Positions 1-64,000 of a stretch of DNA of 64,000 bases are shown here, piece after piece. A program made the position numbers and the translations under genes. A model generated the notes under the pieces. The model worked only from the letters and a program-made list of their open reading frames with translations, had not been told where the DNA came from and did no database searches. Origin of the DNA: Pedobacter glucosidilyticus DSM 23534 (GTDB lineage Bacteria; Bacteroidota; Bacteroidia; Sphingobacteriales; Sphingobacteriaceae); assembly GCF_000425145.1 (NCBI RefSeq), contig NZ_KE384313.1, positions 1 through 64,000 on the forward strand, written 5' to 3'. Position 1 is the first letter of the stretch. Every line of letters starts with the position of its first letter.

Positions 1-45
1 AAAAAAATATGAAATTTATCTACTAAATTAACTCATTATTATCAA

Positions 46-80
46 ACAAAAAGAGACTGCCTTTTTGAGACAGCCTCTTA
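46..80 (-). terminator. terminator after gatA
   Basis: A nine-base stem with one mismatch (positions 51-59 with 71-79) encloses an 11-nt loop. On the minus strand it is followed by TTTTTGTTT. It lies about 46 nt beyond the gatA stop and fits a Rho-independent terminator closing the long minus-strand operon. Confidence 0.6.
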
Positions 81-125
81 TTTGTTTAATCATATACATA
101 TATTTAAATCACATCTCTTCAAACC

Positions 126-1574
126 CTACTTTTTATCTAGTTCAGAATAATATTTTGAAAAAGATAGTAAATCAGCCTCGCCAAAGCGCTTACCTATAAT
201 TTGCATACCCAAAGGCAAACCATCTTTATTAGTACCCGATGGTAAAGAAATTGCAGGTAGTCCAGCTAATGAGGCTCCTACAGTAAAAATATCAGCTAAA
301 TACATTACCACAGGGTCTGTAGGTTGCTCACCCATATTAAAAGCTGGAGTTGGCGTTGTTGGGGTTAATATAAAATCGTAATCCTCTAAAATATGCTCGG
401 TTTTTTCTTTGATAAGCCTACGTATTTTTTGTGCTCTTGAATAATAAGCATCATAGTAACCAGCGCTTAACACAAAAGTACCTAGCATGATTCTTCTTTT
501 TACTTCGTCTCCAAAACCTTCAGATCTGGAGAATTTATAAGTACTGATTAAATCTTTTGATGAATCACTTCTGTAACCGAAATGTACACCATCATACCTG
601 GCCAAATTAGATGAAGCTTCTGCTGTTGTTAGAATATAATAAGTAGCTACAACGTAATCTAAATATTCAAAAGAAACAGGTTCAACGGTGTGGCCTTGAC
701 TACGTAACAGTTGAATTTGGGCTTCTATATTTTGCTTAATCTCTGGGTCTAAACCTTCAGAGTGTAAGGTTTCTTCTATATAAGCAATTTTCCTTTTTGA
801 TGAATTGTTTAAAAGAGTTGAGTACGCTGGTACAGGTTCTTTAGAAGAAGTACTGTCGTAAAAATCTTTTCCGGCAATTACTTCCAACAACAAAGCAGCA
901 TCCTCAACAGAGCGAGTGATAGGACCTACTTGATCAAAAGATGAAGCATAAGCTACAATACCATATCTTGATACTCTGGCATAAGTGGGTTTTAAACCTA
1001 CTACACCGCAAAATGCTGCCGGCTGCCTAATAGAGCCTCCAGTATCTGAACCTAATGAAGCTAAGCATAAATTGGCTTGCACTGCTACGGCAGAGCCACC
1101 AGATGAACCTCCTGATACTTTTGTTGTATCGGCAAAATTTTTCACTGGGCCAAAATAAGAGGTTTCATTAGAAGCTCCCATAGCAAATTCATCACAATTT
1201 AAGCGACCAATGATAATAGCGTCTTCGGCTAAAACACGTTCTACAACAGTTGAGGAATAAATTGCAACATATCCATCTAAGATTTTAGATGATGCAGCCA
1301 AACGATGTCCTTTGTAAGAGATATTATCTTTTAAACCGATAACCATACCAGCAAGCTTACCTGCTGTACCATTATCTATTTTGTTTTGTATCTCTTTTGC
1401 TTGTGCTAGCGCTTCTTCTCCAAAAACCTCTAAATAAGCATTTAGATCAGCAAGTTGCTGGATACGGTCTAAATAAAAGGTAACCAAATCTTCTAGCCTT
1501 AGTACGCCCGAGCGTATATCAGCCTGTATATCTTCTAATTTAGAGTAGTTGTAAGTAGTTTCTGCTAGCATCAT
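126..1574 (-). CDS. gatA: Asp-tRNA(Asn)/Glu-tRNA(Gln) amidotransferase subunit A
   Basis: GatA hydrolyses glutamine and supplies ammonia to GatB for transamidation of Glu-tRNA(Gln) or Asp-tRNA(Asn) in the cytoplasm. The 482-residue length is normal for GatA. The amidase-signature catalytic triad is visible: Lys82 in GLKDNI, Ser157 in GGSSGGS, and nucleophile Ser181 in GSDTGGSIRQPA. A C-terminal GLPAISLPSG motif is also typical. It is the last gene of a minus-strand run and follows the small tatA gene by about 90 nt. gatB and gatC are not in the window. Two consecutive ATG codons make the start uncertain by one residue. The family assignment is firm; a generic amidase is unlikely because the whole length matches GatA. 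Confidence 0.95.
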   Translation of the reverse strand: MMLAETTYNYSKLEDIQADIRSGVLRLEDLVTFYLDRIQQLADLNAYLEVFGEEALAQAKEIQNKIDNGTAGKLAGMVIGLKDNISYKGHRLAASSKILDGYVAIYSSTVVERVLAEDAIIIGRLNCDEFAMGASNETSYFGPVKNFADTTKVSGGSSGGSAVAVQANLCLASLGSDTGGSIRQPAAFCGVVGLKPTYARVSRYGIVAYASSFDQVGPITRSVEDAALLLEVIAGKDFYDSTSSKEPVPAYSTLLNNSSKRKIAYIEETLHSEGLDPEIKQNIEAQIQLLRSQGHTVEPVSFEYLDYVVATYYILTTAEASSNLARYDGVHFGYRSDSSKDLISTYKFSRSEGFGDEVKRRIMLGTFVLSAGYYDAYYSRAQKIRRLIKEKTEHILEDYDFILTPTTPTPAFNMGEQPTDPVVMYLADIFTVGASLAGLPAISLPSGTNKDGLPLGMQIIGKRFGEADLLSFSKYYSELDKK

Positions 1575-1665
1575 TTAAAAACAAAACCCTGGATCTTTTG
1601 AGTGTAAGTATGTTTCAAAAGATTCAAGGTTACAAGAATCATAAATAATTTGGATATTAAGAAAA

Positions 1666-1827
1666 TTATTGTGGCTTTTCTTCCTTTTTCTCAACACCGT
1701 TTTGTCCGTCTTTAAATTCTTTAACACCTTTTCCTAAGCCTCTCATTAATTCTGGAATTTTTTTACCTCCAAATAATAGTAACAAGGCTACTATTATGAG
1801 TATAATTTCTGGTGCACCTAGACCCAT
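1666..1827 (-). CDS. tatA: TatA/E-type twin-arginine translocase subunit (short)
   Basis: This is a 53-codon gene. The protein begins [20 protein letters not shown], a short N-terminal membrane helix, followed by the [22 protein letters not shown] amphipathic segment diagnostic of TatA/TatE. A charged, Lys/Glu-rich tail follows. TatA oligomers form the pore through which folded Tat substrates cross the inner membrane, with TatC as receptor. The protein is at the short end for the family because it lacks the usual long tail. It lies 26 nt downstream of a second, longer TatA-like gene with almost the same core, so the two look like a tandem duplication. tatC is not in the window. Confidence 0.85.
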
Positions 1828-1853
1828 TTTGTTTATATTTTAGTTGTGATTAA

Positions 1854-2159
1854 TTACGGTTTAATTGTTTCTCGTGTTTCTGTTGAAGTAACTTCCTCAT
1901 CTGGTTGTTGGTTAACAGAAGACTTTTGAGCAGCAGCTTCATCTCTTCTTAACTCTTCTTCAGCAGTTAATGTATTAATATTTCTATGAATTTCTCTTTT
2001 AACATCATCAGAAGCATCTTTAAATTCTCTGATTCCTTTTCCTAAACCTCTGGCAAGTTCTGGCAATTTTTTACCTCCAAATAAGAGTAATGCCACAAAA
2101 ACTATCAATATAATTTCTGGAGTACCTAAATTTAAGAATAATAAAACCCCGTAATACAT
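1854..2159 (-). CDS. TatA/E-type twin-arginine translocase subunit (long)
   Basis: The 101-residue protein has an N-terminal hydrophobic helix starting near residue 10 ([19 protein letters not shown]). The TatA hinge and amphipathic helix follow ([19 protein letters not shown]), then a polar Glu/Gln-rich tail of about 45 residues. It matches the TatA/Hcf106 family. It forms a pair with the 53-aa TatA gene just downstream; both cores share the PEIIL and GLGKG segments. Whether one has a TatB-like role cannot be decided from sequence. It belongs to the same minus-strand run as the upstream EnvC-like gene (66-nt gap). Confidence 0.85.
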
Positions 2160-2225
2160 GTTTTATGTTTAATAGTTTAACGCAAATATAAAAAAAATAT
2201 TCTTTAACGCTTTTCTTAATGATTG

Positions 2226-3485
2226 TTAATTAGCCAACCAAAGTGACGGGTTTTGAGCCTGCATACCTTTCCAAAGTTCAAAATGTATTTCTGAAACGCC
2301 TTCATCATCTGCACCAACAGTACCTATACTTTGTTTGGTACTTACTTTCTCGCCCGCACTCACACTAATGGTTTTTAAATTTTGATAAACGGTAAAGAAT
2401 TCTCCATGTCTTATCATGACCACACCTTTACCTGCAATTTCTAATACTCTGGCCACTGTACCACTAAATACAGCTCTTACAGAAGCATTTGCTCCGGTTC
2501 TGATATTCCAACCATTGTTTTCTGATGTTACGTTTCCTACAACATTTTTCTTTCCATAACCATCCGTTATCACCCCGTTTGTTACTGGCCATGGCAAACG
2601 ACCTCGGTTGCTTACAAAATCTGCTGATAGCTTTGCTGCCTCTGGCGTTGCTGATAAAATAGATCCGCTGCTTGATTTTGCAACTGGCGCCTCTTTACCT
2701 TCTGCCTTAGCTTTTGCTGCGGCTGCTCTTGCTTCATCTTCAGCTTTCTTTTTAGCAATTGCAATCTCTCTTTGGATAGCTTCTCTTATTGCTCTATCTA
2801 ATTTAGCCGCATCTCTTTGCTTTTGAGCTAAATTTTGTTTCAATTTTTTCTCCTGAGATGTTAATGTTTTAACAACTTTGGCTTGGTTTGCCTGCTCGTT
2901 ACCTAACTTATTTTTTTCTTTTTGTTGGTCTGATAAAAGATGATCTTTTTCCTGCTTATTTTTATTAAGAACAGCTATCTTACCTTTCAAGGTATTCTGT
3001 GTCTCTTCTATATAATTAGCTTGTTTGATACGATACTCGCTAAACTGTTGCAAGTATTTCATCCTTTTATAGGCTTGATTAAAATCTTTGGCAGCAAAAA
3101 TATACATCAGCTTGCTATATGCACCCTGGTTTTTTTGTGCAAACCTTATCATAGCAGCATAATCTACTTTAAGTTGTTGCAACTGAGATTGAAGTGATTT
3201 AACTGTATTAATGTTTTCATTAATTTGCCCATCTAGTAATCTTACTTCAGAGTTTATGGTTCTAATTTTTTCCTCACGTAACCTGATTTGAGCTCTTAAA
3301 GCATTTAATTGTTGTAAAGTCACTTTCTTACTTGAAGCTGTCTTTTTAAGCGTATTGTTAATCATCTCAATATCTTTATTGAGTTGTGCTTTTCTACGCT
3401 CTAACTCTGCTCTGGTTTGGGCAAATAATTGGTTACTGCCAATGGCCAGCAAAAAGAATATGATAATGGCTTTAAAGTACTTCAT
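2226..3485 (-). CDS. EnvC-like murein hydrolase activator (M23/LytM fold)
   Basis: The 419-aa protein has a signal peptide (MKYFKAIIIFFLLAIGSNQLFAQ). A long coiled coil covers roughly residues 24-250, an Ala/Lys-rich linker follows, and a C-terminal LytM/M23 domain spans about 297-415. Active LytM enzymes bind zinc through HxGxD and HxH. Here the first motif reads N-N-G-W-N (about 323-327), so His and Asp are both Asn, and the last motif is HFE (about 401). The fold is kept but the zinc site is lost, as in EnvC and NlpD, which activate amidases instead of cutting peptidoglycan. It probably acts in the periplasm at division sites by activating an AmiA-like amidase. It follows the DUF4292 lipoprotein gene by 22 nt, so the two are probably co-transcribed. 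Confidence 0.85.
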   Translation of the reverse strand: MKYFKAIIIFFLLAIGSNQLFAQTRAELERRKAQLNKDIEMINNTLKKTASSKKVTLQQLNALRAQIRLREEKIRTINSEVRLLDGQINENINTVKSLQSQLQQLKVDYAAMIRFAQKNQGAYSKLMYIFAAKDFNQAYKRMKYLQQFSEYRIKQANYIEETQNTLKGKIAVLNKNKQEKDHLLSDQQKEKNKLGNEQANQAKVVKTLTSQEKKLKQNLAQKQRDAAKLDRAIREAIQREIAIAKKKAEDEARAAAAKAKAEGKEAPVAKSSSGSILSATPEAAKLSADFVSNRGRLPWPVTNGVITDGYGKKNVVGNVTSENNGWNIRTGANASVRAVFSGTVARVLEIAGKGVVMIRHGEFFTVYQNLKTISVSAGEKVSTKQSIGTVGADDEGVSEIHFELWKGMQAQNPSLWLAN

Positions 3486-3507
3486 TTTCGCAAAGGTATC
3501 TAAAAAA

Positions 3508-4290
3508 TTATTCTATCAAGGTGTATCTTTTAGGAATATTAAACGGATAATCCTGTTGTACCTGAAGTTGTATACTTTGATAGTTGAGATTTAAACTTAC
3601 TTTTTGATTTTCTAGAGTAGAACTTAATCTAATTTGATAAGGAAAATCTTTTCCGGCTAATGGTTTATAATCCTGATAAGAAGCTTCTAATTTTTGATTT
3701 GTCTGGGTATCTTTAAGTTCTAGCTGTAACAACTGTAAAACTTCATTAAACTGCTGCTTAAAACTTAGATCTTTATCATTACCTGTTAGGTAAAAAAACT
3801 TATTTTCCACTGTAATTTTTGAACTGCCTGTCGCCAATGAAAAAGGCAAAGCATTACCTGTTAACAAAGCCTCTAATTCCTGATAAGAAATAGCAGAATT
3901 TATGTACTGATGAATAAATTCAAAAGGTTTAAGTGTATACTCGCTATTGATGCGATTAATCAATTTAACGCTGTCTGGTGTTACATATAAACGAGCTACT
4001 TCTACTCCTGCAAAGGCTGTTATCGATAACCAAATGATTTGTCCCTTTTTTATTCTCATATTGAGGCTTAAATCTTGGCTTTTACCTGCTATATCAACAT
4101 TAGCTTTTGCTTTAACAGCTAATGTTTCAAAGGAAAATTCTTTCCTTTTGATATCAGATAAATTAAATTTCGCCTTTTTTTCTATCGCAACTATATTTGT
4201 ATTTGAAACTATTTTTTTTGTGCGGCAAGCCGTTGTCAAAAGTAAAGCTATCAGTACTAAGATGATGTTATTCAAAATATTTGCCTTCAT
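3508..4290 (-). CDS. DUF4292 family lipoprotein
   Basis: The 260-aa protein starts MKANILNNIILVLIALLLTTAC, a lipoprotein signal with Cys22 as the likely lipidated residue. The mature part is beta-rich with no catalytic motif and resembles the DUF4292 family found in Bacteroidota. The LolA/LolB-like overall pattern suggests an envelope lipoprotein, but no function is established. Its start overlaps the 3' end of the upstream TPR gene by 23 nt, which indicates translational coupling. The EnvC-like gene follows directly. The conserved TPR-DUF4292-EnvC order suggests a shared cell-envelope job; this is inference. Confidence 0.75.
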   Translation of the reverse strand: MKANILNNIILVLIALLLTTACRTKKIVSNTNIVAIEKKAKFNLSDIKRKEFSFETLAVKAKANVDIAGKSQDLSLNMRIKKGQIIWLSITAFAGVEVARLYVTPDSVKLINRINSEYTLKPFEFIHQYINSAISYQELEALLTGNALPFSLATGSSKITVENKFFYLTGNDKDLSFKQQFNEVLQLLQLELKDTQTNQKLEASYQDYKPLAGKDFPYQIRLSSTLENQKVSLNLNYQSIQLQVQQDYPFNIPKRYTLIE

Positions 4291-6007
4291 TAATCTTTTT
4301 TTGTAGTAATGTACTTTTCTCGCCTAATTGAGCAGCTTTTTTCCAATTTTCTAAAGCCCCAGCCTTATCTCCTAAATGGAAAATAATATCTCCGTAATGC
4401 TCTATAATAGTGGCACTTTGACTATTACTTACTCTTAAAGCCCTTTCTATCCACTCTTTAGCGTCTTTATACTTTTTTTGTCTAAACAATATCCATGCAT
4501 AAGTATCTAAAAAAGAAGAATTATCTTTTTCTAACTGGTTAGAACGAAATGACATTCGCTCGGCCTTTTCCAAATTCTCATCTCTTAACGATAAATAATA
4601 AGCATAATTGTTAAGTGCGTATACATTATCTGGCTCTAAAGCCAATGCCTGTTCATACGCCGCAACAGATTCTTTAAATTTTTTTAAACTTTGGTAAGCA
4701 TCTCCTAAACTACTGTAAACCTGTACTTTTAAAGCATTATTAAGTTCGTAATTAAGTGCATTATTTAAATAATTTACAGCCTTTTCACTTTGTTTTAACT
4801 GATTGTAAGCTAAAGCCGTGTAAACATATAAAACGGCCTGATTTGGGAATAAACTTAATGCTTCTTCTCCGTCTTTAACTACACCCGCCATATCGTTTAA
4901 ACCAAGTTTTATCCTTATCAATTGGTCCCAAACCACATAAATTTGTTTATTTAACAGAACTGCATTTTCATAAGCCATTTTAGCTTTCTCAAGTTCGTTT
5001 TTTTGAAATAAGACATCGCCATAAATTGCAAAAGCCTTAGCTTCATCATTATGTACTTCTGTTAATGTTTTGGATAAAGTTTCTGCATACCTAACTGCTC
5101 TTAACTCTGGAAAAGCAGAAAAATAGCTGATGATAATTTTTATTTTTTGGTCTATATCTAACTCCTGATGAGTAAAAGCTACTCTCAACTCGTTAAAAGC
5201 TTCTTCGCTTTTACCAATAGCATTATAAATATCAGCCAAAGCTAAATTGATATAAGCATTCTCGGGTGCTAAAACTTTCGCTTTTTGATATACTTCAAGT
5301 GCTTTATCTTTTTGCCTATTGTTAAAGTATAAGTCGCCCAAATAAATATAATTGACGACTTCTTCTGGGTTTTCATCAATCAACTTTTGCAGATGAGCTG
5401 TTGCCCCCTTTAAATCACCCTTACTTACAAAAATGTTTTGCTTACCTTTTATAATCTCAGGGTTTGAGCCGTACTGTTGTTCTAATGTATCATATATAGC
5501 TAGGGCTTCTTCGTTTTTCTTTAATATCATTAAAGTGTTAGCCTTATCTAGTTGATATTCTATCTTGTCAGGAGCTATTTTTACCAATTCTGTTAAGGTA
5601 TAATTAAGTAAATTATAATCTTTCAATTCTTGATAAATATTGGAAGAAAGCAACCAATACCACTCGTTTTGTGTTTCTACGGTTATGGCTTTCTGAATAA
5701 AATTTTTGGCTTGTTCAAAATCTTTAGCCCTAAAATAAATTTGAGCCAATTCATAAGCAGAAAAATGATGTAAAGGATCTGTATCTAAGGCTCTTTTGAA
5801 AAAATCAGCAGCTAATGTATAATTATCCGAAACTTTTTCTTTAAGACCAGAATAATATAGATTTTCTACCAAACTACTATCTTGTTGAGACAGCTGCTTA
5901 CCACTTATAACGATAAACTCTTGTGGTTTATTCTTATTTTTTTGAGCATAACTTATCAATCCTGTAAAGGTTAATACTAAAATTAAGATATGCTTCTTGT
6001 TCATCAT
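4268..6007 (-). CDS. tetratricopeptide-repeat protein, secreted
   Basis: The 579-aa protein has a signal peptide ending in SYAQ near residue 22. The rest is a chain of tetratricopeptide repeats, recognisable by repeated A..Y....L....A patterns such as ALEVYQKAKVLAPENAYINL and SVAAYEQALALEPDNVYAL. At least ten repeats are visible across residues 45-575. TPR superhelices bind other proteins, so an envelope assembly scaffold is likely. It overlaps the downstream DUF4292 gene by 23 nt and its start abuts the dut stop codon. No enzymatic domain is present. The exact partner is unknown. Confidence 0.8.
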   Translation of the reverse strand: MMNKKHILILVLTFTGLISYAQKNKNKPQEFIVISGKQLSQQDSSLVENLYYSGLKEKVSDNYTLAADFFKRALDTDPLHHFSAYELAQIYFRAKDFEQAKNFIQKAITVETQNEWYWLLSSNIYQELKDYNLLNYTLTELVKIAPDKIEYQLDKANTLMILKKNEEALAIYDTLEQQYGSNPEIIKGKQNIFVSKGDLKGATAHLQKLIDENPEEVVNYIYLGDLYFNNRQKDKALEVYQKAKVLAPENAYINLALADIYNAIGKSEEAFNELRVAFTHQELDIDQKIKIIISYFSAFPELRAVRYAETLSKTLTEVHNDEAKAFAIYGDVLFQKNELEKAKMAYENAVLLNKQIYVVWDQLIRIKLGLNDMAGVVKDGEEALSLFPNQAVLYVYTALAYNQLKQSEKAVNYLNNALNYELNNALKVQVYSSLGDAYQSLKKFKESVAAYEQALALEPDNVYALNNYAYYLSLRDENLEKAERMSFRSNQLEKDNSSFLDTYAWILFRQKKYKDAKEWIERALRVSNSQSATIIEHYGDIIFHLGDKAGALENWKKAAQLGEKSTLLQKKINEGKYFE

Positions 6008-6442
6008 TTATTTTACTCCTGTATGCCCATAACCACCGGCACCTCTTGCTGTTTCACTTAAGACATCAACTTCAAGCCACTCTGCCTGCTCATGTGCGGC
6101 TATCACCATTTGTGCTATTCTATCGCCATGGTTTATCACAAAATCTTCGGTAGAAAGGTTTATCAATAATATTTTAATTTCTCCTCTATAATCTGCATCA
6201 ATAGTACCTGGGCTATTTACTATAGAGATACCAGATTTATATGCTAAACCGCTTCTTGGTCTTATCTGCGCTTCGTACCCCATGGGTAACTCTATAAATA
6301 AGCCTGTTGGAATAAGCTTTCTTTCTAGAGGTTTCAATAATTCTGGGCTTTCTAAATTTGCTCTTAGATCTAAACCTGCCGAGGCTGCAGTTTCATAATT
6401 GGGTAAAGGGTTGTTAGATTTATTGATGATATTAATCTTCAT
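6008..6442 (-). CDS. dut: deoxyuridine 5'-triphosphate nucleotidohydrolase
   Basis: dUTPase hydrolyses dUTP to dUMP and pyrophosphate, which keeps uracil out of DNA and supplies dUMP for thymidylate. All five motifs of the trimeric family are present: AGLDLRA (22-28), PRSGLA (62-67), [11 protein letters not shown] (79-89, with the catalytic acidic residue), GDRIAQMVI (106-114), and the C-terminal P-loop-like [10 protein letters not shown] (133-142). The last motif differs slightly from the usual GGFGSTG. Length 144 aa is normal. The start overlaps the flippase gene stop by four bases (ATGA), so translation is coupled. Cytoplasmic. Confidence 0.95.
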
Positions 6443-7920
6443 ATTTTAAAAATGCGTTTAAGGGTATCCTTCTCGGTATAAATAATAACAGTAGTGAAAA
6501 GTAGCAATAAAATATTACCAACTATGATATTTCGCTTAAATAATACAAAAGATATAAATACAACGATCACCGCTAAACCTATATACATAGTATCCTTTTT
6601 TATTTTATAAGGTATTGGATAATGTTTTTGCCCCCATAAATATGATAAAACCATCATTAATAAGTATACAGTTAAAGATATACATGCGGATGCCATATAT
6701 CCCCATAAAGGGATAAATATAAGATTAAGGACAATGGTACAAATTGCACCAATACCAGATATATATAAACCGTATTTTGTTTGGTCTGATAATTTATACC
6801 ATACTGATAAATTCATATATATCCCTAAACTTAAATAACCTAATAACAAAATAGGTACAACATTTAAACCTACCCAATAAGCCTCGCCAATAAAATATTT
6901 AAGTAACTCTATATTTGCTACCAGACCAACAAAAATAACACTTAATGCTATGATAAAATAACTCATAATAGCTGCATAAGTTTCTTTAGCGTTACTATTT
7001 TTTGCATTGTTGAAGAAAAAAGGCTCGGCACCAAGCCTAAAGGCATTAATGAAGATGCTTAAAAAAATTGCCAACTTACTACAAGCACCATAAATACCAA
7101 CCTGCTCTTGACTGCTAACTGCTGGTAACAACTGTCCTAAGAAGATTTTATCTAAATTTTCATTAATAATAAAAGATAGGTTGGCTATAAGAATGGGAAA
7201 ACTATAGGTAAACATATCTAAAACCAGCTTTTTATCAGGGTTAAATTTTAGTTTTAGCAGCTCTGGCAGCAATAGTAAAAGTGTTAAACTACTGGCAATT
7301 AAGTTAGAAATAAATACATATCCTATCCATTCTGGATGGTAAATCTGCGATAATTCATCAGCAAATGGCAACTTCTGATTGATGATTATTGGAATGCCAA
7401 AAATGAAAAATAAATTCAGCGAGATAAAACTCAAAATATTAACAAATTTGATGATGGCATAACGTTTTGGCTTTCCCTCTGCCCTTACTCTAGCAAATGG
7501 GATAACTGCTAAAGCATCTAAAAATAAGATAAAAATAAAGTATTGGATATAGAGCTTATAATCTGCCAAAGAACTTTGCTTACCTGCTTGTAGCCAATGC
7601 GCTAAAGGTTCAAGAAACAAAAAAGTTGTACTAAGAAATAAGAGCCCTAAACATAAAACCACCAGAAAAGTATTGCTATAAACCTTTTCTTTATCACCAT
7701 TATTTTTATTGATGAATCTGAAAAAGGTGGTTTCCATACCAAATGCCATTACTGCATTGCATATAGAAGCATAAGCATAAAGGGTGGTAAAAATACCATA
7801 AACAGCTGGTTTGTATACCAGTGTATAAACCGGGGTAAGAAAGAAATTTAGTATACGGGATGCTATGGTACTTAAACCATAAATTGCAGTTTGACCAGCA
7901 AATTTTCTTAATACAGACAA
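6439..7920 (-). CDS. Wzx-like oligosaccharide flippase (MOP superfamily)
   Basis: The 493-aa protein is almost entirely hydrophobic, with about 12-14 predicted membrane helices. Its N-terminus ([28 protein letters not shown]) is typical of polysaccharide-biosynthesis MOP flippases. Such proteins move undecaprenyl-linked sugar units across the inner membrane. It lies apart from the polysaccharide cluster at 18.5-25.5 kb but could serve it. It sits between acylphosphatase (2-nt gap) and dut (4-nt overlap). Substrate cannot be read from sequence; a lipid II flippase (MurJ) is less likely on motif grounds. Confidence 0.85.
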
Positions 7921-7922
7921 GC

Positions 7923-8198
7923 TTATCTTTTTAGAATCACAAAATTAACGAAGTTTTTTAATGCTGTTTCTTTTACTTCTATAGCCGTTACTTCTGCCTC
8001 GTCAGGCCCTGTTTTGCACCATTCTAAAAAATCTTGCTCAAAAACAGGGTCAAGTTCTGCTTCTATAAATACATCCCCGTTAGGTAAATTTTTCACAATT
8101 CCTTTAACCCCTAATTGGTCTGCTACGGCTTTTGTAGAATCTCTAAAAAACACACCTTGTACTTTTCCTTTCACTATAATTTGCAAAGCTTTCTTCAT
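7923..8198 (-). CDS. acylphosphatase
   Basis: This small cytoplasmic enzyme hydrolyses the carboxyl-phosphate bond of acyl phosphates. The 91-aa length is standard. The substrate-binding loop GKVQGVFFRD contains the catalytic Arg19, and the second active residue is Asn37 in GIVKNLPNG. Both match the family. It is the first gene of the minus-strand run leading into the flippase, separated from it by two bases. No regulatory feature was recognised. Confidence 0.92.
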   Translation of the reverse strand: MKKALQIIVKGKVQGVFFRDSTKAVADQLGVKGIVKNLPNGDVFIEAELDPVFEQDFLEWCKTGPDEAEVTAIEVKETALKNFVNFVILKR

Positions 8199-8252
8199 AG
8201 AAATTGATCAAAACACAATGCTAAATTGAGCTTTTACAAAGGATTATGCAAA

Positions 8253-9416
8253 TTAAATAAGTTTTAGAACTGTTGATTTATCTGTAAGATGATTGTTTTT
8301 AATATGAGATATAAGATTTAGGCCAGGTTTTTTTCCGACCGCAATACTCCCAAGCTCTTGGTCTAAGTCTAAAAATTTTGCTCCATTAATGGTTGCCCAC
8401 CTTAATAAGGTATCAAATGAAATATCTGATTTGTGTTGGTGGATAAGCTTCATCTCATCCAAGATACTAAGATGATGATTTGATGCCAAGCTATCAGTAC
8501 CTAAGGTTATGAGATGGTCACTATTTTTAAAGAAATCAAAAGAAGGTAATTTATCGCCAATGTAAAGATTTGCATGAGGGCAAAAACACCAAAATATATT
8601 TTTTGTAAATCTCCTTAACATGTAAACATCTTTTAAGCTGGTGTACACATTATGCACCAATAAAATACGTTGCTGTTCTGGCAAGATAGGAACAATTGTT
8701 TGCATTGTATTTTTTGATAGCGGTGCGAAATAATCTATATTAATGTCTAAATCCTCATAAAACTTCACAAAATCTCCTGTTTTATAACGATAGAATTTGT
8801 TTTCTTCATCACTTTCTTGGTTGTGTAAACTAATAGGGTTAGTAGTATGTTTACAATAATTATAAAGCTTCTTTAATAATACTTTTGATAAGGTATAGGG
8901 CGCATGTGGTGTAATAGAAGTTGGAGTTTCGAAATTAACAGCGGTATCTATAGCTTTATTAATAGCCTCATCTGCTTTTGCAGGATCTAAAGCTAACATC
9001 TCAATAAAAGTATGATAATGTATTGGACTTTGAGCTTTAACTTTTGCAGTTACAGTAGTATTAGAAATATCTCCCACCGCAACTATACCATTTTTCCACA
9101 TTTCCTTATCAGCCGTTTGTATAGCTTTGTGTACATCTTTATGGTCTTTGTCTCTCAAATTGATAACTTCTTTAAGAAAATTAATCAAGCCACTTTTAGG
9201 TTTTATTTTCCCCTTTAAATGAGATAATTCTAAATGGCAATGAGTATTGATAAAGCCTGGTACTATAGCTCCTTGTAAATGGGTAATATCTGGGTCATTA
9301 TCATCAAATGATTCATTAACAGCAACAATTTTTCCATCGTCATCTGTTACAATTAAGCCATTTTTAAGTGGTTCTGACTCTAATGTGTAGATGTAATCGG
9401 CTGTAAACTTCCTCAT
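8253..9416 (-). CDS. amidohydrolase-family deaminase/hydrolase
   Basis: The 387-aa protein belongs to the COG0402 (SsnA/TrzN/cytosine-deaminase-like) metal-dependent amidohydrolases. The metal ligands are visible: HxH in NTHCHLE, His in [11 protein letters not shown], His in [11 protein letters not shown], and Asp in LGTDSLASN. These enzymes deaminate or dechlorinate ring amines, and some members are aminodeoxyfutalosine deaminases of menaquinone synthesis. That specific role is possible here, but no other futalosine gene lies nearby, so I leave the substrate open. It is divergent from rlmN and has its own likely promoter upstream. Confidence 0.8.
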
Positions 9417-9450
9417 TGTAAAATTTTGGATTTAACGTTAATTAATTAAA

Positions 9451-9481
9451 CAAATATTAAACTCAATTTTATTATGCACAA
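9451..9481 (-). promoter_or_regulatory. candidate promoter for the amidohydrolase gene
   Basis: On the minus strand TTG (9479-9481) is followed after 20 nt by AATATTTG (9451-9458), one mismatch from the Bacteroidota -7 element TANNTTTG. The start codon lies 34 nt further on. Confidence 0.4.
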
Positions 9482-9530
9482 TCTTTATACCATAATATTA
9501 TTTATTACCTCATTTTGAGAATATAAATTG

Positions 9531-9538
9531 TAATTTTG
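9531..9538 (+). promoter_or_regulatory. candidate -7 element for rlmN
   Basis: TAATTTTG matches TANNTTTG exactly. The last base is the G of a possible TTG start codon at 9536. If the element is used, translation must begin at the ATG at 9548, nine bases further on. No clear -33 element was found. Confidence 0.4.
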
Positions 9539-9547
9539 CAGGTATTC

Positions 9548-10603
9548 ATGAATCATAACATCCATAAAACAGACATAAGAAGCCTCAGTCTTGATGAACT
9601 AAAAAATAGATTTTTAGCATTGGGAGAAAAAGCTTTTAGAGCTAATCAGGTATATGAATGGCTTTGGAAAAAATCTGCTTTTAGTTTTGATGAAATGAGT
9701 AATCTATCAAAACCTCTTCGCGAAAAACTTAACGAACTTTTCGTAATCAATGCTGTTCAGGTTAATACTTCTCAATTTAGTGCCGATAAAACTATCAAAA
9801 ACACTTTTATTTTACACGATAAACATTTGATAGAGGGTGTTTTAATCCCTACAACAGAAAGGATGACTGCTTGTGTGTCTTCTCAAGTAGGTTGTAGTTT
9901 AACCTGTAAATTTTGCGCTACAGGTTATATGGAAAGAAAGCGAAATTTAAATGCTGATGAAATTTACGATCAGGTTGTTTTAATTGATAAACAAGCGAAA
10001 GAGCATTACGGTATTCCGCTGTCTAACATAGTTTATATGGGTATGGGAGAGCCTTTGTTAAATTACAGTAATGTTTTAAAATCTATAGACAGGATTACAG
10101 CAGAAGATGGCTTAAACATGTCTTATAAAAGAATAACAGTTTCTACTGCTGGTATTGCTAAGATGATTAAAAAACTAGGTGATGATGATGTTAAGTTTAA
10201 TTTAGCATTGTCTTTACATGCTGCAAATGATAGTAAGAGGAATGAGATTATGCCTATAAATGAGCAAAACTCACTTGCTGCTTTAGCCGAAGCGCTTAAA
10301 TATTATTTTGCAAAAACTAAAAACCCGGTTACTTATGAATACATCATCTTCAATAATTTTAATGATGAACTTGAGGATGCTAAAGAACTTGCCCGCTTTT
10401 GTAAGCATGTACCTTGTAAGGTAAATATCATAGAATATAACCCTATTGCTTTCGCTGATTTTATGAATGCAGCCGTTGATAAAACCGAAATATTTGCAAA
10501 TTATTTAAAAAAGCAAGGTATCATTACCAATATTAGAAGAAGTAGAGGTAAAGATATTGATGCAGCTTGTGGTCAATTGGCTGTAAAAGAAGAAAATAAA
10601 TAG
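9548..10603 (+). CDS. rlmN: 23S rRNA (adenine-2503-C2) / tRNA methyltransferase RlmN
   Basis: RlmN is a radical-SAM enzyme that methylates C2 of A2503 in 23S rRNA and A37 of some tRNAs. The cluster-binding Cx3Cx2C motif is present (CSLTCKFC, residues 116-123). The two extra cysteines used in the mechanism are in TACVSSQVG and, near the C-terminus, DAACGQL. The GMGEPLLN motif is also typical. I chose the ATG at 9548 over an upstream in-frame TTG at 9536, because that TTG lies within a probable -7 promoter element. This gives 351 aa. A ComF-like gene follows 13 nt downstream and is probably co-transcribed. Confidence 0.95.
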   Translation: MNHNIHKTDIRSLSLDELKNRFLALGEKAFRANQVYEWLWKKSAFSFDEMSNLSKPLREKLNELFVINAVQVNTSQFSADKTIKNTFILHDKHLIEGVLIPTTERMTACVSSQVGCSLTCKFCATGYMERKRNLNADEIYDQVVLIDKQAKEHYGIPLSNIVYMGMGEPLLNYSNVLKSIDRITAEDGLNMSYKRITVSTAGIAKMIKKLGDDDVKFNLALSLHAANDSKRNEIMPINEQNSLAALAEALKYYFAKTKNPVTYEYIIFNNFNDELEDAKELARFCKHVPCKVNIIEYNPIAFADFMNAAVDKTEIFANYLKKQGIITNIRRSRGKDIDAACGQLAVKEENK

Positions 10604-10616
10604 TTATTTTAAGGCC

Positions 10617-11312
10617 ATGAATTTGGCCAAACTCTACCTAAAAGATTTTTGGGCTTTATTTTTCCCAAAGCTTTGTCATGCCTGCGGCACTCCATTATTG
10701 CATCAAGAGTACTTAATTTGTACATCTTGTATTTACCAATTACCTTTTACAAACTATCATTTAGACCATGAAAATAAACTCGTAAAACAGTTTTGGGGAA
10801 AGGTAAATGTTAAATCTGCTTCTGCTTATTTATTTTTTAGTAAGGAAGGGAAAGTACAAAAACTTATGCACCAATTAAAGTACAATAATCATCCAGAGAT
10901 TGGGATAGAACTTGGTAAAATGTATGGCAAAGTTTTAAAATCAACTCCAAAATACCAGAATCTTGATGCCATAATACCTGTACCTTTGCATCCCGATAAA
11001 CAAAGAAAAAGAGGATACAACCAGAGTGAACAGTTTGCAATTGGTTTAAGTGAGTCTTTAGGCATACCTGTCATAAACAATATATTAAAGCGTATTAAAT
11101 CATCAGATAGCCAAATTTTTATGAAAAGAGAATCACGATTTCTGAATATGAGAAGTGTCTTTGAAGCTCGTCATAAAGATAGCTTACCCCTATCGGTTTT
11201 ATTGGTTGATGATACCATTACCACCGGAGCCACGCTAGAAGCTTGTGTTATAGCATTAGAAAATGCTGGCATTCAAGATATTCATATCGCAGGAATTGCA
11301 TTTGCCAGCTAA
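10617..11312 (+). CDS. ComF-like phosphoribosyltransferase
   Basis: The 231-aa protein has an N-terminal zinc ribbon with Cys20, Cys23, Cys35 and Cys38. A type I PRTase domain follows, with the PRPP loop VLLVDDTITTGATLE near residues 194-208 and the RKRGYNQSEQ motif typical of ComF/GntX. In competent bacteria ComF acts in uptake or processing of transforming DNA; in others the role is unclear. The substrate is unknown. It follows rlmN closely and precedes a lipoprotein gene by 19 nt. Confidence 0.88.
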   Translation: MNLAKLYLKDFWALFFPKLCHACGTPLLHQEYLICTSCIYQLPFTNYHLDHENKLVKQFWGKVNVKSASAYLFFSKEGKVQKLMHQLKYNNHPEIGIELGKMYGKVLKSTPKYQNLDAIIPVPLHPDKQRKRGYNQSEQFAIGLSESLGIPVINNILKRIKSSDSQIFMKRESRFLNMRSVFEARHKDSLPLSVLLVDDTITTGATLEACVIALENAGIQDIHIAGIAFAS

Positions 11313-11331
11313 ATATAGATATTTGTAAGAA

Positions 11332-12729
11332 ATGAGTTTGATGAAACAATTGTTATACATACTGATAAGTATAGTATTTTTTACCGTAGCTTGTAATAAA
11401 AATGATGTATTAGACACAAATCCAAATTTAAGATTAAACTTCTCAACCGATTCTATTTTATTTGATACCGTTTTTACTGAAAGAGGCACTGTTACACGTA
11501 TTCTTAAAATCTTCAATTATAATACTAACAGCATCAATATTAATGAGTTAAAATTATCTGGAGGTAATACATCAAATTTTAGCATCAATATCAATGGTCT
11601 AAATGCCAATGAAGCTCAAAATATCAGGATAAAAGGGAATGATTCTGTTTATGTTTTTATTCGAGCTTTTATCAACCCAAACCTTCAAGAAACACCCTTT
11701 ATTGTAGAGGATTCTCTTTTATGTACTTTCAACGGTAATAAAGTAAAGATTCCGTTGATAGCCTATGGCCAAAATGCGATCTACTTAAAAGATACCGACA
11801 TTACCGAAAATACGACTTTCACGAAATCCAAACCTTATATCGTTTATAATCAACTCAAAATCAGCAAAAACGCTACTTTAAATATAGCTGCCGGGGCAAG
11901 GATATATTTTCATAAAGATGCTAAACTATTGGTGCATGGTACGCTTACTGCAAACGGGACTTTACAAGACAGCATAGCTTTTGCTAGTGATAGGTTAGAA
12001 AGGATTTATAAAGACGAGCCTGGGCAATGGAGCGGTATTCATATTTTACCATCTTCTAGTAATAATATCATTAACTATAGTTGTATAAAAAATGCCATTA
12101 TTGGTGTTCAGGTTGATTCTTTGAGTAGAAATAGTACTCCTAAAATATTAATCAGCAATACGATTATTAAAAATCATCAAGTTGCAGGTATATTAGCATA
12201 CCAAGGCGATATTACGGGGTATAATAATTTATTTTTTAATTGCGGTCAATACCTTTTAGCCGCCATTAATGGTGGTAGATATGAGTTCTACCAAAATACT
12301 TTTGCTGCTTATAACTTTAGTACTGCCCGTACAACCCCTGCTGTTTATCTGGCCGACCATAGTTATAATTCTTCTACTGCTTTTAACTTTAATGCGATAT
12401 TTAAAAACAATATTATTTGGGGCGTATTAAGAGAAGAATTAGAAATTAGCAGACGTGGTAATAATCAAATATTTAATCAAAATTTTGAGGCTAATATCAT
12501 CAGAAGTAGTGGGCTAGCTTCAAATACAACTATTAACAATAATAATTTCTTAAACTTAGATCCTACTTTTATAAACCCTAGAGAAGGAAATTATAAAACT
12601 ACCACTAATAGTGCTGCCAGAAGTAAAGGAATAAATTTAAGCAATACAAGCTACAGTTTGGAGCTCACTAAAGATATAAAAAATATAACCCGAGTTTACC
12701 CTTCTACTTTGGGTTGTTATGAAGATTAA
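11332..12729 (+). CDS. lipoprotein with right-handed beta-helix repeats
   Basis: The protein starts with a hydrophobic signal ending in FFTVACNKND, so it is probably a surface or periplasmic lipoprotein. Residues 30-150 look like an Ig-like beta domain. From about residue 155 to 440 the sequence has the spaced Asn/Gly and short-strand pattern of right-handed parallel beta-helices (for example LLVHGTLTANGTL and NNIINYSCIKNAIIG). Such helices occur in polysaccharide-binding or -cleaving proteins, but no catalytic residue set can be named. An internal Met at residue 4 (11341) is an equally good start. I do not recognise a specific function. Confidence 0.75.
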   Translation: MSLMKQLLYILISIVFFTVACNKNDVLDTNPNLRLNFSTDSILFDTVFTERGTVTRILKIFNYNTNSININELKLSGGNTSNFSININGLNANEAQNIRIKGNDSVYVFIRAFINPNLQETPFIVEDSLLCTFNGNKVKIPLIAYGQNAIYLKDTDITENTTFTKSKPYIVYNQLKISKNATLNIAAGARIYFHKDAKLLVHGTLTANGTLQDSIAFASDRLERIYKDEPGQWSGIHILPSSSNNIINYSCIKNAIIGVQVDSLSRNSTPKILISNTIIKNHQVAGILAYQGDITGYNNLFFNCGQYLLAAINGGRYEFYQNTFAAYNFSTARTTPAVYLADHSYNSSTAFNFNAIFKNNIIWGVLREELEISRRGNNQIFNQNFEANIIRSSGLASNTTINNNNFLNLDPTFINPREGNYKTTTNSAARSKGINLSNTSYSLELTKDIKNITRVYPSTLGCYED

Positions 12730-12804
12730 AAAAAATAAAAAAGCTTGTAACCTTCAATAATGCTTTACAGTAAAAGTATTTGAGAGCGTTAATTTAGATT
12801 AAGA

Positions 12805-12846
12805 AAAGGCGGAGATCTATAATAGACTTCGCTTTTTCCTTTTTTA
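12805..12846 (+). terminator. terminator after the beta-helix lipoprotein gene
   Basis: The stem pairs 12809-12818 with 12824-12832 (one bulge, one G-U pair). It is followed by TTTTTCCTTTTTT. It separates the plus-strand gene from the convergent receiver gene and may act on both strands. Confidence 0.65.
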
Positions 12847-12855
12847 GAGAGTGTA

Positions 12856-13239
12856 TTACTTTACAAGTCTAAGTCTTTCAATTTTTTCTAGAAGCTCTTC
12901 AGTTTTAAAGGGCTTAGACTGATAATCATTCATACCATATGCATAAACTTCATCAATATCTGTAGGCATGATACAGGATGTTAACGCTACAATAGGTAAA
13001 TCTTTAAAATATGAATCTTCTTGTGCTCTTATTTTCTTTGTAGCCTCTAAGCCGCTTAAAATAGGCATGTGTACGTCCATTAAAACAATATCATAAGCTT
13101 TGGTTAAAATCATATCGTAAGCTTCTTGTCCGTTTGATGCAAAATCCATGTCCAATTCAAATCTGGAAAGCATCTTTCTAATCAATAGCTTATTGATATC
13201 GTTATCATCTACAATTAATATTTTTTTTTGGTAGGTCAT
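12856..13239 (-). CDS. single-domain response regulator (CheY-like receiver)
   Basis: This 127-aa protein is one receiver domain with no output domain. The acid pocket is Asp11-Asp12, the phosphoacceptor is Asp55 in LMDVHMP, and the switch residues Thr87 and Lys109 (QSKPF) are present, so it should be phosphorylatable. Single receivers relay phosphate or bind a partner protein. The pattern resembles receivers split from hybrid histidine kinases. No kinase gene is adjacent. A strong hairpin isolates it from glyA, so it is probably transcribed alone. Confidence 0.9.
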   Translation of the reverse strand: MTYQKKILIVDDNDINKLLIRKMLSRFELDMDFASNGQEAYDMILTKAYDIVLMDVHMPILSGLEATKKIRAQEDSYFKDLPIVALTSCIMPTDIDEVYAYGMNDYQSKPFKTEELLEKIERLRLVK

Positions 13240-13285
13240 TTAACTATTTAGATGTTACTTAAACCATTAACTACTTTTTAAAATA

Positions 13286-13315
13286 CGCCCTTTCTTTGAT
13301 AAGAAAGAAAGGGCG
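13286..13315 (-). terminator. hairpin terminator after glyA
   Basis: A perfect 12-bp stem (13286-13297 with 13304-13315) with a 6-nt loop starts eight bases beyond the glyA stop codon. The following minus-strand sequence is AT-rich but lacks a pure T-run. Confidence 0.7.
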
Positions 13316-13322
13316 CTATATC

Positions 13323-14597
13323 TTAACCTTTGTATAAAGGAAACTTTTCCATTAATTCATTAACCTGATCGGCAATATTTGCTAAAACAGTTTCATCTTC
13401 ATGATTCTTAATCACTTCATCGATAAAACCAACAATAGTTTCCATTTGCTCTTCTTTTAAACCTCTGGTTGTAATAGCGGCAGTACCCACTCTAATACCT
13501 GATGTTACAAAGGGAGAACGCTTATCAAAAGGAACCATATTTTTATTTACAGTGATATCGGCCGCTCCTAAAGCTTCTTCTGCTACTTTACCTGTGATGT
13601 TTTTATTACTTAAATCGATAAGCATTAAATGGTTATCGGTACCGCCAGAAATAATTTTATAATCACGACTTACAAAAGCTTTAGCCATAGCTTGCGCATT
13701 TTTCTTTACTTGTAGTGCATAATCCATGTACTCATCACTTAAAGCTTCGCCAAAAGCAATGGCTTTTGCAGCAATAATATGCTCTAAAGGTCCACCTTGT
13801 GTGCCCGGAAAAACCGCTCCATCTAATAAAGAAGACATCATTCTGGTCTCACCTTTAGGAGTTTTAATTCCAAATGGATTTTCAAAATCTTTACCCATCA
13901 TGATTAAACCACCTCTAGGACCTCTTAAAGTTTTATGGGTAGTAGTGGTAACAATATGGCAATGCGGAAGTGGATCTTTTAATAAACCTCTGGCTATTAA
14001 ACCTGATGGGTGAGAAATATCTGCTAGTACTAAAGCACCAATTTTATCTGCTACAGCTCTGATAAATTCGTAATCCCAGTCTCTAGAATAAGCAGAAGCA
14101 CCACAAATAATCAATTTTGGTTTTTCTCTTAAGGCTACTTCTTCTAGTTGCTTGTAATTGATAAGACCAGTTTCTTCTTCTACACCATAAAAAAATGGCT
14201 GATATATTTTACCGGAAAAATTTACCGGAGATCCATGAGTTAAATGTCCGCCATGAGCTAAATCAAAGCCTAAAATTTTATCACCCGGATTTAAAACTGC
14301 TAAAAAAACCGCAGCATTTGCTTGTGCACCAGAGTGGGGCTGAACATTTGCCCATGCTGCATTAAATAACTGCTTAGCTCTATCAATAGCAATATTTTCA
14401 ATTTCATCAACAACTTCGCAGCCACCGTAATATCTTTTCCCTGGCAAACCTTCGGCATACTTGTTTGTTAAAACAGAACCTGCTGCCAGCATAACTTGCT
14501 CACTTACAAAGTTTTCAGAAGCAATTAATTCTAAACCTTGCTCTTGCCTTTGCTGCTCTTCGTTAATTAAATCAAAAATAATTTTGTCTTTTTTCAT
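13323..14597 (-). CDS. glyA: serine hydroxymethyltransferase
   Basis: SHMT interconverts serine and glycine with tetrahydrofolate and PLP and is the main source of one-carbon units. The PLP lysine is Lys222 in [14 protein letters not shown]. The motifs [25 protein letters not shown] and QPHSGAQAN are all conserved. The reading frame extends upstream to 14654, but the extra 19 residues are not part of the family. I therefore place the start at 14597 ([10 protein letters not shown]), giving a normal 424 aa. It ends at a strong hairpin and seems monocistronic. Confidence 0.96.
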
Positions 14598-14731
14598 GAA
14601 ATTATAAATATTATTAGCTAATATTAGGGCAAAATATTTGGAAAATGTAGCCATTTAACCCAAAAAAATAATCTGCTCTATTAAAAGCCTAAATTATATA
14701 TTTTATACGATTTATTTGATAAAAACTGTAC

Positions 14732-15754
14732 ATGAATAAATTAAGCTTTGTAATTGTTGGAGTTGGTAATATTGGGGCTAAATATTCAAGAATTATACAT
14801 GCTCTTGATGATGTAGATTTGGTTGCTGCTGTAGACCCTGATTTTGCCAGAAGAAAAAGGTTAAAATCATTGATTCCATTTTTCACCTCTCTTCAAGATT
14901 TTTTCGACGCAAAAATTCCTGCGGATGTTGTTTGTATTTGTACTCCCAATGGTTTACATGCAAACCAAACTATACAATGTTTAGAAGCAGGCTATCATGT
15001 GATTTGCGAAAAACCTGTAGCATTAACCGCAGAAGATGTTAGAAAAATGATGCAGGCAGAAGAAAAATCAGGCAAAAAAGTATTTGCAGTTATGCAAAAT
15101 AGATATAGCCCGGTTTCTATATGGCTTAAAAAGCTGATTGACAATTATATGTTAGGCGACATTCTTTACCTGCAAATCAATTGCTTTTGGAATAGGTGCC
15201 AACAATATTATAACGACTCGCCATGGCGAGCAACAAAAAAGCTAGGAGGCGGCCCTTTATATACTCAATTTAGTCATTTTATTGATTTAATGATTTGGCT
15301 TTGTGGCGAGCCTAAAGACATTAAAAGCCAATCTTATAACCTAAGAACAAATATTGAGACCGAGTTTGATGATAGTGGCTCTATCAGTTTTGATTTACTT
15401 AAGGGCGGAAAAGGTAATTTTAATTATACTAACTCTGCGTGGAATGGCAATATAGAAAGTAGCATTACCATTATAGGTACCAAAGGAAATGTAAAAGTGG
15501 GCGGCCAATACATGGAAAAACTTGATTTTGTACAATTACAAGATCAATTTGACATTCCTGTTTTTGATAAAATTACGCATGCAAACCAATATAATTATTA
15601 TCAAGGTTCGGCAGATAAACACGATGTTTTTATTAAAAGAGTAGTTTCATGTTTAAAAGAAGATAGAGAGCCTGAGATTAGATTAGTTGATGAGTTACAT
15701 GTTATTCATTTTATAGAACAGGCTCTTCTTTGTTTACAATCCAAAAATTATTAA
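14732..15754 (+). CDS. Gfo/Idh/MocA-family oxidoreductase (WlbA-like)
   Basis: The 340-aa protein has an N-terminal Rossmann fold (VIVGVGNIGAKY near residue 8), the CEKPVAL motif near residue 91 with the conserved Lys, and a C-terminal alpha/beta domain. The segment GGGPLYTQFSHFIDLMIWL resembles WlbA/BplA, the UDP-sugar 3-dehydrogenases of O-antigen synthesis. A nucleotide-sugar oxidation is a fair guess but the substrate is not proven. Its 3' end overlaps the convergent scpA gene by 44 nt. Confidence 0.82.
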   Translation: MNKLSFVIVGVGNIGAKYSRIIHALDDVDLVAAVDPDFARRKRLKSLIPFFTSLQDFFDAKIPADVVCICTPNGLHANQTIQCLEAGYHVICEKPVALTAEDVRKMMQAEEKSGKKVFAVMQNRYSPVSIWLKKLIDNYMLGDILYLQINCFWNRCQQYYNDSPWRATKKLGGGPLYTQFSHFIDLMIWLCGEPKDIKSQSYNLRTNIETEFDDSGSISFDLLKGGKGNFNYTNSAWNGNIESSITIIGTKGNVKVGGQYMEKLDFVQLQDQFDIPVFDKITHANQYNYYQGSADKHDVFIKRVVSCLKEDREPEIRLVDELHVIHFIEQALLCLQSKNY

Positions 15755-16472
15755 AGCCTAAGCCAACTTGGATCTGAATAAGTTGTTGTTGTAACATTTC
15801 TAAAACAGCAAGGAAATTGTAAACAAATTGCACCTTATCCTTTGATTGTTGAACGAGATTTTTAAAATCTAATCGGCTATTAATTCTAAGAAGTTCTCCT
15901 ATAACAATTTTTTGTTCTTCTATGGTATAAGGATATTGTATAACGGTATGCTTTACTTCTTCAGACTTTATTTGATATGCCTTCATCAGTTTATGATAAA
16001 CTTTTAAAAGCTTATACAAATCAAATGAGGCCAATTCTTCTTCTGTAGATTGAGTACCTTCCGTAAATCTTTTTAAATCCTCAGTAATATTACCTCTCTT
16101 CTCTTTAAAAAATCGTTCTTCTTCTAAAAGCTTAAACTCTTCTGTAACAGCTTTAAAACGCTTGTATTCTAATAGTTTCTGAATTAAATCCTGCTTTAAA
16201 TCAATCTCATTGCCTTCTTCATCAAGTTCTATTCTTGGTAGTAACATTTTAGCTTTAATACGCATTAAAGTAGCTGCTACATAGATAAACTCACTAGCCA
16301 ACTCCATATTTAAAGCATTCATTTGATGGATGTAGTTCAAGAAATCATCCGTAATTTTTGCTATAGGAATATTGTGTATGTCAAGCTCATCACGCTCAAT
16401 AAAAAATAGCAAAAGATCAAACGGACCTTCAAACATGGGTAGTTTTATGGCAAAGCTTTCTTGTGGATTCAT
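15711..16472 (-). CDS. scpA: segregation and condensation protein A
   Basis: ScpA is the kleisin of the SMC-ScpAB condensin and is needed for chromosome compaction and segregation. The N-terminal motif FEGPFDLLLFFIERDELDIHNIPIAKITDDFL is diagnostic, followed by a helical middle and a winged-helix C-terminus. The frame opens at an upstream ATG (16484), but that codon overlaps a strong promoter -7 element. I therefore use the ATG at 16472 (MNPQESFAI), giving 253 aa. scpB and smc are elsewhere. The 3' end runs 44 nt into the convergent oxidoreductase gene. Confidence 0.93.
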   Translation of the reverse strand: MNPQESFAIKLPMFEGPFDLLLFFIERDELDIHNIPIAKITDDFLNYIHQMNALNMELASEFIYVAATLMRIKAKMLLPRIELDEEGNEIDLKQDLIQKLLEYKRFKAVTEEFKLLEEERFFKEKRGNITEDLKRFTEGTQSTEEELASFDLYKLLKVYHKLMKAYQIKSEEVKHTVIQYPYTIEEQKIVIGELLRINSRLDFKNLVQQSKDKVQFVYNFLAVLEMLQQQLIQIQVGLGFNNFWIVNKEEPVL

Positions 16473-16481
16473 TTTATAGCC

Positions 16482-16511
16482 CAAATATAACTAACCACCA
16501 ACAATTTGCAA
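16482..16511 (-). promoter_or_regulatory. promoter of scpA
   Basis: TTG (16509-16511), 19 nt, then TATATTTG (16482-16489): a near-ideal Bacteroidota promoter. The scpA ATG used here begins ten bases below the last G, so the 5' leader is very short. Confidence 0.7.
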
Positions 16512-16607
16512 TAGCAGGATAGAGCTACTGTTTTTATTAAAAAATATCTCTTTATTAAAACAAATCAATCTTGTAAATTGTCATGATATTTAATAGAATT
16601 ATTCTTT

Positions 16608-16615
16608 TAAATTTG
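16608..16615 (+). promoter_or_regulatory. candidate -7 element for dxs
   Basis: TAAATTTG matches TANNTTTG exactly, 26 nt before the dxs start codon. No well-spaced -33 element was seen. Confidence 0.45.
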
Positions 16616-16641
16616 TACATTAATTACTCCTAAACTTAAAA

Positions 16642-18576
16642 ATGGAAGTACAGGCGGGCCACCTATTATCACAAATAAATATACCCTCTAATTTAAAGAA
16701 ATTTAAAGAAGAAGATTTAACAGAGATTTGCAAAGAACTACGTCAATACATTATTGATATAGTTTCTGTTAATGGAGGTCATTTTGCCTCTAGTTTAGGA
16801 GTTGTGGAATTAACCGTTGCTTTGCATTATGTGATGAATACCCCTTATGATCAATTGGTATGGGATGTAGGTCATCAGGCTTATGGGCATAAAATATTGA
16901 CTGGAAGAAGAGAAGTATTCCATACCAATAGAATATATAAAGGTATTAGTGGTTTCCCAAAAAGATCAGAAAGCGAGTACGATACTTTTGGTGTGGGCCA
17001 TTCGTCTACTTCTATATCGGCAGCGCTAGGTATGGCGGTTGCTTCTCATTATAAAGGAGAAAAAGACCGTCAACATGTAGCTGTGATAGGTGATGGTTCT
17101 ATGACAGCCGGTATGGCGTTTGAAGCTTTAAACCATGCAGGCATTGAAAATTCCAACGTCCTAGTTATTTTAAATGATAACTGCATGTCTATTGACCCTA
17201 ATGTTGGTGCTTTAAAAGATTATCTGACAGATATTACCACGAGCAAAACTTATAACAAGTTTAGGGATGATGTTTCTGCTGTATTAAGCAAAATATCAGA
17301 AATTGGTCCTAATGCGCATGAAATTGTAAAAAAGATTGAAAAAAGTATTAAGGGTACTTTACTAAAGAAAAGTAATTTATTTGAAGCTTTAAATTTTAGA
17401 TACTTTGGCCCTATTGATGGGCATGATGTAAATCATTTAGTTAAAGTTTTAAAAGATTTAAGAGATATACCAGGTCCAAAATTATTACACTGCGTAACCG
17501 TAAAAGGTAAAGGCTATGCTTTAGCAGAAAAAGATCAAACTAAATGGCACTCGCCAGGTTTATTTAACAAAATTACTGGAGAAATCAAAAAAACTGCTCC
17601 TTCTGTAAAACCGCAAGGACCAAAATATCAGGATGTTTTTGGACATACCATGGTAGAGTTAGCAGAAATGAATGATAAGGTAATGGGGATTACTCCTGCC
17701 ATGCCATCTGGTTGCTCCTTAAATATCATGATGAAAGCCATGCCTCACAGAGCTTTTGATGTGGGTATTGCCGAGCAGCATGCGGTAACTTTTTCTGCTG
17801 GTTTAGCAACGCAAGGATTAATTCCTTTCTGTAATATTTACTCAAGTTTTATGCAAAGGGCTTATGACCAAGTGGTACATGATGTTGCTTTGCAAAAGCT
17901 TCCTGTTGTTTTTTGTTTAGACAGAGCTGGTATAGCTGGCGCTGATGGACCAACACATCATGGTGCTTATGATATTGCCTATTTTAGGTGTATCCCTAAT
18001 ATGATTGTTTCTGCTCCTATGAATGAGGAAGAGCTTAGAAACTTGATGTATACAGCCCAACTTAAAAATCATGGTGGACCATTTTCAATTCGCTACCCTC
18101 GTGGCAATGGTGTTATGCCAGAATGGAAAAGACCATTAAAAGAGGTTGAAGTTGGAAAAGGAAGAAAAATTACCGATGGTGAAGATGTTGCTATTTTAAC
18201 TATTGGTCATATTGGTAATGAGGCCGTTAAAGCTTGTTTAGAATTAAATGCTGAGGGTTATTATCCCGCTCATTATGATATGCGTTTTGCCAAACCTATT
18301 GATGAAGAGTTATTACACGAAGTGTTCAAGAACTTTAAAAATGTAATTACCGTTGAAGATGGTTGTATACAAGGCGGAATGGGTAGTGCCGTTTTAGAGT
18401 TTATGGCAGACCATCAATACCAAGCTGTTGTAAAACGCCTAGGCATACCCGATGCTGTTATTGAACATGGCGAACAAGCAGAACTATGGAACGAGTGTGG
18501 TTATGATGCTTTTGCGATTTTAAAAACTGTAAAAGAGCTGGTAAAAGCAAAACCTACTGAGCGGTTGGTGGGGTAA
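16642..18576 (+). CDS. dxs: 1-deoxy-D-xylulose-5-phosphate synthase
   Basis: DXS condenses pyruvate and glyceraldehyde 3-phosphate with TPP, the first step of the MEP isoprenoid pathway. The 644-aa length fits. The TPP motif begins GDGSMTAGMAFEALNHAG near residue 151 and ends in LNDN. GHQAYGHKIL near residue 78 and GIAEQHAVTFSAGLA near residue 375 (with the catalytic Glu) are conserved. The gene appears monocistronic. Its last 23 bases overlap the convergent glycosyltransferase gene. Isoprenoid supply could matter for the UbiA-containing cluster at the other end of the window, but that link is inference. Confidence 0.96.
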   Translation: MEVQAGHLLSQINIPSNLKKFKEEDLTEICKELRQYIIDIVSVNGGHFASSLGVVELTVALHYVMNTPYDQLVWDVGHQAYGHKILTGRREVFHTNRIYKGISGFPKRSESEYDTFGVGHSSTSISAALGMAVASHYKGEKDRQHVAVIGDGSMTAGMAFEALNHAGIENSNVLVILNDNCMSIDPNVGALKDYLTDITTSKTYNKFRDDVSAVLSKISEIGPNAHEIVKKIEKSIKGTLLKKSNLFEALNFRYFGPIDGHDVNHLVKVLKDLRDIPGPKLLHCVTVKGKGYALAEKDQTKWHSPGLFNKITGEIKKTAPSVKPQGPKYQDVFGHTMVELAEMNDKVMGITPAMPSGCSLNIMMKAMPHRAFDVGIAEQHAVTFSAGLATQGLIPFCNIYSSFMQRAYDQVVHDVALQKLPVVFCLDRAGIAGADGPTHHGAYDIAYFRCIPNMIVSAPMNEEELRNLMYTAQLKNHGGPFSIRYPRGNGVMPEWKRPLKEVEVGKGRKITDGEDVAILTIGHIGNEAVKACLELNAEGYYPAHYDMRFAKPIDEELLHEVFKNFKNVITVEDGCIQGGMGSAVLEFMADHQYQAVVKRLGIPDAVIEHGEQAELWNECGYDAFAILKTVKELVKAKPTERLVG

Positions 18577-19636
18577 AACCAAATTTATGAATATAGATTT
18601 TTTTATAAAACTTAATTGTAGACTCATAATTAGTTTCCCAAGTAAAAGCTTGTGCTCTTAGCAAACCTTGATTTATATAGCTATTTCTGAGTTCAATGTC
18701 CTCAAGCTGCTTGATACCCTTTATATATTCCATATGATTCTTTAAATCTTTTATAAGAATACAAGCTCCTTGAGTAATTTCCTTAATCGCATCAATATCG
18801 GATGCTACTACTGGACATCCTGCTTTCATCGCTTCAACTATAGGCATTCCAAATCCTTCAAATAAACTTGGATATAAAAGACAATGACTTTTGTTATAAA
18901 ATTCATTTAGCTTTTGTTCTGATATATTGTAATGGTACTCATATCGGTTTGCTAATGCTAAATCAAGTTTCAACTTTTCAGTTGCCATTAAAATCTCCCC
19001 ACCAACTATAATCAATCTATAATCTTGTAATTTACTTAACACTTCTAAACAAATTTCAAAGTTTTTATACAATCCTCTACTCCCTACATATAATATAACT
19101 TTTTCCTTACTTGATTCAATGGTATTATAATAACTACTTGAGCAACCATGATATATGACCTCAATATTATCTTTATTAAAACTTGGATAATGTTTAAGAA
19201 TACTTTTCTTTGTTGCATAGGAGACACATATTAAACCATCTGCATTATTAATTGCAAACTTTTGTAAAATCAGTTTAAATATTCTTCTTTTACCAGATAA
19301 GACCCTTTCCTCCGCAGCTAAGTCATGAATAGTCACAATATTAGCAACACTTTTTCTTTGTAATGAGGTCCTAAGATAACTTGAATGAAAAATACTTCTT
19401 TTAGGCAATTTTATACATAAAGGAAGTATTCGTGATAAAAATATACTCCTAAATCTGTCAGCTATATATTTTGGATAAGTTATTAGCGAAGCTACCTTTT
19501 CTGATTTATTTTTAATGATTGTTACATCTACATTATTATATCGTGATACCTGCTTAATAAATGCTCGCCAATATACCGATATTCCACCCTGAACCTGAAG
19601 ATTAAAAATCAAATCATCTAAAAATATTTTCATCAA
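18554..19636 (-). CDS. glycosyltransferase, GT4 family
   Basis: The 360-aa protein has the GT-B fold. The C-terminal motif EGFGMPIVEAMKAGCPVVAS (E-x7-E) near residue 262 is the GT4 nucleotide-sugar site, and IVTIHDLAAE lies in the N-domain. It transfers a sugar from a nucleotide donor, probably to a lipid-linked intermediate of the surface polysaccharide. It is the last gene of the operon and follows another glycosyltransferase immediately (stop and start adjacent). Its 3' end overlaps dxs by 23 nt. Sugar specificity unknown. Confidence 0.88.
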   Translation of the reverse strand: MMKIFLDDLIFNLQVQGGISVYWRAFIKQVSRYNNVDVTIIKNKSEKVASLITYPKYIADRFRSIFLSRILPLCIKLPKRSIFHSSYLRTSLQRKSVANIVTIHDLAAEERVLSGKRRIFKLILQKFAINNADGLICVSYATKKSILKHYPSFNKDNIEVIYHGCSSSYYNTIESSKEKVILYVGSRGLYKNFEICLEVLSKLQDYRLIIVGGEILMATEKLKLDLALANRYEYHYNISEQKLNEFYNKSHCLLYPSLFEGFGMPIVEAMKAGCPVVASDIDAIKEITQGACILIKDLKNHMEYIKGIKQLEDIELRNSYINQGLLRAQAFTWETNYESTIKFYKKIYIHKFGFTPPTAQ

Positions 19637-20896
19637 TTAACTTGTAATGAATGACACGTATTTACCTGCTATATACTCTCTGGAAAAAACTTGATTATCA
19701 ATAAAATAGCTTTGTTTGTTCAGGAATTTATACCATAATAAATTTAAAATTTCTACATTTTCCTTGACAGAGTTACATACGAATCCAGCTTTATTATAAC
19801 TAATGCTATTCTCTAAATCTCCCTTATCACTAACAGGTAATAAGATTGGCTTATTAAAAAACAAATAATCTGATTGTTTTGAAGTTATTATGAATCGTCT
19901 TTCCCCATATTTTAAATGCAAGAATAATGAAGATTTATTAAATAATTTAATCATTTCATCTCGCGATAATCTAACAGTTAAAAGTGCTATATCTAGCAAA
20001 TTATAGTTTGCTAAATTTTCAATTAAGAATGCTTGACTTCCAGCTCCAGCGAATATTAATCGTATTTTCCTTCTATCCTTACCTTCTAAAAATAGCATTA
20101 GTGCTTCAAAAAAGGTACCATCTTTAAGTTGACACTTGTATAATGTACCAGCATACAGAATATCGAATGTATCAGATAATTCTAGATTTATATCTGAGGC
20201 ACTAAAATTACATCCATTTTCGAAAACAACAGTCTTACTTTGTATAGACAAGGGTAATAGTTTCTTCAAACTATGGGAAACTGTAATTACCTTACTTGCT
20301 TTTAATAATATTTTGTACTCTCTACGTCTATTAAGTATACAATTTATCCTATAAATAATTTTATTCCCTGCAACAGGGGTATAACCAAATGTCCAAGGAT
20401 CTCTGTAATCTAAGATAAGTTTAGATATTACCTTTTCAGAAAGGCTTTTAGCATAACTAAAAATACTAAAGGGACCACCAAATACAACAACAGTATTATC
20501 AAATCCTTCTAGAACTTTTAATAGTTTGGGATCAACCATCCCTGGAAAGAAAACATCATTTCTAAATACGACTTGATGAACCCAATTCAGAAATTTCCAA
20601 ACGGGATACTCATAGGCATCTAAACACTTAAATGCTAATCTATTCAAAAAATTGAGTTGTGCATTTATATTAATAATATTATCAACAATATACTTTGGTA
20701 ACTCATCGTTTGTTTTTTGATGGCCTAAACCTACTGACTTCTTAAATGGATATATAAACTCGATGATTTTAAAACGGACATTAATTCGGTGCAATTCCTT
20801 AATAATACTTATGAACCTTTCAGTTGATGTAGTATTATCCTTCAGATGAGGTAATATTAAGATAATTTGCTTAGGTAAAGAACTAGAAATCATCAT
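19637..20896 (-). CDS. glycosyltransferase, GT4-like
   Basis: This 419-aa protein resembles two-domain GT-B glycosyltransferases. The N-domain has IILILPHLKDNTTSTERF, and the C-domain has DILYAGTLY and LIFAGAGSQAFLIENLANYN, typical of nucleotide-sugar binding. The usual E-x7-E motif is poorly formed (around the segment SLFLHLKYGERRF), so it is a divergent member. It overlaps the upstream Wzi-like gene by 14 nt and abuts the downstream glycosyltransferase, so all three are co-translated. Substrate unknown. Confidence 0.78.
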   Translation of the reverse strand: MMISSSLPKQIILILPHLKDNTTSTERFISIIKELHRINVRFKIIEFIYPFKKSVGLGHQKTNDELPKYIVDNIININAQLNFLNRLAFKCLDAYEYPVWKFLNWVHQVVFRNDVFFPGMVDPKLLKVLEGFDNTVVVFGGPFSIFSYAKSLSEKVISKLILDYRDPWTFGYTPVAGNKIIYRINCILNRRREYKILLKASKVITVSHSLKKLLPLSIQSKTVVFENGCNFSASDINLELSDTFDILYAGTLYKCQLKDGTFFEALMLFLEGKDRRKIRLIFAGAGSQAFLIENLANYNLLDIALLTVRLSRDEMIKLFNKSSLFLHLKYGERRFIITSKQSDYLFFNKPILLPVSDKGDLENSISYNKAGFVCNSVKENVEILNLLWYKFLNKQSYFIDNQVFSREYIAGKYVSFITS

Positions 20897-22499
20897 AAAA
20901 ATTCCTAAATGAACTTCTTAATCCAAAAGAAACTAGGTTAGTATTATGTTCTCCCATTGTGTTTGATTCAGATCTTATTAGCCCTCCTAGCTCTAATCGC
21001 AAATTATATTTCGGGTTTATTAAATAAGATACCTTTCCTGTTGCTACTAATAAAGAAGTTTTAAGTCCTTGAGTGGTTACATTATTATAATCTGAGTTTC
21101 TTGTACCATAAGGTTTGTAAATATCCTTACCAAAATTATCATTAGCTGTAGGATCTAATCCATATTGGGCTAGATTTACTTTACTAGAAAAATCAAACTT
21201 ACCTAAGCTGTAATTTAAAATCCCTACAGCTTCTCGGAAATTAGCACCATACAAATGAGCTAAAGGTTGATTATAATGACCAAAATTTAAAAGAGAACTT
21301 CTTTGCGTATAAGTGAAAGGTCTGGCTGTATTAAATTCAAATAAATAATTTAACCTCTTAACTCGAAACATATCAAAGCCTCTAATACCAATTTGATATG
21401 CAAATTTGTTAGCCCAATAACCATTACCCGCAAAAACTTCTTTTGCAGTGAACTCATCAGCTAAAAACTGCCCATAAACGGTTAAATTCTTCAGTAATTC
21501 ATATTTAAGATTTAAGCCTACTAAGGCATTATCGGGAGAACCATTTTGCCCTTCAACAGGACGTAAAAAGATTAGCGGATTAACATAACTAAAATCAAAC
21601 CCTCTTTTACCTGTACTATCTGCATCTTGCCAAATAATCGCATCAAATATACCTACGCTTAACCTGTCTGTAACATTCCAATCTAAATAATGAAATACGC
21701 CCCATTTCTTCCTAAATCCATTATCATAAGAAAATTGCGGTGATCTTAAATCCTGAAATTGAGCCCATAAGGCCATGTATTTTACATTACCTAGATTTGC
21801 TGTTAACTTCAAAAAGGGGTAGTTAGCTGCTACATCAGATAATAACATGGAACGATAACCATCACCAATAAAGTTTTTATCTTGCCCTAAAGTAACATTC
21901 AAATACTTAATTGGGGTGTAAGAAAGAATAGCTGTAGCATAAGCCCAATCTTTTATAGATTTGCTAGGTCCGAATTTATCATTTACCTCTCCTGGAATAA
22001 TTCCGTTTTCATTTACAAATTCTGTAATATAATTAGGGAATTGGGCTTGATTCTCAAATCCACTTGTATAAAAGAAAAACTTATCTCCTATAGTCCCCCC
22101 TAATTCATAGCCCCTAGTATTTAACCAAGTTCTTTGACCCCTTACTTCATCATAACCTAAGTTGAGATCAGGTAGAAAATCTGCAAAAACGGTAAACTCT
22201 TGATTTTTCACCTGTATATTATGCTCTTGGAATAACTTTCTATGAACCCAATTTCTTTTATTGGTATCAACATTCATATTGAAGAATGAATCTACACTGG
22301 CTTTAAGTATAGAATCATCCATAAAATATGGTTTAATTGAGCTGTGAAATCTCGATTTTTGATCATAGATTTTATCATCAAATTTTTGATAAAAATGATG
22401 AGAAAAAGGCTGATAACGATTTGGAGTTTGAGCTTTTGTATTATATGTAAGGAGACATCCTAATACAAATAAAACAATAAATTTTAAAGCTTTATACAT
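20883..22499 (-). CDS. Wzi/RemB-like outer-membrane beta-barrel protein
   Basis: The protein has a signal peptide (MYKALKFIVLFVLGCLLTYNTKAQ). The mature part has alternating amphipathic strands with Tyr/Phe/Trp girdles and ends in an aromatic strand (SSFRNFYDDF), as expected for an outer-membrane barrel. The GQDKNFIGDGYRSMLLSDVA segment is typical of the capsule-assembly Wzi family and of flavobacterial RemB. Wzi holds capsule on the cell surface; RemB is linked to gliding motility. The operon context favours polysaccharide attachment or export. The start at 22499 removes a non-signal extension and overlaps the upstream dehydratase stop by 8 nt. Confidence 0.8.
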   Translation of the reverse strand: MYKALKFIVLFVLGCLLTYNTKAQTPNRYQPFSHHFYQKFDDKIYDQKSRFHSSIKPYFMDDSILKASVDSFFNMNVDTNKRNWVHRKLFQEHNIQVKNQEFTVFADFLPDLNLGYDEVRGQRTWLNTRGYELGGTIGDKFFFYTSGFENQAQFPNYITEFVNENGIIPGEVNDKFGPSKSIKDWAYATAILSYTPIKYLNVTLGQDKNFIGDGYRSMLLSDVAANYPFLKLTANLGNVKYMALWAQFQDLRSPQFSYDNGFRKKWGVFHYLDWNVTDRLSVGIFDAIIWQDADSTGKRGFDFSYVNPLIFLRPVEGQNGSPDNALVGLNLKYELLKNLTVYGQFLADEFTAKEVFAGNGYWANKFAYQIGIRGFDMFRVKRLNYLFEFNTARPFTYTQRSSLLNFGHYNQPLAHLYGANFREAVGILNYSLGKFDFSSKVNLAQYGLDPTANDNFGKDIYKPYGTRNSDYNNVTTQGLKTSLLVATGKVSYLINPKYNLRLELGGLIRSESNTMGEHNTNLVSFGLRSSFRNFYDDF

Positions 22500-24432
22500 G
22501 AATAGCGGACTTTTGATCAAGTTCCTCAAATATAGAATTATTGCTTTTAAACTCAGGAACAATCATTTTCATTTTTCTTACCACTTCTTTGTCTTGATAG
22601 TTGCAAGCTATTTCAATAAGTTCATGAATATCATTACTTACTTTTTCAAACTCACGTGGAATAACCTTTGCTATCATAATCTTCTCGTGATGCGTTGGAA
22701 TAGTGTTTTCTAAATCATTTAAAAGTTCTTCATAAAGTTTTTCTCCAGGCCTTAAACCTGTAAATTCTATATGAATATCTTGATTTGGAACTAAACCGGA
22801 TAGTTTTATCATCTTTTTTGCGAGTTCTACAATTTTTACAGATTTACCCATATCAAAAATATAAATCTCGCCTCCGTTTCCCATAGATCCTGCTTCTAGA
22901 ACTAAACGACAGGCTTCTGGTATGGTCATGAAATAACGAGTAATATCAGGATGTGTTACGGTAACCGGACCTCCTTTTTGTATTTGTGCTCTAAACCTAG
23001 GAATTACCGATCCGTTTGAGCCTAGCACATTTCCAAACCTGGTAGTTATAAACTTTGTTTGAGATTTCTTATTATTTAAATAGCTGTGCCCGTTCTCAAA
23101 AACAGTTGCCCCATAATTTAAGGCTGTATAAAAAGACTGCACATATATTTCTGCTATACGTTTAGAGGCTCCCATAACGTTGGTTGGGTTTACAGCCTTA
23201 TCAGTAGAAACCATTACAAACTTTATAACGTCATATTTTACGGCTAAATCAGCAAGATTTTTTGTTCCGCCAACATTGGTACAAATGGCTTCTGCTGGAT
23301 TATCCTCCATCATAGGTACGTGTTTATAAGCTGCCGCATGGTATACGTAATGAGGCTTAAAAGTCTCAAATAAATTTTCCATGCGTTGCTTGTTTCTTAC
23401 ATCTCCTATATAAGCAATAAAATTATTGCACATATTATTATCTTGTAATTCTAATTGCAAATCATGCAAAGCTGTTTCGGCAATATCATTTAAAATAATA
23501 AGCTGGGGTTTAAATTTTGCTAATTGTCTTACAATCTCACTACCTATAGAACCTGCTGCCCCTGTTACTAATATTCTTTTACCTTGAAGTTGTGAGTTTA
23601 GGATATCTTCTTCAATAACAATAGGTGCTCTTTCTAACAAATCCTCAATCTTCACATTTTTTATTTGATTTACCTTAATTGTGCCTTTAACCCATTCTCT
23701 AGTAGGAGGTACATTTAATACTTTTACATTATGATCTAGACATAAGTCAACAATTTTATTCTTTTTATCGGATGTAATTCTATGGGTAGAAAGTATTAAA
23801 TCATCAATCTTTTCTGCTTCAATAATACGCTCTAGTTCATCTGCATGATAGATTTTAACATTATCAACCACTTTACCTCTTTTTCTAGGGTCATCATCAA
23901 CAAAAGCAATAACACTCATATTTACTGCTGGGTCTGTGTCTAAGGTTCTTTTAGTAGCAACACCTGTTTCGCCGGCGCCATAAATAATGACTCTTCTTTT
24001 ATCCAATCGCATATTCTTGATATACAAGAAAAAGTATTTTACCAATACCCTATAAGTAATCAATAATACGAAGCTACATAACCCTGTAATAACTATAATT
24101 ACATTTGATATAATGGCTGGTTTATCAAAAGATTGCAGAAAAAGGTTACAGATGATAAAAAATGAGTTACTGGTTGCAATACTAAATAAAATTCTGAACG
24201 AATCTTGAGCACTGGTATATCTAACTATACCAGCATAAGTTTTAACATTAAAAAATACGACACAATTAATTCCTAAAAATATTAGAATATTTCTACTTAA
24301 CTCAGAAAGGTCAATTTGTGAAGCTTCAAAATTAAATTTTAATAGATAGGCTAAAATTAGGGCAAAACCACAGAAAAAAAGGTCAATACAAAATATCAAC
24401 CAACGTGGTACAATATTTATTTTTTTAAACAT
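22492..24432 (-). CDS. CapD/FlaA1-type UDP-sugar 4,6-dehydratase, membrane-bound
   Basis: The 646-aa protein has four N-terminal membrane helices (about 10-130), then a nucleotide-binding domain (IIYGAGETGVATKRTL near 148), and a C-terminal SDR domain (VTGAAGSIGSEIVRQL near 290). The SDR catalytic site reads NVMGASKR, with Met in place of the usual Tyr. This Ser-Met-Lys triad marks the WbpM/PglF group of UDP-GlcNAc 4,6-dehydratases. The enzyme makes the 4-keto-6-deoxy sugar that feeds amino-sugar synthesis (such as QuiNAc, FucNAc or bacillosamine) for surface glycans. It follows the sugar-1-phosphate transferase gene after 65 nt. Confidence 0.92.
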   Translation of the reverse strand: MFKKINIVPRWLIFCIDLFFCGFALILAYLLKFNFEASQIDLSELSRNILIFLGINCVVFFNVKTYAGIVRYTSAQDSFRILFSIATSNSFFIICNLFLQSFDKPAIISNVIIVITGLCSFVLLITYRVLVKYFFLYIKNMRLDKRRVIIYGAGETGVATKRTLDTDPAVNMSVIAFVDDDPRKRGKVVDNVKIYHADELERIIEAEKIDDLILSTHRITSDKKNKIVDLCLDHNVKVLNVPPTREWVKGTIKVNQIKNVKIEDLLERAPIVIEEDILNSQLQGKRILVTGAAGSIGSEIVRQLAKFKPQLIILNDIAETALHDLQLELQDNNMCNNFIAYIGDVRNKQRMENLFETFKPHYVYHAAAYKHVPMMEDNPAEAICTNVGGTKNLADLAVKYDVIKFVMVSTDKAVNPTNVMGASKRIAEIYVQSFYTALNYGATVFENGHSYLNNKKSQTKFITTRFGNVLGSNGSVIPRFRAQIQKGGPVTVTHPDITRYFMTIPEACRLVLEAGSMGNGGEIYIFDMGKSVKIVELAKKMIKLSGLVPNQDIHIEFTGLRPGEKLYEELLNDLENTIPTHHEKIMIAKVIPREFEKVSNDIHELIEIACNYQDKEVVRKMKMIVPEFKSNNSIFEELDQKSAIHV

Positions 24433-24497
24433 ATTTAATTTCTATTTAAAAAGTCAAATATACTATTTGTTTTTCTTTAGTGATAAAATAAATTTTC

Positions 24498-25487
24498 TCA
24501 CTGATAATTTATAAAAAGGCGATTTCTACCTTCAAAACTCAATCTTAGTATGATGTACATCAATACAATTGCAAAAAATGTAAACAGCACCGTACTTAAG
24601 CTAGTATAAATAATTACTAAATTTAACATCATTTGTAAAATACCATATATGCCAGCAACTACTACATGATTTATTTTTTTCTCATTAGCTAAATATTGAT
24701 AAAAATGAGAACGATGCGCTTCGAAAATATTTTCTTTTCTTATAAGTCGACAAAAAATAGTAGCAACAGCATCTAACCCGTAAATACCTAGAAGTAAAAT
24801 CCATTGGAAATTACCTGTAGTCATGATCAATTGAACAATAAAGAAACAAATAAATAAAGCAATGCTTATACTTCCTACATCACCAGCAAAAGCCTTTGCT
24901 CTTTTTCTCAAATTAAAATAACCAAATACTATTAATGCAGCCAAAGTTGTTGTTAGAATTTTTGGATGGATAATAGTAACAATCTTTAACTCCTGTATCA
25001 AATAAAAACTAGCTATGAGTACTATAGAATATAAAACGGTTATACCATTTATACCATCCATAAAGTTATACGCATTAATAGTACCAATAACCATAATAAA
25101 TGCTATGATGGCAAAAATAAGATAGGAAGGGTAACTGATATGAGCATAATTAATTGGCTGATTTAAATTAGCTTGATAAATAACCAGTAATACAGATAAA
25201 AAATGTACCCCTAATCTTACTTTATTGTTTAAGGTTATAACATCATCTAAAAAACTAATTAAAGCAATAGCAAATACTGCTAACGCTAAATACCAGTAAG
25301 AGGGCTGATATATAAAAACAGCAGTTATAATAGCTACAGGAAAAATAATTCCTCCGCCTCTTAGCGTGATATACTGATGAGAGCTTCGTTGATTTGGTTT
25401 ATCTATAATATTATAATGATTTGCAATTTTAAAATAAAGCAACTCTATAAAAAACAGGGAGATGATGAATATGGAAAAAGTTAACAT
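24498..25487 (-). CDS. initiating sugar-1-phosphate transferase (WecA/WbpL-like, MraY superfamily)
   Basis: The 329-aa membrane protein has about ten helices. Superfamily motifs are present: LRGGGIIFP near the N-terminus, SFLDDVITL (Asp pair), YNFMDGINGI, FAGDVGSI and the C-terminal EAHRSHFYQ. These enzymes attach a HexNAc-1-phosphate to undecaprenyl phosphate and begin synthesis of a surface polysaccharide. MraY is less likely given the surrounding genes. It is the promoter-proximal gene of the five-gene polysaccharide operon (25.5 to 18.5 kb). Confidence 0.9.
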   Translation of the reverse strand: MLTFSIFIISLFFIELLYFKIANHYNIIDKPNQRSSHQYITLRGGGIIFPVAIITAVFIYQPSYWYLALAVFAIALISFLDDVITLNNKVRLGVHFLSVLLVIYQANLNQPINYAHISYPSYLIFAIIAFIMVIGTINAYNFMDGINGITVLYSIVLIASFYLIQELKIVTIIHPKILTTTLAALIVFGYFNLRKRAKAFAGDVGSISIALFICFFIVQLIMTTGNFQWILLLGIYGLDAVATIFCRLIRKENIFEAHRSHFYQYLANEKKINHVVVAGIYGILQMMLNLVIIYTSLSTVLFTFFAIVLMYIILRLSFEGRNRLFINYQ

Positions 25488-25546
25488 ATTTGCAAAGATG
25501 CTAATATTAACATTTAGTAGCTTTAAATTTGTACATAAATCTAAAT

Positions 25547-26251
25547 TTATATACTATTTTTCTTTTTTATTTTCTTCTTATCCATGTAAATATAAATTAT
25601 TAATCCTATTACACTGATAATAGAGGCAATGATTAATCCTGGTTTTAGTTGATCTATAGATTGACCAAAAACAGCTACAAGAATTAGTAAAGGTGCGCTA
25701 CCTAAAATGGTTGCTATTATAAAACGCTTATATGTCATTTCTACAAAACCACCTACAAAACTGATAGCATCATTCGATAAAAAAGGTGAAGCTCTAAACA
25801 CAATTATTGTCCATAAGCCATAAGTCTTAAAAAAGGTTTCAATTTTCTGAAGTGCTTTTTCTCCTATTAGTTTTTCTACGCCAACATCACCTAAATAATC
25901 TCCAACGATATAACCGATAGATGCCGCACTAATGATTCCAGCTAGTGTAATTAAAGACCCTAACCAAGGTCCATAAGCTAAAACAGCTATAACCATAATA
26001 ATTACACTTGGTATAACCATTAAAAACAGCTGTATAACCATAGCTAAAATTAAAACTATAGGGCCCCATAAACCAAAGGTTGATACCCAATTTCTTATAC
26101 GAGCAGTATCATCACTGGTAAGTATCGTATATGCTTCTTTCATGAAATTTCTAACTTCTGGAATAAGGAAATAACACAAAAGAATTACAGCTATTACAAC
26201 ACCAGAAATTATAAGCGGAATAAAAGACGTTTTTTGTTCTTTTTCTTTCAT
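25547..26251 (-). CDS. TVP38/TMEM64-family (DedA superfamily) membrane protein
   Basis: The 234-aa protein has five or six membrane helices and the VTT/SNARE-associated core, with the G..GD..G pattern (IGYIVGDYLGDVGVEKL) and FRASPFLSNDAISFVGG near residues 152-168. DedA-superfamily members help recycle undecaprenyl phosphate or flip lipids. Proximity to a polysaccharide operon that consumes this carrier makes such a role attractive, though it is inference. It ends 59 nt upstream of the initiating transferase gene, so it may be the operon's first gene. Confidence 0.85.
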   Translation of the reverse strand: MKEKEQKTSFIPLIISGVVIAVILLCYFLIPEVRNFMKEAYTILTSDDTARIRNWVSTFGLWGPIVLILAMVIQLFLMVIPSVIIMVIAVLAYGPWLGSLITLAGIISAASIGYIVGDYLGDVGVEKLIGEKALQKIETFFKTYGLWTIIVFRASPFLSNDAISFVGGFVEMTYKRFIIATILGSAPLLILVAVFGQSIDQLKPGLIIASIISVIGLIIYIYMDKKKIKKKNSI

Positions 26252-26366
26252 CTTATTTAAAAGTTAAAAGCAATGGATGTTTTCTTTATCTTACTCTACT
26301 AAAATAAAGCCAGATTTATTTCATTTCAGGTTTTTAAATGCGATAATTGTATTTTAATTCTTAAAC

Positions 26367-27251
26367 ATGGAAAAAGTATATTTAAGTGATGCAGGACCAA
26401 AAGTTTCACCTGCTATCTATGGTTTCTACAGATGGAATAACGAGGCAGAAAATACTACTGCCAATATGGAAAGAATAGTAAACCTGTGTTTAGAGCTCGG
26501 AATTAACTCTTTTGACCATGCAGATGTTTATGGAAATTACCAATGCGAAGCATTATTTGGTGAAGTGATGCGTAAAAAATCTTTTAAAAGAGAAGATATA
26601 GTGTTATTTACCAAGTGTGGCATTAGATTACCTCATGCAAGCCAACCCAATATAAGAATTAAGCATTTTGATACTTCTGGTAAGCATATTATACAATCTG
26701 TTGATCAATCTCTAAAGAAATTAAATACCGATTATATTGATATTTTTCTTTTAGACCACTTAGACCCTATTAGCAATTTAGAAGAAACAGCTAGCACTTT
26801 ATTAAAATTGAAGCTCTCTGGCAAGGTTAAAAATATTGGTATTACTAATTTTTCTGTATTTCAACACCAGCTATTAGCTTCTTATTTAAATACACCCATC
26901 GTTACCAACCATATAGAACTAAATTTATTAAATACTACAGCTTTAGACAGCGGACAAATAGATTACATTAAACAAAGGTACATGCGTCCTTTAGCATCAG
27001 CACCTTTGGCTGATGGCAGAATAGCAACCGGAACTGATATTCTAGCCGTAAATGTAAGAGAGAAACTGCAAGAAATTTCTAATAAGTACCATGTTGATAT
27101 AGAATCTATGGCGGTAGCATGGTTAATAAAACTGGGTGCCTTGCCTTTAATAGGGACGCGAAATGAACAAAGAATAAGAAATATTGTAAATGCCTTTAGT
27201 ATAGATTTAGATAACCAAGATTGGCATGAGCTGTATGCAGCATCAAAATAG
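26367..27251 (+). CDS. aldo/keto reductase (YdhF-like)
   Basis: The 294-aa protein has the AKR TIM-barrel signatures. The catalytic tetrad can be read as Asp and Tyr in SFDHADVYGNYQCEALFGE, Lys in VLFTKCGIRLP, and His in FLLDHLDP. The C-terminal NADPH-binding segment (PLIGTRNEQRIRNIVNAF) is present. The arrangement fits the YdhF group. It probably reduces an aldehyde or ketone with NADPH in the cytoplasm; the substrate is unknown. It is transcribed alone, divergent from the TVP38 gene and convergent with the receptor genes. Confidence 0.9.
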   Translation: MEKVYLSDAGPKVSPAIYGFYRWNNEAENTTANMERIVNLCLELGINSFDHADVYGNYQCEALFGEVMRKKSFKREDIVLFTKCGIRLPHASQPNIRIKHFDTSGKHIIQSVDQSLKKLNTDYIDIFLLDHLDPISNLEETASTLLKLKLSGKVKNIGITNFSVFQHQLLASYLNTPIVTNHIELNLLNTTALDSGQIDYIKQRYMRPLASAPLADGRIATGTDILAVNVREKLQEISNKYHVDIESMAVAWLIKLGALPLIGTRNEQRIRNIVNAFSIDLDNQDWHELYAASK

Positions 27252-27258
27252 TACATCA

Positions 27259-27294
27259 TATAAGCTTCTTTAATTTAAATTAGAGAAGCTTATA
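27259..27294. terminator. bidirectional terminator hairpin
   Basis: An 11-bp perfect stem (27259-27269 with 27284-27294) has an inner palindrome TAATTTAAATTA in its loop. It lies between the convergent aldo/keto reductase and receptor genes. Confidence 0.6.
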
Positions 27295-27371
27295 TTATAA
27301 TTCTTATTTTAATAAAATCGAAAAAATTAAGATTTTAGAGAATATCCTAGCCCCAATAATTTCTCAACCGA

Positions 27372-29819
27372 CTAATTTTTATTTTTAGGCATATTGGCAT
27401 TGCCATTGTTTATTTTTGTAAAACGATAGCTTAAAGCTGCCATAAAATTACGGGTTCTTTGAAGCGAGAAACTTTGCTGAAAAAAGGTTTCACCTTGTGT
27501 GATAGAACTGAAATTTCGTTCGCTAAAAGGGTCTACCATAGTTACACGAGCACTCATTCTATTCTTTAAAAAGTTACGTTTAAAACCAAACTGACTTTCT
27601 AGATAGCCATTTACAATACCTTGTGCAGAAACGTTTCTAATGTAATTTAGATTAGCCTCCATTGCAGTAGCTTTATCAAAGCTATAGCTCATCCCCGCAT
27701 TAGCTCTTACCCCTATGCCTGTACGGTTTAAACGCGAATTTGCAGCAGACTCATAACTTACCCTACTTACGGTAAAACCTGCATTCATGCTTTTGGTTTT
27801 ATCTATTTGGTAATTTGCAAAAGTGTTAAAATTGATAGCACTACTATTACCTAAGTTTAAATAAGTAGTTTCTGTACCGTTTGTACCTGCTATAGGTGTT
27901 CTTATACGTTCAATAATTTTGCTGGAAACCGCATAACTAATACGTGGCGAAACCGACCACCCTTTACCAAAAAATGTAATGTTTGCCTCATACTGGTCTG
28001 TAAAAGATGGTCGTAAATTAATATTACCAAAACGAATATTTAAAGAGTCAGAATTATCAATCAATGGATTTAGCGCAAAGGCTCTAGGCCTGGTAATTCT
28101 TCTGCTATAATTTAAACTACCACGCATGGTTTTAGAAAAACTGCGGGTAACGGCTAAACTCGGAAAAAAACTCATATAAGGTTTAAAATCTGCATTAGGC
28201 ATGTTTTCTTGGATAAAACTAATGTCAGTAAGCTCAGCTCTTGTTCCCGCTCTAATACTCCACTTTTTTATCCTAAATCTTGCTGTTACATAGCTAGCAT
28301 AAACATTCTGCTTAAACAAAAAGGTATTTGTTAAGGCATCATTTACCACATAATCATCAACATCATAATCAAAGCGTTGAGCAAGCTGATTTTCGTCTGC
28401 ATTGTTTAGGTTTATCTTAAAGCCTGTTTCTAAGCGTGTATTTAAAAATGTAAAGGTTTTATCATAATCAAAATTAAGCTCTAAATTAGAACCTATATTG
28501 CTATTACTATTTTGTTGTAGGGTTGGTTCTGGGTTTCTTAAAGTGCCATCTGGGTTGTAAGAAAATCTAGAGAAGTCTCTTAAATCTTCATAGTTATTTC
28601 TATTATAATTTATTCCCAAAGTATAATTTTGTTTATTTTTCCCTTTCAAGGTATAATCGGCATCCATCACAAAATCATAGCTATTATTGCCTGTGGCGTT
28701 ATTTTGTCTCAATAAGTTTCTTCCAACTCTTTCTTCAGTAAGGGATAAATTATCAGAAAAATTTTCACTAAAGCCATTATTATAACTTCCTCTTATGGTT
28801 GCCTTTAATACTTGTACAGAGTCTGGTTGATAAGTTATGGCTACCCTACTATCTACACCATCAGTAGTGCGCTCTGCATTGTTAGTTTGGTCGTTAAAAA
28901 AAGTTGTATCAATAGCGCCTGTATTATCAAATACATTATTGGTTCTGTTAGAATTGGCATCTGAAAGCCTTAAAGCATGAGAGTAGCCAGCATTAGCGTT
29001 AAAGGAGAACTTTTTGCCCTTTGATGATAAAAAAGCACCTGTATTATAGTTACCCAGAGTTCCTACCCTAGAAGATAATGTTCCTGATAAACCTACTTTT
29101 CTTCCTTTTTTCATCACAATATTGATGATACCATCTCCATCTGCATCAAATTTAGAAGATGGGTCTGTTATAACCTCAATACTTTCTAGTGCATCAGAAG
29201 GAAGTATACTCAATAATTCGCCAATGCTATTAGCAGAATAATCTGAAGGTTTACCATCAATAAAAATTCTTGTATTTCGTCTGCCTGCGATGGTTGCTTT
29301 ACCATCTATATCTACACTAACCATTGGTACATTTCTTAAGACATCGGCGGCAACACTTCCTTCGGCAGCAATAGTTTCAGATATATTATAAACCAATTTA
29401 TCATCCTGCATTTCTACAACAGGTTTTTGGTAAGTTACAACCACTTCATTTAACAGTTTATCATCTGCATTAAGCAAAATATCTCCTAAATCAATCTCAA
29501 AACGTGTATCGTTAATAGCTATTTGGGTAATGGCTTTATTTTGATAGCCTACATAAGATATTTTTAAAGTATAGCTACCGGGTTTTAAATTATTGATGAT
29601 AAAATTACCCTCTAAATCATTTTGTAATGATTTTGGAGTAGAAACACTGTCGGTTAAACTTAGAGCTACAAAAGGTATAGGTTGGTTGGTTTTAACATCT
29701 AAAACTCTTCCTTTAATAATACCTGTATAATTTACAGGCAAATTTTGTGATAACAGCTCTAAACTCAAGCAGTTAAAAGAGATGATAAGCAAAAAACGTA
29801 AATACTGAAGAAATTTCAA
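27372..29819 (-). CDS. TonB-dependent receptor-like outer-membrane beta-barrel protein
   Basis: The 815-aa protein has a signal peptide, a CarboxypepD_reg-like domain (about 33-110, IKGRVLDVKTNQPIPFVALS), a TonB plug domain (about 130-235), and a C-terminal outer-membrane-protein beta-barrel of the Bacteroidota type. No SusD partner lies next to it. Substrate unknown. It is closely similar in layout to the next gene upstream, and shared segments such as DPSSKFDADG / NPSSKYDPEG suggest a tandem paralogue. The gap of 53 nt to that gene suggests co-transcription. Confidence 0.85.
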   Translation of the reverse strand: MKFLQYLRFLLIISFNCLSLELLSQNLPVNYTGIIKGRVLDVKTNQPIPFVALSLTDSVSTPKSLQNDLEGNFIINNLKPGSYTLKISYVGYQNKAITQIAINDTRFEIDLGDILLNADDKLLNEVVVTYQKPVVEMQDDKLVYNISETIAAEGSVAADVLRNVPMVSVDIDGKATIAGRRNTRIFIDGKPSDYSANSIGELLSILPSDALESIEVITDPSSKFDADGDGIINIVMKKGRKVGLSGTLSSRVGTLGNYNTGAFLSSKGKKFSFNANAGYSHALRLSDANSNRTNNVFDNTGAIDTTFFNDQTNNAERTTDGVDSRVAITYQPDSVQVLKATIRGSYNNGFSENFSDNLSLTEERVGRNLLRQNNATGNNSYDFVMDADYTLKGKNKQNYTLGINYNRNNYEDLRDFSRFSYNPDGTLRNPEPTLQQNSNSNIGSNLELNFDYDKTFTFLNTRLETGFKINLNNADENQLAQRFDYDVDDYVVNDALTNTFLFKQNVYASYVTARFRIKKWSIRAGTRAELTDISFIQENMPNADFKPYMSFFPSLAVTRSFSKTMRGSLNYSRRITRPRAFALNPLIDNSDSLNIRFGNINLRPSFTDQYEANITFFGKGWSVSPRISYAVSSKIIERIRTPIAGTNGTETTYLNLGNSSAINFNTFANYQIDKTKSMNAGFTVSRVSYESAANSRLNRTGIGVRANAGMSYSFDKATAMEANLNYIRNVSAQGIVNGYLESQFGFKRNFLKNRMSARVTMVDPFSERNFSSITQGETFFQQSFSLQRTRNFMAALSYRFTKINNGNANMPKNKN

Positions 29820-29872
29820 TTTGGTTGTTAATAAGTGGTTGACTTTTTTAGACGCAAAAATCTACTGAAGGT

Positions 29873-32368
29873 TTAAAAGCCTTCTTCTCCCATGCCACCT
29901 CCAGTATTTTCTGGTCTTTTATTATTTCTTCTTTGGTTATTATTTTCCATTTTACCGAAGCGATAACTGAAGCTTAAGTTATACATTTGTCCCTGTCTTC
30001 TACGCTCAAATTCCTGTATAAACTGCCCATTATCTGTTAACATACCAAATCTTCTGCTGTTAAAAACATCTTGCATGTTAAGTCCAATGCTTCCTTTTTT
30101 GTTTAACACATCGTATCTAATACCAGCGTCCATGGCAATCATCTCCTTCATTCTACCTTGCGACATTACCCTAGGTGCCATATAAAATAAATTAGCTTGC
30201 GCTGATAAATTTTTACTGATAGTCATTTGTGATGTTAAATTACCATTCCAATTAAAGCCATCATTATCGTTAATGCCCAAGCTTGCATCCCCGGTAAAAT
30301 AAGTTTGAAAAAAGTTTAGGTTACCTGTTACGTTAAATCCTTTAGCAATATCTGCTCTACTGATTAATTCTAAACCAAAAGATTGGTTTCTGGCTATATT
30401 AAACCATCTGGAGATAGTGCCTCCGTTTTGATCAGGATTTTGTTGTCTAATGCTCTGTACAACATCATTTACCTGCCTATAATAAACAGAGGACGTTAAG
30501 GTTACAGCTTTCCAAAATTTGGCATAACCAAACTCAAAAGAATGAATGTCCTCTGGTCTTAAATTAGGATTTCCAATTCTGATATTATACCGATCAGCAA
30601 CATCAGGAAAAGGATTAATTTGCCACCCTCTTGGCCTGTTAACTCTTCTAGAGTAACTTAATTGTAATTGGTTATCTCCTTTAAATTTTTGTGTTAAGAA
30701 GATACTTGGATACAATCTGAAATAATCTAATCCGCCGGGTGCAGAGCGTGGCATTCCATTAATATCTGTTCTGGTAAAATTGGTGTTTAAATAGGCTTGT
30801 TCTGCTCTTAAACCAATTTGAGCCCCAAAGTTATCGGTAAATTGTTTTTGATAATTGGTATAAGCAGCATGTACAAACTCTTCCATTTCAAACAAACTGG
30901 TTAAATCATAATCTCTGTTGTAAGATTTAAAATTGGCCACCAGTGTGTCTGATACTTGATCTTCATCATTATATCTTAACGTGGTACGGTAACCCGCTTC
31001 TAGCTTACTGGTTTTAGAAAAAGGTTTGATATAATCTACCTGGATGTTAATATTTTTATTAAGCTCTGCAACTTGATTTATTCTATTTACACCTAATCTG
31101 TTTGATACTTCTCCTTGGTTATTAAAAAACTGTTGTACAATATTTTCAAATTCATCCTCATCTCTGTTTCCGAAAGAGAAATTGGTGCTAAGCTCTTCAC
31201 CTGGGTTTTTAAACTTATGAAAAAAATCAAGATTTAAATCATAGCCATAACCATCTTCGGTATTAAGGTTTTCACCTGGTCCGCGGTCTTGTAAAGCTCC
31301 ACTATTATCAAAGAAAAACTGGCTAAGTGTTTCTCTGGCATCTTCATTATCTACATTTAAATTACCAGAAATAGCTAAACTTGTATTAGGCGTAAAATAT
31401 CTTTCCATACCTAATTTTAAGGTATTGGTTAAGTCTGACCTTAAAGTATTTTGATTAGCCGTGGTAAAAGCACTTGTATTGCTGGTGCCTAGAAAAGTGG
31501 TATTATTAGAGCCTAAGCCTATCCTATCTCCACTTCTTAACGAATAATTTCCAGAAAAATTCCACTTTTCATTTCTGAAATTTAAACCTGTATTAAAGTT
31601 ATAATTATTTAACCTACCGGCCGATGTGTTGACGTTTCCATTAACACCCAAACGTTGGTTTCTTTTGAGCACAATATTAATGATTCCTGATTGTCCCTCA
31701 GGATCGTATTTAGATGATGGATTGGTAATCAACTCTACTTTATCTATCGCATTAGCAGGTAAAGATTGCAGGATTGCATTTACATCACCCCCACCAAAAG
31801 TAGATGGCTTACCATCAATAAGAATACGCACATTATTTGTGCCTCTTAAGCTTACATTACCATCTAAATCTACCTGTACGGATGGTACTGTAGCCAATAA
31901 ATCTGTTGCTGTACCACCTTGTGTTGCCAAACTTTGGTCGGCATTAAATACTTTTCTATCTATACCTAACTGTATAACATCCTTTTTACCAGTTACCACA
32001 ACTTCTTTTAACACGGCATCTGCATTTTTACTGAGCTTTAAAACTCCTAAATCAATCACTTTTTGTGTGGTGATGGTGATATTTCTATTTAGCGTATTGT
32101 AGCCTACAAAACTAATGTTGAGTTTAAAATTTCCTGTTTCGTTAATATCATTGAAAATGAAATACCCCTCTAAATTACTTTGAGTGGCTTTAAAAGGAGT
32201 ATTATCTGCTTTTAAAAGTTTAACCGTTGCAAAATCTAATATATCGGATGTTTTAGCATCTGTAACCTTACCTTTAATTTGAACAGAAACAGCAGATTGA
32301 GCGAATAATTGCGCAGAAAAAGCAATAAAAACGAATAGTATAACGGAAGAATAAAAATAACAGCGCAT
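29873..32368 (-). CDS. TonB-dependent receptor-like outer-membrane beta-barrel protein
   Basis: The open frame extends to 32479, but the first 37 residues are not a signal. Starting at 32368 (MRCYFYSSVILFVFIAFSAQ) gives a proper signal peptide and 831 aa. A CarboxypepD_reg-like domain follows, then a plug domain with RGTNNVRILIDGKPS, and a large beta-barrel. The C-terminal tail is Asn/Arg-rich and ends in GGGMGEEGF, which may extend into the periplasm. The ligand is unknown. A candidate promoter element lies 59 nt upstream of the start. Confidence 0.85.
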   Translation of the reverse strand: MRCYFYSSVILFVFIAFSAQLFAQSAVSVQIKGKVTDAKTSDILDFATVKLLKADNTPFKATQSNLEGYFIFNDINETGNFKLNISFVGYNTLNRNITITTQKVIDLGVLKLSKNADAVLKEVVVTGKKDVIQLGIDRKVFNADQSLATQGGTATDLLATVPSVQVDLDGNVSLRGTNNVRILIDGKPSTFGGGDVNAILQSLPANAIDKVELITNPSSKYDPEGQSGIINIVLKRNQRLGVNGNVNTSAGRLNNYNFNTGLNFRNEKWNFSGNYSLRSGDRIGLGSNNTTFLGTSNTSAFTTANQNTLRSDLTNTLKLGMERYFTPNTSLAISGNLNVDNEDARETLSQFFFDNSGALQDRGPGENLNTEDGYGYDLNLDFFHKFKNPGEELSTNFSFGNRDEDEFENIVQQFFNNQGEVSNRLGVNRINQVAELNKNINIQVDYIKPFSKTSKLEAGYRTTLRYNDEDQVSDTLVANFKSYNRDYDLTSLFEMEEFVHAAYTNYQKQFTDNFGAQIGLRAEQAYLNTNFTRTDINGMPRSAPGGLDYFRLYPSIFLTQKFKGDNQLQLSYSRRVNRPRGWQINPFPDVADRYNIRIGNPNLRPEDIHSFEFGYAKFWKAVTLTSSVYYRQVNDVVQSIRQQNPDQNGGTISRWFNIARNQSFGLELISRADIAKGFNVTGNLNFFQTYFTGDASLGINDNDGFNWNGNLTSQMTISKNLSAQANLFYMAPRVMSQGRMKEMIAMDAGIRYDVLNKKGSIGLNMQDVFNSRRFGMLTDNGQFIQEFERRRQGQMYNLSFSYRFGKMENNNQRRNNKRPENTGGGMGEEGF

Positions 32369-32427
32369 GTTTAGTTTAAGTTTTCTGTTTAGAACTCGAA
32401 AGTTAAGCCAGTGTTTAATTAAACACG

Positions 32428-32435
32428 CAAAGGTA
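32428..32435 (-). promoter_or_regulatory. candidate -7 element upstream of the receptor pair
   Basis: TACCTTTG on the minus strand matches TANNTTTG exactly. The -33 region is not recognisable. It supports transcription of the two receptor genes separately from the phytase. Confidence 0.4.
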
Positions 32436-32514
32436 ACCGTATTATTACATAAGTAGTTGAAAATTAATAAAGAAGCCAAGCAGTTTCTTGAGCTTCTTTA
32501 TCAAGTATAAACTT

Positions 32515-33543
32515 TTATTTTAAGTATTTTTCAAAATCTACCCAATTGTAATAATGAAATACTTTACCGTTACTCATAGCTACAAAGATTCCTTTTGGAA
32601 ATTTAGAGCCAAAGTTTAGAGAGCTAGCTTCAGAACCATCACTTTCTAAAGCAGCAACAGGTATTTCAGCTAATGGTAAATGATTGTTAGGGTTTCCGTT
32701 ACTTCCTTCTCTGTTAAAAACTATAAAGGAATTGGCTTGTTGGTTAGAAACTAGAATATATCCTGATTTTTCGCCAGTTTTATAAATAGAAATTCCTTCG
32801 TGGTCTGCCCTAAATCCTTTAGTTCCAAATAATGCCAACTCTTGATTATTGTTTAAAGCAGGGTCTGCTATGTATTTACGTACACCTACACCTTCATCCG
32901 AGTAATAGATGTAACCCATTTCATTATCTACAGCTATAGCTTCTATTTCTTTTTTGCCACTGTACTTTCCAAATTTCCTCACAAGTTTTGCTTGAATGCT
33001 GCTTTCCTCTGAATATAATTCATATTGCCACAGGTAATTGTCTTTAGGTCCAGTTTTTCTGCCTACAATAACAAAAAATTTCCCATCTTCACGTGTATAA
33101 ATAGCTAAACCCATTGGTCCTCTATCTGTCTCACCTTCAAAAACTGAAATCCCACCTTGATCTATAGGTTCCAAATCAGGTAATGAAAATATTCTTATTT
33201 TATTAGTTTCTCTTTCTGTAGTTACGGCAATAGCTATTTTACTATTATTATAATTAAAATTATAAGCAATATCTACATTATTGGGTCTTTTTAATGGGAT
33301 AGATTTTTTTACAATTTTGCCGTCTAAATCGAAGGCATATAACGCTCCGTTAGTTTCTTTATCTGTACCAATAATTAAACTTTTACTATGATCATCTGGG
33401 TTAATCCAAATTGCAGGGTCATCAGTATCATTTTCAACTGCTTGAGTGATAACCACCGGTTTTATAGCATTCTTATTTATAGGGAGTTGAGTTTTACAAG
33501 AAAAAATAAAAGTGCTTAAAAGCAAAAAAAGTAGTTTTTTCAT
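32515..33543 (-). CDS. beta-propeller phytase, lipoprotein
   Basis: The gene encodes a BPP-type 3-phytase, which releases phosphate from phytate in a calcium-dependent way. The typical N-terminal segment DDPAIWINPDDHSKSLIIGTDK and the later IEAIAVDNEMGYIYYSDEG are present. A lipobox (FIFSCKT) indicates anchoring in the envelope, probably at the surface. An in-frame ATG at 33579 lies inside a strong hairpin, so I use the ATG at 33543 (MKKLLFLLL), giving 342 aa. It follows a TonB receptor gene by 67 nt; receptor and phytase probably form a phosphate-scavenging unit, which is inference from family pairing. Confidence 0.88.
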   Translation of the reverse strand: MKKLLFLLLSTFIFSCKTQLPINKNAIKPVVITQAVENDTDDPAIWINPDDHSKSLIIGTDKETNGALYAFDLDGKIVKKSIPLKRPNNVDIAYNFNYNNSKIAIAVTTERETNKIRIFSLPDLEPIDQGGISVFEGETDRGPMGLAIYTREDGKFFVIVGRKTGPKDNYLWQYELYSEESSIQAKLVRKFGKYSGKKEIEAIAVDNEMGYIYYSDEGVGVRKYIADPALNNNQELALFGTKGFRADHEGISIYKTGEKSGYILVSNQQANSFIVFNREGSNGNPNNHLPLAEIPVAALESDGSEASSLNFGSKFPKGIFVAMSNGKVFHYYNWVDFEKYLK

Positions 33544-33555
33544 CTTATAATTTTT

Positions 33556-33592
33556 AAAGCACTGTTTAATTCTAATCATTAAACAGTGCTTT
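33556..33592 (-). terminator. 15-bp hairpin between receptor and phytase genes
   Basis: A perfect 15-bp inverted repeat (33556-33570 with 33578-33592) with a 7-nt loop lies 18 nt past the receptor stop and 12 nt before the phytase ATG. On the minus strand it is followed by an A/T-rich stretch without a strong T-run, so it could be a partial terminator or an mRNA-stabilising or regulatory hairpin. Confidence 0.6.
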
Positions 33593-33610
33593 GTTTTAGC
33601 TTTTTATATT

Positions 33611-36415
33611 TTAAAAATCATATTTTAAACCAAACGTATAACGTGGTCTGTAATATTCTAATTGTGCTGTTCTTTCTTTTGAGCCTTGATAATATCTTAA
33701 AGCTTGATTAGTAAGATTATTTGCCTCACCAAACAGTCTTACCTTGTTTGTTAATTTATAGGAGGCGTTGGCATCTAGAAAGCTTTGTTTATCGTAAAAT
33801 CTATCTTCAAAGCCTTCTCCACCTAGTTCGTCTAGATAAGCATCAGCAAAATTGTAAGACAGTCTGGCAACTAATTTTTTAGTTTCATAAGATAAAGAAG
33901 CGTTGAAAAGATTTGGTGCAGTACCAGGCAAAGGAACATCAGTTCTTAAATCTCCATCAGCATTAAATACACCTTTTGCTTTGGATTTGGCATGCGTATA
34001 GTTGGTGTAAATACCAAATCCCTTTAAAAATCCTGGTAAAAAATCTAATTGCCTTTGAAAAGCTATCTCAAAACCATAAACATTTACGGCTTCTCCATTT
34101 CTTCGCTGTGTAAAATTCCAGTTTGCACCTGTAGGAATAGGATTGTTATCTGATGGGAAATCTGCTGCAAATTTAGCTGTATTATATTGCCCATCACGGT
34201 AAGTATAAATAAAGTTATTGATATTCTTATAGAATACTCCACCAGATATAATTCCTACAGATTTGAAATAGTTTTCAATCATTAAATCAAAATTATTTGC
34301 AGTTGCGGCTTTAAGTGCAGCGTTACCTACGCTCAGCTCTTCATCACTAGGCAAACTATTAAAATAAGGTACAAGATCATAATAATTAGGTCTGGCAAGA
34401 GATGTCGTATAAGCTGCCCTAACGATAAGATTGTCTTTGATGTCATATTTTAAGGTTAAGCTTGGTAGAATGTTTAAGTAATCATTCTTTAAATTTCTTT
34501 CGCCTTGTAAATCTTCTTCGTCTTCTACAATATTACCTGTATAATTGATATTGGTGCTTTCTAACCTTAAACCAGCTATAAAGGATAATTTATCATTTAT
34601 ATCCTGATCATATCTGATATATGCCGCAGTAATAGATTCTTTAGCATTATAATTTAAGGCTAGAAATTCTGCAGGTTCCTCTTCTGCTTCAAAAAGATTA
34701 GCATCACCTAAATTAAGGATACCTAAGTAACGGGCATTAACAAAAGTACCAGGCGCAAATTGTGGTCCTTGAACAAAAGCATCGTTAAAAGTTACTGTTG
34801 GCAGTGTTGCCAAATTTCTAATACTGTTAATAGGTTCGTAAGCGGTAAATATATTAGCTCTTTCTTTTTCTTTTATCCTCAACCTGGCCCCAAATTTAAA
34901 TCTTCCTTTTTGTCCGTCAATTAAAGAAAATGGTAATCTGAAATTGGCTCTGAAACCAAGTTCTGATTCTTCTGTAAAATCGTTATTTTCTGTAAGGTCT
35001 CTTAAACTATAGTTAGTATTTGAAATTCCTGGCGAATTTACTTCTGGTAGTTCTGCATCAGCTAAATTTAAATTTACATTTCTGGTTCCTGTCTGAAACT
35101 GGATGTATCTTTCATTAGGTCTTTTTTCACTAGCATCAGAATAACTTGCCGCCCAGTCAAAATCAAGCTTAGAACTTAGTAAATGCTCACCTCTTAAAGA
35201 GAAGTTTTTCACTTCTTGTCTTTCAAGTCTTTTGGATTTTACTTTCTCGCTATCAATACCGCCTTTGGTTTCTTTCCTGGCTCTTCCCTCAAAGCCTGTA
35301 ATATTATCATTAGCATCATAAATAGGTTCTATACTCGTGTATCTTAAACGAAATCTGTTCTCAAAATCATCTCTCCAATTGTATATTCCACTAAAATTGA
35401 TGCTGTTTTTTGCATTAAACTTATAGTCTGATGATAAGGATACGCTTCTTCTTACTCTTTGAACATCATATTTTCTTATATCATGTTCTTCAATAAAAAC
35501 ATTATCAAAATCATCTTTTACCCAAACGGCTTCAATATTATCAGAACCAAAATCATTATCATTATAAGAAGCACTTAATACTACGCCAAGCTTATCTTTA
35601 GCAAAACGATTTCCGTAAATAAAAGAACCAGTGTAAGTAGCTTTATCACGGATAGGGCTATAACCACTAGCAGCAGTTAACGATATACGTTGACCATTAG
35701 GGGCTGCTCTGGTGATCAAATTTACTGAACCACCAATTGCATCCGCATCCATATCTGATGTTAATGTTTTATTAACTTCTATAGTTTGGATCATATCAGA
35801 AGGAATCAAATCCATTTGTACTCTTCTGTTATCACCTTCGGCAGAAGGAATACGGTCTCCGTTAAGCATAACTGAATTTAATTCTGGTGCCATACCTCTA
35901 ATGATAATATCACGGGCTTCGCCTTGATCATTTTGCATAGTAATGCCTGGTATACGTTTCATAGCATCACCAATATTGGCATCCGGAAAACGACCTATTT
36001 GATCCGAGGATACAATATTGGTTATGTTAGTATTACTTCTTTGTTGATTTAAGGCTTTTGCTTGCCCACGCAACCTATCTCCTAAAACAATCACTTCATT
36101 ACCTATTAAGGCACCCTCCTCCATTTTTATATTTATGGATAGCATTTGGCCACTTACTGATATTGCAGTACTATAAGTTTTGTAACCTAGATAAGAAACT
36201 TCTAGCTGATAGTTTCCATCAGGGACATTCAGGAATTCGTACTTTCCAAATTGATTTGATATGGTGTATCTATTACCTGGAAATAATTTTAAAGTTGCTC
36301 CTGGCAGTGATAAATTTTGAGATTTATCTACTACGGTACCTGTAATGAGATGATTTTGTGCATAAACTGTTAATGAAATAACAGTCATAAAAAGGAATGG
36401 TAATAATTTCTTCAT
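33611..36415 (-). CDS. TonB-dependent receptor (FecA/TIGR01782-like)
   Basis: The 934-aa protein has a signal peptide (MKKLLPFLFMTVISLTVYAQ), a CarboxypepD_reg-like domain (about 23-105), and a plug domain with GRFPDANIGDAMKRIPG and GMAPELNSVMLNGDRIPSAE. The C-terminal barrel ends in a typical aromatic strand (PRYTFGLKYDF). The plug signature is that of the Caulobacter-type receptors (TIGR01782). It is directly upstream of a phytase gene, so uptake of phytate breakdown products or another phosphorylated ligand is plausible but unproven. An 8-bp palindrome sits just before its start codon. Confidence 0.88.
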   Translation of the reverse strand: MKKLLPFLFMTVISLTVYAQNHLITGTVVDKSQNLSLPGATLKLFPGNRYTISNQFGKYEFLNVPDGNYQLEVSYLGYKTYSTAISVSGQMLSINIKMEEGALIGNEVIVLGDRLRGQAKALNQQRSNTNITNIVSSDQIGRFPDANIGDAMKRIPGITMQNDQGEARDIIIRGMAPELNSVMLNGDRIPSAEGDNRRVQMDLIPSDMIQTIEVNKTLTSDMDADAIGGSVNLITRAAPNGQRISLTAASGYSPIRDKATYTGSFIYGNRFAKDKLGVVLSASYNDNDFGSDNIEAVWVKDDFDNVFIEEHDIRKYDVQRVRRSVSLSSDYKFNAKNSINFSGIYNWRDDFENRFRLRYTSIEPIYDANDNITGFEGRARKETKGGIDSEKVKSKRLERQEVKNFSLRGEHLLSSKLDFDWAASYSDASEKRPNERYIQFQTGTRNVNLNLADAELPEVNSPGISNTNYSLRDLTENNDFTEESELGFRANFRLPFSLIDGQKGRFKFGARLRIKEKERANIFTAYEPINSIRNLATLPTVTFNDAFVQGPQFAPGTFVNARYLGILNLGDANLFEAEEEPAEFLALNYNAKESITAAYIRYDQDINDKLSFIAGLRLESTNINYTGNIVEDEEDLQGERNLKNDYLNILPSLTLKYDIKDNLIVRAAYTTSLARPNYYDLVPYFNSLPSDEELSVGNAALKAATANNFDLMIENYFKSVGIISGGVFYKNINNFIYTYRDGQYNTAKFAADFPSDNNPIPTGANWNFTQRRNGEAVNVYGFEIAFQRQLDFLPGFLKGFGIYTNYTHAKSKAKGVFNADGDLRTDVPLPGTAPNLFNASLSYETKKLVARLSYNFADAYLDELGGEGFEDRFYDKQSFLDANASYKLTNKVRLFGEANNLTNQALRYYQGSKERTAQLEYYRPRYTFGLKYDF

Positions 36416-36416
36416 G

Positions 36417-36435
36417 TGGAAATATTTTATTTCCA
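36417..36435 (-). promoter_or_regulatory. palindrome abutting the receptor start codon
   Basis: TGGAAATA, 3 nt, TATTTCCA: a perfect 8-bp inverted repeat two bases upstream of the ATG at 36415. It may fold in the mRNA leader or bind a protein. Confidence 0.4.
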
Positions 36436-36510
36436 GCGAAATTATAGCGCTTACATTAGTGCGATGTAAAGGTAAAATTAATTTAAGTTGACTATTCGGT
36501 AAACTCCATG

Positions 36511-36795
36511 TTAATCAACAGAAACAGTTAAGCCTTCTTGTTTTAATATTTTGCGGTAAACTTCCATTTCTGTTAAAGAGCCTTCCAAAATAGCGCACTT
36601 GCCTTCATTGTGTACAGTCCATGCTATTTTTTCAGCTTGGTTTTCAGAGTAATCCAGATATTTCATCAAACAATAGATGACGTGGTCAAAAGTATTTACG
36701 TCATCATTCCATAGTATTAATCTATGAACTGTTTTTAAAGAGCTTAAAATCTCGTCTAGTGTAAATGTTTCTTCTTGTGTTTGTGTACCTGCCAT
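36511..36795 (-). CDS. clpS: ATP-dependent Clp protease adaptor ClpS
   Basis: ClpS delivers N-degron substrates to ClpAP. The core LILWNDDVNTFDHVIYCLMKYL is diagnostic, including the Asn-Asp pair that binds the N-terminal residue. The lower motif WTVHNEGKCAILEGSLTEME is also conserved. Length is 94 aa from the second ATG (36795). I prefer it to the ATG at 36804 because that codon is only four bases from a good promoter -7 element. The gene is monocistronic. It is cytoplasmic. Confidence 0.94.
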   Translation of the reverse strand: MAGTQTQEETFTLDEILSSLKTVHRLILWNDDVNTFDHVIYCLMKYLDYSENQAEKIAWTVHNEGKCAILEGSLTEMEVYRKILKQEGLTVSVD

Positions 36796-36808
36796 ACAAA
36801 TCATCCTG

Positions 36809-36842
36809 CAAAAATAATTATTCGTAGTTAAAAGCTTTCAAA
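36809..36842 (-). promoter_or_regulatory. promoter of clpS
   Basis: TTTG (36839-36842), 22 nt, TATTTTTG (36809-36816) on the minus strand. The -7 element is an exact TANNTTTG; the spacing is slightly long. Confidence 0.5.
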
Positions 36843-36874
36843 AAAAATGATAAGAAATTGTTAGCCAAATATTT

Positions 36875-37435
36875 TTAGAGTTTTTCAATCTCTGTACGCT
36901 TATTTCCTTTCAAATTTTTAAAAAAACTTGGGGTTAAACCTGTTATTTTCTTAAACTGGCTACTTAAGTGGGCTACGCTGCTGTAGTTTAATTGGTAAGC
37001 TATTTCAGAGAGTGATAATTCATCGTACATCAATAACTCTTTAACTTTTTCTATCTTTTGGGTGATGAAGTATTTCTCTATCGTGATACCTTCTTTTTCA
37101 GAAAATAAATTGCTTAGGTAACTGTAATCGTGTTTTAATTGCCCACTTAAAAAATAGCTTAAGTTTATGTTTAAGTCTTCCTTTTGGTGATGTATCAATA
37201 CGATAATTTGTGTTTTAATAGCGTCAATCAGTTTGCTTTTTTTATCATCAATAATTTCAAACCCTAAGTTTTCTAACTTTACTTTTAGGGCATTCATTTG
37301 TTCTTTTGTTGGTATTTCTTTCAAATATGCCTCGCCAAGTAATACTTGTTCTGGTTGCAAATTTAAATCTAGCAACACCTGCTCAACCACCATTTTACAG
37401 CGGCTGCAAACCATATTTTTGATATAGATGACCAT
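36875..37435 (-). CDS. HMA-like domain fused to AraC-type HTH regulator
   Basis: The 186-aa protein has an N-terminal ferredoxin-like segment of about 65 residues resembling heavy-metal-associated domains, with Cys10 and Cys13 in MVCSRCKMVV. The C-terminal half is an AraC/XylS helix-turn-helix pair (SLSEIAYQLNYSSVAHLSSQFKKITGLTPSFFK). It should bind DNA and may sense a metal or thiol through the CxxC. The gene is divergent from purD but the metal-sensing idea is inference. No metal-transport gene is adjacent, and its targets are unknown. Confidence 0.85.
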   Translation of the reverse strand: MVIYIKNMVCSRCKMVVEQVLLDLNLQPEQVLLGEAYLKEIPTKEQMNALKVKLENLGFEIIDDKKSKLIDAIKTQIIVLIHHQKEDLNINLSYFLSGQLKHDYSYLSNLFSEKEGITIEKYFITQKIEKVKELLMYDELSLSEIAYQLNYSSVAHLSSQFKKITGLTPSFFKNLKGNKRTEIEKL

Positions 37436-37514
37436 AATTGATGCTCTTATTACAAAGATGCTATTTATAACGGCTAAAATGATAATTAAATAGGGCTATG
37501 TTAAAGGGATATAT

Positions 37515-37522
37515 TATTTTTG
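37515..37522 (+). promoter_or_regulatory. candidate -7 element for purD
   Basis: TATTTTTG matches TANNTTTG exactly and ends only four bases before the purD ATG, which would give an almost leaderless transcript. Confidence 0.4.
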
Positions 37523-37526
37523 GGTC

Positions 37527-38801
37527 ATGAATATCCTAATCCTTGGTTCTGGCGGAAGAGAGAGCACTTTCGCTTGGAAAATTTCTCAAAGTCCTTTATG
37601 CGAAAAACTGTTTATTGCACCCGGAAACGCCGGTACACTGCAATATGGTAAAAATGTAAATATAAAAGTTACAGATTTTGAAGCTATTAAAGCTTTTGTA
37701 CTTCAAAATGCAGTAAACTTAGTATTGGTTGGGCCAGAAGAACCTTTAGTAAAAGGTATTCATGATTATTTCTTGGCCGATGACGATTTGAGAAATATAC
37801 CTGTTATAGGACCTAAAAAAGATGGTGCACAGCTAGAAGGCAGTAAAGATTTCTCTAAAAATTTTATGGAGAAGTATAAAATCCCAACCGCAGCGTCTCA
37901 CACTTTTACGGTAGATACCCTAAAAGAAGGCTTAACTTATCTAAAGCATCATCCGCTACCGGTAGTTTTAAAAGCCGATGGTTTAGCAGCTGGTAAGGGT
38001 GTTTTAATTTGCAGTACTTTAGAAGAAGCACAAACAGAGCTAAAATTGATGCTTGAAGATGCTAAGTTTGGCGAAGCCAGTTCTAAAGTAGTCATCGAAG
38101 AATTTTTAACCGGTATAGAACTTTCTGTATTTGTTTTAAGCGATGGTAAAGATTATATCATTTTACCGGAAGCCAAAGATTACAAGAGAATAGGCGAGGG
38201 AGATACAGGTTTAAACACAGGCGGAATGGGCTCTGTGTCGCCAGTACCTTTTGCTGATGCAACTTTTATGAAAAAAGTAGAGGATCGGATTGTTATCCCT
38301 ACTGTAAACGGTTTAAAAGCAGAAAATATTGATTACAAAGGCTTTATATTTATTGGTTTGATGAATGTAAATGGCGAGCCTTATGTTATAGAATATAATT
38401 GCCGTATGGGAGACCCAGAAACTGAGAGCGTATTTTTAAGGATAGATAGCGATGTGGTAGAAATGCTACAGGCTGTTGCAGAGGAAAGAATTGCCGGATA
38501 CGAATTGAAAACTTCTCCTAAAACTGCTGCTACCGTTGTAGTGGTTGCTGGCGGCTATCCCGGAGAATATCTTAAAGGGAAAGTTATTACAGGAATAGAG
38601 AATGTTGAACAATCTATCGTTTTTCATGCAGGTACCGAAATAGAAAACGGTCTGGTAAAAACCAATGGAGGTAGAGTATTAACGGTTAGTACCTTACAGG
38701 ATGATATTTTTACTGCGCTACAACAAGCTACTGCCGATGCAGGAAGAATTTACTTTGATGCTGCTAATTTTAGAAAAGATATAGGTTTTGATTTAATATA
38801 G
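37527..38801 (+). CDS. purD: phosphoribosylamine-glycine ligase
   Basis: PurD (GAR synthetase) joins 5-phosphoribosylamine and glycine with ATP, the second step of de novo purine synthesis. The 424-aa length and ATP-grasp motifs fit: NILILGSGGRE at the N-terminus, LKADGLAAGKGVLIC near residue 150, and YNCRMGDPETES near residue 291. It stands apart from other pur genes and is followed by its own terminator, so it is monocistronic. Confidence 0.96.
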   Translation: MNILILGSGGRESTFAWKISQSPLCEKLFIAPGNAGTLQYGKNVNIKVTDFEAIKAFVLQNAVNLVLVGPEEPLVKGIHDYFLADDDLRNIPVIGPKKDGAQLEGSKDFSKNFMEKYKIPTAASHTFTVDTLKEGLTYLKHHPLPVVLKADGLAAGKGVLICSTLEEAQTELKLMLEDAKFGEASSKVVIEEFLTGIELSVFVLSDGKDYIILPEAKDYKRIGEGDTGLNTGGMGSVSPVPFADATFMKKVEDRIVIPTVNGLKAENIDYKGFIFIGLMNVNGEPYVIEYNCRMGDPETESVFLRIDSDVVEMLQAVAEERIAGYELKTSPKTAATVVVVAGGYPGEYLKGKVITGIENVEQSIVFHAGTEIENGLVKTNGGRVLTVSTLQDDIFTALQQATADAGRIYFDAANFRKDIGFDLI

Positions 38802-38861
38802 AGGTAAAAAATCAACAATATTACCCATATTTACCCAATAATACATAGTATTGGGATTATT

Positions 38862-38898
38862 AAAAAAATCCACTGTTAATTTTACAGTGGATTTTTTT
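38862..38898 (+). terminator. terminator after purD
   Basis: An 11-bp stem (38866-38876 with 38884-38894) with a 7-nt loop, extended by A-T pairs, is followed by a T-run. It is a clear intrinsic terminator about 60 nt after the stop. Confidence 0.85.
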
Positions 38899-38983
38899 GT
38901 GTATAGGGTATTTTTCTTTCGAATTATCCACAATAGTTTAATCTGGCACAATATTCCCTTAAGTGGTGTAATATCTAGATTAT

Positions 38984-39814
38984 ATGATTAAAGGGTTTAA
39001 GATAATTACAACATTTTTACTAATGCTATGTATAACAGGTTGTACAAGCAAAAAGTACGAATGGGTAAAAATTAATCCTGATAAACTTCATTTAGCCAAA
39101 ACGGCAAAACCCTATCAAGAAGATGTTAAGCAGATAAATATTTATGTTAATGCTAAGCAAAAAGCAGAAACCATTATTTATTATGGTGATACTGATACCT
39201 TTTTAAAAGATAATCAGACGAATAATCGTAATCCTATTTCTGTTAAAAACACCGTAAAAAAATTTAATAGAAATAGTAATAGGAGGTTAGCTGTAAAAGG
39301 TCAGGTCTCTGCTCCAATCAAAAGTCTTAATACTAAAACATCTAAAGTTCTAAAAGAAAAAAATACAGCACAAATAGATGAGGAATTAGCAATGTCTAAA
39401 CTTAATAGTGCACTCATTATCCCTCAAAAAAAATCACAGAAATTATCAACAGAAACTATTAAGAATAAAGCAGTTAAACAAGAAACTTCAAATACGAGTA
39501 AACAAAATACAACCTCAGAGACCAAGGTTAATACCAACAAAAATCCTGATACTTTACTGCAAACACAAACATCTAAAACAACTGATGTTGAGGTGTCTGA
39601 TATAAATTCAAATGAGGATAGCGTTAAAAAGTATCAAGATGATGGTATTAATCATCCTGATAAACAAGATGATAAACGTAATAATTACATGTGGGTTGGC
39701 TTGGTTTTAATTATCATTGGTTTAATATTAGGGCTTGTTTTTGGTGGCCTAGCCTACTTGATTTCTGTAGTAGGTTTGGTTTTCTTACTTATTGGCTATT
39801 TTTATAAAAGTTAA
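38984..39814 (+). CDS. hypothetical lipoprotein with C-terminal membrane segment
   Basis: The 276-aa protein starts MIKGFKIITTFLLMLCITGC, a lipoprotein signal with Cys20. A long polar, Lys/Asn/Thr/Ser-rich middle (about 40-225) has the look of a disordered spacer. A C-terminal hydrophobic stretch (WVGLVLIIIGLILGLVFGGLAYLI and on to the end) forms one or two membrane helices. I recognise no domain and make no functional claim. It is a solitary gene between purD and a convergent thioredoxin gene. Confidence 0.65.
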   Translation: MIKGFKIITTFLLMLCITGCTSKKYEWVKINPDKLHLAKTAKPYQEDVKQINIYVNAKQKAETIIYYGDTDTFLKDNQTNNRNPISVKNTVKKFNRNSNRRLAVKGQVSAPIKSLNTKTSKVLKEKNTAQIDEELAMSKLNSALIIPQKKSQKLSTETIKNKAVKQETSNTSKQNTTSETKVNTNKNPDTLLQTQTSKTTDVEVSDINSNEDSVKKYQDDGINHPDKQDDKRNNYMWVGLVLIIIGLILGLVFGGLAYLISVVGLVFLLIGYFYKS

Positions 39815-39816
39815 AT

Positions 39817-39845
39817 AATGTTTGGAAAACTACTTTCCAAACATT
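39817..39845. terminator. bidirectional terminator hairpin
   Basis: A perfect 12-bp stem (39817-39828 with 39834-39845) with a 5-nt loop lies between the convergent lipoprotein and thioredoxin genes. Confidence 0.7.
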
Positions 39846-39849
39846 CGTC

Positions 39850-40965
39850 TTACTTCTTCTCAAAAATTTCTTTGAGCTTATCTTCTAAAGCGGTGCCTCT
39901 TAAATTTTTAGCTATGATTTTCCCATTAGGATCTATCAAGAAATTTTTTGGAATAGCATCTATACCATAAGTTTTTGAGATCTCTGTAGTAGAATCTATC
40001 AATTGTGCCCACATCAAATTATCCGTTTTAATGGCTTTTTGCCAAGCATTCCTATCGGTATCTATAGATACACCTAAAATAGTAAAGCCTTTATCTTTAT
40101 ATTTTTCATAAGCACTTACCACAAAAGGATTCTCTTTGCGACAAGGGCCACACCATGATGCCCAAAAATCAAGCAAAACATATTGCCCTTTATAGGATGA
40201 TAGTTTTAAAGGAATACCTTCTGGTGTCTTCTCTTCAAAATCTGTTGCTATAGCACCAATACCCGTAACTTTGGCAATATCTAGTTTTTGCTTTATGATG
40301 TTTGCTATAGCATAGTTTTTTAGTTTATTATCCAGACCATTAAACAATGCTTCTGCTTGGGTATAATCCATGTCATCAATACCTAAATCTTGATTAAAAG
40401 CAAATAAACTTATATAAGATTGTGGATTATTCTTAATAAAACTAATAACCTGTGCCTTTCTTTCGTCTAAAAGCCCCTCATAACGTTCCTGAAAATTTTC
40501 AATAACTTCTGCCTTGGCCTGCTTTTCTGGTGTTAAAGCTGCAAACTCTTTGTTAAGAGCTATCAATTTACTTTCTGATGTTTTTAAAGCTGTTTTATAA
40601 GCCATATCCTCTTTAAATATAGCTAAACCATTTAGCTGGGCTTGTGCAATAGAATCTTTAGCCACAAGGGTAGCATTTCCTGGCTCAATAAACAGGCGGT
40701 AAACATCTTTAGGCCCCTGCTCTTTTAAAGCGTTTCCTTGATGTTGCAATAGCAGAACGGCAACACTAGGTTCTTTCAAATCCAAACTAAAACTAAATTT
40801 TCCGTTATTGATAACTACCGAATCTATGACCTCTGCATTATTTTGGATATAAATAAAGTATAATTTTTTATTTTGGATAGCTGTTGTAAACTCGCCTTTA
40901 AGGCTAAACTGTGCAAAAACTAAAACCGGAACCTGCATAAGCAAGCTTAAGAGTATTTTTTTCAT
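39850..40965 (-). CDS. TlpA-like thiol-disulfide oxidoreductase with DUF4369 domain
   Basis: The 371-aa secreted protein has a signal peptide (MKKILLSLLMQVPVLVFAQ), an N-terminal DUF4369-like beta domain (about 20-130), a helical middle, and a C-terminal thioredoxin/TlpA domain from about 232. The redox site WASWCGPCRKENP is intact. It is typical of Bacteroidota periplasmic thioredoxins that reduce cytochrome c maturation partners or other cysteines. It follows the arginase-like gene by 6 nt and is probably its operon partner. Confidence 0.88.
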   Translation of the reverse strand: MKKILLSLLMQVPVLVFAQFSLKGEFTTAIQNKKLYFIYIQNNAEVIDSVVINNGKFSFSLDLKEPSVAVLLLQHQGNALKEQGPKDVYRLFIEPGNATLVAKDSIAQAQLNGLAIFKEDMAYKTALKTSESKLIALNKEFAALTPEKQAKAEVIENFQERYEGLLDERKAQVISFIKNNPQSYISLFAFNQDLGIDDMDYTQAEALFNGLDNKLKNYAIANIIKQKLDIAKVTGIGAIATDFEEKTPEGIPLKLSSYKGQYVLLDFWASWCGPCRKENPFVVSAYEKYKDKGFTILGVSIDTDRNAWQKAIKTDNLMWAQLIDSTTEISKTYGIDAIPKNFLIDPNGKIIAKNLRGTALEDKLKEIFEKK

Positions 40966-40971
40966 GTGCTT

Positions 40972-42174
40972 TTAATTTAATTTTTGATAAGTACGCCACC
41001 ATAAATCTGGCATCTCACCACTAACAGCCAATTGATAATCTTCATATAAACAAGGTACATAATGAAACCTTTCGTTTTTTGAACCTGCTGATGGATAAGG
41101 AACCTGCATCCACCAACGATCAGTTTTTTTACTTTTTACAAAGATTAGCTCGTGTCCGTCTTCCTGTAAACTGGTTTTATATACGATATAATCTGATTTA
41201 GGGTTCATCGGGAAATCTTTCTTACGGTTATAAAAACCATCTAAAAAACACCAAACCATTTGTGCCATCAACATAGCTGATTGCCCATTTTGATCATAAG
41301 CCGGATTAAATTCATAAAAACCTATCGAGCTTAATTTGTCACTATAGCCAGCATATCTGCAAAGCTGGCAAGCTTCTTCTCCATAAAAACCATTTGGCGC
41401 AGCATTTCCATTAGCAACTGCATCAGAAGAACGTATACTGCTGATATCAAAACTAATCATGTTAGCGTTTCTGATAGCTGGCTCTGCTAGGTGTACAGCT
41501 CCGCTAATTTCTCCTAGCCGTTGTGCATCAAAAAACAGTTTATCCATTACTCTTAAACTATCCTGACTTACAAAATAGGTTTGATAGCCCAAATTACTAA
41601 AGTTGAATAAGTAGTTAGGCTGGTGTAAAAAAATCCTATTGAGGTAAGAAATAGCATCTGTAGCTATAGTCTCATCTTCATCGGCCTCATTCATATCAAA
41701 ATGAGAATCTATCACCAATAAATCTACTTTTTGTTCTAAATCTTCATATCCCATATATTGGGCATAGGTTAAGTCTTGGCTTCCGCCGATGATGATGGGC
41801 AATATATTCAACTTTATAAGCTCGGTAGTAACGGTTTTTAAAGCAATGTAAGTATCTGATAGCTGATGACCGGGTAAGATATTTCCTAAATCGGCAATTT
41901 TTGATTTATATGAACCTTCATTTAGGCTGTATAGCTGCTCGCGAACGTAATCTGGCCCTAAAGCACAACCTTGGTTGTTAATAGCACCTCTGTCATCACA
42001 AACACCAATAATAGCAACATCAAAACTGTCTTCTTCTAAAATAGGGAAATCTGTTTCATAAGCAGTAATTTTCATGCCTAAATGGCTGGTATAATAACCC
42101 GTTTTAGGTTTAAGTTTTTCTATATTGATGGGAGAGAAAAAATCTGCTAAAGACATATTGTTGGTATAAATCAA
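40972..42174 (-). CDS. arginase/formiminoglutamase-fold protein with altered metal site
   Basis: The 400-aa protein has the ureohydrolase fold. Active members hold two Mn ions through GG(D/E)HS, DAHxD and SxDxD. Here the first motif reads GGSQDLT, with Gln133 where His is expected. The second is intact (DSHFD, 156-160). The third is SFDISSI, with Ser245 replacing the second Asp. Two of the six usual ligands are therefore changed, so either one metal is lost or the protein is not a classical hydrolase. Automatic labels such as formimidoylglutamase should be doubted. It is followed immediately by the TlpA-like gene. No hut or arginine genes are adjacent. Confidence 0.75.
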   Translation of the reverse strand: MIYTNNMSLADFFSPINIEKLKPKTGYYTSHLGMKITAYETDFPILEEDSFDVAIIGVCDDRGAINNQGCALGPDYVREQLYSLNEGSYKSKIADLGNILPGHQLSDTYIALKTVTTELIKLNILPIIIGGSQDLTYAQYMGYEDLEQKVDLLVIDSHFDMNEADEDETIATDAISYLNRIFLHQPNYLFNFSNLGYQTYFVSQDSLRVMDKLFFDAQRLGEISGAVHLAEPAIRNANMISFDISSIRSSDAVANGNAAPNGFYGEEACQLCRYAGYSDKLSSIGFYEFNPAYDQNGQSAMLMAQMVWCFLDGFYNRKKDFPMNPKSDYIVYKTSLQEDGHELIFVKSKKTDRWWMQVPYPSAGSKNERFHYVPCLYEDYQLAVSGEMPDLWWRTYQKLN

Positions 42175-42293
42175 ATCAAATATCTAATTTTTCTGTTAAT
42201 TGATATTAAAAATTACGATTAACTCATTTAATATCACCTTTAGGTATTATTAATCAGCTAAGAATATTTAATTTGCCTTTTTAAACTAGCGGC

Positions 42294-43268
42294 ATGATTT
42301 TAATTACAGGAGCAACAGGATTTTTAGGCGCACAACTCACCAAACAACTTTTAGCCCATGAAAGTAAAGTGAGGTGTATCAAAAGAGCATCTTCTGTTAT
42401 ACCCGAAATTTTAAAACCCTTACACAACCAAATAGACTGGGTTGATGCCGATATTTTGGATATTGCCGATTTAACAGATGCCTTTGAGGGCATTACACAT
42501 GTTTACCATTGCGCAGCTTACGTTTCTTTAAACAATTATAATGAAAAAGAAATGATGGCCATCAATGTTGATGGAACAGCCAATATCGTAAACGTATGTT
42601 TAAGCTTTGGCATAACAAAGTTGCTTCATGTAAGTTCTATTGCAGCATTGGGGCAGGTTAAACCCGGTGAAACCATTACAGAAAACCATTATTGGGATGC
42701 TTATGATAAAAATGGCGCTTATGCTATTTCTAAATACCGGGCAGAAATGGAAGTTTGGCGTGGTGTAGAGGAGGGATTAAAAGTAGTTATCGTTAACCCA
42801 TCTCTTATAATAGGTGCCGGTATTGGTAAACAAGGCAGTGGTAAAATATTTGAAACGGTTAAAAAAGGGTTAAACTATTATACTTCAGGTGGTACAGGTT
42901 TGGTAGATGTGGAAGACGTTGCCGAGCTCATGATTAAGCTTATGAAACATGAAGTAGTAAACGAACGCTTTATCTTAAATGCTGAAAACTATAGCTTTAA
43001 ACGATTATTTACAGAAACGGCCATAGCTTTAAACCTAAAAGCTCCTGAAAAAGAATTAAAAGAGTGGCAGGCAAAATTATTTTGGCGTTTAGGGCATTTA
43101 CTGCGTATCCTTAAAATTAAAATCCCGGTAGTGTCTAAAGATTTGCTTAAAGCGGCGTTTCAAACGCAACAGTACAGTAATCAAAAAGTTTCGACCTTGT
43201 TTTCTTATCAGTTTACATCAGTAAAAAGTAGTATTACCAAAAGTGTAAATGGTATAAAATCATTTTAA
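42294..43268 (+). CDS. NAD(P)-dependent epimerase/dehydratase (extended SDR)
   Basis: The 324-aa protein has the Rossmann motif GATGFLGAQL at residue 6 and the catalytic Tyr-x3-Lys in GAYAISKYRAE. Ser is in the HVSSIAALG segment. The pattern fits dihydroflavonol-4-reductase-like extended SDRs. It probably oxidises or reduces a sugar-nucleotide or small carbonyl compound. A SerB-SerA chimera gene follows after 64 nt; operon membership is uncertain. Confidence 0.85.
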   Translation: MILITGATGFLGAQLTKQLLAHESKVRCIKRASSVIPEILKPLHNQIDWVDADILDIADLTDAFEGITHVYHCAAYVSLNNYNEKEMMAINVDGTANIVNVCLSFGITKLLHVSSIAALGQVKPGETITENHYWDAYDKNGAYAISKYRAEMEVWRGVEEGLKVVIVNPSLIIGAGIGKQGSGKIFETVKKGLNYYTSGGTGLVDVEDVAELMIKLMKHEVVNERFILNAENYSFKRLFTETAIALNLKAPEKELKEWQAKLFWRLGHLLRILKIKIPVVSKDLLKAAFQTQQYSNQKVSTLFSYQFTSVKSSITKSVNGIKSF

Positions 43269-43332
43269 TTTCTTTAATTTTCCGTTTTTTTAAAATCATT
43301 TCTGCATTTTTGGGCTTAAAATTTTTTAAGCT

Positions 43333-44625
43333 TTGAATCAGTATTTTATTATAGATTTTGATAGCACTTTCACACAGGTGGAAGCCTTAGATGAACTGGC
43401 AAGAATATCTCTAAAAAACCACCCCGATAGAGAGGCCATTTACAAAAAAATAGAAGACCTTACCAATCTGGCTATGGAGGGTAAGCTTTCTTTCTCAGAA
43501 AGTTTAGAAGGCAGGGTTAAATTGTTAGAGGCTAATAAAGACGATTTAAAAAAGCTTATCAAACATTTAAAAACTAAAGTATCATCTTCTTTCTCTAGAA
43601 ATAAGGTATTCTTTAAAAAGCATGCTAAAGAAGTGTTAATTGTTTCTGGTGGCTTTAAAGAATTTATCACGCCTGTTGTAACGCCTTACCATATCAAAAA
43701 AGAAAATATTTATGCCAATACTTTCATATTTGATGAGCAAGGTAAAATCATCGGTTATGATAAAGCCAACCCACTTTCAGAAGAAGGCGGGAAAGTGAAG
43801 CTTTTACAAAGGATGTCTCTAAAAGGTGATATCTATGGCATTGGCGATGGGCACTCTGATTTCCAACTCAAAGAATCGGGCTTAATTAAGAAATTCTTTG
43901 CTTACACCGAGAATATAGAACGTAAAGCGGTTGCCGAAAAGGCAGACCACGTAACGCCAAGTTTTGATGAATTTCTTTATGTAAGCGATTTACCAAGAGC
44001 TATTTCCTACCCTAAAAACAGAATTTTATGTTTGGTAGTAGGCAACGTACCTGAAGAAAGTATTCAACTCCTTAAAAAGGATGGTTTTTCTATCAGGCAT
44101 AAAGAAACTTTTGAAGATAAGTATGTTAAAGATGTAGGTATGCTACTTTTGGCTGATGGTGAAAAAATAGATAAAGCTACACTTAAAAAAGCCGGAAAGC
44201 TTAAAACCATAGGTTATTTTGGCAATGCTAAAGGCAATATAGATTTTGATGTATGTACAGAAATGGGTATTGTAGTTTTTGATAGTGTAAAAAGTAACCT
44301 TACACATAAAACACTCATCGCTCGTCGTATGGCCGATTTTATCAATACCGGAACAACCTACATGAGTAGTAATTTCCCTAACCTACAACTGCCAAAAATT
44401 GCAGGTTCGCACAGGCTTATCCATATTCATGAAAACGTACCGGGTGTAATGGCTAAAATCACTAAAGTATTGGCTAAGCATCAAATTAATATTGTAGGGC
44501 AGTTTTTAATGACCAACCCTTTAATTGGCTATGTCATTACCGATACCGATACAGAATACGATAAAGTCTTACTTAAAGAAATGCGTAAGGTAGAAAATAC
44601 CATTAAGTTTAGGGTCTTATATTAG
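43333..44625 (+). CDS. SerB-like HAD phosphatase fused to a NAD-domain-less SerA segment and ACT domain
   Basis: The 430-aa protein starts with TTG (no closer ATG). Residues 5-212 are a HAD-IB phosphatase of the SerB type: DFDST (Asp8, Asp10), VSGGFKEF with the motif II Ser, a motif III Lys, and GDGHSD. Residues 229-340 match the substrate-binding domain of 3-phosphoglycerate dehydrogenase (LKTIGYFGNAKGNIDFD, MGIVVFDS), but its NAD-binding domain is missing. Residues 341-430 match the SerA C-terminus (NFPNLQLP, RLIHIHENVPGV, ending IKFRVLY), i.e. an ACT domain. It likely dephosphorylates phosphoserine, with serine feedback through ACT; this last point is inference. The end overlaps the next minus-strand gene by 4 nt. 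Confidence 0.85.
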   Translation: MNQYFIIDFDSTFTQVEALDELARISLKNHPDREAIYKKIEDLTNLAMEGKLSFSESLEGRVKLLEANKDDLKKLIKHLKTKVSSSFSRNKVFFKKHAKEVLIVSGGFKEFITPVVTPYHIKKENIYANTFIFDEQGKIIGYDKANPLSEEGGKVKLLQRMSLKGDIYGIGDGHSDFQLKESGLIKKFFAYTENIERKAVAEKADHVTPSFDEFLYVSDLPRAISYPKNRILCLVVGNVPEESIQLLKKDGFSIRHKETFEDKYVKDVGMLLLADGEKIDKATLKKAGKLKTIGYFGNAKGNIDFDVCTEMGIVVFDSVKSNLTHKTLIARRMADFINTGTTYMSSNFPNLQLPKIAGSHRLIHIHENVPGVMAKITKVLAKHQINIVGQFLMTNPLIGYVITDTDTEYDKVLLKEMRKVENTIKFRVLY

Positions 44626-44837
44626 GCCCTAAGCTGCTTTTTTAGTTTGATGTAGTTCATCACAAAGTAAATAAACAAGGTAACCATACTTAAAAGCATT
44701 AATATGTAGGCGAAAGCGCCAATTTGAACCCACAATTTAGCTCCTGAAATATGGTTGAATTTATAGAAGAAACCTATCAAGGAAAAAGTTAATCCTACTA
44801 AAAAGCCAGTTAAAGCAGTATATTTAAGAGTTTTCAT
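44622..44837 (-). CDS. small two-helix membrane protein
   Basis: The 71-aa protein has two hydrophobic helices (about 7-25 and 36-62) separated by a short polar loop (KFNHISGAK), and a basic C-terminus (KLKKQLRA). It is a small inner-membrane protein of unknown role. The 4-nt overlap with the convergent phosphatase gene is typical of compact packing. Low complexity makes homology hard to judge. Confidence 0.6.
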   Translation of the reverse strand: MKTLKYTALTGFLVGLTFSLIGFFYKFNHISGAKLWVQIGAFAYILMLLSMVTLFIYFVMNYIKLKKQLRA

Positions 44838-44875
44838 AGCTAAAAATTTAGTCTAATTTAATAAACATTCTTTTT

Positions 44876-45529
44876 ATGAGCAATAGCCAAACATTACCCG
44901 TTTTAAATGCCGAAGAAATAAGAGTTTTAGGCGCTTTGATGGAGAAGAGTAAAACTACTCCAGATTATTACCCTATGACTTTAAACGCTTTAACAGCGGC
45001 TTGTAATCAGAAAACATCACGTAAACCTGTTGTTGCTTATGATGAGGAAACGGTAGTGATGACTTTAGACTCATTAAAGAAAAAAGGCTTAATTTCTACC
45101 GCAACAGGTGGTGGTAGCAGAACGGTAAAGTATAAGCACAACTTTGCGATAGTTTTTCCGGTTGTACCACAAGAAGTTGCTTTAATTTGCTTGTTGTTTC
45201 TACGCGGTCCGCAAACACCTGGCGAGCTAAATACCAATTCTGGCAGATTATACGAGTTTGAATCTATAGAAGATGTGCAGCAAACTTTAGAAAAACTAGC
45301 TACAGAAGAACCTGCTTATGTAGTACAATTGCCTAAAAGAGCCGGACAAAAAGAAGCCAGATATGCCCATCTATTTGCTGATGTTGTACTAGATGAAGAT
45401 GATGATTTACCTGAGGAACCTGCTCGCAAATCTGTAGGGGAATTAGAAGCTCGCCTAGCTAAAGTTGAAGATGAACTATCACAATTAAAAGCTGCTTTTG
45501 ATAAGTTGATGAAAGAATTAATGGGTTAA
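44876..45529 (+). CDS. YceH-family protein (DUF480)
   Basis: The 217-aa protein is the DUF480/UPF0502 (YceH) family: it begins LNAEEIRVLGALMEKSKTTPDYYPMTLNALTAACNQKTSRKPV, the typical signature. The family has tandem winged-helix domains and is assumed to bind nucleic acid or protein. A C-terminal coiled-coil (LEARLAKVEDELSQLKAAFDKLM) is present. Function is unknown. It is transcribed alone, divergent from the small membrane protein. Confidence 0.9.
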   Translation: MSNSQTLPVLNAEEIRVLGALMEKSKTTPDYYPMTLNALTAACNQKTSRKPVVAYDEETVVMTLDSLKKKGLISTATGGGSRTVKYKHNFAIVFPVVPQEVALICLLFLRGPQTPGELNTNSGRLYEFESIEDVQQTLEKLATEEPAYVVQLPKRAGQKEARYAHLFADVVLDEDDDLPEEPARKSVGELEARLAKVEDELSQLKAAFDKLMKELMG

Positions 45530-46001
45530 TTACCACAATCATCATTCTTAAAATAAAAGATTTGTTGAACAATTTGTTTCTACTAAGAAAGTAACCTTAT
45601 TCTGAAAGAGTTAAATCTGGTGCGCCATTACCTGAATTCACCTTTTATCATTTCACAAAAAAAGCTGTTTAAACACCATTAAAACAGTTGTACAATATTA
45701 TAGATACCCTATTGAAGTGTAAAGAAGACAACCTTTTTTTACAATTTGCTTATGATTATATCGCTTTTTTAAAAGGTTAATTTTTTAATATAGGATACAT
45801 AAAAAGTGCTCATTCTCTTTATAAGTATACTGTCTTATACTATGGCACCAGCTTTGTAAATCTTGTATCAGAATTTATATCTACCTATGTAAATTTTCTA
45901 TCTATGCAAAACTAAAGAATGTAAGAGTTCAGTTGGGTAGTCAAATTAAGCGCCTCAAAAGTTATTGGTTTTGAGGTGCTTTCAAAGACTAAAAACCATC
46001 A
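45530..46001. other. 472-nt intergenic region, no confident gene
   Basis: AT-rich. A 35-codon open stretch (45673-45780, no ATG) encodes protein-like residues ending in FAYDYIAFLKG and could be a gene remnant; the evidence is weak. A hairpin near the right end is listed separately. I see no other feature. Confidence 0.4.
45950..45979 (-). terminator. terminator hairpin after the esterase gene
   Basis: An 11-position stem (45950-45960 with 45969-45979) with one mismatch on the minus strand lies 22 nt past the esterase stop. Confidence 0.5.
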
Positions 46002-46901
46002 TTATTTCATCCAATTTAATAAAGTCTTAAACCAATCCTCTTGAGTAGTTGTATTATTCAAGCCAAAACCATGTCCGCCAGCTTGATACAAATGTGCTTC
46101 ACTTTTAACGTTAAACTTTTTTAAACTTAAACTATATTGAATGCTATTTTCTACCGGAACCGTTTTATCATCCATGGCATGAACAAGAAAAGCTGGTGGT
46201 GTAGTGGCATTTACCTGCAGTTCATTTGAATATAAATGGATGTTTTCTTCAGTAGGCTGTGCACCTAATAAGTTTGTTCTTGAGCCGTTATGCCTAAACT
46301 GGCCAAAAGAAACTACTGGGTAAATAAGAATAGAAAAATCAGGACGTAAATTGATATGATTAGAATTTTCAATAACCGCTTTTTGAAAATGAGTTGATGC
46401 TGTTGAAGCTAAATGTCCTCCGGCAGAAAAGCCCATGATACCTACTTTATCAGGATTTATACCATACTCCGCCGCGTTTTCCCTTACATACTTAATTGCT
46501 TGTTGTGCGTCTTGAAGTGGCCCGATACTCTTATCCTCCATAATCAAATCAGATGGAAGACGATACTTTAAAACAAAAGCTGTTATGCCGGCTTCTGCAA
46601 ATCTTTTAGCAACATCATACCCTTCATGCTTAATAGCTAAAATAGCGTAGCCACCACCAGGGCATATAATTACTGCTTTACCTGTTTCTTTCCCCTTTTC
46701 TGGAGTAAAAACTTCTAATGTTGGTTTAGTTACTTTGCTAACTCTAGTTTTACCATCGGCCCCAACAACCGTTTGCTCAACATAGTCAGTCGCCACTTTG
46801 GCCCCAGGTATACCATTTGGATATAAATCTATCACCTTATTTTGGGCGTTAGCTAATTGCACAAAACTTATAGCCATCATAAAAATAATTTTTCTCATCA
46901 T
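46002..46901 (-). CDS. secreted alpha/beta-hydrolase (esterase/acetyl-esterase-like)
   Basis: The protein starts with a signal peptide (MMRKIIFMMAISFVQLANAQ). The nucleophile motif GFSAGGH is intact, and the Asp (AMDDKTVP) and His (QAGGHGFG) of the triad are visible. It resembles BD-FAE/acetyl-esterase-type enzymes that deacetylate sugars or hydrolyse small esters. The open frame begins at 46919, overlapping prfB; the ATG at 46901, right after the prfB stop, fits better. Substrate unknown; outside the cytoplasm. Confidence 0.85.
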   Translation of the reverse strand: MMRKIIFMMAISFVQLANAQNKVIDLYPNGIPGAKVATDYVEQTVVGADGKTRVSKVTKPTLEVFTPEKGKETGKAVIICPGGGYAILAIKHEGYDVAKRFAEAGITAFVLKYRLPSDLIMEDKSIGPLQDAQQAIKYVRENAAEYGINPDKVGIMGFSAGGHLASTASTHFQKAVIENSNHINLRPDFSILIYPVVSFGQFRHNGSRTNLLGAQPTEENIHLYSNELQVNATTPPAFLVHAMDDKTVPVENSIQYSLSLKKFNVKSEAHLYQAGGHGFGLNNTTTQEDWFKTLLNWMK

Positions 46902-46902
46902 A

Positions 46903-47992
46903 TTAGTGATTGCCTCCAAACTCCATTAAATAAGACTTTAAAAACTCGTCTAAATCTCCGTCTAACACAGCTTGTGCATTAGAGGTTTCATAATCTGTTC
47001 TTAAATCTTTAACCAATTTGTAAGGATGTAAAACATAATTTCTTATTTGTGAACCCCACTCTATCTTTTTCTTATTTCCTTCTATGGCGGCAGTGGTTTC
47101 TCTGCGTTTACGCATTTCTATCTCAAACAATTGAGATTTTAATAAGCGAATAGCATTTTCTTTATTTTGTAATTGCGAACGAGATTCTTGATTTTTAATG
47201 ATAATACCAGAAGGCTTGTGATATAGCCTTACCGCTGTCTCTACTTTATTAACGTTTTGACCGCCTGCACCACCAGATCTAAAGGTTTCAAATTCAATTT
47301 CTGATGGGTTTATCTCAATTTCTATAGTATCATCAATTAAGGGATAAACATAAACAGAGGCAAAGGAAGTATGTCTTTTGGCATTAGCATCAAACGGAGA
47401 AATTCTGACTAAACGATGTACCCCGTTTTCTCCCTTTAGGTATCCATAAGCAAAATCTCCTTCAAATTGTAAAGTAACCGTTTTAATGCCAGCAACGTCA
47501 CCTTCTTGCGAGTCTTGTTCTATTACTTTATAGCCATTTTTCTCCCCCCACATGATATACATCCGCATAAGCATGCTTGCCCAATCACAGCTTTCTGTAC
47601 CGCCAGCACCAGCAGTTATTTGTAGTACGGCATGTAACTGGTCTTCCTCCGCAGAAAGCATGTTCTTAAACTCCAGATTTTCTAATTCTGCAGTGGCTTT
47701 TTGGTAAGCTTCTTTAACATCATCTTCAGTAGCTTCGCCAGCCTGAAAAAACTCTAGCATCACACCAGCGTCTTCAATAGCAGCAACGGCAGAATCGTAA
47801 GCATCTGTCCAGCTTTTTTTAATTTTAATGGCATGTAAAACTTTCTCAGCCTCTTTAGGATGATCCCAAAAAGTTGGTTCTAGAGAAAGGGCATTTTCAC
47901 GATGTAATTCGGTTAATTTAGCATCAATGTCAAAGATGCCTCCTCAGAGACGTTACCCTGTCTCTTAAATCCTGTAATTGTTCTTTCGTCAT
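46903..47992 (-). CDS. prfB: peptide chain release factor 2 with programmed +1 frameshift
   Basis: RF2 terminates translation at UAA and UGA. The ORF in the main frame starts at 47763, but the real start is 47992 ([20 protein letters not shown]). This 20-codon 0-frame segment ends in an in-frame UGA (47930-47932). The sequence AGGAGGCATCTTTGAC matches the E. coli frameshift site AGGGGGTATCTTTGAC in order and spacing. Ribosomes slip +1 from CTT to GAC and continue for 342 codons, giving 362 aa. The GGQ motif ([17 protein letters not shown]) and the SPF anticodon-like tripeptide ([12 protein letters not shown]) are present. Low RF2 favours slippage, so the gene is autoregulated. It lies 17 nt after the FKBP gene. 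Confidence 0.96.
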
Positions 47993-48009
47993 ATAATAAG
48001 TATCAGCAG

Positions 48010-48876
48010 TTATTTTTTAGAAATTAATTCTATATCAAATTCAAGTATGGTATTTGGCCCTATAACACCTCCCTCACTTCCACTTTCTCCATAAGCATAT
48101 CTTGAAGGGACTATGATTTTTATTTTCCCGCCCACACCAATTTTAGGTAAAGTAATTTGCCATCCTTCAATCAATTCAGAAAGCTTTGAGCTTAAAGGAT
48201 TGGCGCTGGTTCTTGAATCAAATACGGTACCTGATAAAAATCTTCCGGTATAAGCAATGGTAATCTCTGAATCTATAGTAGGGAAGTTACTATCTCCGGC
48301 GGCATTAATTTGATAATAAATTCCAGAAGCATCCTTAATAGCTGTAATATTTTTTTCTGTTAAATATCTATTGATGAGCCTATCTTCATATAGTTCTAAA
48401 TTGCTGTCATCTGCAATTTCTATTCTGGTATCTAAGATAGCATTACCCGGTATGTTAGTGCCTTGTCCATCTTTACCATAAGCTAAATAAGATGGGGTAA
48501 GTATTCTGATAATACCACCCTTTCTAACTTTTCGTATGGTTTCTCTCCAAGAAATTGGTCTGATATATCCTACAAAATCTGATGGAGTTGGATTGTATAT
48601 AGATGTTTCGTAACTAACTGCTTTATTAATAGATGTAGTTTTTTGTCCGATTCTAACCCTGTCAGGATATCTTAAAATCGGTAAATCAGTGTTTCCTGAA
48701 TCAATAACCTGATAATAAAAACCTGTTGAATCTTTCTCAAAATCCAAGTTATTCTTAGCGATAAACTCTTGTATCAATTGGTCTTCTATCTCGTTTAAAG
48801 TTCTGGTTTCTTTTTCGCAAGAAACAGTTAATATGCTTATTGCTACAAGTAAAAACCCAAATAATTTCTTTATCAT
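48010..48876 (-). CDS. tandem-FKBP lipoprotein peptidyl-prolyl isomerase
   Basis: The 288-aa lipoprotein (LTVSCEKE) has two FKBP-like domains. The C-terminal one (about 195-288) has YTGRFLSGTVFDSR, EGWQITLPKIGVGGKI and SRYAYGESGS, close to the canonical form. The N-terminal one (about 60-160) has lost the FDSS motif and key residues, so it is probably non-catalytic. It assists protein folding outside the cytoplasm. It sits one base after the shorter FKBP gene and 17 nt before prfB, so all three are probably co-transcribed. Confidence 0.88.
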   Translation of the reverse strand: MIKKLFGFLLVAISILTVSCEKETRTLNEIEDQLIQEFIAKNNLDFEKDSTGFYYQVIDSGNTDLPILRYPDRVRIGQKTTSINKAVSYETSIYNPTPSDFVGYIRPISWRETIRKVRKGGIIRILTPSYLAYGKDGQGTNIPGNAILDTRIEIADDSNLELYEDRLINRYLTEKNITAIKDASGIYYQINAAGDSNFPTIDSEITIAYTGRFLSGTVFDSRTSANPLSSKLSELIEGWQITLPKIGVGGKIKIIVPSRYAYGESGSEGGVIGPNTILEFDIELISKK

Positions 48877-48877
48877 G

Positions 48878-49363
48878 TTATTGTTGTATCTGTGTTAATT
48901 CAATTTCAAAATCTAAAACTGCGTTGGGAGGAATAACTCCTGAACCTTGTGGACCATAAGCGTATAAAGATGGGATTAATAATCTGATTTTTCCGCCTTG
49001 TTGTATTAAAGGAACTCCTAATCTCCATCCTATAATAAAATTTCCTAATCTTTGATTTCTAAGTGTGTCACTATCAAAAACATTTCCATTTAATAATCTA
49101 CCTTTATAAATAACAGTTATTCTAGGATTAACATTGGTTTTATAGTCGAAATTTCCGGAGCCGGGGTTAGTTATTTGATGATACATCCCAGACTCATGTC
49201 TTACTGCATTTATTTTTTGATCAGCAATAAAGCGCTTTATAGTTTCTTCGTCTTGTTTTAATTGTTTTTGTGCTAGCTCGTATGGGTCAACATTATTATT
49301 CTTTAAACAAGAACTAAATAATGCGACAACCATAAATAAAACTAACCAAACGTACTTCTTCAT
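48878..49363 (-). CDS. FKBP-type peptidyl-prolyl isomerase, lipoprotein
   Basis: The 161-aa lipoprotein starts MKKYVWLVLFMVVALFSSC. One FKBP domain (about 80-160) has VIYKGRLLNGNVFDSD, GWRLGVPLIQQGGKIRLLIP, YAYGPQGSG and IPPNAVLDFEIEL. It is a prolyl isomerase or chaperone in the envelope. It is the first gene of the FKBP-FKBP-prfB-esterase run. Confidence 0.9.
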   Translation of the reverse strand: MKKYVWLVLFMVVALFSSCLKNNNVDPYELAQKQLKQDEETIKRFIADQKINAVRHESGMYHQITNPGSGNFDYKTNVNPRITVIYKGRLLNGNVFDSDTLRNQRLGNFIIGWRLGVPLIQQGGKIRLLIPSLYAYGPQGSGVIPPNAVLDFEIELTQIQQ

Positions 49364-49579
49364 TCTTACTTAATTTACAAATTTATTTAACTTTTTATAT
49401 AAACCTAAGCTTTAACATTATTTAACGTCAAATTTTGGAATATGTGTTTGGTTGATACGTAAAATATCAGCTCTACTGATACATGTATAGCAAATTGGTT
49501 ACAATTATTATAAACTTGAATTTGATTTTTACCTAATCTCAACGGCATTAAATGTTCATAACTCTATGCGCCATAGAGC

Positions 49580-49607
49580 AAAAATGGCCAGAATAAATCC
49601 GGCCATA
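49580..49607 (-). terminator. terminator after thrC
   Basis: A short G/C-rich stem (49584-49589 with 49601-49606, ATGGCC/GGCCAT) is followed on the minus strand by a TTTTT run. It lies about 20 nt past the thrC stop. Confidence 0.65.
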
Positions 49608-49627
49608 AATCATAAAATCTTTATTTA

Positions 49628-50929
49628 CTACTGCGATAATAAATAATCTTTAAACTTTTGATAGCTATTATCCATCACAATTTGATGTTTTGCTTTATGA
49701 TATAGCTCTTCAACTTGTGCTGGTACTTCATAAGGAATGTTTAATTCCTCAAAAACATCAGGGAATTTGCAAGGATGTGCGGTAGCCAAAATTACATAAG
49801 CATGCTTAGGTAACTGGTTTTTAGCTTTTGCTTCTTTTACTGCTAAATAACCTGTAGCTGTATGTGGGCACATGATGTAATTTTGATCTTGATAAACTTC
49901 CTTAATAGCCGTTTTTATAGCATCATCATCAAAAGCTACCGAGTCAAATGCAGCTTCTAGTTTAGCTTTATCGTTGTCAAACATATCTAGTATCCTCACA
50001 AAATTACTTGGATTACCAACATCCATAGCATTGGCTAAGGTTTGTACAGATGGTTTAGCAGTATAAACTCCAGTTTTTAAATACTGAGGAACAATATCAT
50101 TACTATTAGTAGCTGCTATAAATTGTTTTACAGGAACACCCATTTTAGCAGCTAACATACCAGCCGCTATATTACCAAAGTTACCACTTGGGGTAACAAA
50201 AGTGATCTCGTCAAACTGTTGCTTTAAACGAGCATAAGTATTGGCATAGTAAAACATTTGAGGTATCAGCCTGCTGATATTGATAGAATTTGCCGATGTA
50301 AGGTTAAACTTAGCATTCAACTCTTCATCATGAAAAGCTTGCTTTACCATCGCTTGGCAATCATCAAAAGTACCGTCAATCTCTACGGCTTCTATATTAT
50401 TACCATTGGTAGTTAACTGTAATTCTTGTATTAAACTTACTTTCCCTTTAGGGTAAAGGATGGTAACTTTTATACCCGGTACATTTAAGAAACCTAAGGC
50501 TACGGCACCTCCCGTATCGCCAGAGGTAGCTACCAAAATCCTGATTTCTTTTTTCTCTTGCTTTAAAAAATGCGCCATGATACGACTCATGAAACGCCCT
50601 CCAAAATCTTTAAAGGCTAAAGACGGACCATGGAATAACTCTAAAACAAAAACATCATCAGCTAAAGGATGTAAAGGAGCATCAAAATTTGCAGCATCAT
50701 CTACAATAGCTTTTAAATCTTCGGCAGAAATATCATCTTTCAATAAAGCATAAGCTAAATCGAAAGCAATTTCTGGTAAAGATTTTTTATCCCATCCGGC
50801 AATGATATTTTCATCTAAAACTGGGATGGTGGTAGGCATATATAAACCATTATCCGCAGGAAGGCTGTTGAATACTGCCGTTTTAAAATCAACCGATAAA
50901 TGATGGTTTTTGGTACTGTATAGTTTCAT
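49628..50929 (-). CDS. thrC: threonine synthase
   Basis: ThrC converts O-phosphohomoserine to threonine with PLP. The PLP lysine lies in FHGPSLAFKDFGGRF, and the phosphate-binding SGDTGGAVALGF is conserved. The 433-aa length fits. It is the third gene of the thr operon, transcribed after thrB across a 124-nt gap filled by a low-complexity repeat. Confidence 0.96.
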   Translation of the reverse strand: MKLYSTKNHHLSVDFKTAVFNSLPADNGLYMPTTIPVLDENIIAGWDKKSLPEIAFDLAYALLKDDISAEDLKAIVDDAANFDAPLHPLADDVFVLELFHGPSLAFKDFGGRFMSRIMAHFLKQEKKEIRILVATSGDTGGAVALGFLNVPGIKVTILYPKGKVSLIQELQLTTNGNNIEAVEIDGTFDDCQAMVKQAFHDEELNAKFNLTSANSINISRLIPQMFYYANTYARLKQQFDEITFVTPSGNFGNIAAGMLAAKMGVPVKQFIAATNSNDIVPQYLKTGVYTAKPSVQTLANAMDVGNPSNFVRILDMFDNDKAKLEAAFDSVAFDDDAIKTAIKEVYQDQNYIMCPHTATGYLAVKEAKAKNQLPKHAYVILATAHPCKFPDVFEELNIPYEVPAQVEELYHKAKHQIVMDNSYQKFKDYLLSQ

Positions 50930-50933
50930 TTTT

Positions 50934-51053
50934 TTAGTTGGTTGGATGGTTAGTTGGTTAGTTGGTTAGTTGGTTGGATGGATGGTTAGTTGGTTGGTTG
51001 ATTCCTAACAAACTAATACCTAACAAACTAATCAACTAAAACCTAACAAACTA
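50934..51053 (-). repeat. CTAACCAAC/TAGTTTGTTAGG low-complexity repeat between thrB and thrC
   Basis: On the minus strand the gap consists of TAGTTTGTTAGG-type units followed by repeated CCAACTAA and CCATCC units ending directly before the thrC ATG. The two halves are partly complementary. The same words recur before dtd at 55715. Confidence 0.75.
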
Positions 51054-51986
51054 CTATAAAATAACTGGTCCGTTTTTATTAATTTCTGATAAATATATGT
51101 TGCTTGCTATACCTTTATCTAAAAGTACTTGTTGCAAGGTTAGTAACACCCTTTGTGCATCATCCGGCGAACGGAATAAAGAAAATACAGTTGGTCCTGA
51201 TCCTGAAATACCAAAACCTAAAGCACCGTGATGCATGGCTATTTCCTTCATTTTATAAAACTCTGGTATTAACATAGAACGGATAGGTTCTACAATAACA
51301 TCTTTCATACAACGTCCTAGCAAATCATAATCTCCCTGATATAAAGCACTTATCAAGCCAGCAATATTTCCCCATTGGGTAATTGCATCTTTTAACAAAA
51401 CTTTAGAGCGTATAATCTGTCTGGCATCTCTGGTAGGTACATCAACATGCGGATATAATAAAGCGCAATATAAATTTGGTACAGGTAAAGCTATCACCTC
51501 TAAAGGCTCATAACTTTTAATAAGGGTAAAACCGCCAAATAAAGCAGGTGCAACATTATCAGCATGACCATGACCACAAGCTAAAGCCTCGCCTTCCATA
51601 GCAAAAGGCAATAATTCTTCTTTGCTTAAAGGTTTGTCTAATAATTCGTTAATAGCAAATATCCCTGCAACAGAGCTGGCAGCACTAGAACCTAAGCCAC
51701 TTCCTAAAGGCATTTTTTTCTTTAGCTGTAGCTTAACGCCGATGTCTTCACGACCAAGTTGCTTTAAGATGCTTTTTACACCTGCAGCTACCGTGTTACG
51801 GTCGGCATCGAGAGGTAATTTACCACCATCGCCTTCTATAGAGCTTATGACAACGCCCGGTTTATCGCATAGTTCCATGATGAGCTCATCGCCCGGTTCA
51901 TTAACAGCGAAGCCCAAAATATCAAAACCACAAACTACATTAGCAACAGTAGCTGGTGCAAATACTTTTATTGATTTACTGCTCAT
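51054..51986 (-). CDS. thrB: homoserine kinase
   Basis: ThrB phosphorylates homoserine with ATP (GHMP kinase family). The GHMP motif PLGSGLGSSAASSVAG near residue 93 and the C-terminal GISGSGPTVFSLF are both conserved. The 310-aa length is normal. Its start overlaps the thrA stop by one base, so it is translationally coupled. Confidence 0.95.
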   Translation of the reverse strand: MSSKSIKVFAPATVANVVCGFDILGFAVNEPGDELIMELCDKPGVVISSIEGDGGKLPLDADRNTVAAGVKSILKQLGREDIGVKLQLKKKMPLGSGLGSSAASSVAGIFAINELLDKPLSKEELLPFAMEGEALACGHGHADNVAPALFGGFTLIKSYEPLEVIALPVPNLYCALLYPHVDVPTRDARQIIRSKVLLKDAITQWGNIAGLISALYQGDYDLLGRCMKDVIVEPIRSMLIPEFYKMKEIAMHHGALGFGISGSGPTVFSLFRSPDDAQRVLLTLQQVLLDKGIASNIYLSEINKNGPVIL

Positions 51987-54439
51987 TACTGGTTAGCTCC
52001 TACTTTAACTAAATCAGCAAATACACCTGCAGCAGTAACCGCTGCACCAGCACCCGGTCCTTTTACTACCATTTGGGTTTCACAATATCTTTCTGTGGTA
52101 AAGGCTATGATATTATCACTTCCAGATAAAGCATAGAAAGGATGATCCATACCTACAGCTTGCAGGCTAATGCTTGCTTTACCATTTTCTAACTTACCAA
52201 TGTAACGTAAAACTTTACCTTGTTTCTCGGCATCTTGTTTCAGTTGCTCAAAATAATCGTTAGAAGCTTTTAGCTCTTCGTAAAAAGCTTCTACCGTTGG
52301 CGCTTTAGCACAATTTTCTGGTAAAATAGCTCCTAACTCAACATCAGCAGCTTCCATTGGCAAACCACTATTTCTAGCCAAGATTAATATTTTACGCATA
52401 AAATCTATCCCACCTAAATCATCACGAGGGTCTGGCTCTGTATAACCTTTTTCTTGTGCTTGCTTAACTACATCGTGGAAAGTAACATCTCCTTTGAAGT
52501 TATTAAAAATGAAAGAGATAGTACCAGAAAGAATAGCTTCTATCTTAGTAATTTTATCGCCACTGATAATTAAATCATGTAATGTAGTGATGATTGGTAA
52601 ACCAGCGCCTACGTTAGTTTCGTATAAGAAATCTACACCATACTTTTTAGCTGTACTTCTTAAATCTGCAAACTGCTGGTAATCGCTAGAATTGGCAATT
52701 TTATTACAAGTAACCACAGATATGTTCGACTTGAATATATCTTTATACATGGTACTTGGAATTGGGCTTGCAGTATTATCTACAAACACACAATTGGGCA
52801 GATTTAAGCTCTTCATCTCGGCCACAAACTTATTTAAATCTGCAGGCTCGGTTGATTTATCTAGGCTTTGTTGCCAACTTGCTAAATCTATACCGGCCGG
52901 GTCTATCAACATTTTTTTAGTATTGGTTAAACCGATGATTTTGATATTGATGAGATTATTTTCTACTAAATAAGCATGATGAGCATTTATCTGCGAAAGC
53001 AATTCTTTACTGATATTACCCACCCCAACAATAAACACGTTTAAGTTCTTTTGCAATTGCGCAAAAAATGCATCGTGTACAGTATTTAAAGCTTTTGTTA
53101 AATCAGAATTATAGATAATAACGGAGATATTGTATTCTGATGAACCTTGCGCTATAGCAACCACATTTACACCATTTCTACCTAAAGCATGGAAAAGTTT
53201 ACCAGCAATACCTGGTGTTTTCTTCATGTTCTCGCCTACGATAGCTAAAACAGATAAATCATGCTCTATGGTGATAGGCTCTAATTTTCCGGCTTGTAGT
53301 TCTAACTCAAACTCTTGCTGAATTAAATTTTGTGCTTTCTTAGCATCCTCTGGGTTAACCGCAAAAGTAATAGAGTGTTCTGAAGATGATTGCGTAATTA
53401 GAACTACGTTTACCTGCTCTCTAGAAAGTAAAGAGAATAACCTGCCACTAAAACCAGCTTTACCAACCATTCCACTACCTTGCAAATTGATAATGCTGAT
53501 ATGGTCTACAGAAGAAATTCCTCTGATAACGGTTGATGATGGCTTGATATCATGTTTAATGAAAGTTCCAGGGAAACTAGCATCAAAAGTATTTTTAATA
53601 ACAATAGGAATTTTCTTTAAGAAAGCCGGAATCATGGTAGGTGGGTAAATCACTTTTGCCCCAAAGAAAGAAAGCTCCATAGCCTCGGTATAAGAAAGCT
53701 CTTCTAAAGAAAATGCTTTTTTAACCCTTCTTGGGTCGGCAGTCATCATGCCATTAACATCTGTCCAGATTTCTATTTGCGATACATTTAAAGCTGCACC
53801 AATGATGGCAGAAGTATAATCGCTACCACCACGACCAAGAGTTGTTACCCTGTTTTGGTCATCGCTAGCTATAAAACCAGTAGCCACAATTAAACTATCT
53901 TTATGATGTTCAAAGTAGTTCTTGATCAAGAAATTACTTTGCTCAAAATCTACACGGGCATTACCAAAAGTGCTATCTGTTTTAATAATCTCGGTAGTAT
54001 TTAAGTAATCAGCACCTTCATGTATGGTTTTTAAGATTCTAGAAATCATGAAAGCAGAGCATTGCTCGCCATAGCTTAAAATAGCATCACGAGTTTTAGG
54101 GCTTAGCTCTTGTAAGGCTGTAACACCTTGCATTAAATCTTCCAGCTCCTGAAAAAATAATTTTAATTTGGTTAAAACCTGATTTTGTTGTTGTACAGGA
54201 ATCAACGCTTTTACCACTTCAAAGTGTCTTTTTTCTATATCAGCCAAAGCTTCAGAAAAATCAATTCCTTTTATAGCGTTCTCTGCCGTCGTGATTAATT
54301 GGTTGGTAACACCTCCCATAGCAGAAACAACGATAACCATTTGTTCTTGCTTATCAAGGTTAGTTTTAACCACATCTATTAACGCTTTTAAAGCATCTAC
54401 AGACCCAACAGAAGTACCTCCGAATTTTAAAATTTTCAT
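51986..54439 (-). CDS. thrA: bifunctional aspartokinase I / homoserine dehydrogenase I
   Basis: The 817-aa protein has an N-terminal aspartokinase domain (LKFGGTSVGS at residue 3, VSAMGGVTNQLI, and GRGGSDYTSAI), two ACT domains (about 320-460), and a C-terminal homoserine dehydrogenase domain (NVFIVGVGNISKELL near 467, GAGLPIITTL, and the Lys/Asp active site near EPDPRDDLGGIDF). It catalyses the first and third steps of threonine synthesis and is expected to be feedback-inhibited through the ACT domains. It is the first structural gene of the operon and lies downstream of a complete candidate attenuator. Confidence 0.96.
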   Translation of the reverse strand: MKILKFGGTSVGSVDALKALIDVVKTNLDKQEQMVIVVSAMGGVTNQLITTAENAIKGIDFSEALADIEKRHFEVVKALIPVQQQNQVLTKLKLFFQELEDLMQGVTALQELSPKTRDAILSYGEQCSAFMISRILKTIHEGADYLNTTEIIKTDSTFGNARVDFEQSNFLIKNYFEHHKDSLIVATGFIASDDQNRVTTLGRGGSDYTSAIIGAALNVSQIEIWTDVNGMMTADPRRVKKAFSLEELSYTEAMELSFFGAKVIYPPTMIPAFLKKIPIVIKNTFDASFPGTFIKHDIKPSSTVIRGISSVDHISIINLQGSGMVGKAGFSGRLFSLLSREQVNVVLITQSSSEHSITFAVNPEDAKKAQNLIQQEFELELQAGKLEPITIEHDLSVLAIVGENMKKTPGIAGKLFHALGRNGVNVVAIAQGSSEYNISVIIYNSDLTKALNTVHDAFFAQLQKNLNVFIVGVGNISKELLSQINAHHAYLVENNLINIKIIGLTNTKKMLIDPAGIDLASWQQSLDKSTEPADLNKFVAEMKSLNLPNCVFVDNTASPIPSTMYKDIFKSNISVVTCNKIANSSDYQQFADLRSTAKKYGVDFLYETNVGAGLPIITTLHDLIISGDKITKIEAILSGTISFIFNNFKGDVTFHDVVKQAQEKGYTEPDPRDDLGGIDFMRKILILARNSGLPMEAADVELGAILPENCAKAPTVEAFYEELKASNDYFEQLKQDAEKQGKVLRYIGKLENGKASISLQAVGMDHPFYALSGSDNIIAFTTERYCETQMVVKGPGAGAAVTAAGVFADLVKVGANQ

Positions 54440-54497
54440 TTTCTTAAACAGCTAAAAATCTTTTACTGACAATGCAGCTTTGGATTTGACATTAAAA

Positions 54498-54537
54498 TTT
54501 AAATAAAAAGCGCCTTCCGGTTTGTCGGAAGGCGCTT
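54498..54537 (-). terminator. attenuator terminator of the thr operon
   Basis: A perfect 12-bp GC-rich stem (54508-54519 with 54526-54537) with a 6-nt loop is followed on the minus strand by TTTTTATTT. It lies between the leader ORF and thrA. The 5' arm contains CCTTCC, which is complementary to GGAAGG at 54565-54570. Confidence 0.9.
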
Positions 54538-54564
54538 CGTATATTTTATATAAGCCTATAATTA

Positions 54565-54570
54565 CCTTCC
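54565..54570 (-). promoter_or_regulatory. antiterminator arm (GGAAGG)
   Basis: Directly after the leader stop codon the transcript reads GGAAGG, which can pair with CCTTCC in the 5' arm of the terminator (54527-54532). A ribosome at the stop codon would cover it; a ribosome stalled on Thr codons upstream would leave it free. Confidence 0.65.
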
Positions 54571-54571
54571 T

Positions 54572-54625
54572 CTATGCGCAGAGCGTCATGGTGTAAGTAA
54601 TTGTAGTTGTATAGTTATTGTTCAC
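54572..54625 (-). CDS. thrL: thr operon leader peptide
   Basis: A 17-codon ORF starting with GTG encodes MNNNYTTTITYTMTLCA, with six Thr codons and one Ile codon. It starts 17 nt below an excellent promoter and ends seven to ten bases before the antiterminator arm. An in-frame TAA just upstream rules out a longer ORF. Its composition and position are those of a translational attenuator for threonine synthesis. The GTG start is assumed. Confidence 0.8.
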   Translation of the reverse strand: MNNNYTTTITYTMTLCA

Positions 54626-54642
54626 GTTTTTAAATTATGTGC

Positions 54643-54673
54643 CAAATCTAAGCTTTCATTTTTTAAATACAAA
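54643..54673 (-). promoter_or_regulatory. promoter of the thr operon
   Basis: On the minus strand TTTG (54670-54673), exactly 19 nt, then TAGATTTG (54643-54650): a perfect match to the Bacteroidota housekeeping promoter. Transcription should begin near 54637. Confidence 0.85.
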
Positions 54674-54728
54674 CATTTTTCACAGAAAATAGGAAATTCA
54701 TTTAGCCTATAATTATCTTTACAACGGT

Positions 54729-55649
54729 ATGCAGGGATTAGTTATTAAATCAACAGGAAGCTGGTACACTGTTTTAGGTGAAAATCAGCACAAATATGAA
54801 TGCAGGATAAAAGGCAAACTCAGGATGAAAGGTCTGGTAAGCACCAATCCTGTTGCTGTTGGAGATTTTGTTGATTTTGAACTAGAACCTGAGCAAGAAA
54901 CGGCCGTAATCAGTAAAGTTCATGACCGTAAGAATTATATCATCAGAAAATCTATCAACCTATCTAAACAAGTACAAATTATTGCTGCTAATTTAGATCA
55001 GGCTTGTTTGGTGGTAACTTTGGCTTCTCCAAGAACTTCTTTAGGTTTTATAGACCGTTTTTTGGTTACTGCTGAGGCTTATGGAATTCCTGCTATTTTG
55101 ATCTTTAATAAGCTAGATTTATTTAGCGATGAAGGCCTAGAAATCCTTGCCAATTATATGGATTTGTATGAAGGTATAGGCTATAAATGTTATGCGGTAT
55201 CTGCCATAGAAGGCACTCATGTGAATACCATTAAAGAATTGCTGAAAGATAAGACTAGCTTATTTTCGGGTCATTCTGGCGTTGGAAAATCAAGCTTAAT
55301 CAATCAGATCATACCGGGTATTGCTTTAAGAACCGGCGAAATTTCTGATTGGAGCGATATGGGAAAACACACCACTACCTTTGCAGAAATGTTTGAATTG
55401 CCTTTCGGCGGAAAATTAATTGATACTCCAGGCATTAGAGAATTAGGCATTGCCGATATAGAACCAGAGGAGCTTGCTCATTTCTTTCCAGAGATGCGAA
55501 GCCGTATGCATGGTTGCAAATTTCATAATTGCGTACACATTAACGAACCCGGTTGCGCCATTTTAAAAGCCTTAGACGAAGGAGACATTGAACCCACTAG
55601 ATATGATAGCTATTTGAGTATTTATCATAAAAACGATACGAGGGCGTAG
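54729..55649 (+). CDS. rsgA: ribosome small-subunit biogenesis GTPase RsgA
   Basis: RsgA (YjeQ) is a circularly permuted GTPase that helps 30S maturation. The permuted motif order is visible: NKLDLF (G4) precedes GHSGVGKSSLINQ (G1) and DTPGIRELG (G3). An N-terminal OB fold and a C-terminal zinc knuckle (CKFHNCVHINEPGC) are present. The 306-aa length fits. It is divergent from the thr operon. The dtd gene follows 119 nt downstream. Confidence 0.95.
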   Translation: MQGLVIKSTGSWYTVLGENQHKYECRIKGKLRMKGLVSTNPVAVGDFVDFELEPEQETAVISKVHDRKNYIIRKSINLSKQVQIIAANLDQACLVVTLASPRTSLGFIDRFLVTAEAYGIPAILIFNKLDLFSDEGLEILANYMDLYEGIGYKCYAVSAIEGTHVNTIKELLKDKTSLFSGHSGVGKSSLINQIIPGIALRTGEISDWSDMGKHTTTFAEMFELPFGGKLIDTPGIRELGIADIEPEELAHFFPEMRSRMHGCKFHNCVHINEPGCAILKALDEGDIEPTRYDSYLSIYHKNDTRA

Positions 55650-55663
55650 AGCCTCATCCTAAA

Positions 55664-55684
55664 TCCTTCTCCGAAGGAGAAGGA
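55664..55684. repeat. REP-like palindrome
   Basis: TCCTTCTCC, 3 nt, GGAGAAGGA: a perfect 9-bp hairpin within an intergenic motif (CCTCATCCTAAATCC...) of the kind found repeatedly in bacterial genomes. No T-run follows, so it is not an obvious terminator. Confidence 0.6.
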
Positions 55685-55714
55685 CTTCCATGGATAATCA
55701 GCCGTTTAAAAAAT

Positions 55715-55762
55715 CTAACAAACTAAAAACCTAACAAACTAACCAACTAATTACTAACCATC
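55715..55762 (+). repeat. CTAACAAACTAACCAAC repeat before dtd
   Basis: Repeated CCTAACAAACTA, AACCAACTAA and ACTAACCATC words end a few bases before the dtd ATG. They match the repeat before thrC, in the same orientation relative to the gene. Confidence 0.7.
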
Positions 55763-55768
55763 TAAAAC

Positions 55769-56225
55769 ATGAGCCGTTATCCAAAGAGTAAGTCAAGCAT
55801 CATGCACCGTAAACGGAGAAATTACAGGTAAAATAAACACCGGATTTTTGGTTTTATTGGGTATTGAGGAGGCCGATACTTTAGAAGATTTAACTTGGCT
55901 GGCACAAAAAATTGTGAATATGCGCATTTTTTATGATGAAAGCGGTTTAATGAATAAATCTTTAGCCGATGTTGATGGACGTATTTTATTGATATCTCAA
56001 TTTACACTCTTCGCACAAACAAAAAAGGGAAATCGTCCCTCATTTATCAAAGCTGCCAAACCTGCCCAGGCTATTCCGCTTTATGAAAAAATGATTGCAG
56101 AGCTAGCCCAATTAAGCAATACCAAAATAGAAACCGGCATTTTTGGTGCCGATATGAAAATAGAACTCTTAAATGATGGTCCCGTTACCATCATGATGGA
56201 TACTAAGGATAAAGATAGGCATTAA
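55769..56225 (+). CDS. dtd: D-aminoacyl-tRNA deacylase, start codon out of frame
   Basis: Dtd removes D-amino acids from tRNA. The coding frame (55773-56225, 150 codons) begins AVIQRVSQASCTVNGEITGK, the normal Dtd N-terminus after Met-Arg, and contains LISQFTLFAQTKKGNRPSF and the NDGPVTIMMDT end. The only ATG upstream (55769) reads ATG-A-GCC, so it is two bases short of ATG-AGA-GCC and lies in another frame. In-frame upstream is TGA. This fits loss of one GA from a GAGA run. It may be a real frameshift, an unusual start, or a sequence error. TTG at 55848 gives only a truncated protein. Confidence 0.85.
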
Positions 56226-56295
56226 TTTTAGGTTTGGTTTTTGAATAAGGAAATTGAAGCTGCTTTTTGCGGCCATCTACCTTATTAAAAATCTT

Positions 56296-57045
56296 ATGAT
56301 TACAACTGAAGAAGAGAAAAAAGAAGCTCAAGAATTCTATAAAGAAGCCTTACAATTACTAAAAGAGTGCGGTGTAGATTTTATGCTAGGAGGTGCATTT
56401 TCCCTCTTTGCCCATACTGGTATTTACCGCGATACCAAAGATTTAGATATCTTTTGTAAACCATCAGACTATAGTAAAATACTACAATTTTTTGCCGATA
56501 AAGGTTATAAAACCCAATTAACAGACATCCGCTGGTTGGCCAAAGTTTTTAAAGGAGATTATTTCATCGATATTATTTTTGATACTGTAAATAACATTTG
56601 TACGGTTGATGATAGCTGGTTTGAACACGCTACCCCAGGTACTTTTGCTGGTGAAGAAGTGAAGTTTTTATCTCCCGAGGAACTTATTTGGTGTAAAATA
56701 TATGTCCAAAATCGTGAACGTTTTGATGGGGCAGATATCAACCATGTTATTCTTAAAAAAGGTAAAGAATTAGACTGGGAAAGGTTACTTTCCCGATTAG
56801 ACCAACATAACCACTGGCATTTATTATTGGCTCAAATTATTATTTTTCAGTTTGTTTACCCATCTGATTTTCATGAAATCATCCCTAAATGGTTGTTTGA
56901 TGAATTGATAAAAAGAGCCAATAACCAATATCAATTACCCGCTACAGTAGTGAAAGTTTGTAGAGGCCCCGTTATAGACCAAACCCAATACAGTGTTGAT
57001 ATTAAAGATTGGGATTATAAAGTATCTACCATCATGACTACCTAA
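56296..57045 (+). CDS. nucleotidyltransferase-fold protein
   Basis: The protein has the GG-x-S and D-x-D pattern of nucleotidyltransferases (GGAFSLFAHTGIYRDTKDLDIF near residue 35) and a C-terminal helical part. Third acidic residues occur in YFIDIIFDTV. It may add nucleotides to a protein, RNA or small molecule; some related proteins are toxin-antitoxin members. No partner toxin or HEPN gene is adjacent, so I make no claim. The frame opens at TTG 56254, but ATG 56296 removes a non-conserved hydrophobic stretch. Length 249 aa. Confidence 0.7.
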   Translation: MITTEEEKKEAQEFYKEALQLLKECGVDFMLGGAFSLFAHTGIYRDTKDLDIFCKPSDYSKILQFFADKGYKTQLTDIRWLAKVFKGDYFIDIIFDTVNNICTVDDSWFEHATPGTFAGEEVKFLSPEELIWCKIYVQNRERFDGADINHVILKKGKELDWERLLSRLDQHNHWHLLLAQIIIFQFVYPSDFHEIIPKWLFDELIKRANNQYQLPATVVKVCRGPVIDQTQYSVDIKDWDYKVSTIMTT

Positions 57046-57057
57046 ATTTCTCATACC

Positions 57058-57804
57058 ATGACAGATACAGCAAAAATTACTAGAATAGCCGCCGTTGCCG
57101 ATATCCATGTAAAAGAATCTGACAAAGGAAAATGGACTGCCTATTTTAAAGAAATATCAGAAAAAGCAGATATTTTGGTTATCTGTGGAGATTTAACCGA
57201 TACTGGCGACGAGTCTGAAGCAGCCGTTTTAGCTGAAGAATTAAAAGCATGCAGCATTCCTGTAGTGATGGTTTTAGGCAATCATGATTACGAGAAAGGC
57301 AGAGAGAAAATGATTCGTCAGCTTTTGTTAAAAGACCATGTTCATGTTTTAGATGGAGAAGCTATCGTTATCCATAACATTGGCTTTGCAGGCATCAAAG
57401 GCTTTGGTGGTGGTTTTGATAAGCACATGTTATCCATGTTTGGCGAAAAAGGAATGAAAGATTTTGTACAGGAGGCTGTAAATGAAGCTTTACAACTAGA
57501 AAGGGCCTTAGCCAGACTAGAATCAGACCATCAAGATATTAAAAAAGTAGCTTTATTACATTACTCGCCCATTGTAGAAACAGTAAGAGGCGAAGCTGAA
57601 GCTATTTTTCCATTTTTAGGTTCATCCAGATTGGCAGAGCCCCTAAGCAGAAGAAATGTTGATGTTGCTTTTCATGGCCATGCCCACATTGGTACTTTAA
57701 AAGGCAAAACACAAGACGGTATAGAGGTTTTTAATGTTGCCAAACCTCTGCTTTTACGCGATGGTTATGATTGCCCCTATTTTTTATACGAAATAACAGC
57801 ATAG
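57058..57804 (+). CDS. metallophosphoesterase
   Basis: The 248-aa protein has all metallophosphoesterase motifs: AVADIHV, GDLTDTGDE, GNHDYEKG, LLHYSPI and FHGHAHIG. It hydrolyses a phosphomonoester or diester with two metal ions. No signal peptide is present, so it is cytoplasmic. It follows the nucleotidyltransferase gene by 12 nt, probably in the same operon. Substrate unknown. Confidence 0.9.
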   Translation: MTDTAKITRIAAVADIHVKESDKGKWTAYFKEISEKADILVICGDLTDTGDESEAAVLAEELKACSIPVVMVLGNHDYEKGREKMIRQLLLKDHVHVLDGEAIVIHNIGFAGIKGFGGGFDKHMLSMFGEKGMKDFVQEAVNEALQLERALARLESDHQDIKKVALLHYSPIVETVRGEAEAIFPFLGSSRLAEPLSRRNVDVAFHGHAHIGTLKGKTQDGIEVFNVAKPLLLRDGYDCPYFLYEITA

Positions 57805-57841
57805 CCCTTATTTATTGCTAAAGATTCCTGATTTTAGCATC

Positions 57842-58168
57842 ATGGAAATTAAAGAAGCACAACAACTGGTAGACAATTGGATTAAAACTACTGGTGTAAG
57901 GTATTTTAATGAGCTCACCAATACGGCTATTTTAATGGAAGAAGTGGGTGAGGTTGCCCGTATTATGTCTCGTAAATATGGCGAGCAGTCTTTTAAAGAA
58001 TCTGATAAAAAAGTTGATTTAGGCGATGAAATGGCCGATGTACTTTTTGTTTTGATTTGCCTAGCCAACCAAACTGGTATTGATTTAACTGCTGCACTAG
58101 AGAAAAATTTGGAGAAGAAAAGTATTAGAGATGCAGACAGACATCGTAACAACGAGAAATTAAAATAA
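57842..58168 (+). CDS. MazG-like nucleotide pyrophosphohydrolase
   Basis: The 108-aa protein has the all-alpha NTP pyrophosphatase fold: MEEVGEVARI and DLGDEMADVLFVL carry the E-x-x-E and D/E metal ligands. It probably cleaves non-canonical (d)NTPs to NMP and pyrophosphate. The start at 57842 (MEIKEAQQ) is preferred over an upstream 57815 option. The stop overlaps the next start by one base (TAATG). Confidence 0.88.
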   Translation: MEIKEAQQLVDNWIKTTGVRYFNELTNTAILMEEVGEVARIMSRKYGEQSFKESDKKVDLGDEMADVLFVLICLANQTGIDLTAALEKNLEKKSIRDADRHRNNEKLK

Positions 58169-58815
58169 TGCAAGAACTCATTTACAAAACCATTGCTTTT
58201 GTAAAGCAAGAACTACAAAATGCCGAGGCCGGGCATGATTGGTTTCATATAGAACGTGTTTGGAAAACTGCTAAAAACATCGCAGCAGAGGAAAAAGTGG
58301 ATTTACTAGTGGTAGAGTTTGCCGCTTTGCTACATGATATTGCCGACGCTAAATTTCATGATGGCGATGAAGAAATAGGACCAAGAAAAGCGGGCGAATT
58401 TTTAAAAACTTTAGCTGTTGATGATGAAACCATTATCCATGTACAGCAAATTATCAAAAACATGTCTTTTAAAGCTAGCTTAGGCGATGTTACTTTTACT
58501 TCAGCAGAAATGTTGGTAGTACAAGATGCCGATAGGCTAGATGCCATTGGTGCTATTGGCATAGCCAGAGCTTTTACCTATGGTGGCTATAAAAACAGAG
58601 AACTTTACAACCCAGATATTAAGCCAGAGCCTAACCAAAGCAAGGAGGCTTATAAAAAGTCTACCGCCCCAACCATCAACCATTTTTATGAAAAACTACT
58701 CTTATTGAAAGATAAGATGAACACCGCAACAGGCAAAAAATTGGCAGCTCAAAGACATGATTTTATGGTTCAATATTTGACTCAGTTCTATGCAGAATGG
58801 AACGGAGAAAAATAA
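58168..58815 (+). CDS. HD-domain phosphohydrolase (YedJ-like)
   Basis: The 215-aa protein has the HD superfamily residues: H in HDWFHIERVWKTA, HD in LLHDIADAKFHDGDEE, and D in DADRLDAIGAIGIARAF. It is a metal-dependent phosphohydrolase, probably acting on a nucleotide. It overlaps the MazG-like stop by one base and precedes the glutamylcyclotransferase-like gene by two bases. Confidence 0.9.
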   Translation: MQELIYKTIAFVKQELQNAEAGHDWFHIERVWKTAKNIAAEEKVDLLVVEFAALLHDIADAKFHDGDEEIGPRKAGEFLKTLAVDDETIIHVQQIIKNMSFKASLGDVTFTSAEMLVVQDADRLDAIGAIGIARAFTYGGYKNRELYNPDIKPEPNQSKEAYKKSTAPTINHFYEKLLLLKDKMNTATGKKLAAQRHDFMVQYLTQFYAEWNGEK

Positions 58816-58817
58816 CC

Positions 58818-59270
58818 ATGGAAAACACTTTTTTATATTTCGCTTACGGTAGTAATCTTAATAAAACATTAATGGAATTTAGGGTTAATGACCCTGTAAC
58901 AGTTGTTGGGCCAGCCGTTTTATATGGTTATGGTTTATGCTTTCATCAGCTTAACGCCGATGGTAGTGCCAGAGCCAATTTGGTAGTTTCTGAAAGTGAA
59001 AATGTACATGGTGTTTTATATCAAGTACATAATCAACATTTTGAATTGTTGCAACAAACAGAACCTCAATACCAATTACAAGAATTTGAGCTTGAAAACG
59101 ATAAAGGTTTACATCAGGCTTATGCTTTTATTTGTGTGGATGAAGCAGAGGAGCTATCACCAGAAGAAGAATATCTAAACACCCTATTAGAAGGCGCTAA
59201 ACAACACCAATTGCCAGAAAATTATATTTCCTACATCAAACACAAAGCAAATTTTAAGGCAGAAGAATAG
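58818..59270 (+). CDS. gamma-glutamylcyclotransferase-like protein
   Basis: The 150-aa protein starts MENTFLYFAYGSNLNKTLMEFRV, the YGSNL motif of the GGCT/AIG2 fold. It may cyclise gamma-glutamyl amides to 5-oxoproline. It is the last gene of the run that begins with the nucleotidyltransferase. The C-terminus resembles the family, but the substrate is not certain. Confidence 0.85.
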   Translation: MENTFLYFAYGSNLNKTLMEFRVNDPVTVVGPAVLYGYGLCFHQLNADGSARANLVVSESENVHGVLYQVHNQHFELLQQTEPQYQLQEFELENDKGLHQAYAFICVDEAEELSPEEEYLNTLLEGAKQHQLPENYISYIKHKANFKAEE

Positions 59271-59274
59271 GATT

Positions 59275-60123
59275 TTAGAGCCATAACCAGCTAAAATACA
59301 GCAACATCATTAAACCACTAATAAGCGTCATACCCATTGCATTTTTAAAAGATGCTGCTTCAACTCGGTTTAAACACTGTTTAAACCACCATAAAAAATA
59401 GCCTAATATTGGGGAGCAGCATAGGGCAAAAATCCAAAAATTATAGAGTTCATTTTGCCTGTTCCAATAATCAAACATCAGGGTACAACCTAAAAAAAAT
59501 ACAAAGCCTGAAAATAAAAAAGAGCCTTTAACACCTAGTAAAAGACTTAAAGTTTTATCGCCACGCTTGCTATCTTCCTCGTGTTGATACACTTGTGTTA
59601 ACGGATAAGAAGCCCCAATTAAGCAGGAGGCAATTAATCCGGCTTGGATGACATCGGCGTTAAGCCCCAAATCATATTGCCCTATGGCTTGGTAGCAACT
59701 GTAGTAAATAAAAAATCCTTGAAAAATAAAAACCACCAAAAAACTTAAAATAGGATATTTTTTGATGCGGATACGAGGATGACTATAAGCTTTAGAAAAA
59801 GAATTATAAATGGCAACCGCCAAAGCAAACTCAAAACTCACTAAAAAAGCCAGCAATAAACCTGTCCACTCTAAAACATAAGCCGTTACCAATAAAGATT
59901 TTTGCACTTTTGGAGGTTCTTTTATAAGCGCAATACTGCCTTCATCCTTATCAAAATAGCTATTGTAAGCGTTACTTGCCGGATACACAAATAAATGCCA
60001 AACTATAAAAACTACTATGGCATTGTAAATGTTAGGATTAGGTACTTCGCTATAAGCAAACAAATAAACAGGAAGCAATAACAAAGAAAAGGGAAGGCGT
60101 AAGTGTAATAAGGTAGACTTCAT
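59275..60123 (-). CDS. UbiA-family prenyltransferase
   Basis: The 282-aa membrane protein has about eight to nine helices. The two Asp motifs of the UbiA superfamily are present: NAYNSYFDKDEGSI and HEEDSKRGDKTL, which bind Mg-prenyl diphosphate. Members join a prenyl chain to an aromatic acceptor, or reach menaquinone or ubiquinone. It is divergent from the type III PKS gene with only 47 nt between them, so it probably shares their control region. A role in prenylating the PKS product is inference; the substrate is unknown. Confidence 0.85.
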   Translation of the reverse strand: MKSTLLHLRLPFSLLLLPVYLFAYSEVPNPNIYNAIVVFIVWHLFVYPASNAYNSYFDKDEGSIALIKEPPKVQKSLLVTAYVLEWTGLLLAFLVSFEFALAVAIYNSFSKAYSHPRIRIKKYPILSFLVVFIFQGFFIYYSCYQAIGQYDLGLNADVIQAGLIASCLIGASYPLTQVYQHEEDSKRGDKTLSLLLGVKGSFLFSGFVFFLGCTLMFDYWNRQNELYNFWIFALCCSPILGYFLWWFKQCLNRVEAASFKNAMGMTLISGLMMLLYFSWLWL

Positions 60124-60170
60124 TTCTTTGTTATGTTTAGCATGAAGGTAAAAATATTTAATTTTTTTGA

Positions 60171-61274
60171 ATGAGCAGTGTTATATCGGCAATTGGTACT
60201 AGTAATCCATCAAATCAGTTTGCGCAAAGTCGTATACTGGAATTTATGAAAGAAGCGCATCAGTTGGATAGCAATCAGGCTCGTAGATTAGAAAAATTAT
60301 ACCAAGTATCTGGAATAGATTACAGGCACTCGGTACTGCAAGATTTTGGTCGGCAAAAAGGAAATTATAGCTTTTTTGGTAATGATGCTGGCCTTAACCC
60401 CTTCCCTACAACAGCTAGCCGAGGTTTTGTTTACGAGCAAAATGCTTTACAAATTGCTTTAAAAGCTGTTGAAAATTGCTTAAAACAGCTCGACTTTAAC
60501 CCTCAAAATATCAGTCACTTAATTACGGTAAGTTGTACAGGAATGTATGCCCCGGGTTTAGATATAGAATTGGTAGAAAAACTAGGCTTAAAGCCCGATA
60601 CTGAGCGTACTTGTATAAATTTTATGGGTTGTTATGGTGCTTTTAATGCGCTTAAAGTGGCCGATTATATTTGCAGAGCGCAACCTACAGCTAAAGTTTT
60701 AATTGTAGATGTTGAGCTTTGCACCCTCCATTTCCAAAAAGAAAATACTTTAGATAACTGGTTGGCAAATTCTTTATTTGCCGATGGTGCAGCGGCTGTT
60801 TTGGTGCAACATGAAGCACAAACTGATGATAAACTTTTCCAAATCAATTCTTTTTACAGCGAGCTAATTAGCCAAGCAAGAAATGAAATGGCTTGGCGCA
60901 TTGGCGATTTTGGCTACGAAATGCAGCTTACCAGCCAAGTAGCCAAACAAATTAAAGGAGGCATTAAAAACATTGCTGATAAACTTTTGAAAAAAGCCCA
61001 GTTAGCTTTTGATGATATTGGACAATATGCCATCCACCCTGGTGGCAGAAGAATTTTAGAAGTTTGTGATGATGCTTTTCAGCTCCATCCCTACCAAAAT
61101 GAGCATGCTTATGAGGTATTACGCAATTTTGGCAACATGTCATCGGCAACGGTACTTTTTGTATTAGCAGCACTCGGTAAAAAGCTCAAAACCAAACAAC
61201 AGGAAGAAAAGATATTGAGCTTTGCTTTTGGTCCTGGCTTAACTTTTGAAAGTATGGTACTTACATATGCCTAG
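60171..61274 (+). CDS. type III polyketide synthase
   Basis: The 367-aa chalcone/stilbene-synthase-fold enzyme has the Cys-His-Asn triad: Cys154 in NFMGCYGAF, His289 in YAIHPGGRR, and Asn322 in RNFGNMSSAT. The GFGPG-like loop (FAFGPGLTFE) closes the active site. It condenses an acyl-CoA starter with malonyl-CoA, giving pyrones, resorcinols or phloroglucinols. The following methyltransferase and FAD oxygenase match the arrangement of bacterial alkylresorcinol clusters (SrsA-SrsB-SrsC of Streptomyces). Starter unit is unknown, though a fatty acyl chain is likely. Confidence 0.93.
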   Translation: MSSVISAIGTSNPSNQFAQSRILEFMKEAHQLDSNQARRLEKLYQVSGIDYRHSVLQDFGRQKGNYSFFGNDAGLNPFPTTASRGFVYEQNALQIALKAVENCLKQLDFNPQNISHLITVSCTGMYAPGLDIELVEKLGLKPDTERTCINFMGCYGAFNALKVADYICRAQPTAKVLIVDVELCTLHFQKENTLDNWLANSLFADGAAAVLVQHEAQTDDKLFQINSFYSELISQARNEMAWRIGDFGYEMQLTSQVAKQIKGGIKNIADKLLKKAQLAFDDIGQYAIHPGGRRILEVCDDAFQLHPYQNEHAYEVLRNFGNMSSATVLFVLAALGKKLKTKQQEEKILSFAFGPGLTFESMVLTYA

Positions 61275-61959
61275 TTTTAAACATAGAAGTACAGCGTTAG
61301 AAATCATGGATGATTTCTCGTTAGAGCAACAAGCTATAGATCCTGTTTTAAAAGAGTTGGAAGTGATTAACAAATTACTGGGCGGATTTCAGGTATTTTA
61401 TCATGCCTTCAAGCAATTCTCTATTCAAAATAAAGATATTATTTGTGATTGGGGTTGTGGTGGTGGCGATAGCTTAAAAGTTCTGAAAAAGCATTTCAAC
61501 AAGAAAAAAGTTTATCCATATTTTATTGGAATTGATGCTACACCTAGTGCCATTACCTTTGCAAAAACACAGCACCAAGCGCATGATATCCATTTTAGGC
61601 TGGCAGACGTACTTCAGGAACAATTTTTAGCCGAAGAGTTTGATTATGTTATCAGCAGCTTATTTACTCATCATTTTAATGATGATGAATGGAAGAAACT
61701 GGTAGGAAGAATGCTGTACGCTTCTAAAAAAGCTGTTATCATCAATGATTTACACCGCCATTGGTTGGCTTATTATTCTATTGGTTGGCTTACCCAAATC
61801 TTCTCCAAATCGCCCATGGTAAAACACGATAGTAAATTATCAGTCTTGAGAAGTTTTACCAGAAAAGAGCTGCAAACATTATTAGCGCAAATGGGTATTA
61901 AGAGGTATAGTATTAAATGGATGTGGGCCTTTCGCTGGCAAATCATCATTTATAAATGA
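61267..61959 (+). CDS. class I SAM-dependent methyltransferase
   Basis: The protein has the SAM motif I CDWGCGGGDSL near residue 65 and an acidic motif II in FIGIDATPSA, with a helical N-terminus. It is probably an O- or C-methyltransferase for the PKS product. The ATG at 61267 overlaps the PKS stop by 8 nt; an upstream TTG (61246) is less likely. Length 230 aa. Its end overlaps the next gene by 4 nt. Confidence 0.85.
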   Translation: MPSFKHRSTALEIMDDFSLEQQAIDPVLKELEVINKLLGGFQVFYHAFKQFSIQNKDIICDWGCGGGDSLKVLKKHFNKKKVYPYFIGIDATPSAITFAKTQHQAHDIHFRLADVLQEQFLAEEFDYVISSLFTHHFNDDEWKKLVGRMLYASKKAVIINDLHRHWLAYYSIGWLTQIFSKSPMVKHDSKLSVLRSFTRKELQTLLAQMGIKRYSIKWMWAFRWQIIIYK

Positions 61960-63098
61960 GCAAAAAAACAAAAATATTTATTGCCGGAGGTGGTTTAGCA
62001 GGTCTTACCAACGCTATTTTATTAAGCAAAGCAGGCTTTGAAGTTTGCCTTGCCGAGCGTAAATTTTACCCTTTCCATAGGGTTTGTGGCGAGTATGTAA
62101 GCAATGAAGCTTTACCTTTTTTAAAAAGTTTGGGGTTAAACCCCGAGGATTTGCAAGCGAGTAAACTAGAAAAGTTAATTATTGCTGCGCCATCAGGAAA
62201 AACCATTCATGCCCCTTTAGATTTAGGTGGATTTGGCATCAGCCGATACACCTTAGATGAGCAGCTTTACCTCATCGCTAAACAGCAAGGTGTGGAGTTT
62301 CTTTTAGGCGAAAAAATAACGGATATCTATTTTCATGATGAACAGTTTAACATTTCGCTAGCCGGAAAAACTTATCAGGCAGATTTGGTGATTGGTGCTT
62401 TTGGAAAACGCTCTAACTTAGATAAGCAACTACAACGTTCCTCCTTTTTTAAGCGCAGCCCATATATGGGTGTTAAATATCATGTCAAATTAGATTTCCC
62501 TAAAGACACCATCCGCTTAGATAATTTTGAAGGTGGTTATTGTGGCCTAAATAGTATTGGGACAGATAGCTATTGCTTATGTTACCTATCAGAAAATAGG
62601 CATTTAAAAAAATACGGTTCAATAGCCACTGTGGAAGAACAAGTTTTAAGCAAAAACCCCTTTTTAAGAGAAGTTTTTCGCAATGCCGAGTTTATTTGGG
62701 ATAAGCCAGAAACCATCAATGAAATTGCTTTTGAGCGCAAAACATTGATAGAAAACCATATCCTCATGTGTGGCGATACTGCCGGAATGATTGCCCCACT
62801 TTGTGGAAACGGTATGGCTATAGCCATACACTCGGCAAAAATTTTAAGCTCTTGTATAGTAAATATTTGTCTGGATGGCATCAATCCTTCAAAAAGAGCC
62901 CAACTAGAAAAAGCTTATATCCAAACATGGCAGCAAGAATTTGCACAAAGATTGTTTATAGGCAGAACTATACAAAAGCTATTTGGACATAATCAAGTTT
63001 CAGAAATAGCCATTGGTAGTCTCAACCATTTTCCTAAACTGTTATCTTTCTTGGTAAAGCAAACACATGGGAAAGTTTTTAAAGTAGAAAGTACATAG
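61956..63098 (+). CDS. FAD-dependent oxidoreductase/monooxygenase
   Basis: The 380-aa protein has the FAD-binding GGGLAGL motif (residues 11-17) and the second FAD motif CGDTAGMIAPLCGNGMAIA, as in PHBH-type hydroxylases and geranylgeranyl reductases. It probably hydroxylates the aromatic ring to give a hydroquinone or quinone. It starts by ATGA overlap with the methyltransferase, so PKS, methyltransferase and oxygenase form one operon. Confidence 0.88.
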   Translation: MSKKTKIFIAGGGLAGLTNAILLSKAGFEVCLAERKFYPFHRVCGEYVSNEALPFLKSLGLNPEDLQASKLEKLIIAAPSGKTIHAPLDLGGFGISRYTLDEQLYLIAKQQGVEFLLGEKITDIYFHDEQFNISLAGKTYQADLVIGAFGKRSNLDKQLQRSSFFKRSPYMGVKYHVKLDFPKDTIRLDNFEGGYCGLNSIGTDSYCLCYLSENRHLKKYGSIATVEEQVLSKNPFLREVFRNAEFIWDKPETINEIAFERKTLIENHILMCGDTAGMIAPLCGNGMAIAIHSAKILSSCIVNICLDGINPSKRAQLEKAYIQTWQQEFAQRLFIGRTIQKLFGHNQVSEIAIGSLNHFPKLLSFLVKQTHGKVFKVEST

Positions 63099-63140
63099 TA
63101 TAAAGTAAAAAGAACTTGAAAGGCGGTTATTTAGGGAGAC

Positions 63141-63239
63141 TGCCTTAAATATAAAACTCATCTCTCCGAAGAACGAAAGACGGCCTATGAAGATTTGGAA
63201 GTTGAGTCAAATAAATCTTTTGCATAAATTATCATAAAG
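63141..63239. repeat. direct repeat, copy A
   Basis: This 99-nt block matches 63892-63990 without gaps and with eight differences by eye. Flanking similarity extends further left, towards the end of the oxygenase gene (shared AGTAGAAAGTA words). Confidence 0.85.
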
Positions 63240-63399
63240 CAGTATCGGGAAACAATCCGACGGGTGTTGTACAAACCTTCACTAAGCATAAACTTACACA
63301 CCACTCAGGATTGTGGCTAAAGATTTATTTAGACGAAACGACAAATATTCATCAGCCTTGAAGTATTCATTTTTTGTTTATGGTTTTTCTTAGGCATTC

Positions 63400-63590
63400 A
63401 TGAACTCGTTCCTCGTTTTTGGGGGACTTTTTTCAAGAAAAAAGTGCCTAGGGCTGGCCGCCTATGAGGCCGGAAAAGCCCTGTGCGCTAAGCCTACTAA
63501 TTCAAAGATCTTTAATGATAATAATTATCCGCCTCAAGAGCCGGCGGGGCCCATTACTTTTTAGAGGAAAAAAGTAATCAAAATCCTTGA
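63400..63590. repeat. hairpin-rich intergenic element
   Basis: Three hairpins occur: ACTTTTTT/AAAAAAGT (63426-63445), GGGCT...AGCCC with an inner GGCC/GGCC (63451-63481), and ATTACTTTTT/AAAAAGTAAT (63553-63578). The middle and right parts are GC-rich (CCGGCGGGGCCC) in an AT-rich genome. A 54-codon ORF crosses it but looks spurious. It resembles the repeated noncoding elements of Bacteroidota genomes; this is inference. Confidence 0.6.
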
Positions 63591-63891
63591 TTAATCCCAC
63601 AGGAGCCTTTGTCGCACATACCTTTACCCACACTCAAAAACAGGGAGCGCTTATTTTTGCTCGTTTATACTTATTGAAAGTTAGTGTAAACTCGAACGCA
63701 AAACCGCATGCGCTATAGGCTTGGTTGTGCTAACTTTTTTATTTCTGCTACTGTTTTTTCGTCTTTCCGGCTCTGGGGGATTGCTCATGCGTTTCGGGAT
63801 AGTCTATTTTTTATGAATGGTTGTTCCTTTTTAGAAGTAGAAAGTACGGAGTAGAAAGTATAAAGAACCTAAAAAGCGGATATTTAGGAGC

Positions 63892-63990
63892 TGCCTTAAA
63901 TATAAAACTCATTTTCCCGAAGAACGAAAGACGGCCTATGAAGATTTGGAAGTGTAGGCAAATAAATCTTTTGCATAAACTTTCATAAAG
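63892..63990. repeat. direct repeat, copy B
   Basis: Partner of the block at 63141, about 750 nt apart. Copy B lies at the window edge, so its full extent is unknown. The 902 nt from 63099 to 64000 hold no gene I can support. Confidence 0.85.
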
Positions 63991-64000
63991 AACTATAGGA

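Follow-up and report, generated by a model that had tools for sequence, protein, structure and literature searches.

In the type II 3-phosphoglycerate dehydrogenase of Escherichia coli, SerA, three side chains of the ACT domain (His344, Asn346 and Asn364) bind the carboxyl and amino groups of serine, and a Gly-Gly hinge before this domain (residues 336-337) takes part in serine inhibition and is missing in the serine-insensitive human enzyme, according to the available sections of PMC6300728. The same sections describe the hinge as a feature of the serine-controlled SerA of E. coli and M. tuberculosis (it does not define an ACT domain); they place the contacts between E. coli SerA subunits at the NAD domains and at the ACT domains, and they count type III enzymes without an ACT domain as not serine-regulated. 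Mycobacterial SerB2, a phosphoserine phosphatase with the layout ACT-ACT-PSP, is inhibited by L-serine with a Ki of about 22 µM, and its ACT domains can impose serine control on phosphoserine phosphatase chemistry (PMC10564941, available text). The fusion of two serine-pathway enzymes also has precedents in oomycete and brown-algal PGDH-PSAT proteins; these join SerA to SerC, not to SerB, and in the accessible parts of PMC2705460 and PMC5715807 they are described as carrying both steps.

We analysed a 64,000-nucleotide stretch of DNA from Pedobacter glucosidilyticus DSM 23534, called the window here, and within it a gene whose 430-residue product (the window protein) puts a HAD-IB phosphatase of the phosphoserine-phosphatase type in front of a SerA that lacks its NAD-binding domain. 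The window protein has the same serine ligand residues as E. coli SerA and, unlike it, has no NAD domain, no R60/R62 and no Gly-Gly hinge, and carries a phosphatase in front. Stand-alone HAD phosphoserine phosphatases (human PSPH, 6hyy; Francisella, 3kd3) have the HAD-IB fold and the active-site residues in common with it, but not the regulatory arm. SerB2 resembles it as a phosphoserine phosphatase with ACT domains and differs from it in having two N-terminal ACT domains, serine contacts at E33, R103 and T136, and no SerA substrate domain; by Pfam, the window protein has one C-terminal ACT domain and none at its N-terminus. Its nearest counterparts with every domain are full SerB-SerA fusions of Bacteroidota, in which the phosphatase, a SYPK(N/S)RI linker, the substrate domain and the ACT domain follow in the same order, and which, unlike the window protein, still have the NAD-binding domain and every SerA catalytic residue that was tested. 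We recognised no description of a SerB-SerA fusion or of its NAD-less form in the titles and opening abstract lines listed by our searches of open-access literature, and the available part of PMC9026213 does not mention the fusion. The parts are known; what is new is their arrangement, their apparent origin by repeated excision and the relocated SerA-type ACT domain.

Domain layout and predicted fold

The gene and its parts are listed below, with residues numbered in the window protein; NAD-less proteins of this kind are called short forms, and full fusions long forms.

43333..44625, + strand: whole gene, 430 aa, TTG start, stop codon at 44623-44625
43333..43977, + strand: HAD-IB phosphatase domain of phosphoserine-phosphatase type, residues 1-215, with D8, D10, E17, R61, S105, K154, D172 and D176
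43978..44016, + strand: linker, residues 216-228; the motif SYPKNRI (residues 225-231) is common to short and long forms
44017..44307, + strand: SerA substrate-binding domain, first part, residues 229-325 (PF00389)
44305..44310, + strand: excision junction, residues 325/326, where SerA ~111 joins ~305 (E. coli numbering)
44308..44403, + strand: SerA substrate-binding domain, last part, residues 326-357, from the SerA model, alignment and fold
44404..44622, + strand: SerA-type ACT domain, residues 358-430, with ligands H366, N368 and N386 (E. coli H344, N346 and N364)

Pfam finds three domains in the window protein, each above its gathering score: HAD at residues 6-179, the 2-Hacid_dh substrate domain at 234-320 and ACT at 362-425, the last scoring 45.9 on PF22629 (cut-off 27) and 27.2 on PF01842 (cut-off 27). 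The NAD-binding domain, PF02826, has no Pfam match in the protein at E 0.1. On the NCBIfam SerA model, residues 328-430 align with SerA 308-410, and the whole protein scores far below the cut-off (146.5 versus 404). Among PDB sequences, the front half is closest to a Francisella phosphoserine phosphohydrolase-like protein and the back half to SerA enzymes. The linker motif SYPKNRI is invariant in all 20 short forms compared, and the nine long forms listed have either SYPKNRI (seven) or SYPKSRI (two).

An AlphaFold2 model, built on an alignment of 20 orthologues, reaches a pLDDT of 83.1 and a pTM of 0.69, and its top Foldseek matches are SerA and phosphoserine phosphatases. Confidence falls to pLDDT 53-68 across residues 191-230, between the two halves, and the orientation of the HAD domain to the arm is not fixed by the model. 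Residues 1-216 superpose on human PSP (6hyy_B) over 202 residues at 2.7 Å with Z 18.7, and residues 227-430 superpose on E. coli SerA 7-410 (2p9e_B) over 203 residues at 1.7 Å with Z 26.9; across the E. coli structures 1psd, 2p9e and 1sc6 the arm fits at 1.7-2.0 Å (Z 26.3-26.9), and on the serine-bound structure 2p9g_A the fit is 1.8 Å (Z 26.7). The combination of substrate-binding fold and ACT domain that marks SerA recurs in the best 12 matches, at Z 26.0-27.0 over 201-205 residues and 1.7-2.3 Å. Because the back half superposes on SerA 7-410, we identify it as SerA minus the NAD domain, with the flanks of the insertion rejoined, and in the predicted fold the substrate-domain/ACT arrangement of SerA is kept. 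The first-pass annotation had described a chimera of a SerB-type phosphatase with an NAD-domain-less SerA and its ACT domain, and had named structural similarity of the arm to SerA as a check; Pfam, NCBIfam and the fold model bear the description out, and the superposition of residues 227-430 supplies the similarity. Of this anatomy, and of the descent set out below, we are nearly certain.

Alignment to E. coli K-12 SerA leaves a gap at ~112-304 that has no counterpart in the window protein, the exact junction point being good to a few residues. Correspondingly, the tblastn pieces of full fusions mostly stop at 322-325, in some cases at 334-337, and start again at 327-331, and the identity in their best piece, which covers the HAD domain and the start of the substrate domain, is 40-49%. 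The NAD domain, itself inserted in the substrate-binding domain, is the sole missing part of SerA. Its absence had been noticed at first pass; the substrate domain, which had been taken to survive as mere segments, in fact keeps both of its halves.

The SerA remnant lacks the marks of a type II dehydrogenase, namely the GxGxxG NAD domain, R240, E269 and H292, and the equivalents of SerA R60-S61-R62 in the window protein are A274-D275-G276. The phosphate-binding Arg60 and Arg/Lys62 are absent from all 59 aligned short forms, and S61 from 58 of them, a Ser being kept at this position in one sequence (L049). By comparison, R60, S61, K at position 62, T63, K141, R240, D264, E269, H292 and GxGxxG are all kept in 17 of 17 full fusions. 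The residue check against E. coli SerA was made on 14 short forms and on 17 of the 19 long ones. Invariance was counted over 59 short and 19 long sequences, after two of the 80 extracted loci were left out (L053, with a broken frame, and L038, for which an upstream start was chosen); the 59 short sequences include repeats, 52 being distinct over the shared columns.

Spread among genomes and descent from full fusions

Across the order, 200 of 201 genomes match the window protein, the exception being G531, and the best match of each has an E of 1.7e-171 or lower; full fusions gave 7.5e-100 at best in the searches of nearby and phylum genomes. We take all 200 genomes to carry short forms on account of this difference, and among the matches listed every place is a colinear short form. 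Within the family, two of 37 genomes gave no match (G016 and G027, both about 2 Mb); together with G531 they are the family members without a match, and the two ~2 Mb genomes may be serine auxotrophs. Sorted by frame length and matched range, the 43 matches among 60 near genomes comprise 36 short forms, five full fusions and two SerA only. Of 395 genomes sampled evenly from the phylum, 87 have a match at 1e-10 and 308 have none, and, with at most four candidates per genome scored, the sample yields 12 short forms, 25 full fusions (frames of 627-687 aa) and a remainder of SerA or SerB pieces. Short-form carriers are, by name, Pedobacter, Pelobium, Hufsiella, Arcticibacter, Solitalea, Mucilaginibacter and Niabella. 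We fetched 19 full SerB-SerA fusions with lengths of 627-636 aa (L058-L060, L074-L078 and L080-L090), those fetched by name being three Bacteroidota metagenome-assembled genomes, two labelled Flavobacteriaceae.

The window protein descends from a complete SerB-SerA fusion that lost its inserted NAD domain. The first-pass annotation had instead supposed that SerB acquired the regulatory half of SerA, which we reject: several families contain full fusions with every domain, the short forms branch from within these, and the short form is such a fusion minus the NAD domain. On the SerA equivalog, whose cut-off is 404, two full fusions reach 646.5 and 636.1, and, as the full fusions retain both the NAD-binding domain and every SerA catalytic residue tested, they are probably bifunctional. 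In one genome (G418), the SerB and SerA matches are adjacent and in separate frames, possibly the state before fusion.

A tree of 71 sequences needs two changes between long and short forms, and in a tree on the HAD and ACT columns of 40 sequences (21 short, 19 long) the main short clade has a support of 100/98. Forcing all short forms into one clade, and with it a single excision, is rejected on the same columns (p-AU 0.004), a test that shares the model's treatment of long branches and in which the second-lineage group was named after the first tree had been seen. The trees thus support two separate excisions of the NAD domain. In the family of the second lineage (G049), all three genomes have the short form, as one intact gene (L079, on a long branch of 1.07), one frame-split copy and one contig-cut copy. 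G624, which belongs to this lineage and contributes L095 and L098, is a single-contig assembly in which two overlapping frames, divided near residue 80, make up the gene, through sequencing error or a real break. The copies from Niabella, a member of the Chitinophagaceae, nest inside Sphingobacteriaceae, and this nesting suggests lateral transfer.

The phosphatase and its SerA-derived arm

Our preferred reading, to which we give a probability of about 0.58, is that the window protein is the organism's SerB and is serine-regulated via the relocated SerA ACT domain. The SerA half of a bifunctional SerB-SerA fusion would have been reduced to a regulatory arm on the phosphatase; the NAD-binding domain would have been cleanly removed, and the leftover substrate-binding domain would still fold and serve as a spacer or lever. 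The ACT domain would pair with the ACT domain of a second chain and bind serine at the interface, and plentiful serine would lower the phosphatase activity through the arm. The first step would now be carried out by a separate ACT-less SerA encoded beside serC, and product control would therefore have moved from the first to the last enzyme. In this scheme we infer phosphoserine hydrolysis, ACT dimerisation, serine binding, and both the direction and the magnitude of the effect. Should the phosphatase indeed respond to serine, the control point of serine synthesis in an order of environmental bacteria would be its last step and not its first. The locus is a natural experiment in the relocation of allosteric control, in which a bifunctional enzyme lost one activity by clean domain removal and the remainder seems to have turned, apparently on two occasions, into a sensor arm for the other activity; the lineages with the apparent sensor arm also have a separate SerA-like enzyme.

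H366, N368 and N386, the equivalents of the E. coli ligands, show no substitution in any of the 59 short and 19 long sequences, and serine feedback on the phosphatase is plausible because these three side chains are invariant. Such feedback had been called a new control point at first pass; it is not new in principle, mycobacterial SerB2 being inhibited by serine (PMC10564941, available text), and what would be new is the route, through a SerA-type C-terminal ACT domain, the SerA-like protein encoded beside serC in the same genome being without one. The three parts of the protein diverge at unequal rates. Mean identity among short forms is 0.76 in the HAD domain, 0.47 in the substrate domain and 0.66 in the ACT domain, and among full fusions it is 0.53, 0.63 and 0.63, respectively. 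The median distance ratio of substrate domain to HAD domain is 2.28 in short versus 0.78 in long forms, and that of ACT to HAD is 1.46 versus 0.78 (13 short sequences, without L079, and 17 long sequences). Median dN/dS in the short form is 0.022 for the HAD domain, 0.045 for the substrate domain and 0.025 for the ACT domain (n = 11, 10 and 8 of 16 pairs, after exclusion of those in which dS was saturated or undefined), and the short form is under strong purifying selection. Set against the invariant ACT ligands, the loss of R60 and R/K62 and the fast divergence indicate, at the level of sequence, that the substrate domain has lost the marks of catalysis and that the serine site has been kept, in an ACT domain somewhat looser than before.

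A possible, though rather unlikely, alternative is that the SerA remnant is a structural tail only, a dimerisation or stability module without serine control, whose ACT site persists because the fold requires it. Dimerisation is a frequent role of ACT domains, and a substrate domain that has no phosphate-binding arginines and diverges quickly would suit such a role. The divergence of the ACT domain relative to the HAD domain is also raised, which could reflect loosened regulation, and the E. coli-type Gly-Gly hinge between substrate domain and ACT domain is present in none of the 59 short and none of the 19 long sequences (0/78), the window protein having Gly-Ser. Against this stand the invariance of H366, N368 and N386 in every short form, an ACT median dN/dS about equal to that of the catalytic domain, and the retention of the ACT domain by two lineages.

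That the window protein is a phosphoserine phosphatase as such, whatever its regulation, is very probable from its sequence. D8, D10, E17, R61, S105, K154, D172 and D176 do not vary across the 59 short and 19 long sequences, and the four aspartates among them substantiate the earlier claim of an N-terminal HAD phosphatase with its catalytic Asp residues. D8, D10, S105, K154, D172 and D176 lie in the DxDST motif, the motif II Ser, the motif III Lys and the motif IV GDxxxD, which we take to be the SerB catalytic motifs; E17 and R61 presumably correspond to the substrate-pocket residues E20 and R56 of the Methanocaldococcus enzyme, the positions being matched by motif. The protein is over the cut-off of the HAD-IB phosphatase model TIGR01488 (60.9 versus 45 bits) and under that of the SerB equivalog TIGR00338 (144.15), with 69.3 for the window protein and 71.9 in the genome search; we therefore file the domain as HAD-IB of the PSP type, and not as a SerB equivalog. 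TIGR00338 is over its cut-off in only seven of 14 control genomes, and two full fusions likewise fall below it, at 74 and 59. In the genome, which is 99.9% complete, the best SerB candidate has 71.9 bits on this model, and the next, at 32.8 and 20.9, lie in frames of 843 and 680 aa. We take the window protein to be the organism's SerB because it is the best HAD-type candidate, candidate genes exist for the other two steps, and HisB is present.

The main substrate of the HAD domain might conceivably be something other than phosphoserine, such as histidinol phosphate, a reading we consider improbable. It draws on the sub-threshold TIGR00338 score and on a proposal, in the accessible text of PMC5764234, that HAD enzymes annotated as phosphoserine phosphatases are histidinol-phosphate phosphatases in four bacteria. 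The genome also has four genes of the histidine-phosphatase family (PF00300), to which phosphoserine phosphatases of a different kind belong (PMC9026213, available part); these four genes leave room for a second SerB and could supply the activity. The HisB N-terminal phosphatase of the genome, however, is over its cut-off (167.8 versus 140), which makes a HisN role unlikely; E17, R61, S105, K154 and the fold match phosphoserine phosphatases, and we found no better HAD-type SerB in the genome. Table 1 of GapMind, in the available portion of PMC7311316, gives a Pedobacter strain, one of 35 taken to make all amino acids, a lysine row and no serine row, and that portion does not name a Pedobacter SerB.

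The remaining steps of the pathway have candidate genes on another contig, where SerC (488.5 bits, over its cut-off) and a 315-aa SerA-like dehydrogenase without an ACT domain are encoded side by side. The 315-aa protein is under both SerA equivalog cut-offs (313.5 versus 454 and 203.8 versus 404), as fits models built on longer SerA, and it is by inference that we regard it as the working SerA. We searched 56 genomes for this arrangement. Among the matches listed, none of the 23 short-form genomes lacks a SerC match or a separate SerA-like gene, and the two are neighbours in 22 of them; the exception is G049, where they lie on different contigs, and the neighbouring SerA-like match of G322 has an identity of only 36%. 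Full-fusion genomes, again among the matches listed, divide into 12 of 29 with an adjacent SerC/SerA-like pair in addition to the fusion and 17 of 29 without such a SerC at 1e-20, in which the best SerA-like match is the fusion itself; the other four genomes have a separate SerB or SerA. This distribution suggests an order from fusion alone, through fusion plus separate SerA, to gutted fusion plus separate SerA. Counter to a simple order, the long forms that stand closest to the main short clade in the tree (G324 and G359) come from fusion-only genomes. Most of the 17 fusion-only genomes also hold other 2-hydroxyacid dehydrogenases, and two have a SerC-like class V aminotransferase downstream of the fusion (L083:3568-4659 and L074:4548-5000), a candidate alternative SerC; both score below every curated SerC cut-off, the one in L074 being cut by the end of the locus.

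With an ACT-less SerA beside serC, the arm might act in trans, the window protein binding this SerA and giving the first step its serine feedback while still serving as SerB, an idea we consider very doubtful. The only SerA-type ACT domain found in the genome is that of the window protein, since just one place matches the protein at E 0.01, and in the model the substrate domain retains its SerA-type fold. Yet the window protein has no NAD domain and the separate SerA has no ACT domain, so neither of the known SerA interfaces can form between the two. We hold it similarly far-fetched that the arm is a shared serine sensor, acting on the phosphatase in cis and associating with the separate ACT-less SerA; one relocated ACT domain would then set flux at both ends of the pathway, in an arrangement reached twice by excision of the same NAD insert. 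A pseudogene or assembly artefact of a full fusion, which the missing domain, the broken frame of the homologue L053 and the split frame of a second-lineage genome might bring to mind, is all but ruled out by a match in 200 of 201 order genomes, invariant catalytic residues and a median dN/dS of 0.02-0.05 in all three parts. For annotation, the preferred reading of a phosphatase with a SerA-derived arm carries a warning, as that stretch can make the phosphatase look like a fragmentary 3-phosphoglycerate dehydrogenase.

The gene and its surroundings

The open frame 43333-44625 (+) has 430 codons and no internal stops. It begins with a TTG at 43333, right after an in-frame stop (43327-43329, two codons upstream), and no ATG precedes Met48, the next Met; in all 17 loci of the genus (L001-L017) the start selected is likewise a TTG at this position. 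Upstream on the same strand lies an NAD-dependent epimerase gene (42294-43268), and a divergent arginase-family gene (40972-42174) is near. Both neighbours are kept in many Sphingobacteriaceae loci, and neither was found at the Niabella loci or the full-fusion loci L058-L060. A terminator-like hairpin of 12 pairs with a T run, at 44606-44635, extends over the gene's stop codon; two such sites were seen in the region against 2.2 expected by chance, and a promoter scan gave three sites against 9.6 expected. No Rfam-type riboswitch matches at the gathering score within 40000-56500. Read by eye, three minus-strand ORFs within 49628-54439 resemble threonine synthase, homoserine kinase and aspartokinase-homoserine dehydrogenase, and the ORF at 13323-14654 resembles serine hydroxymethyltransferase. 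The window protein is 100% identical to a protein of a Pedobacter glucosidilyticus metagenome-assembled genome.
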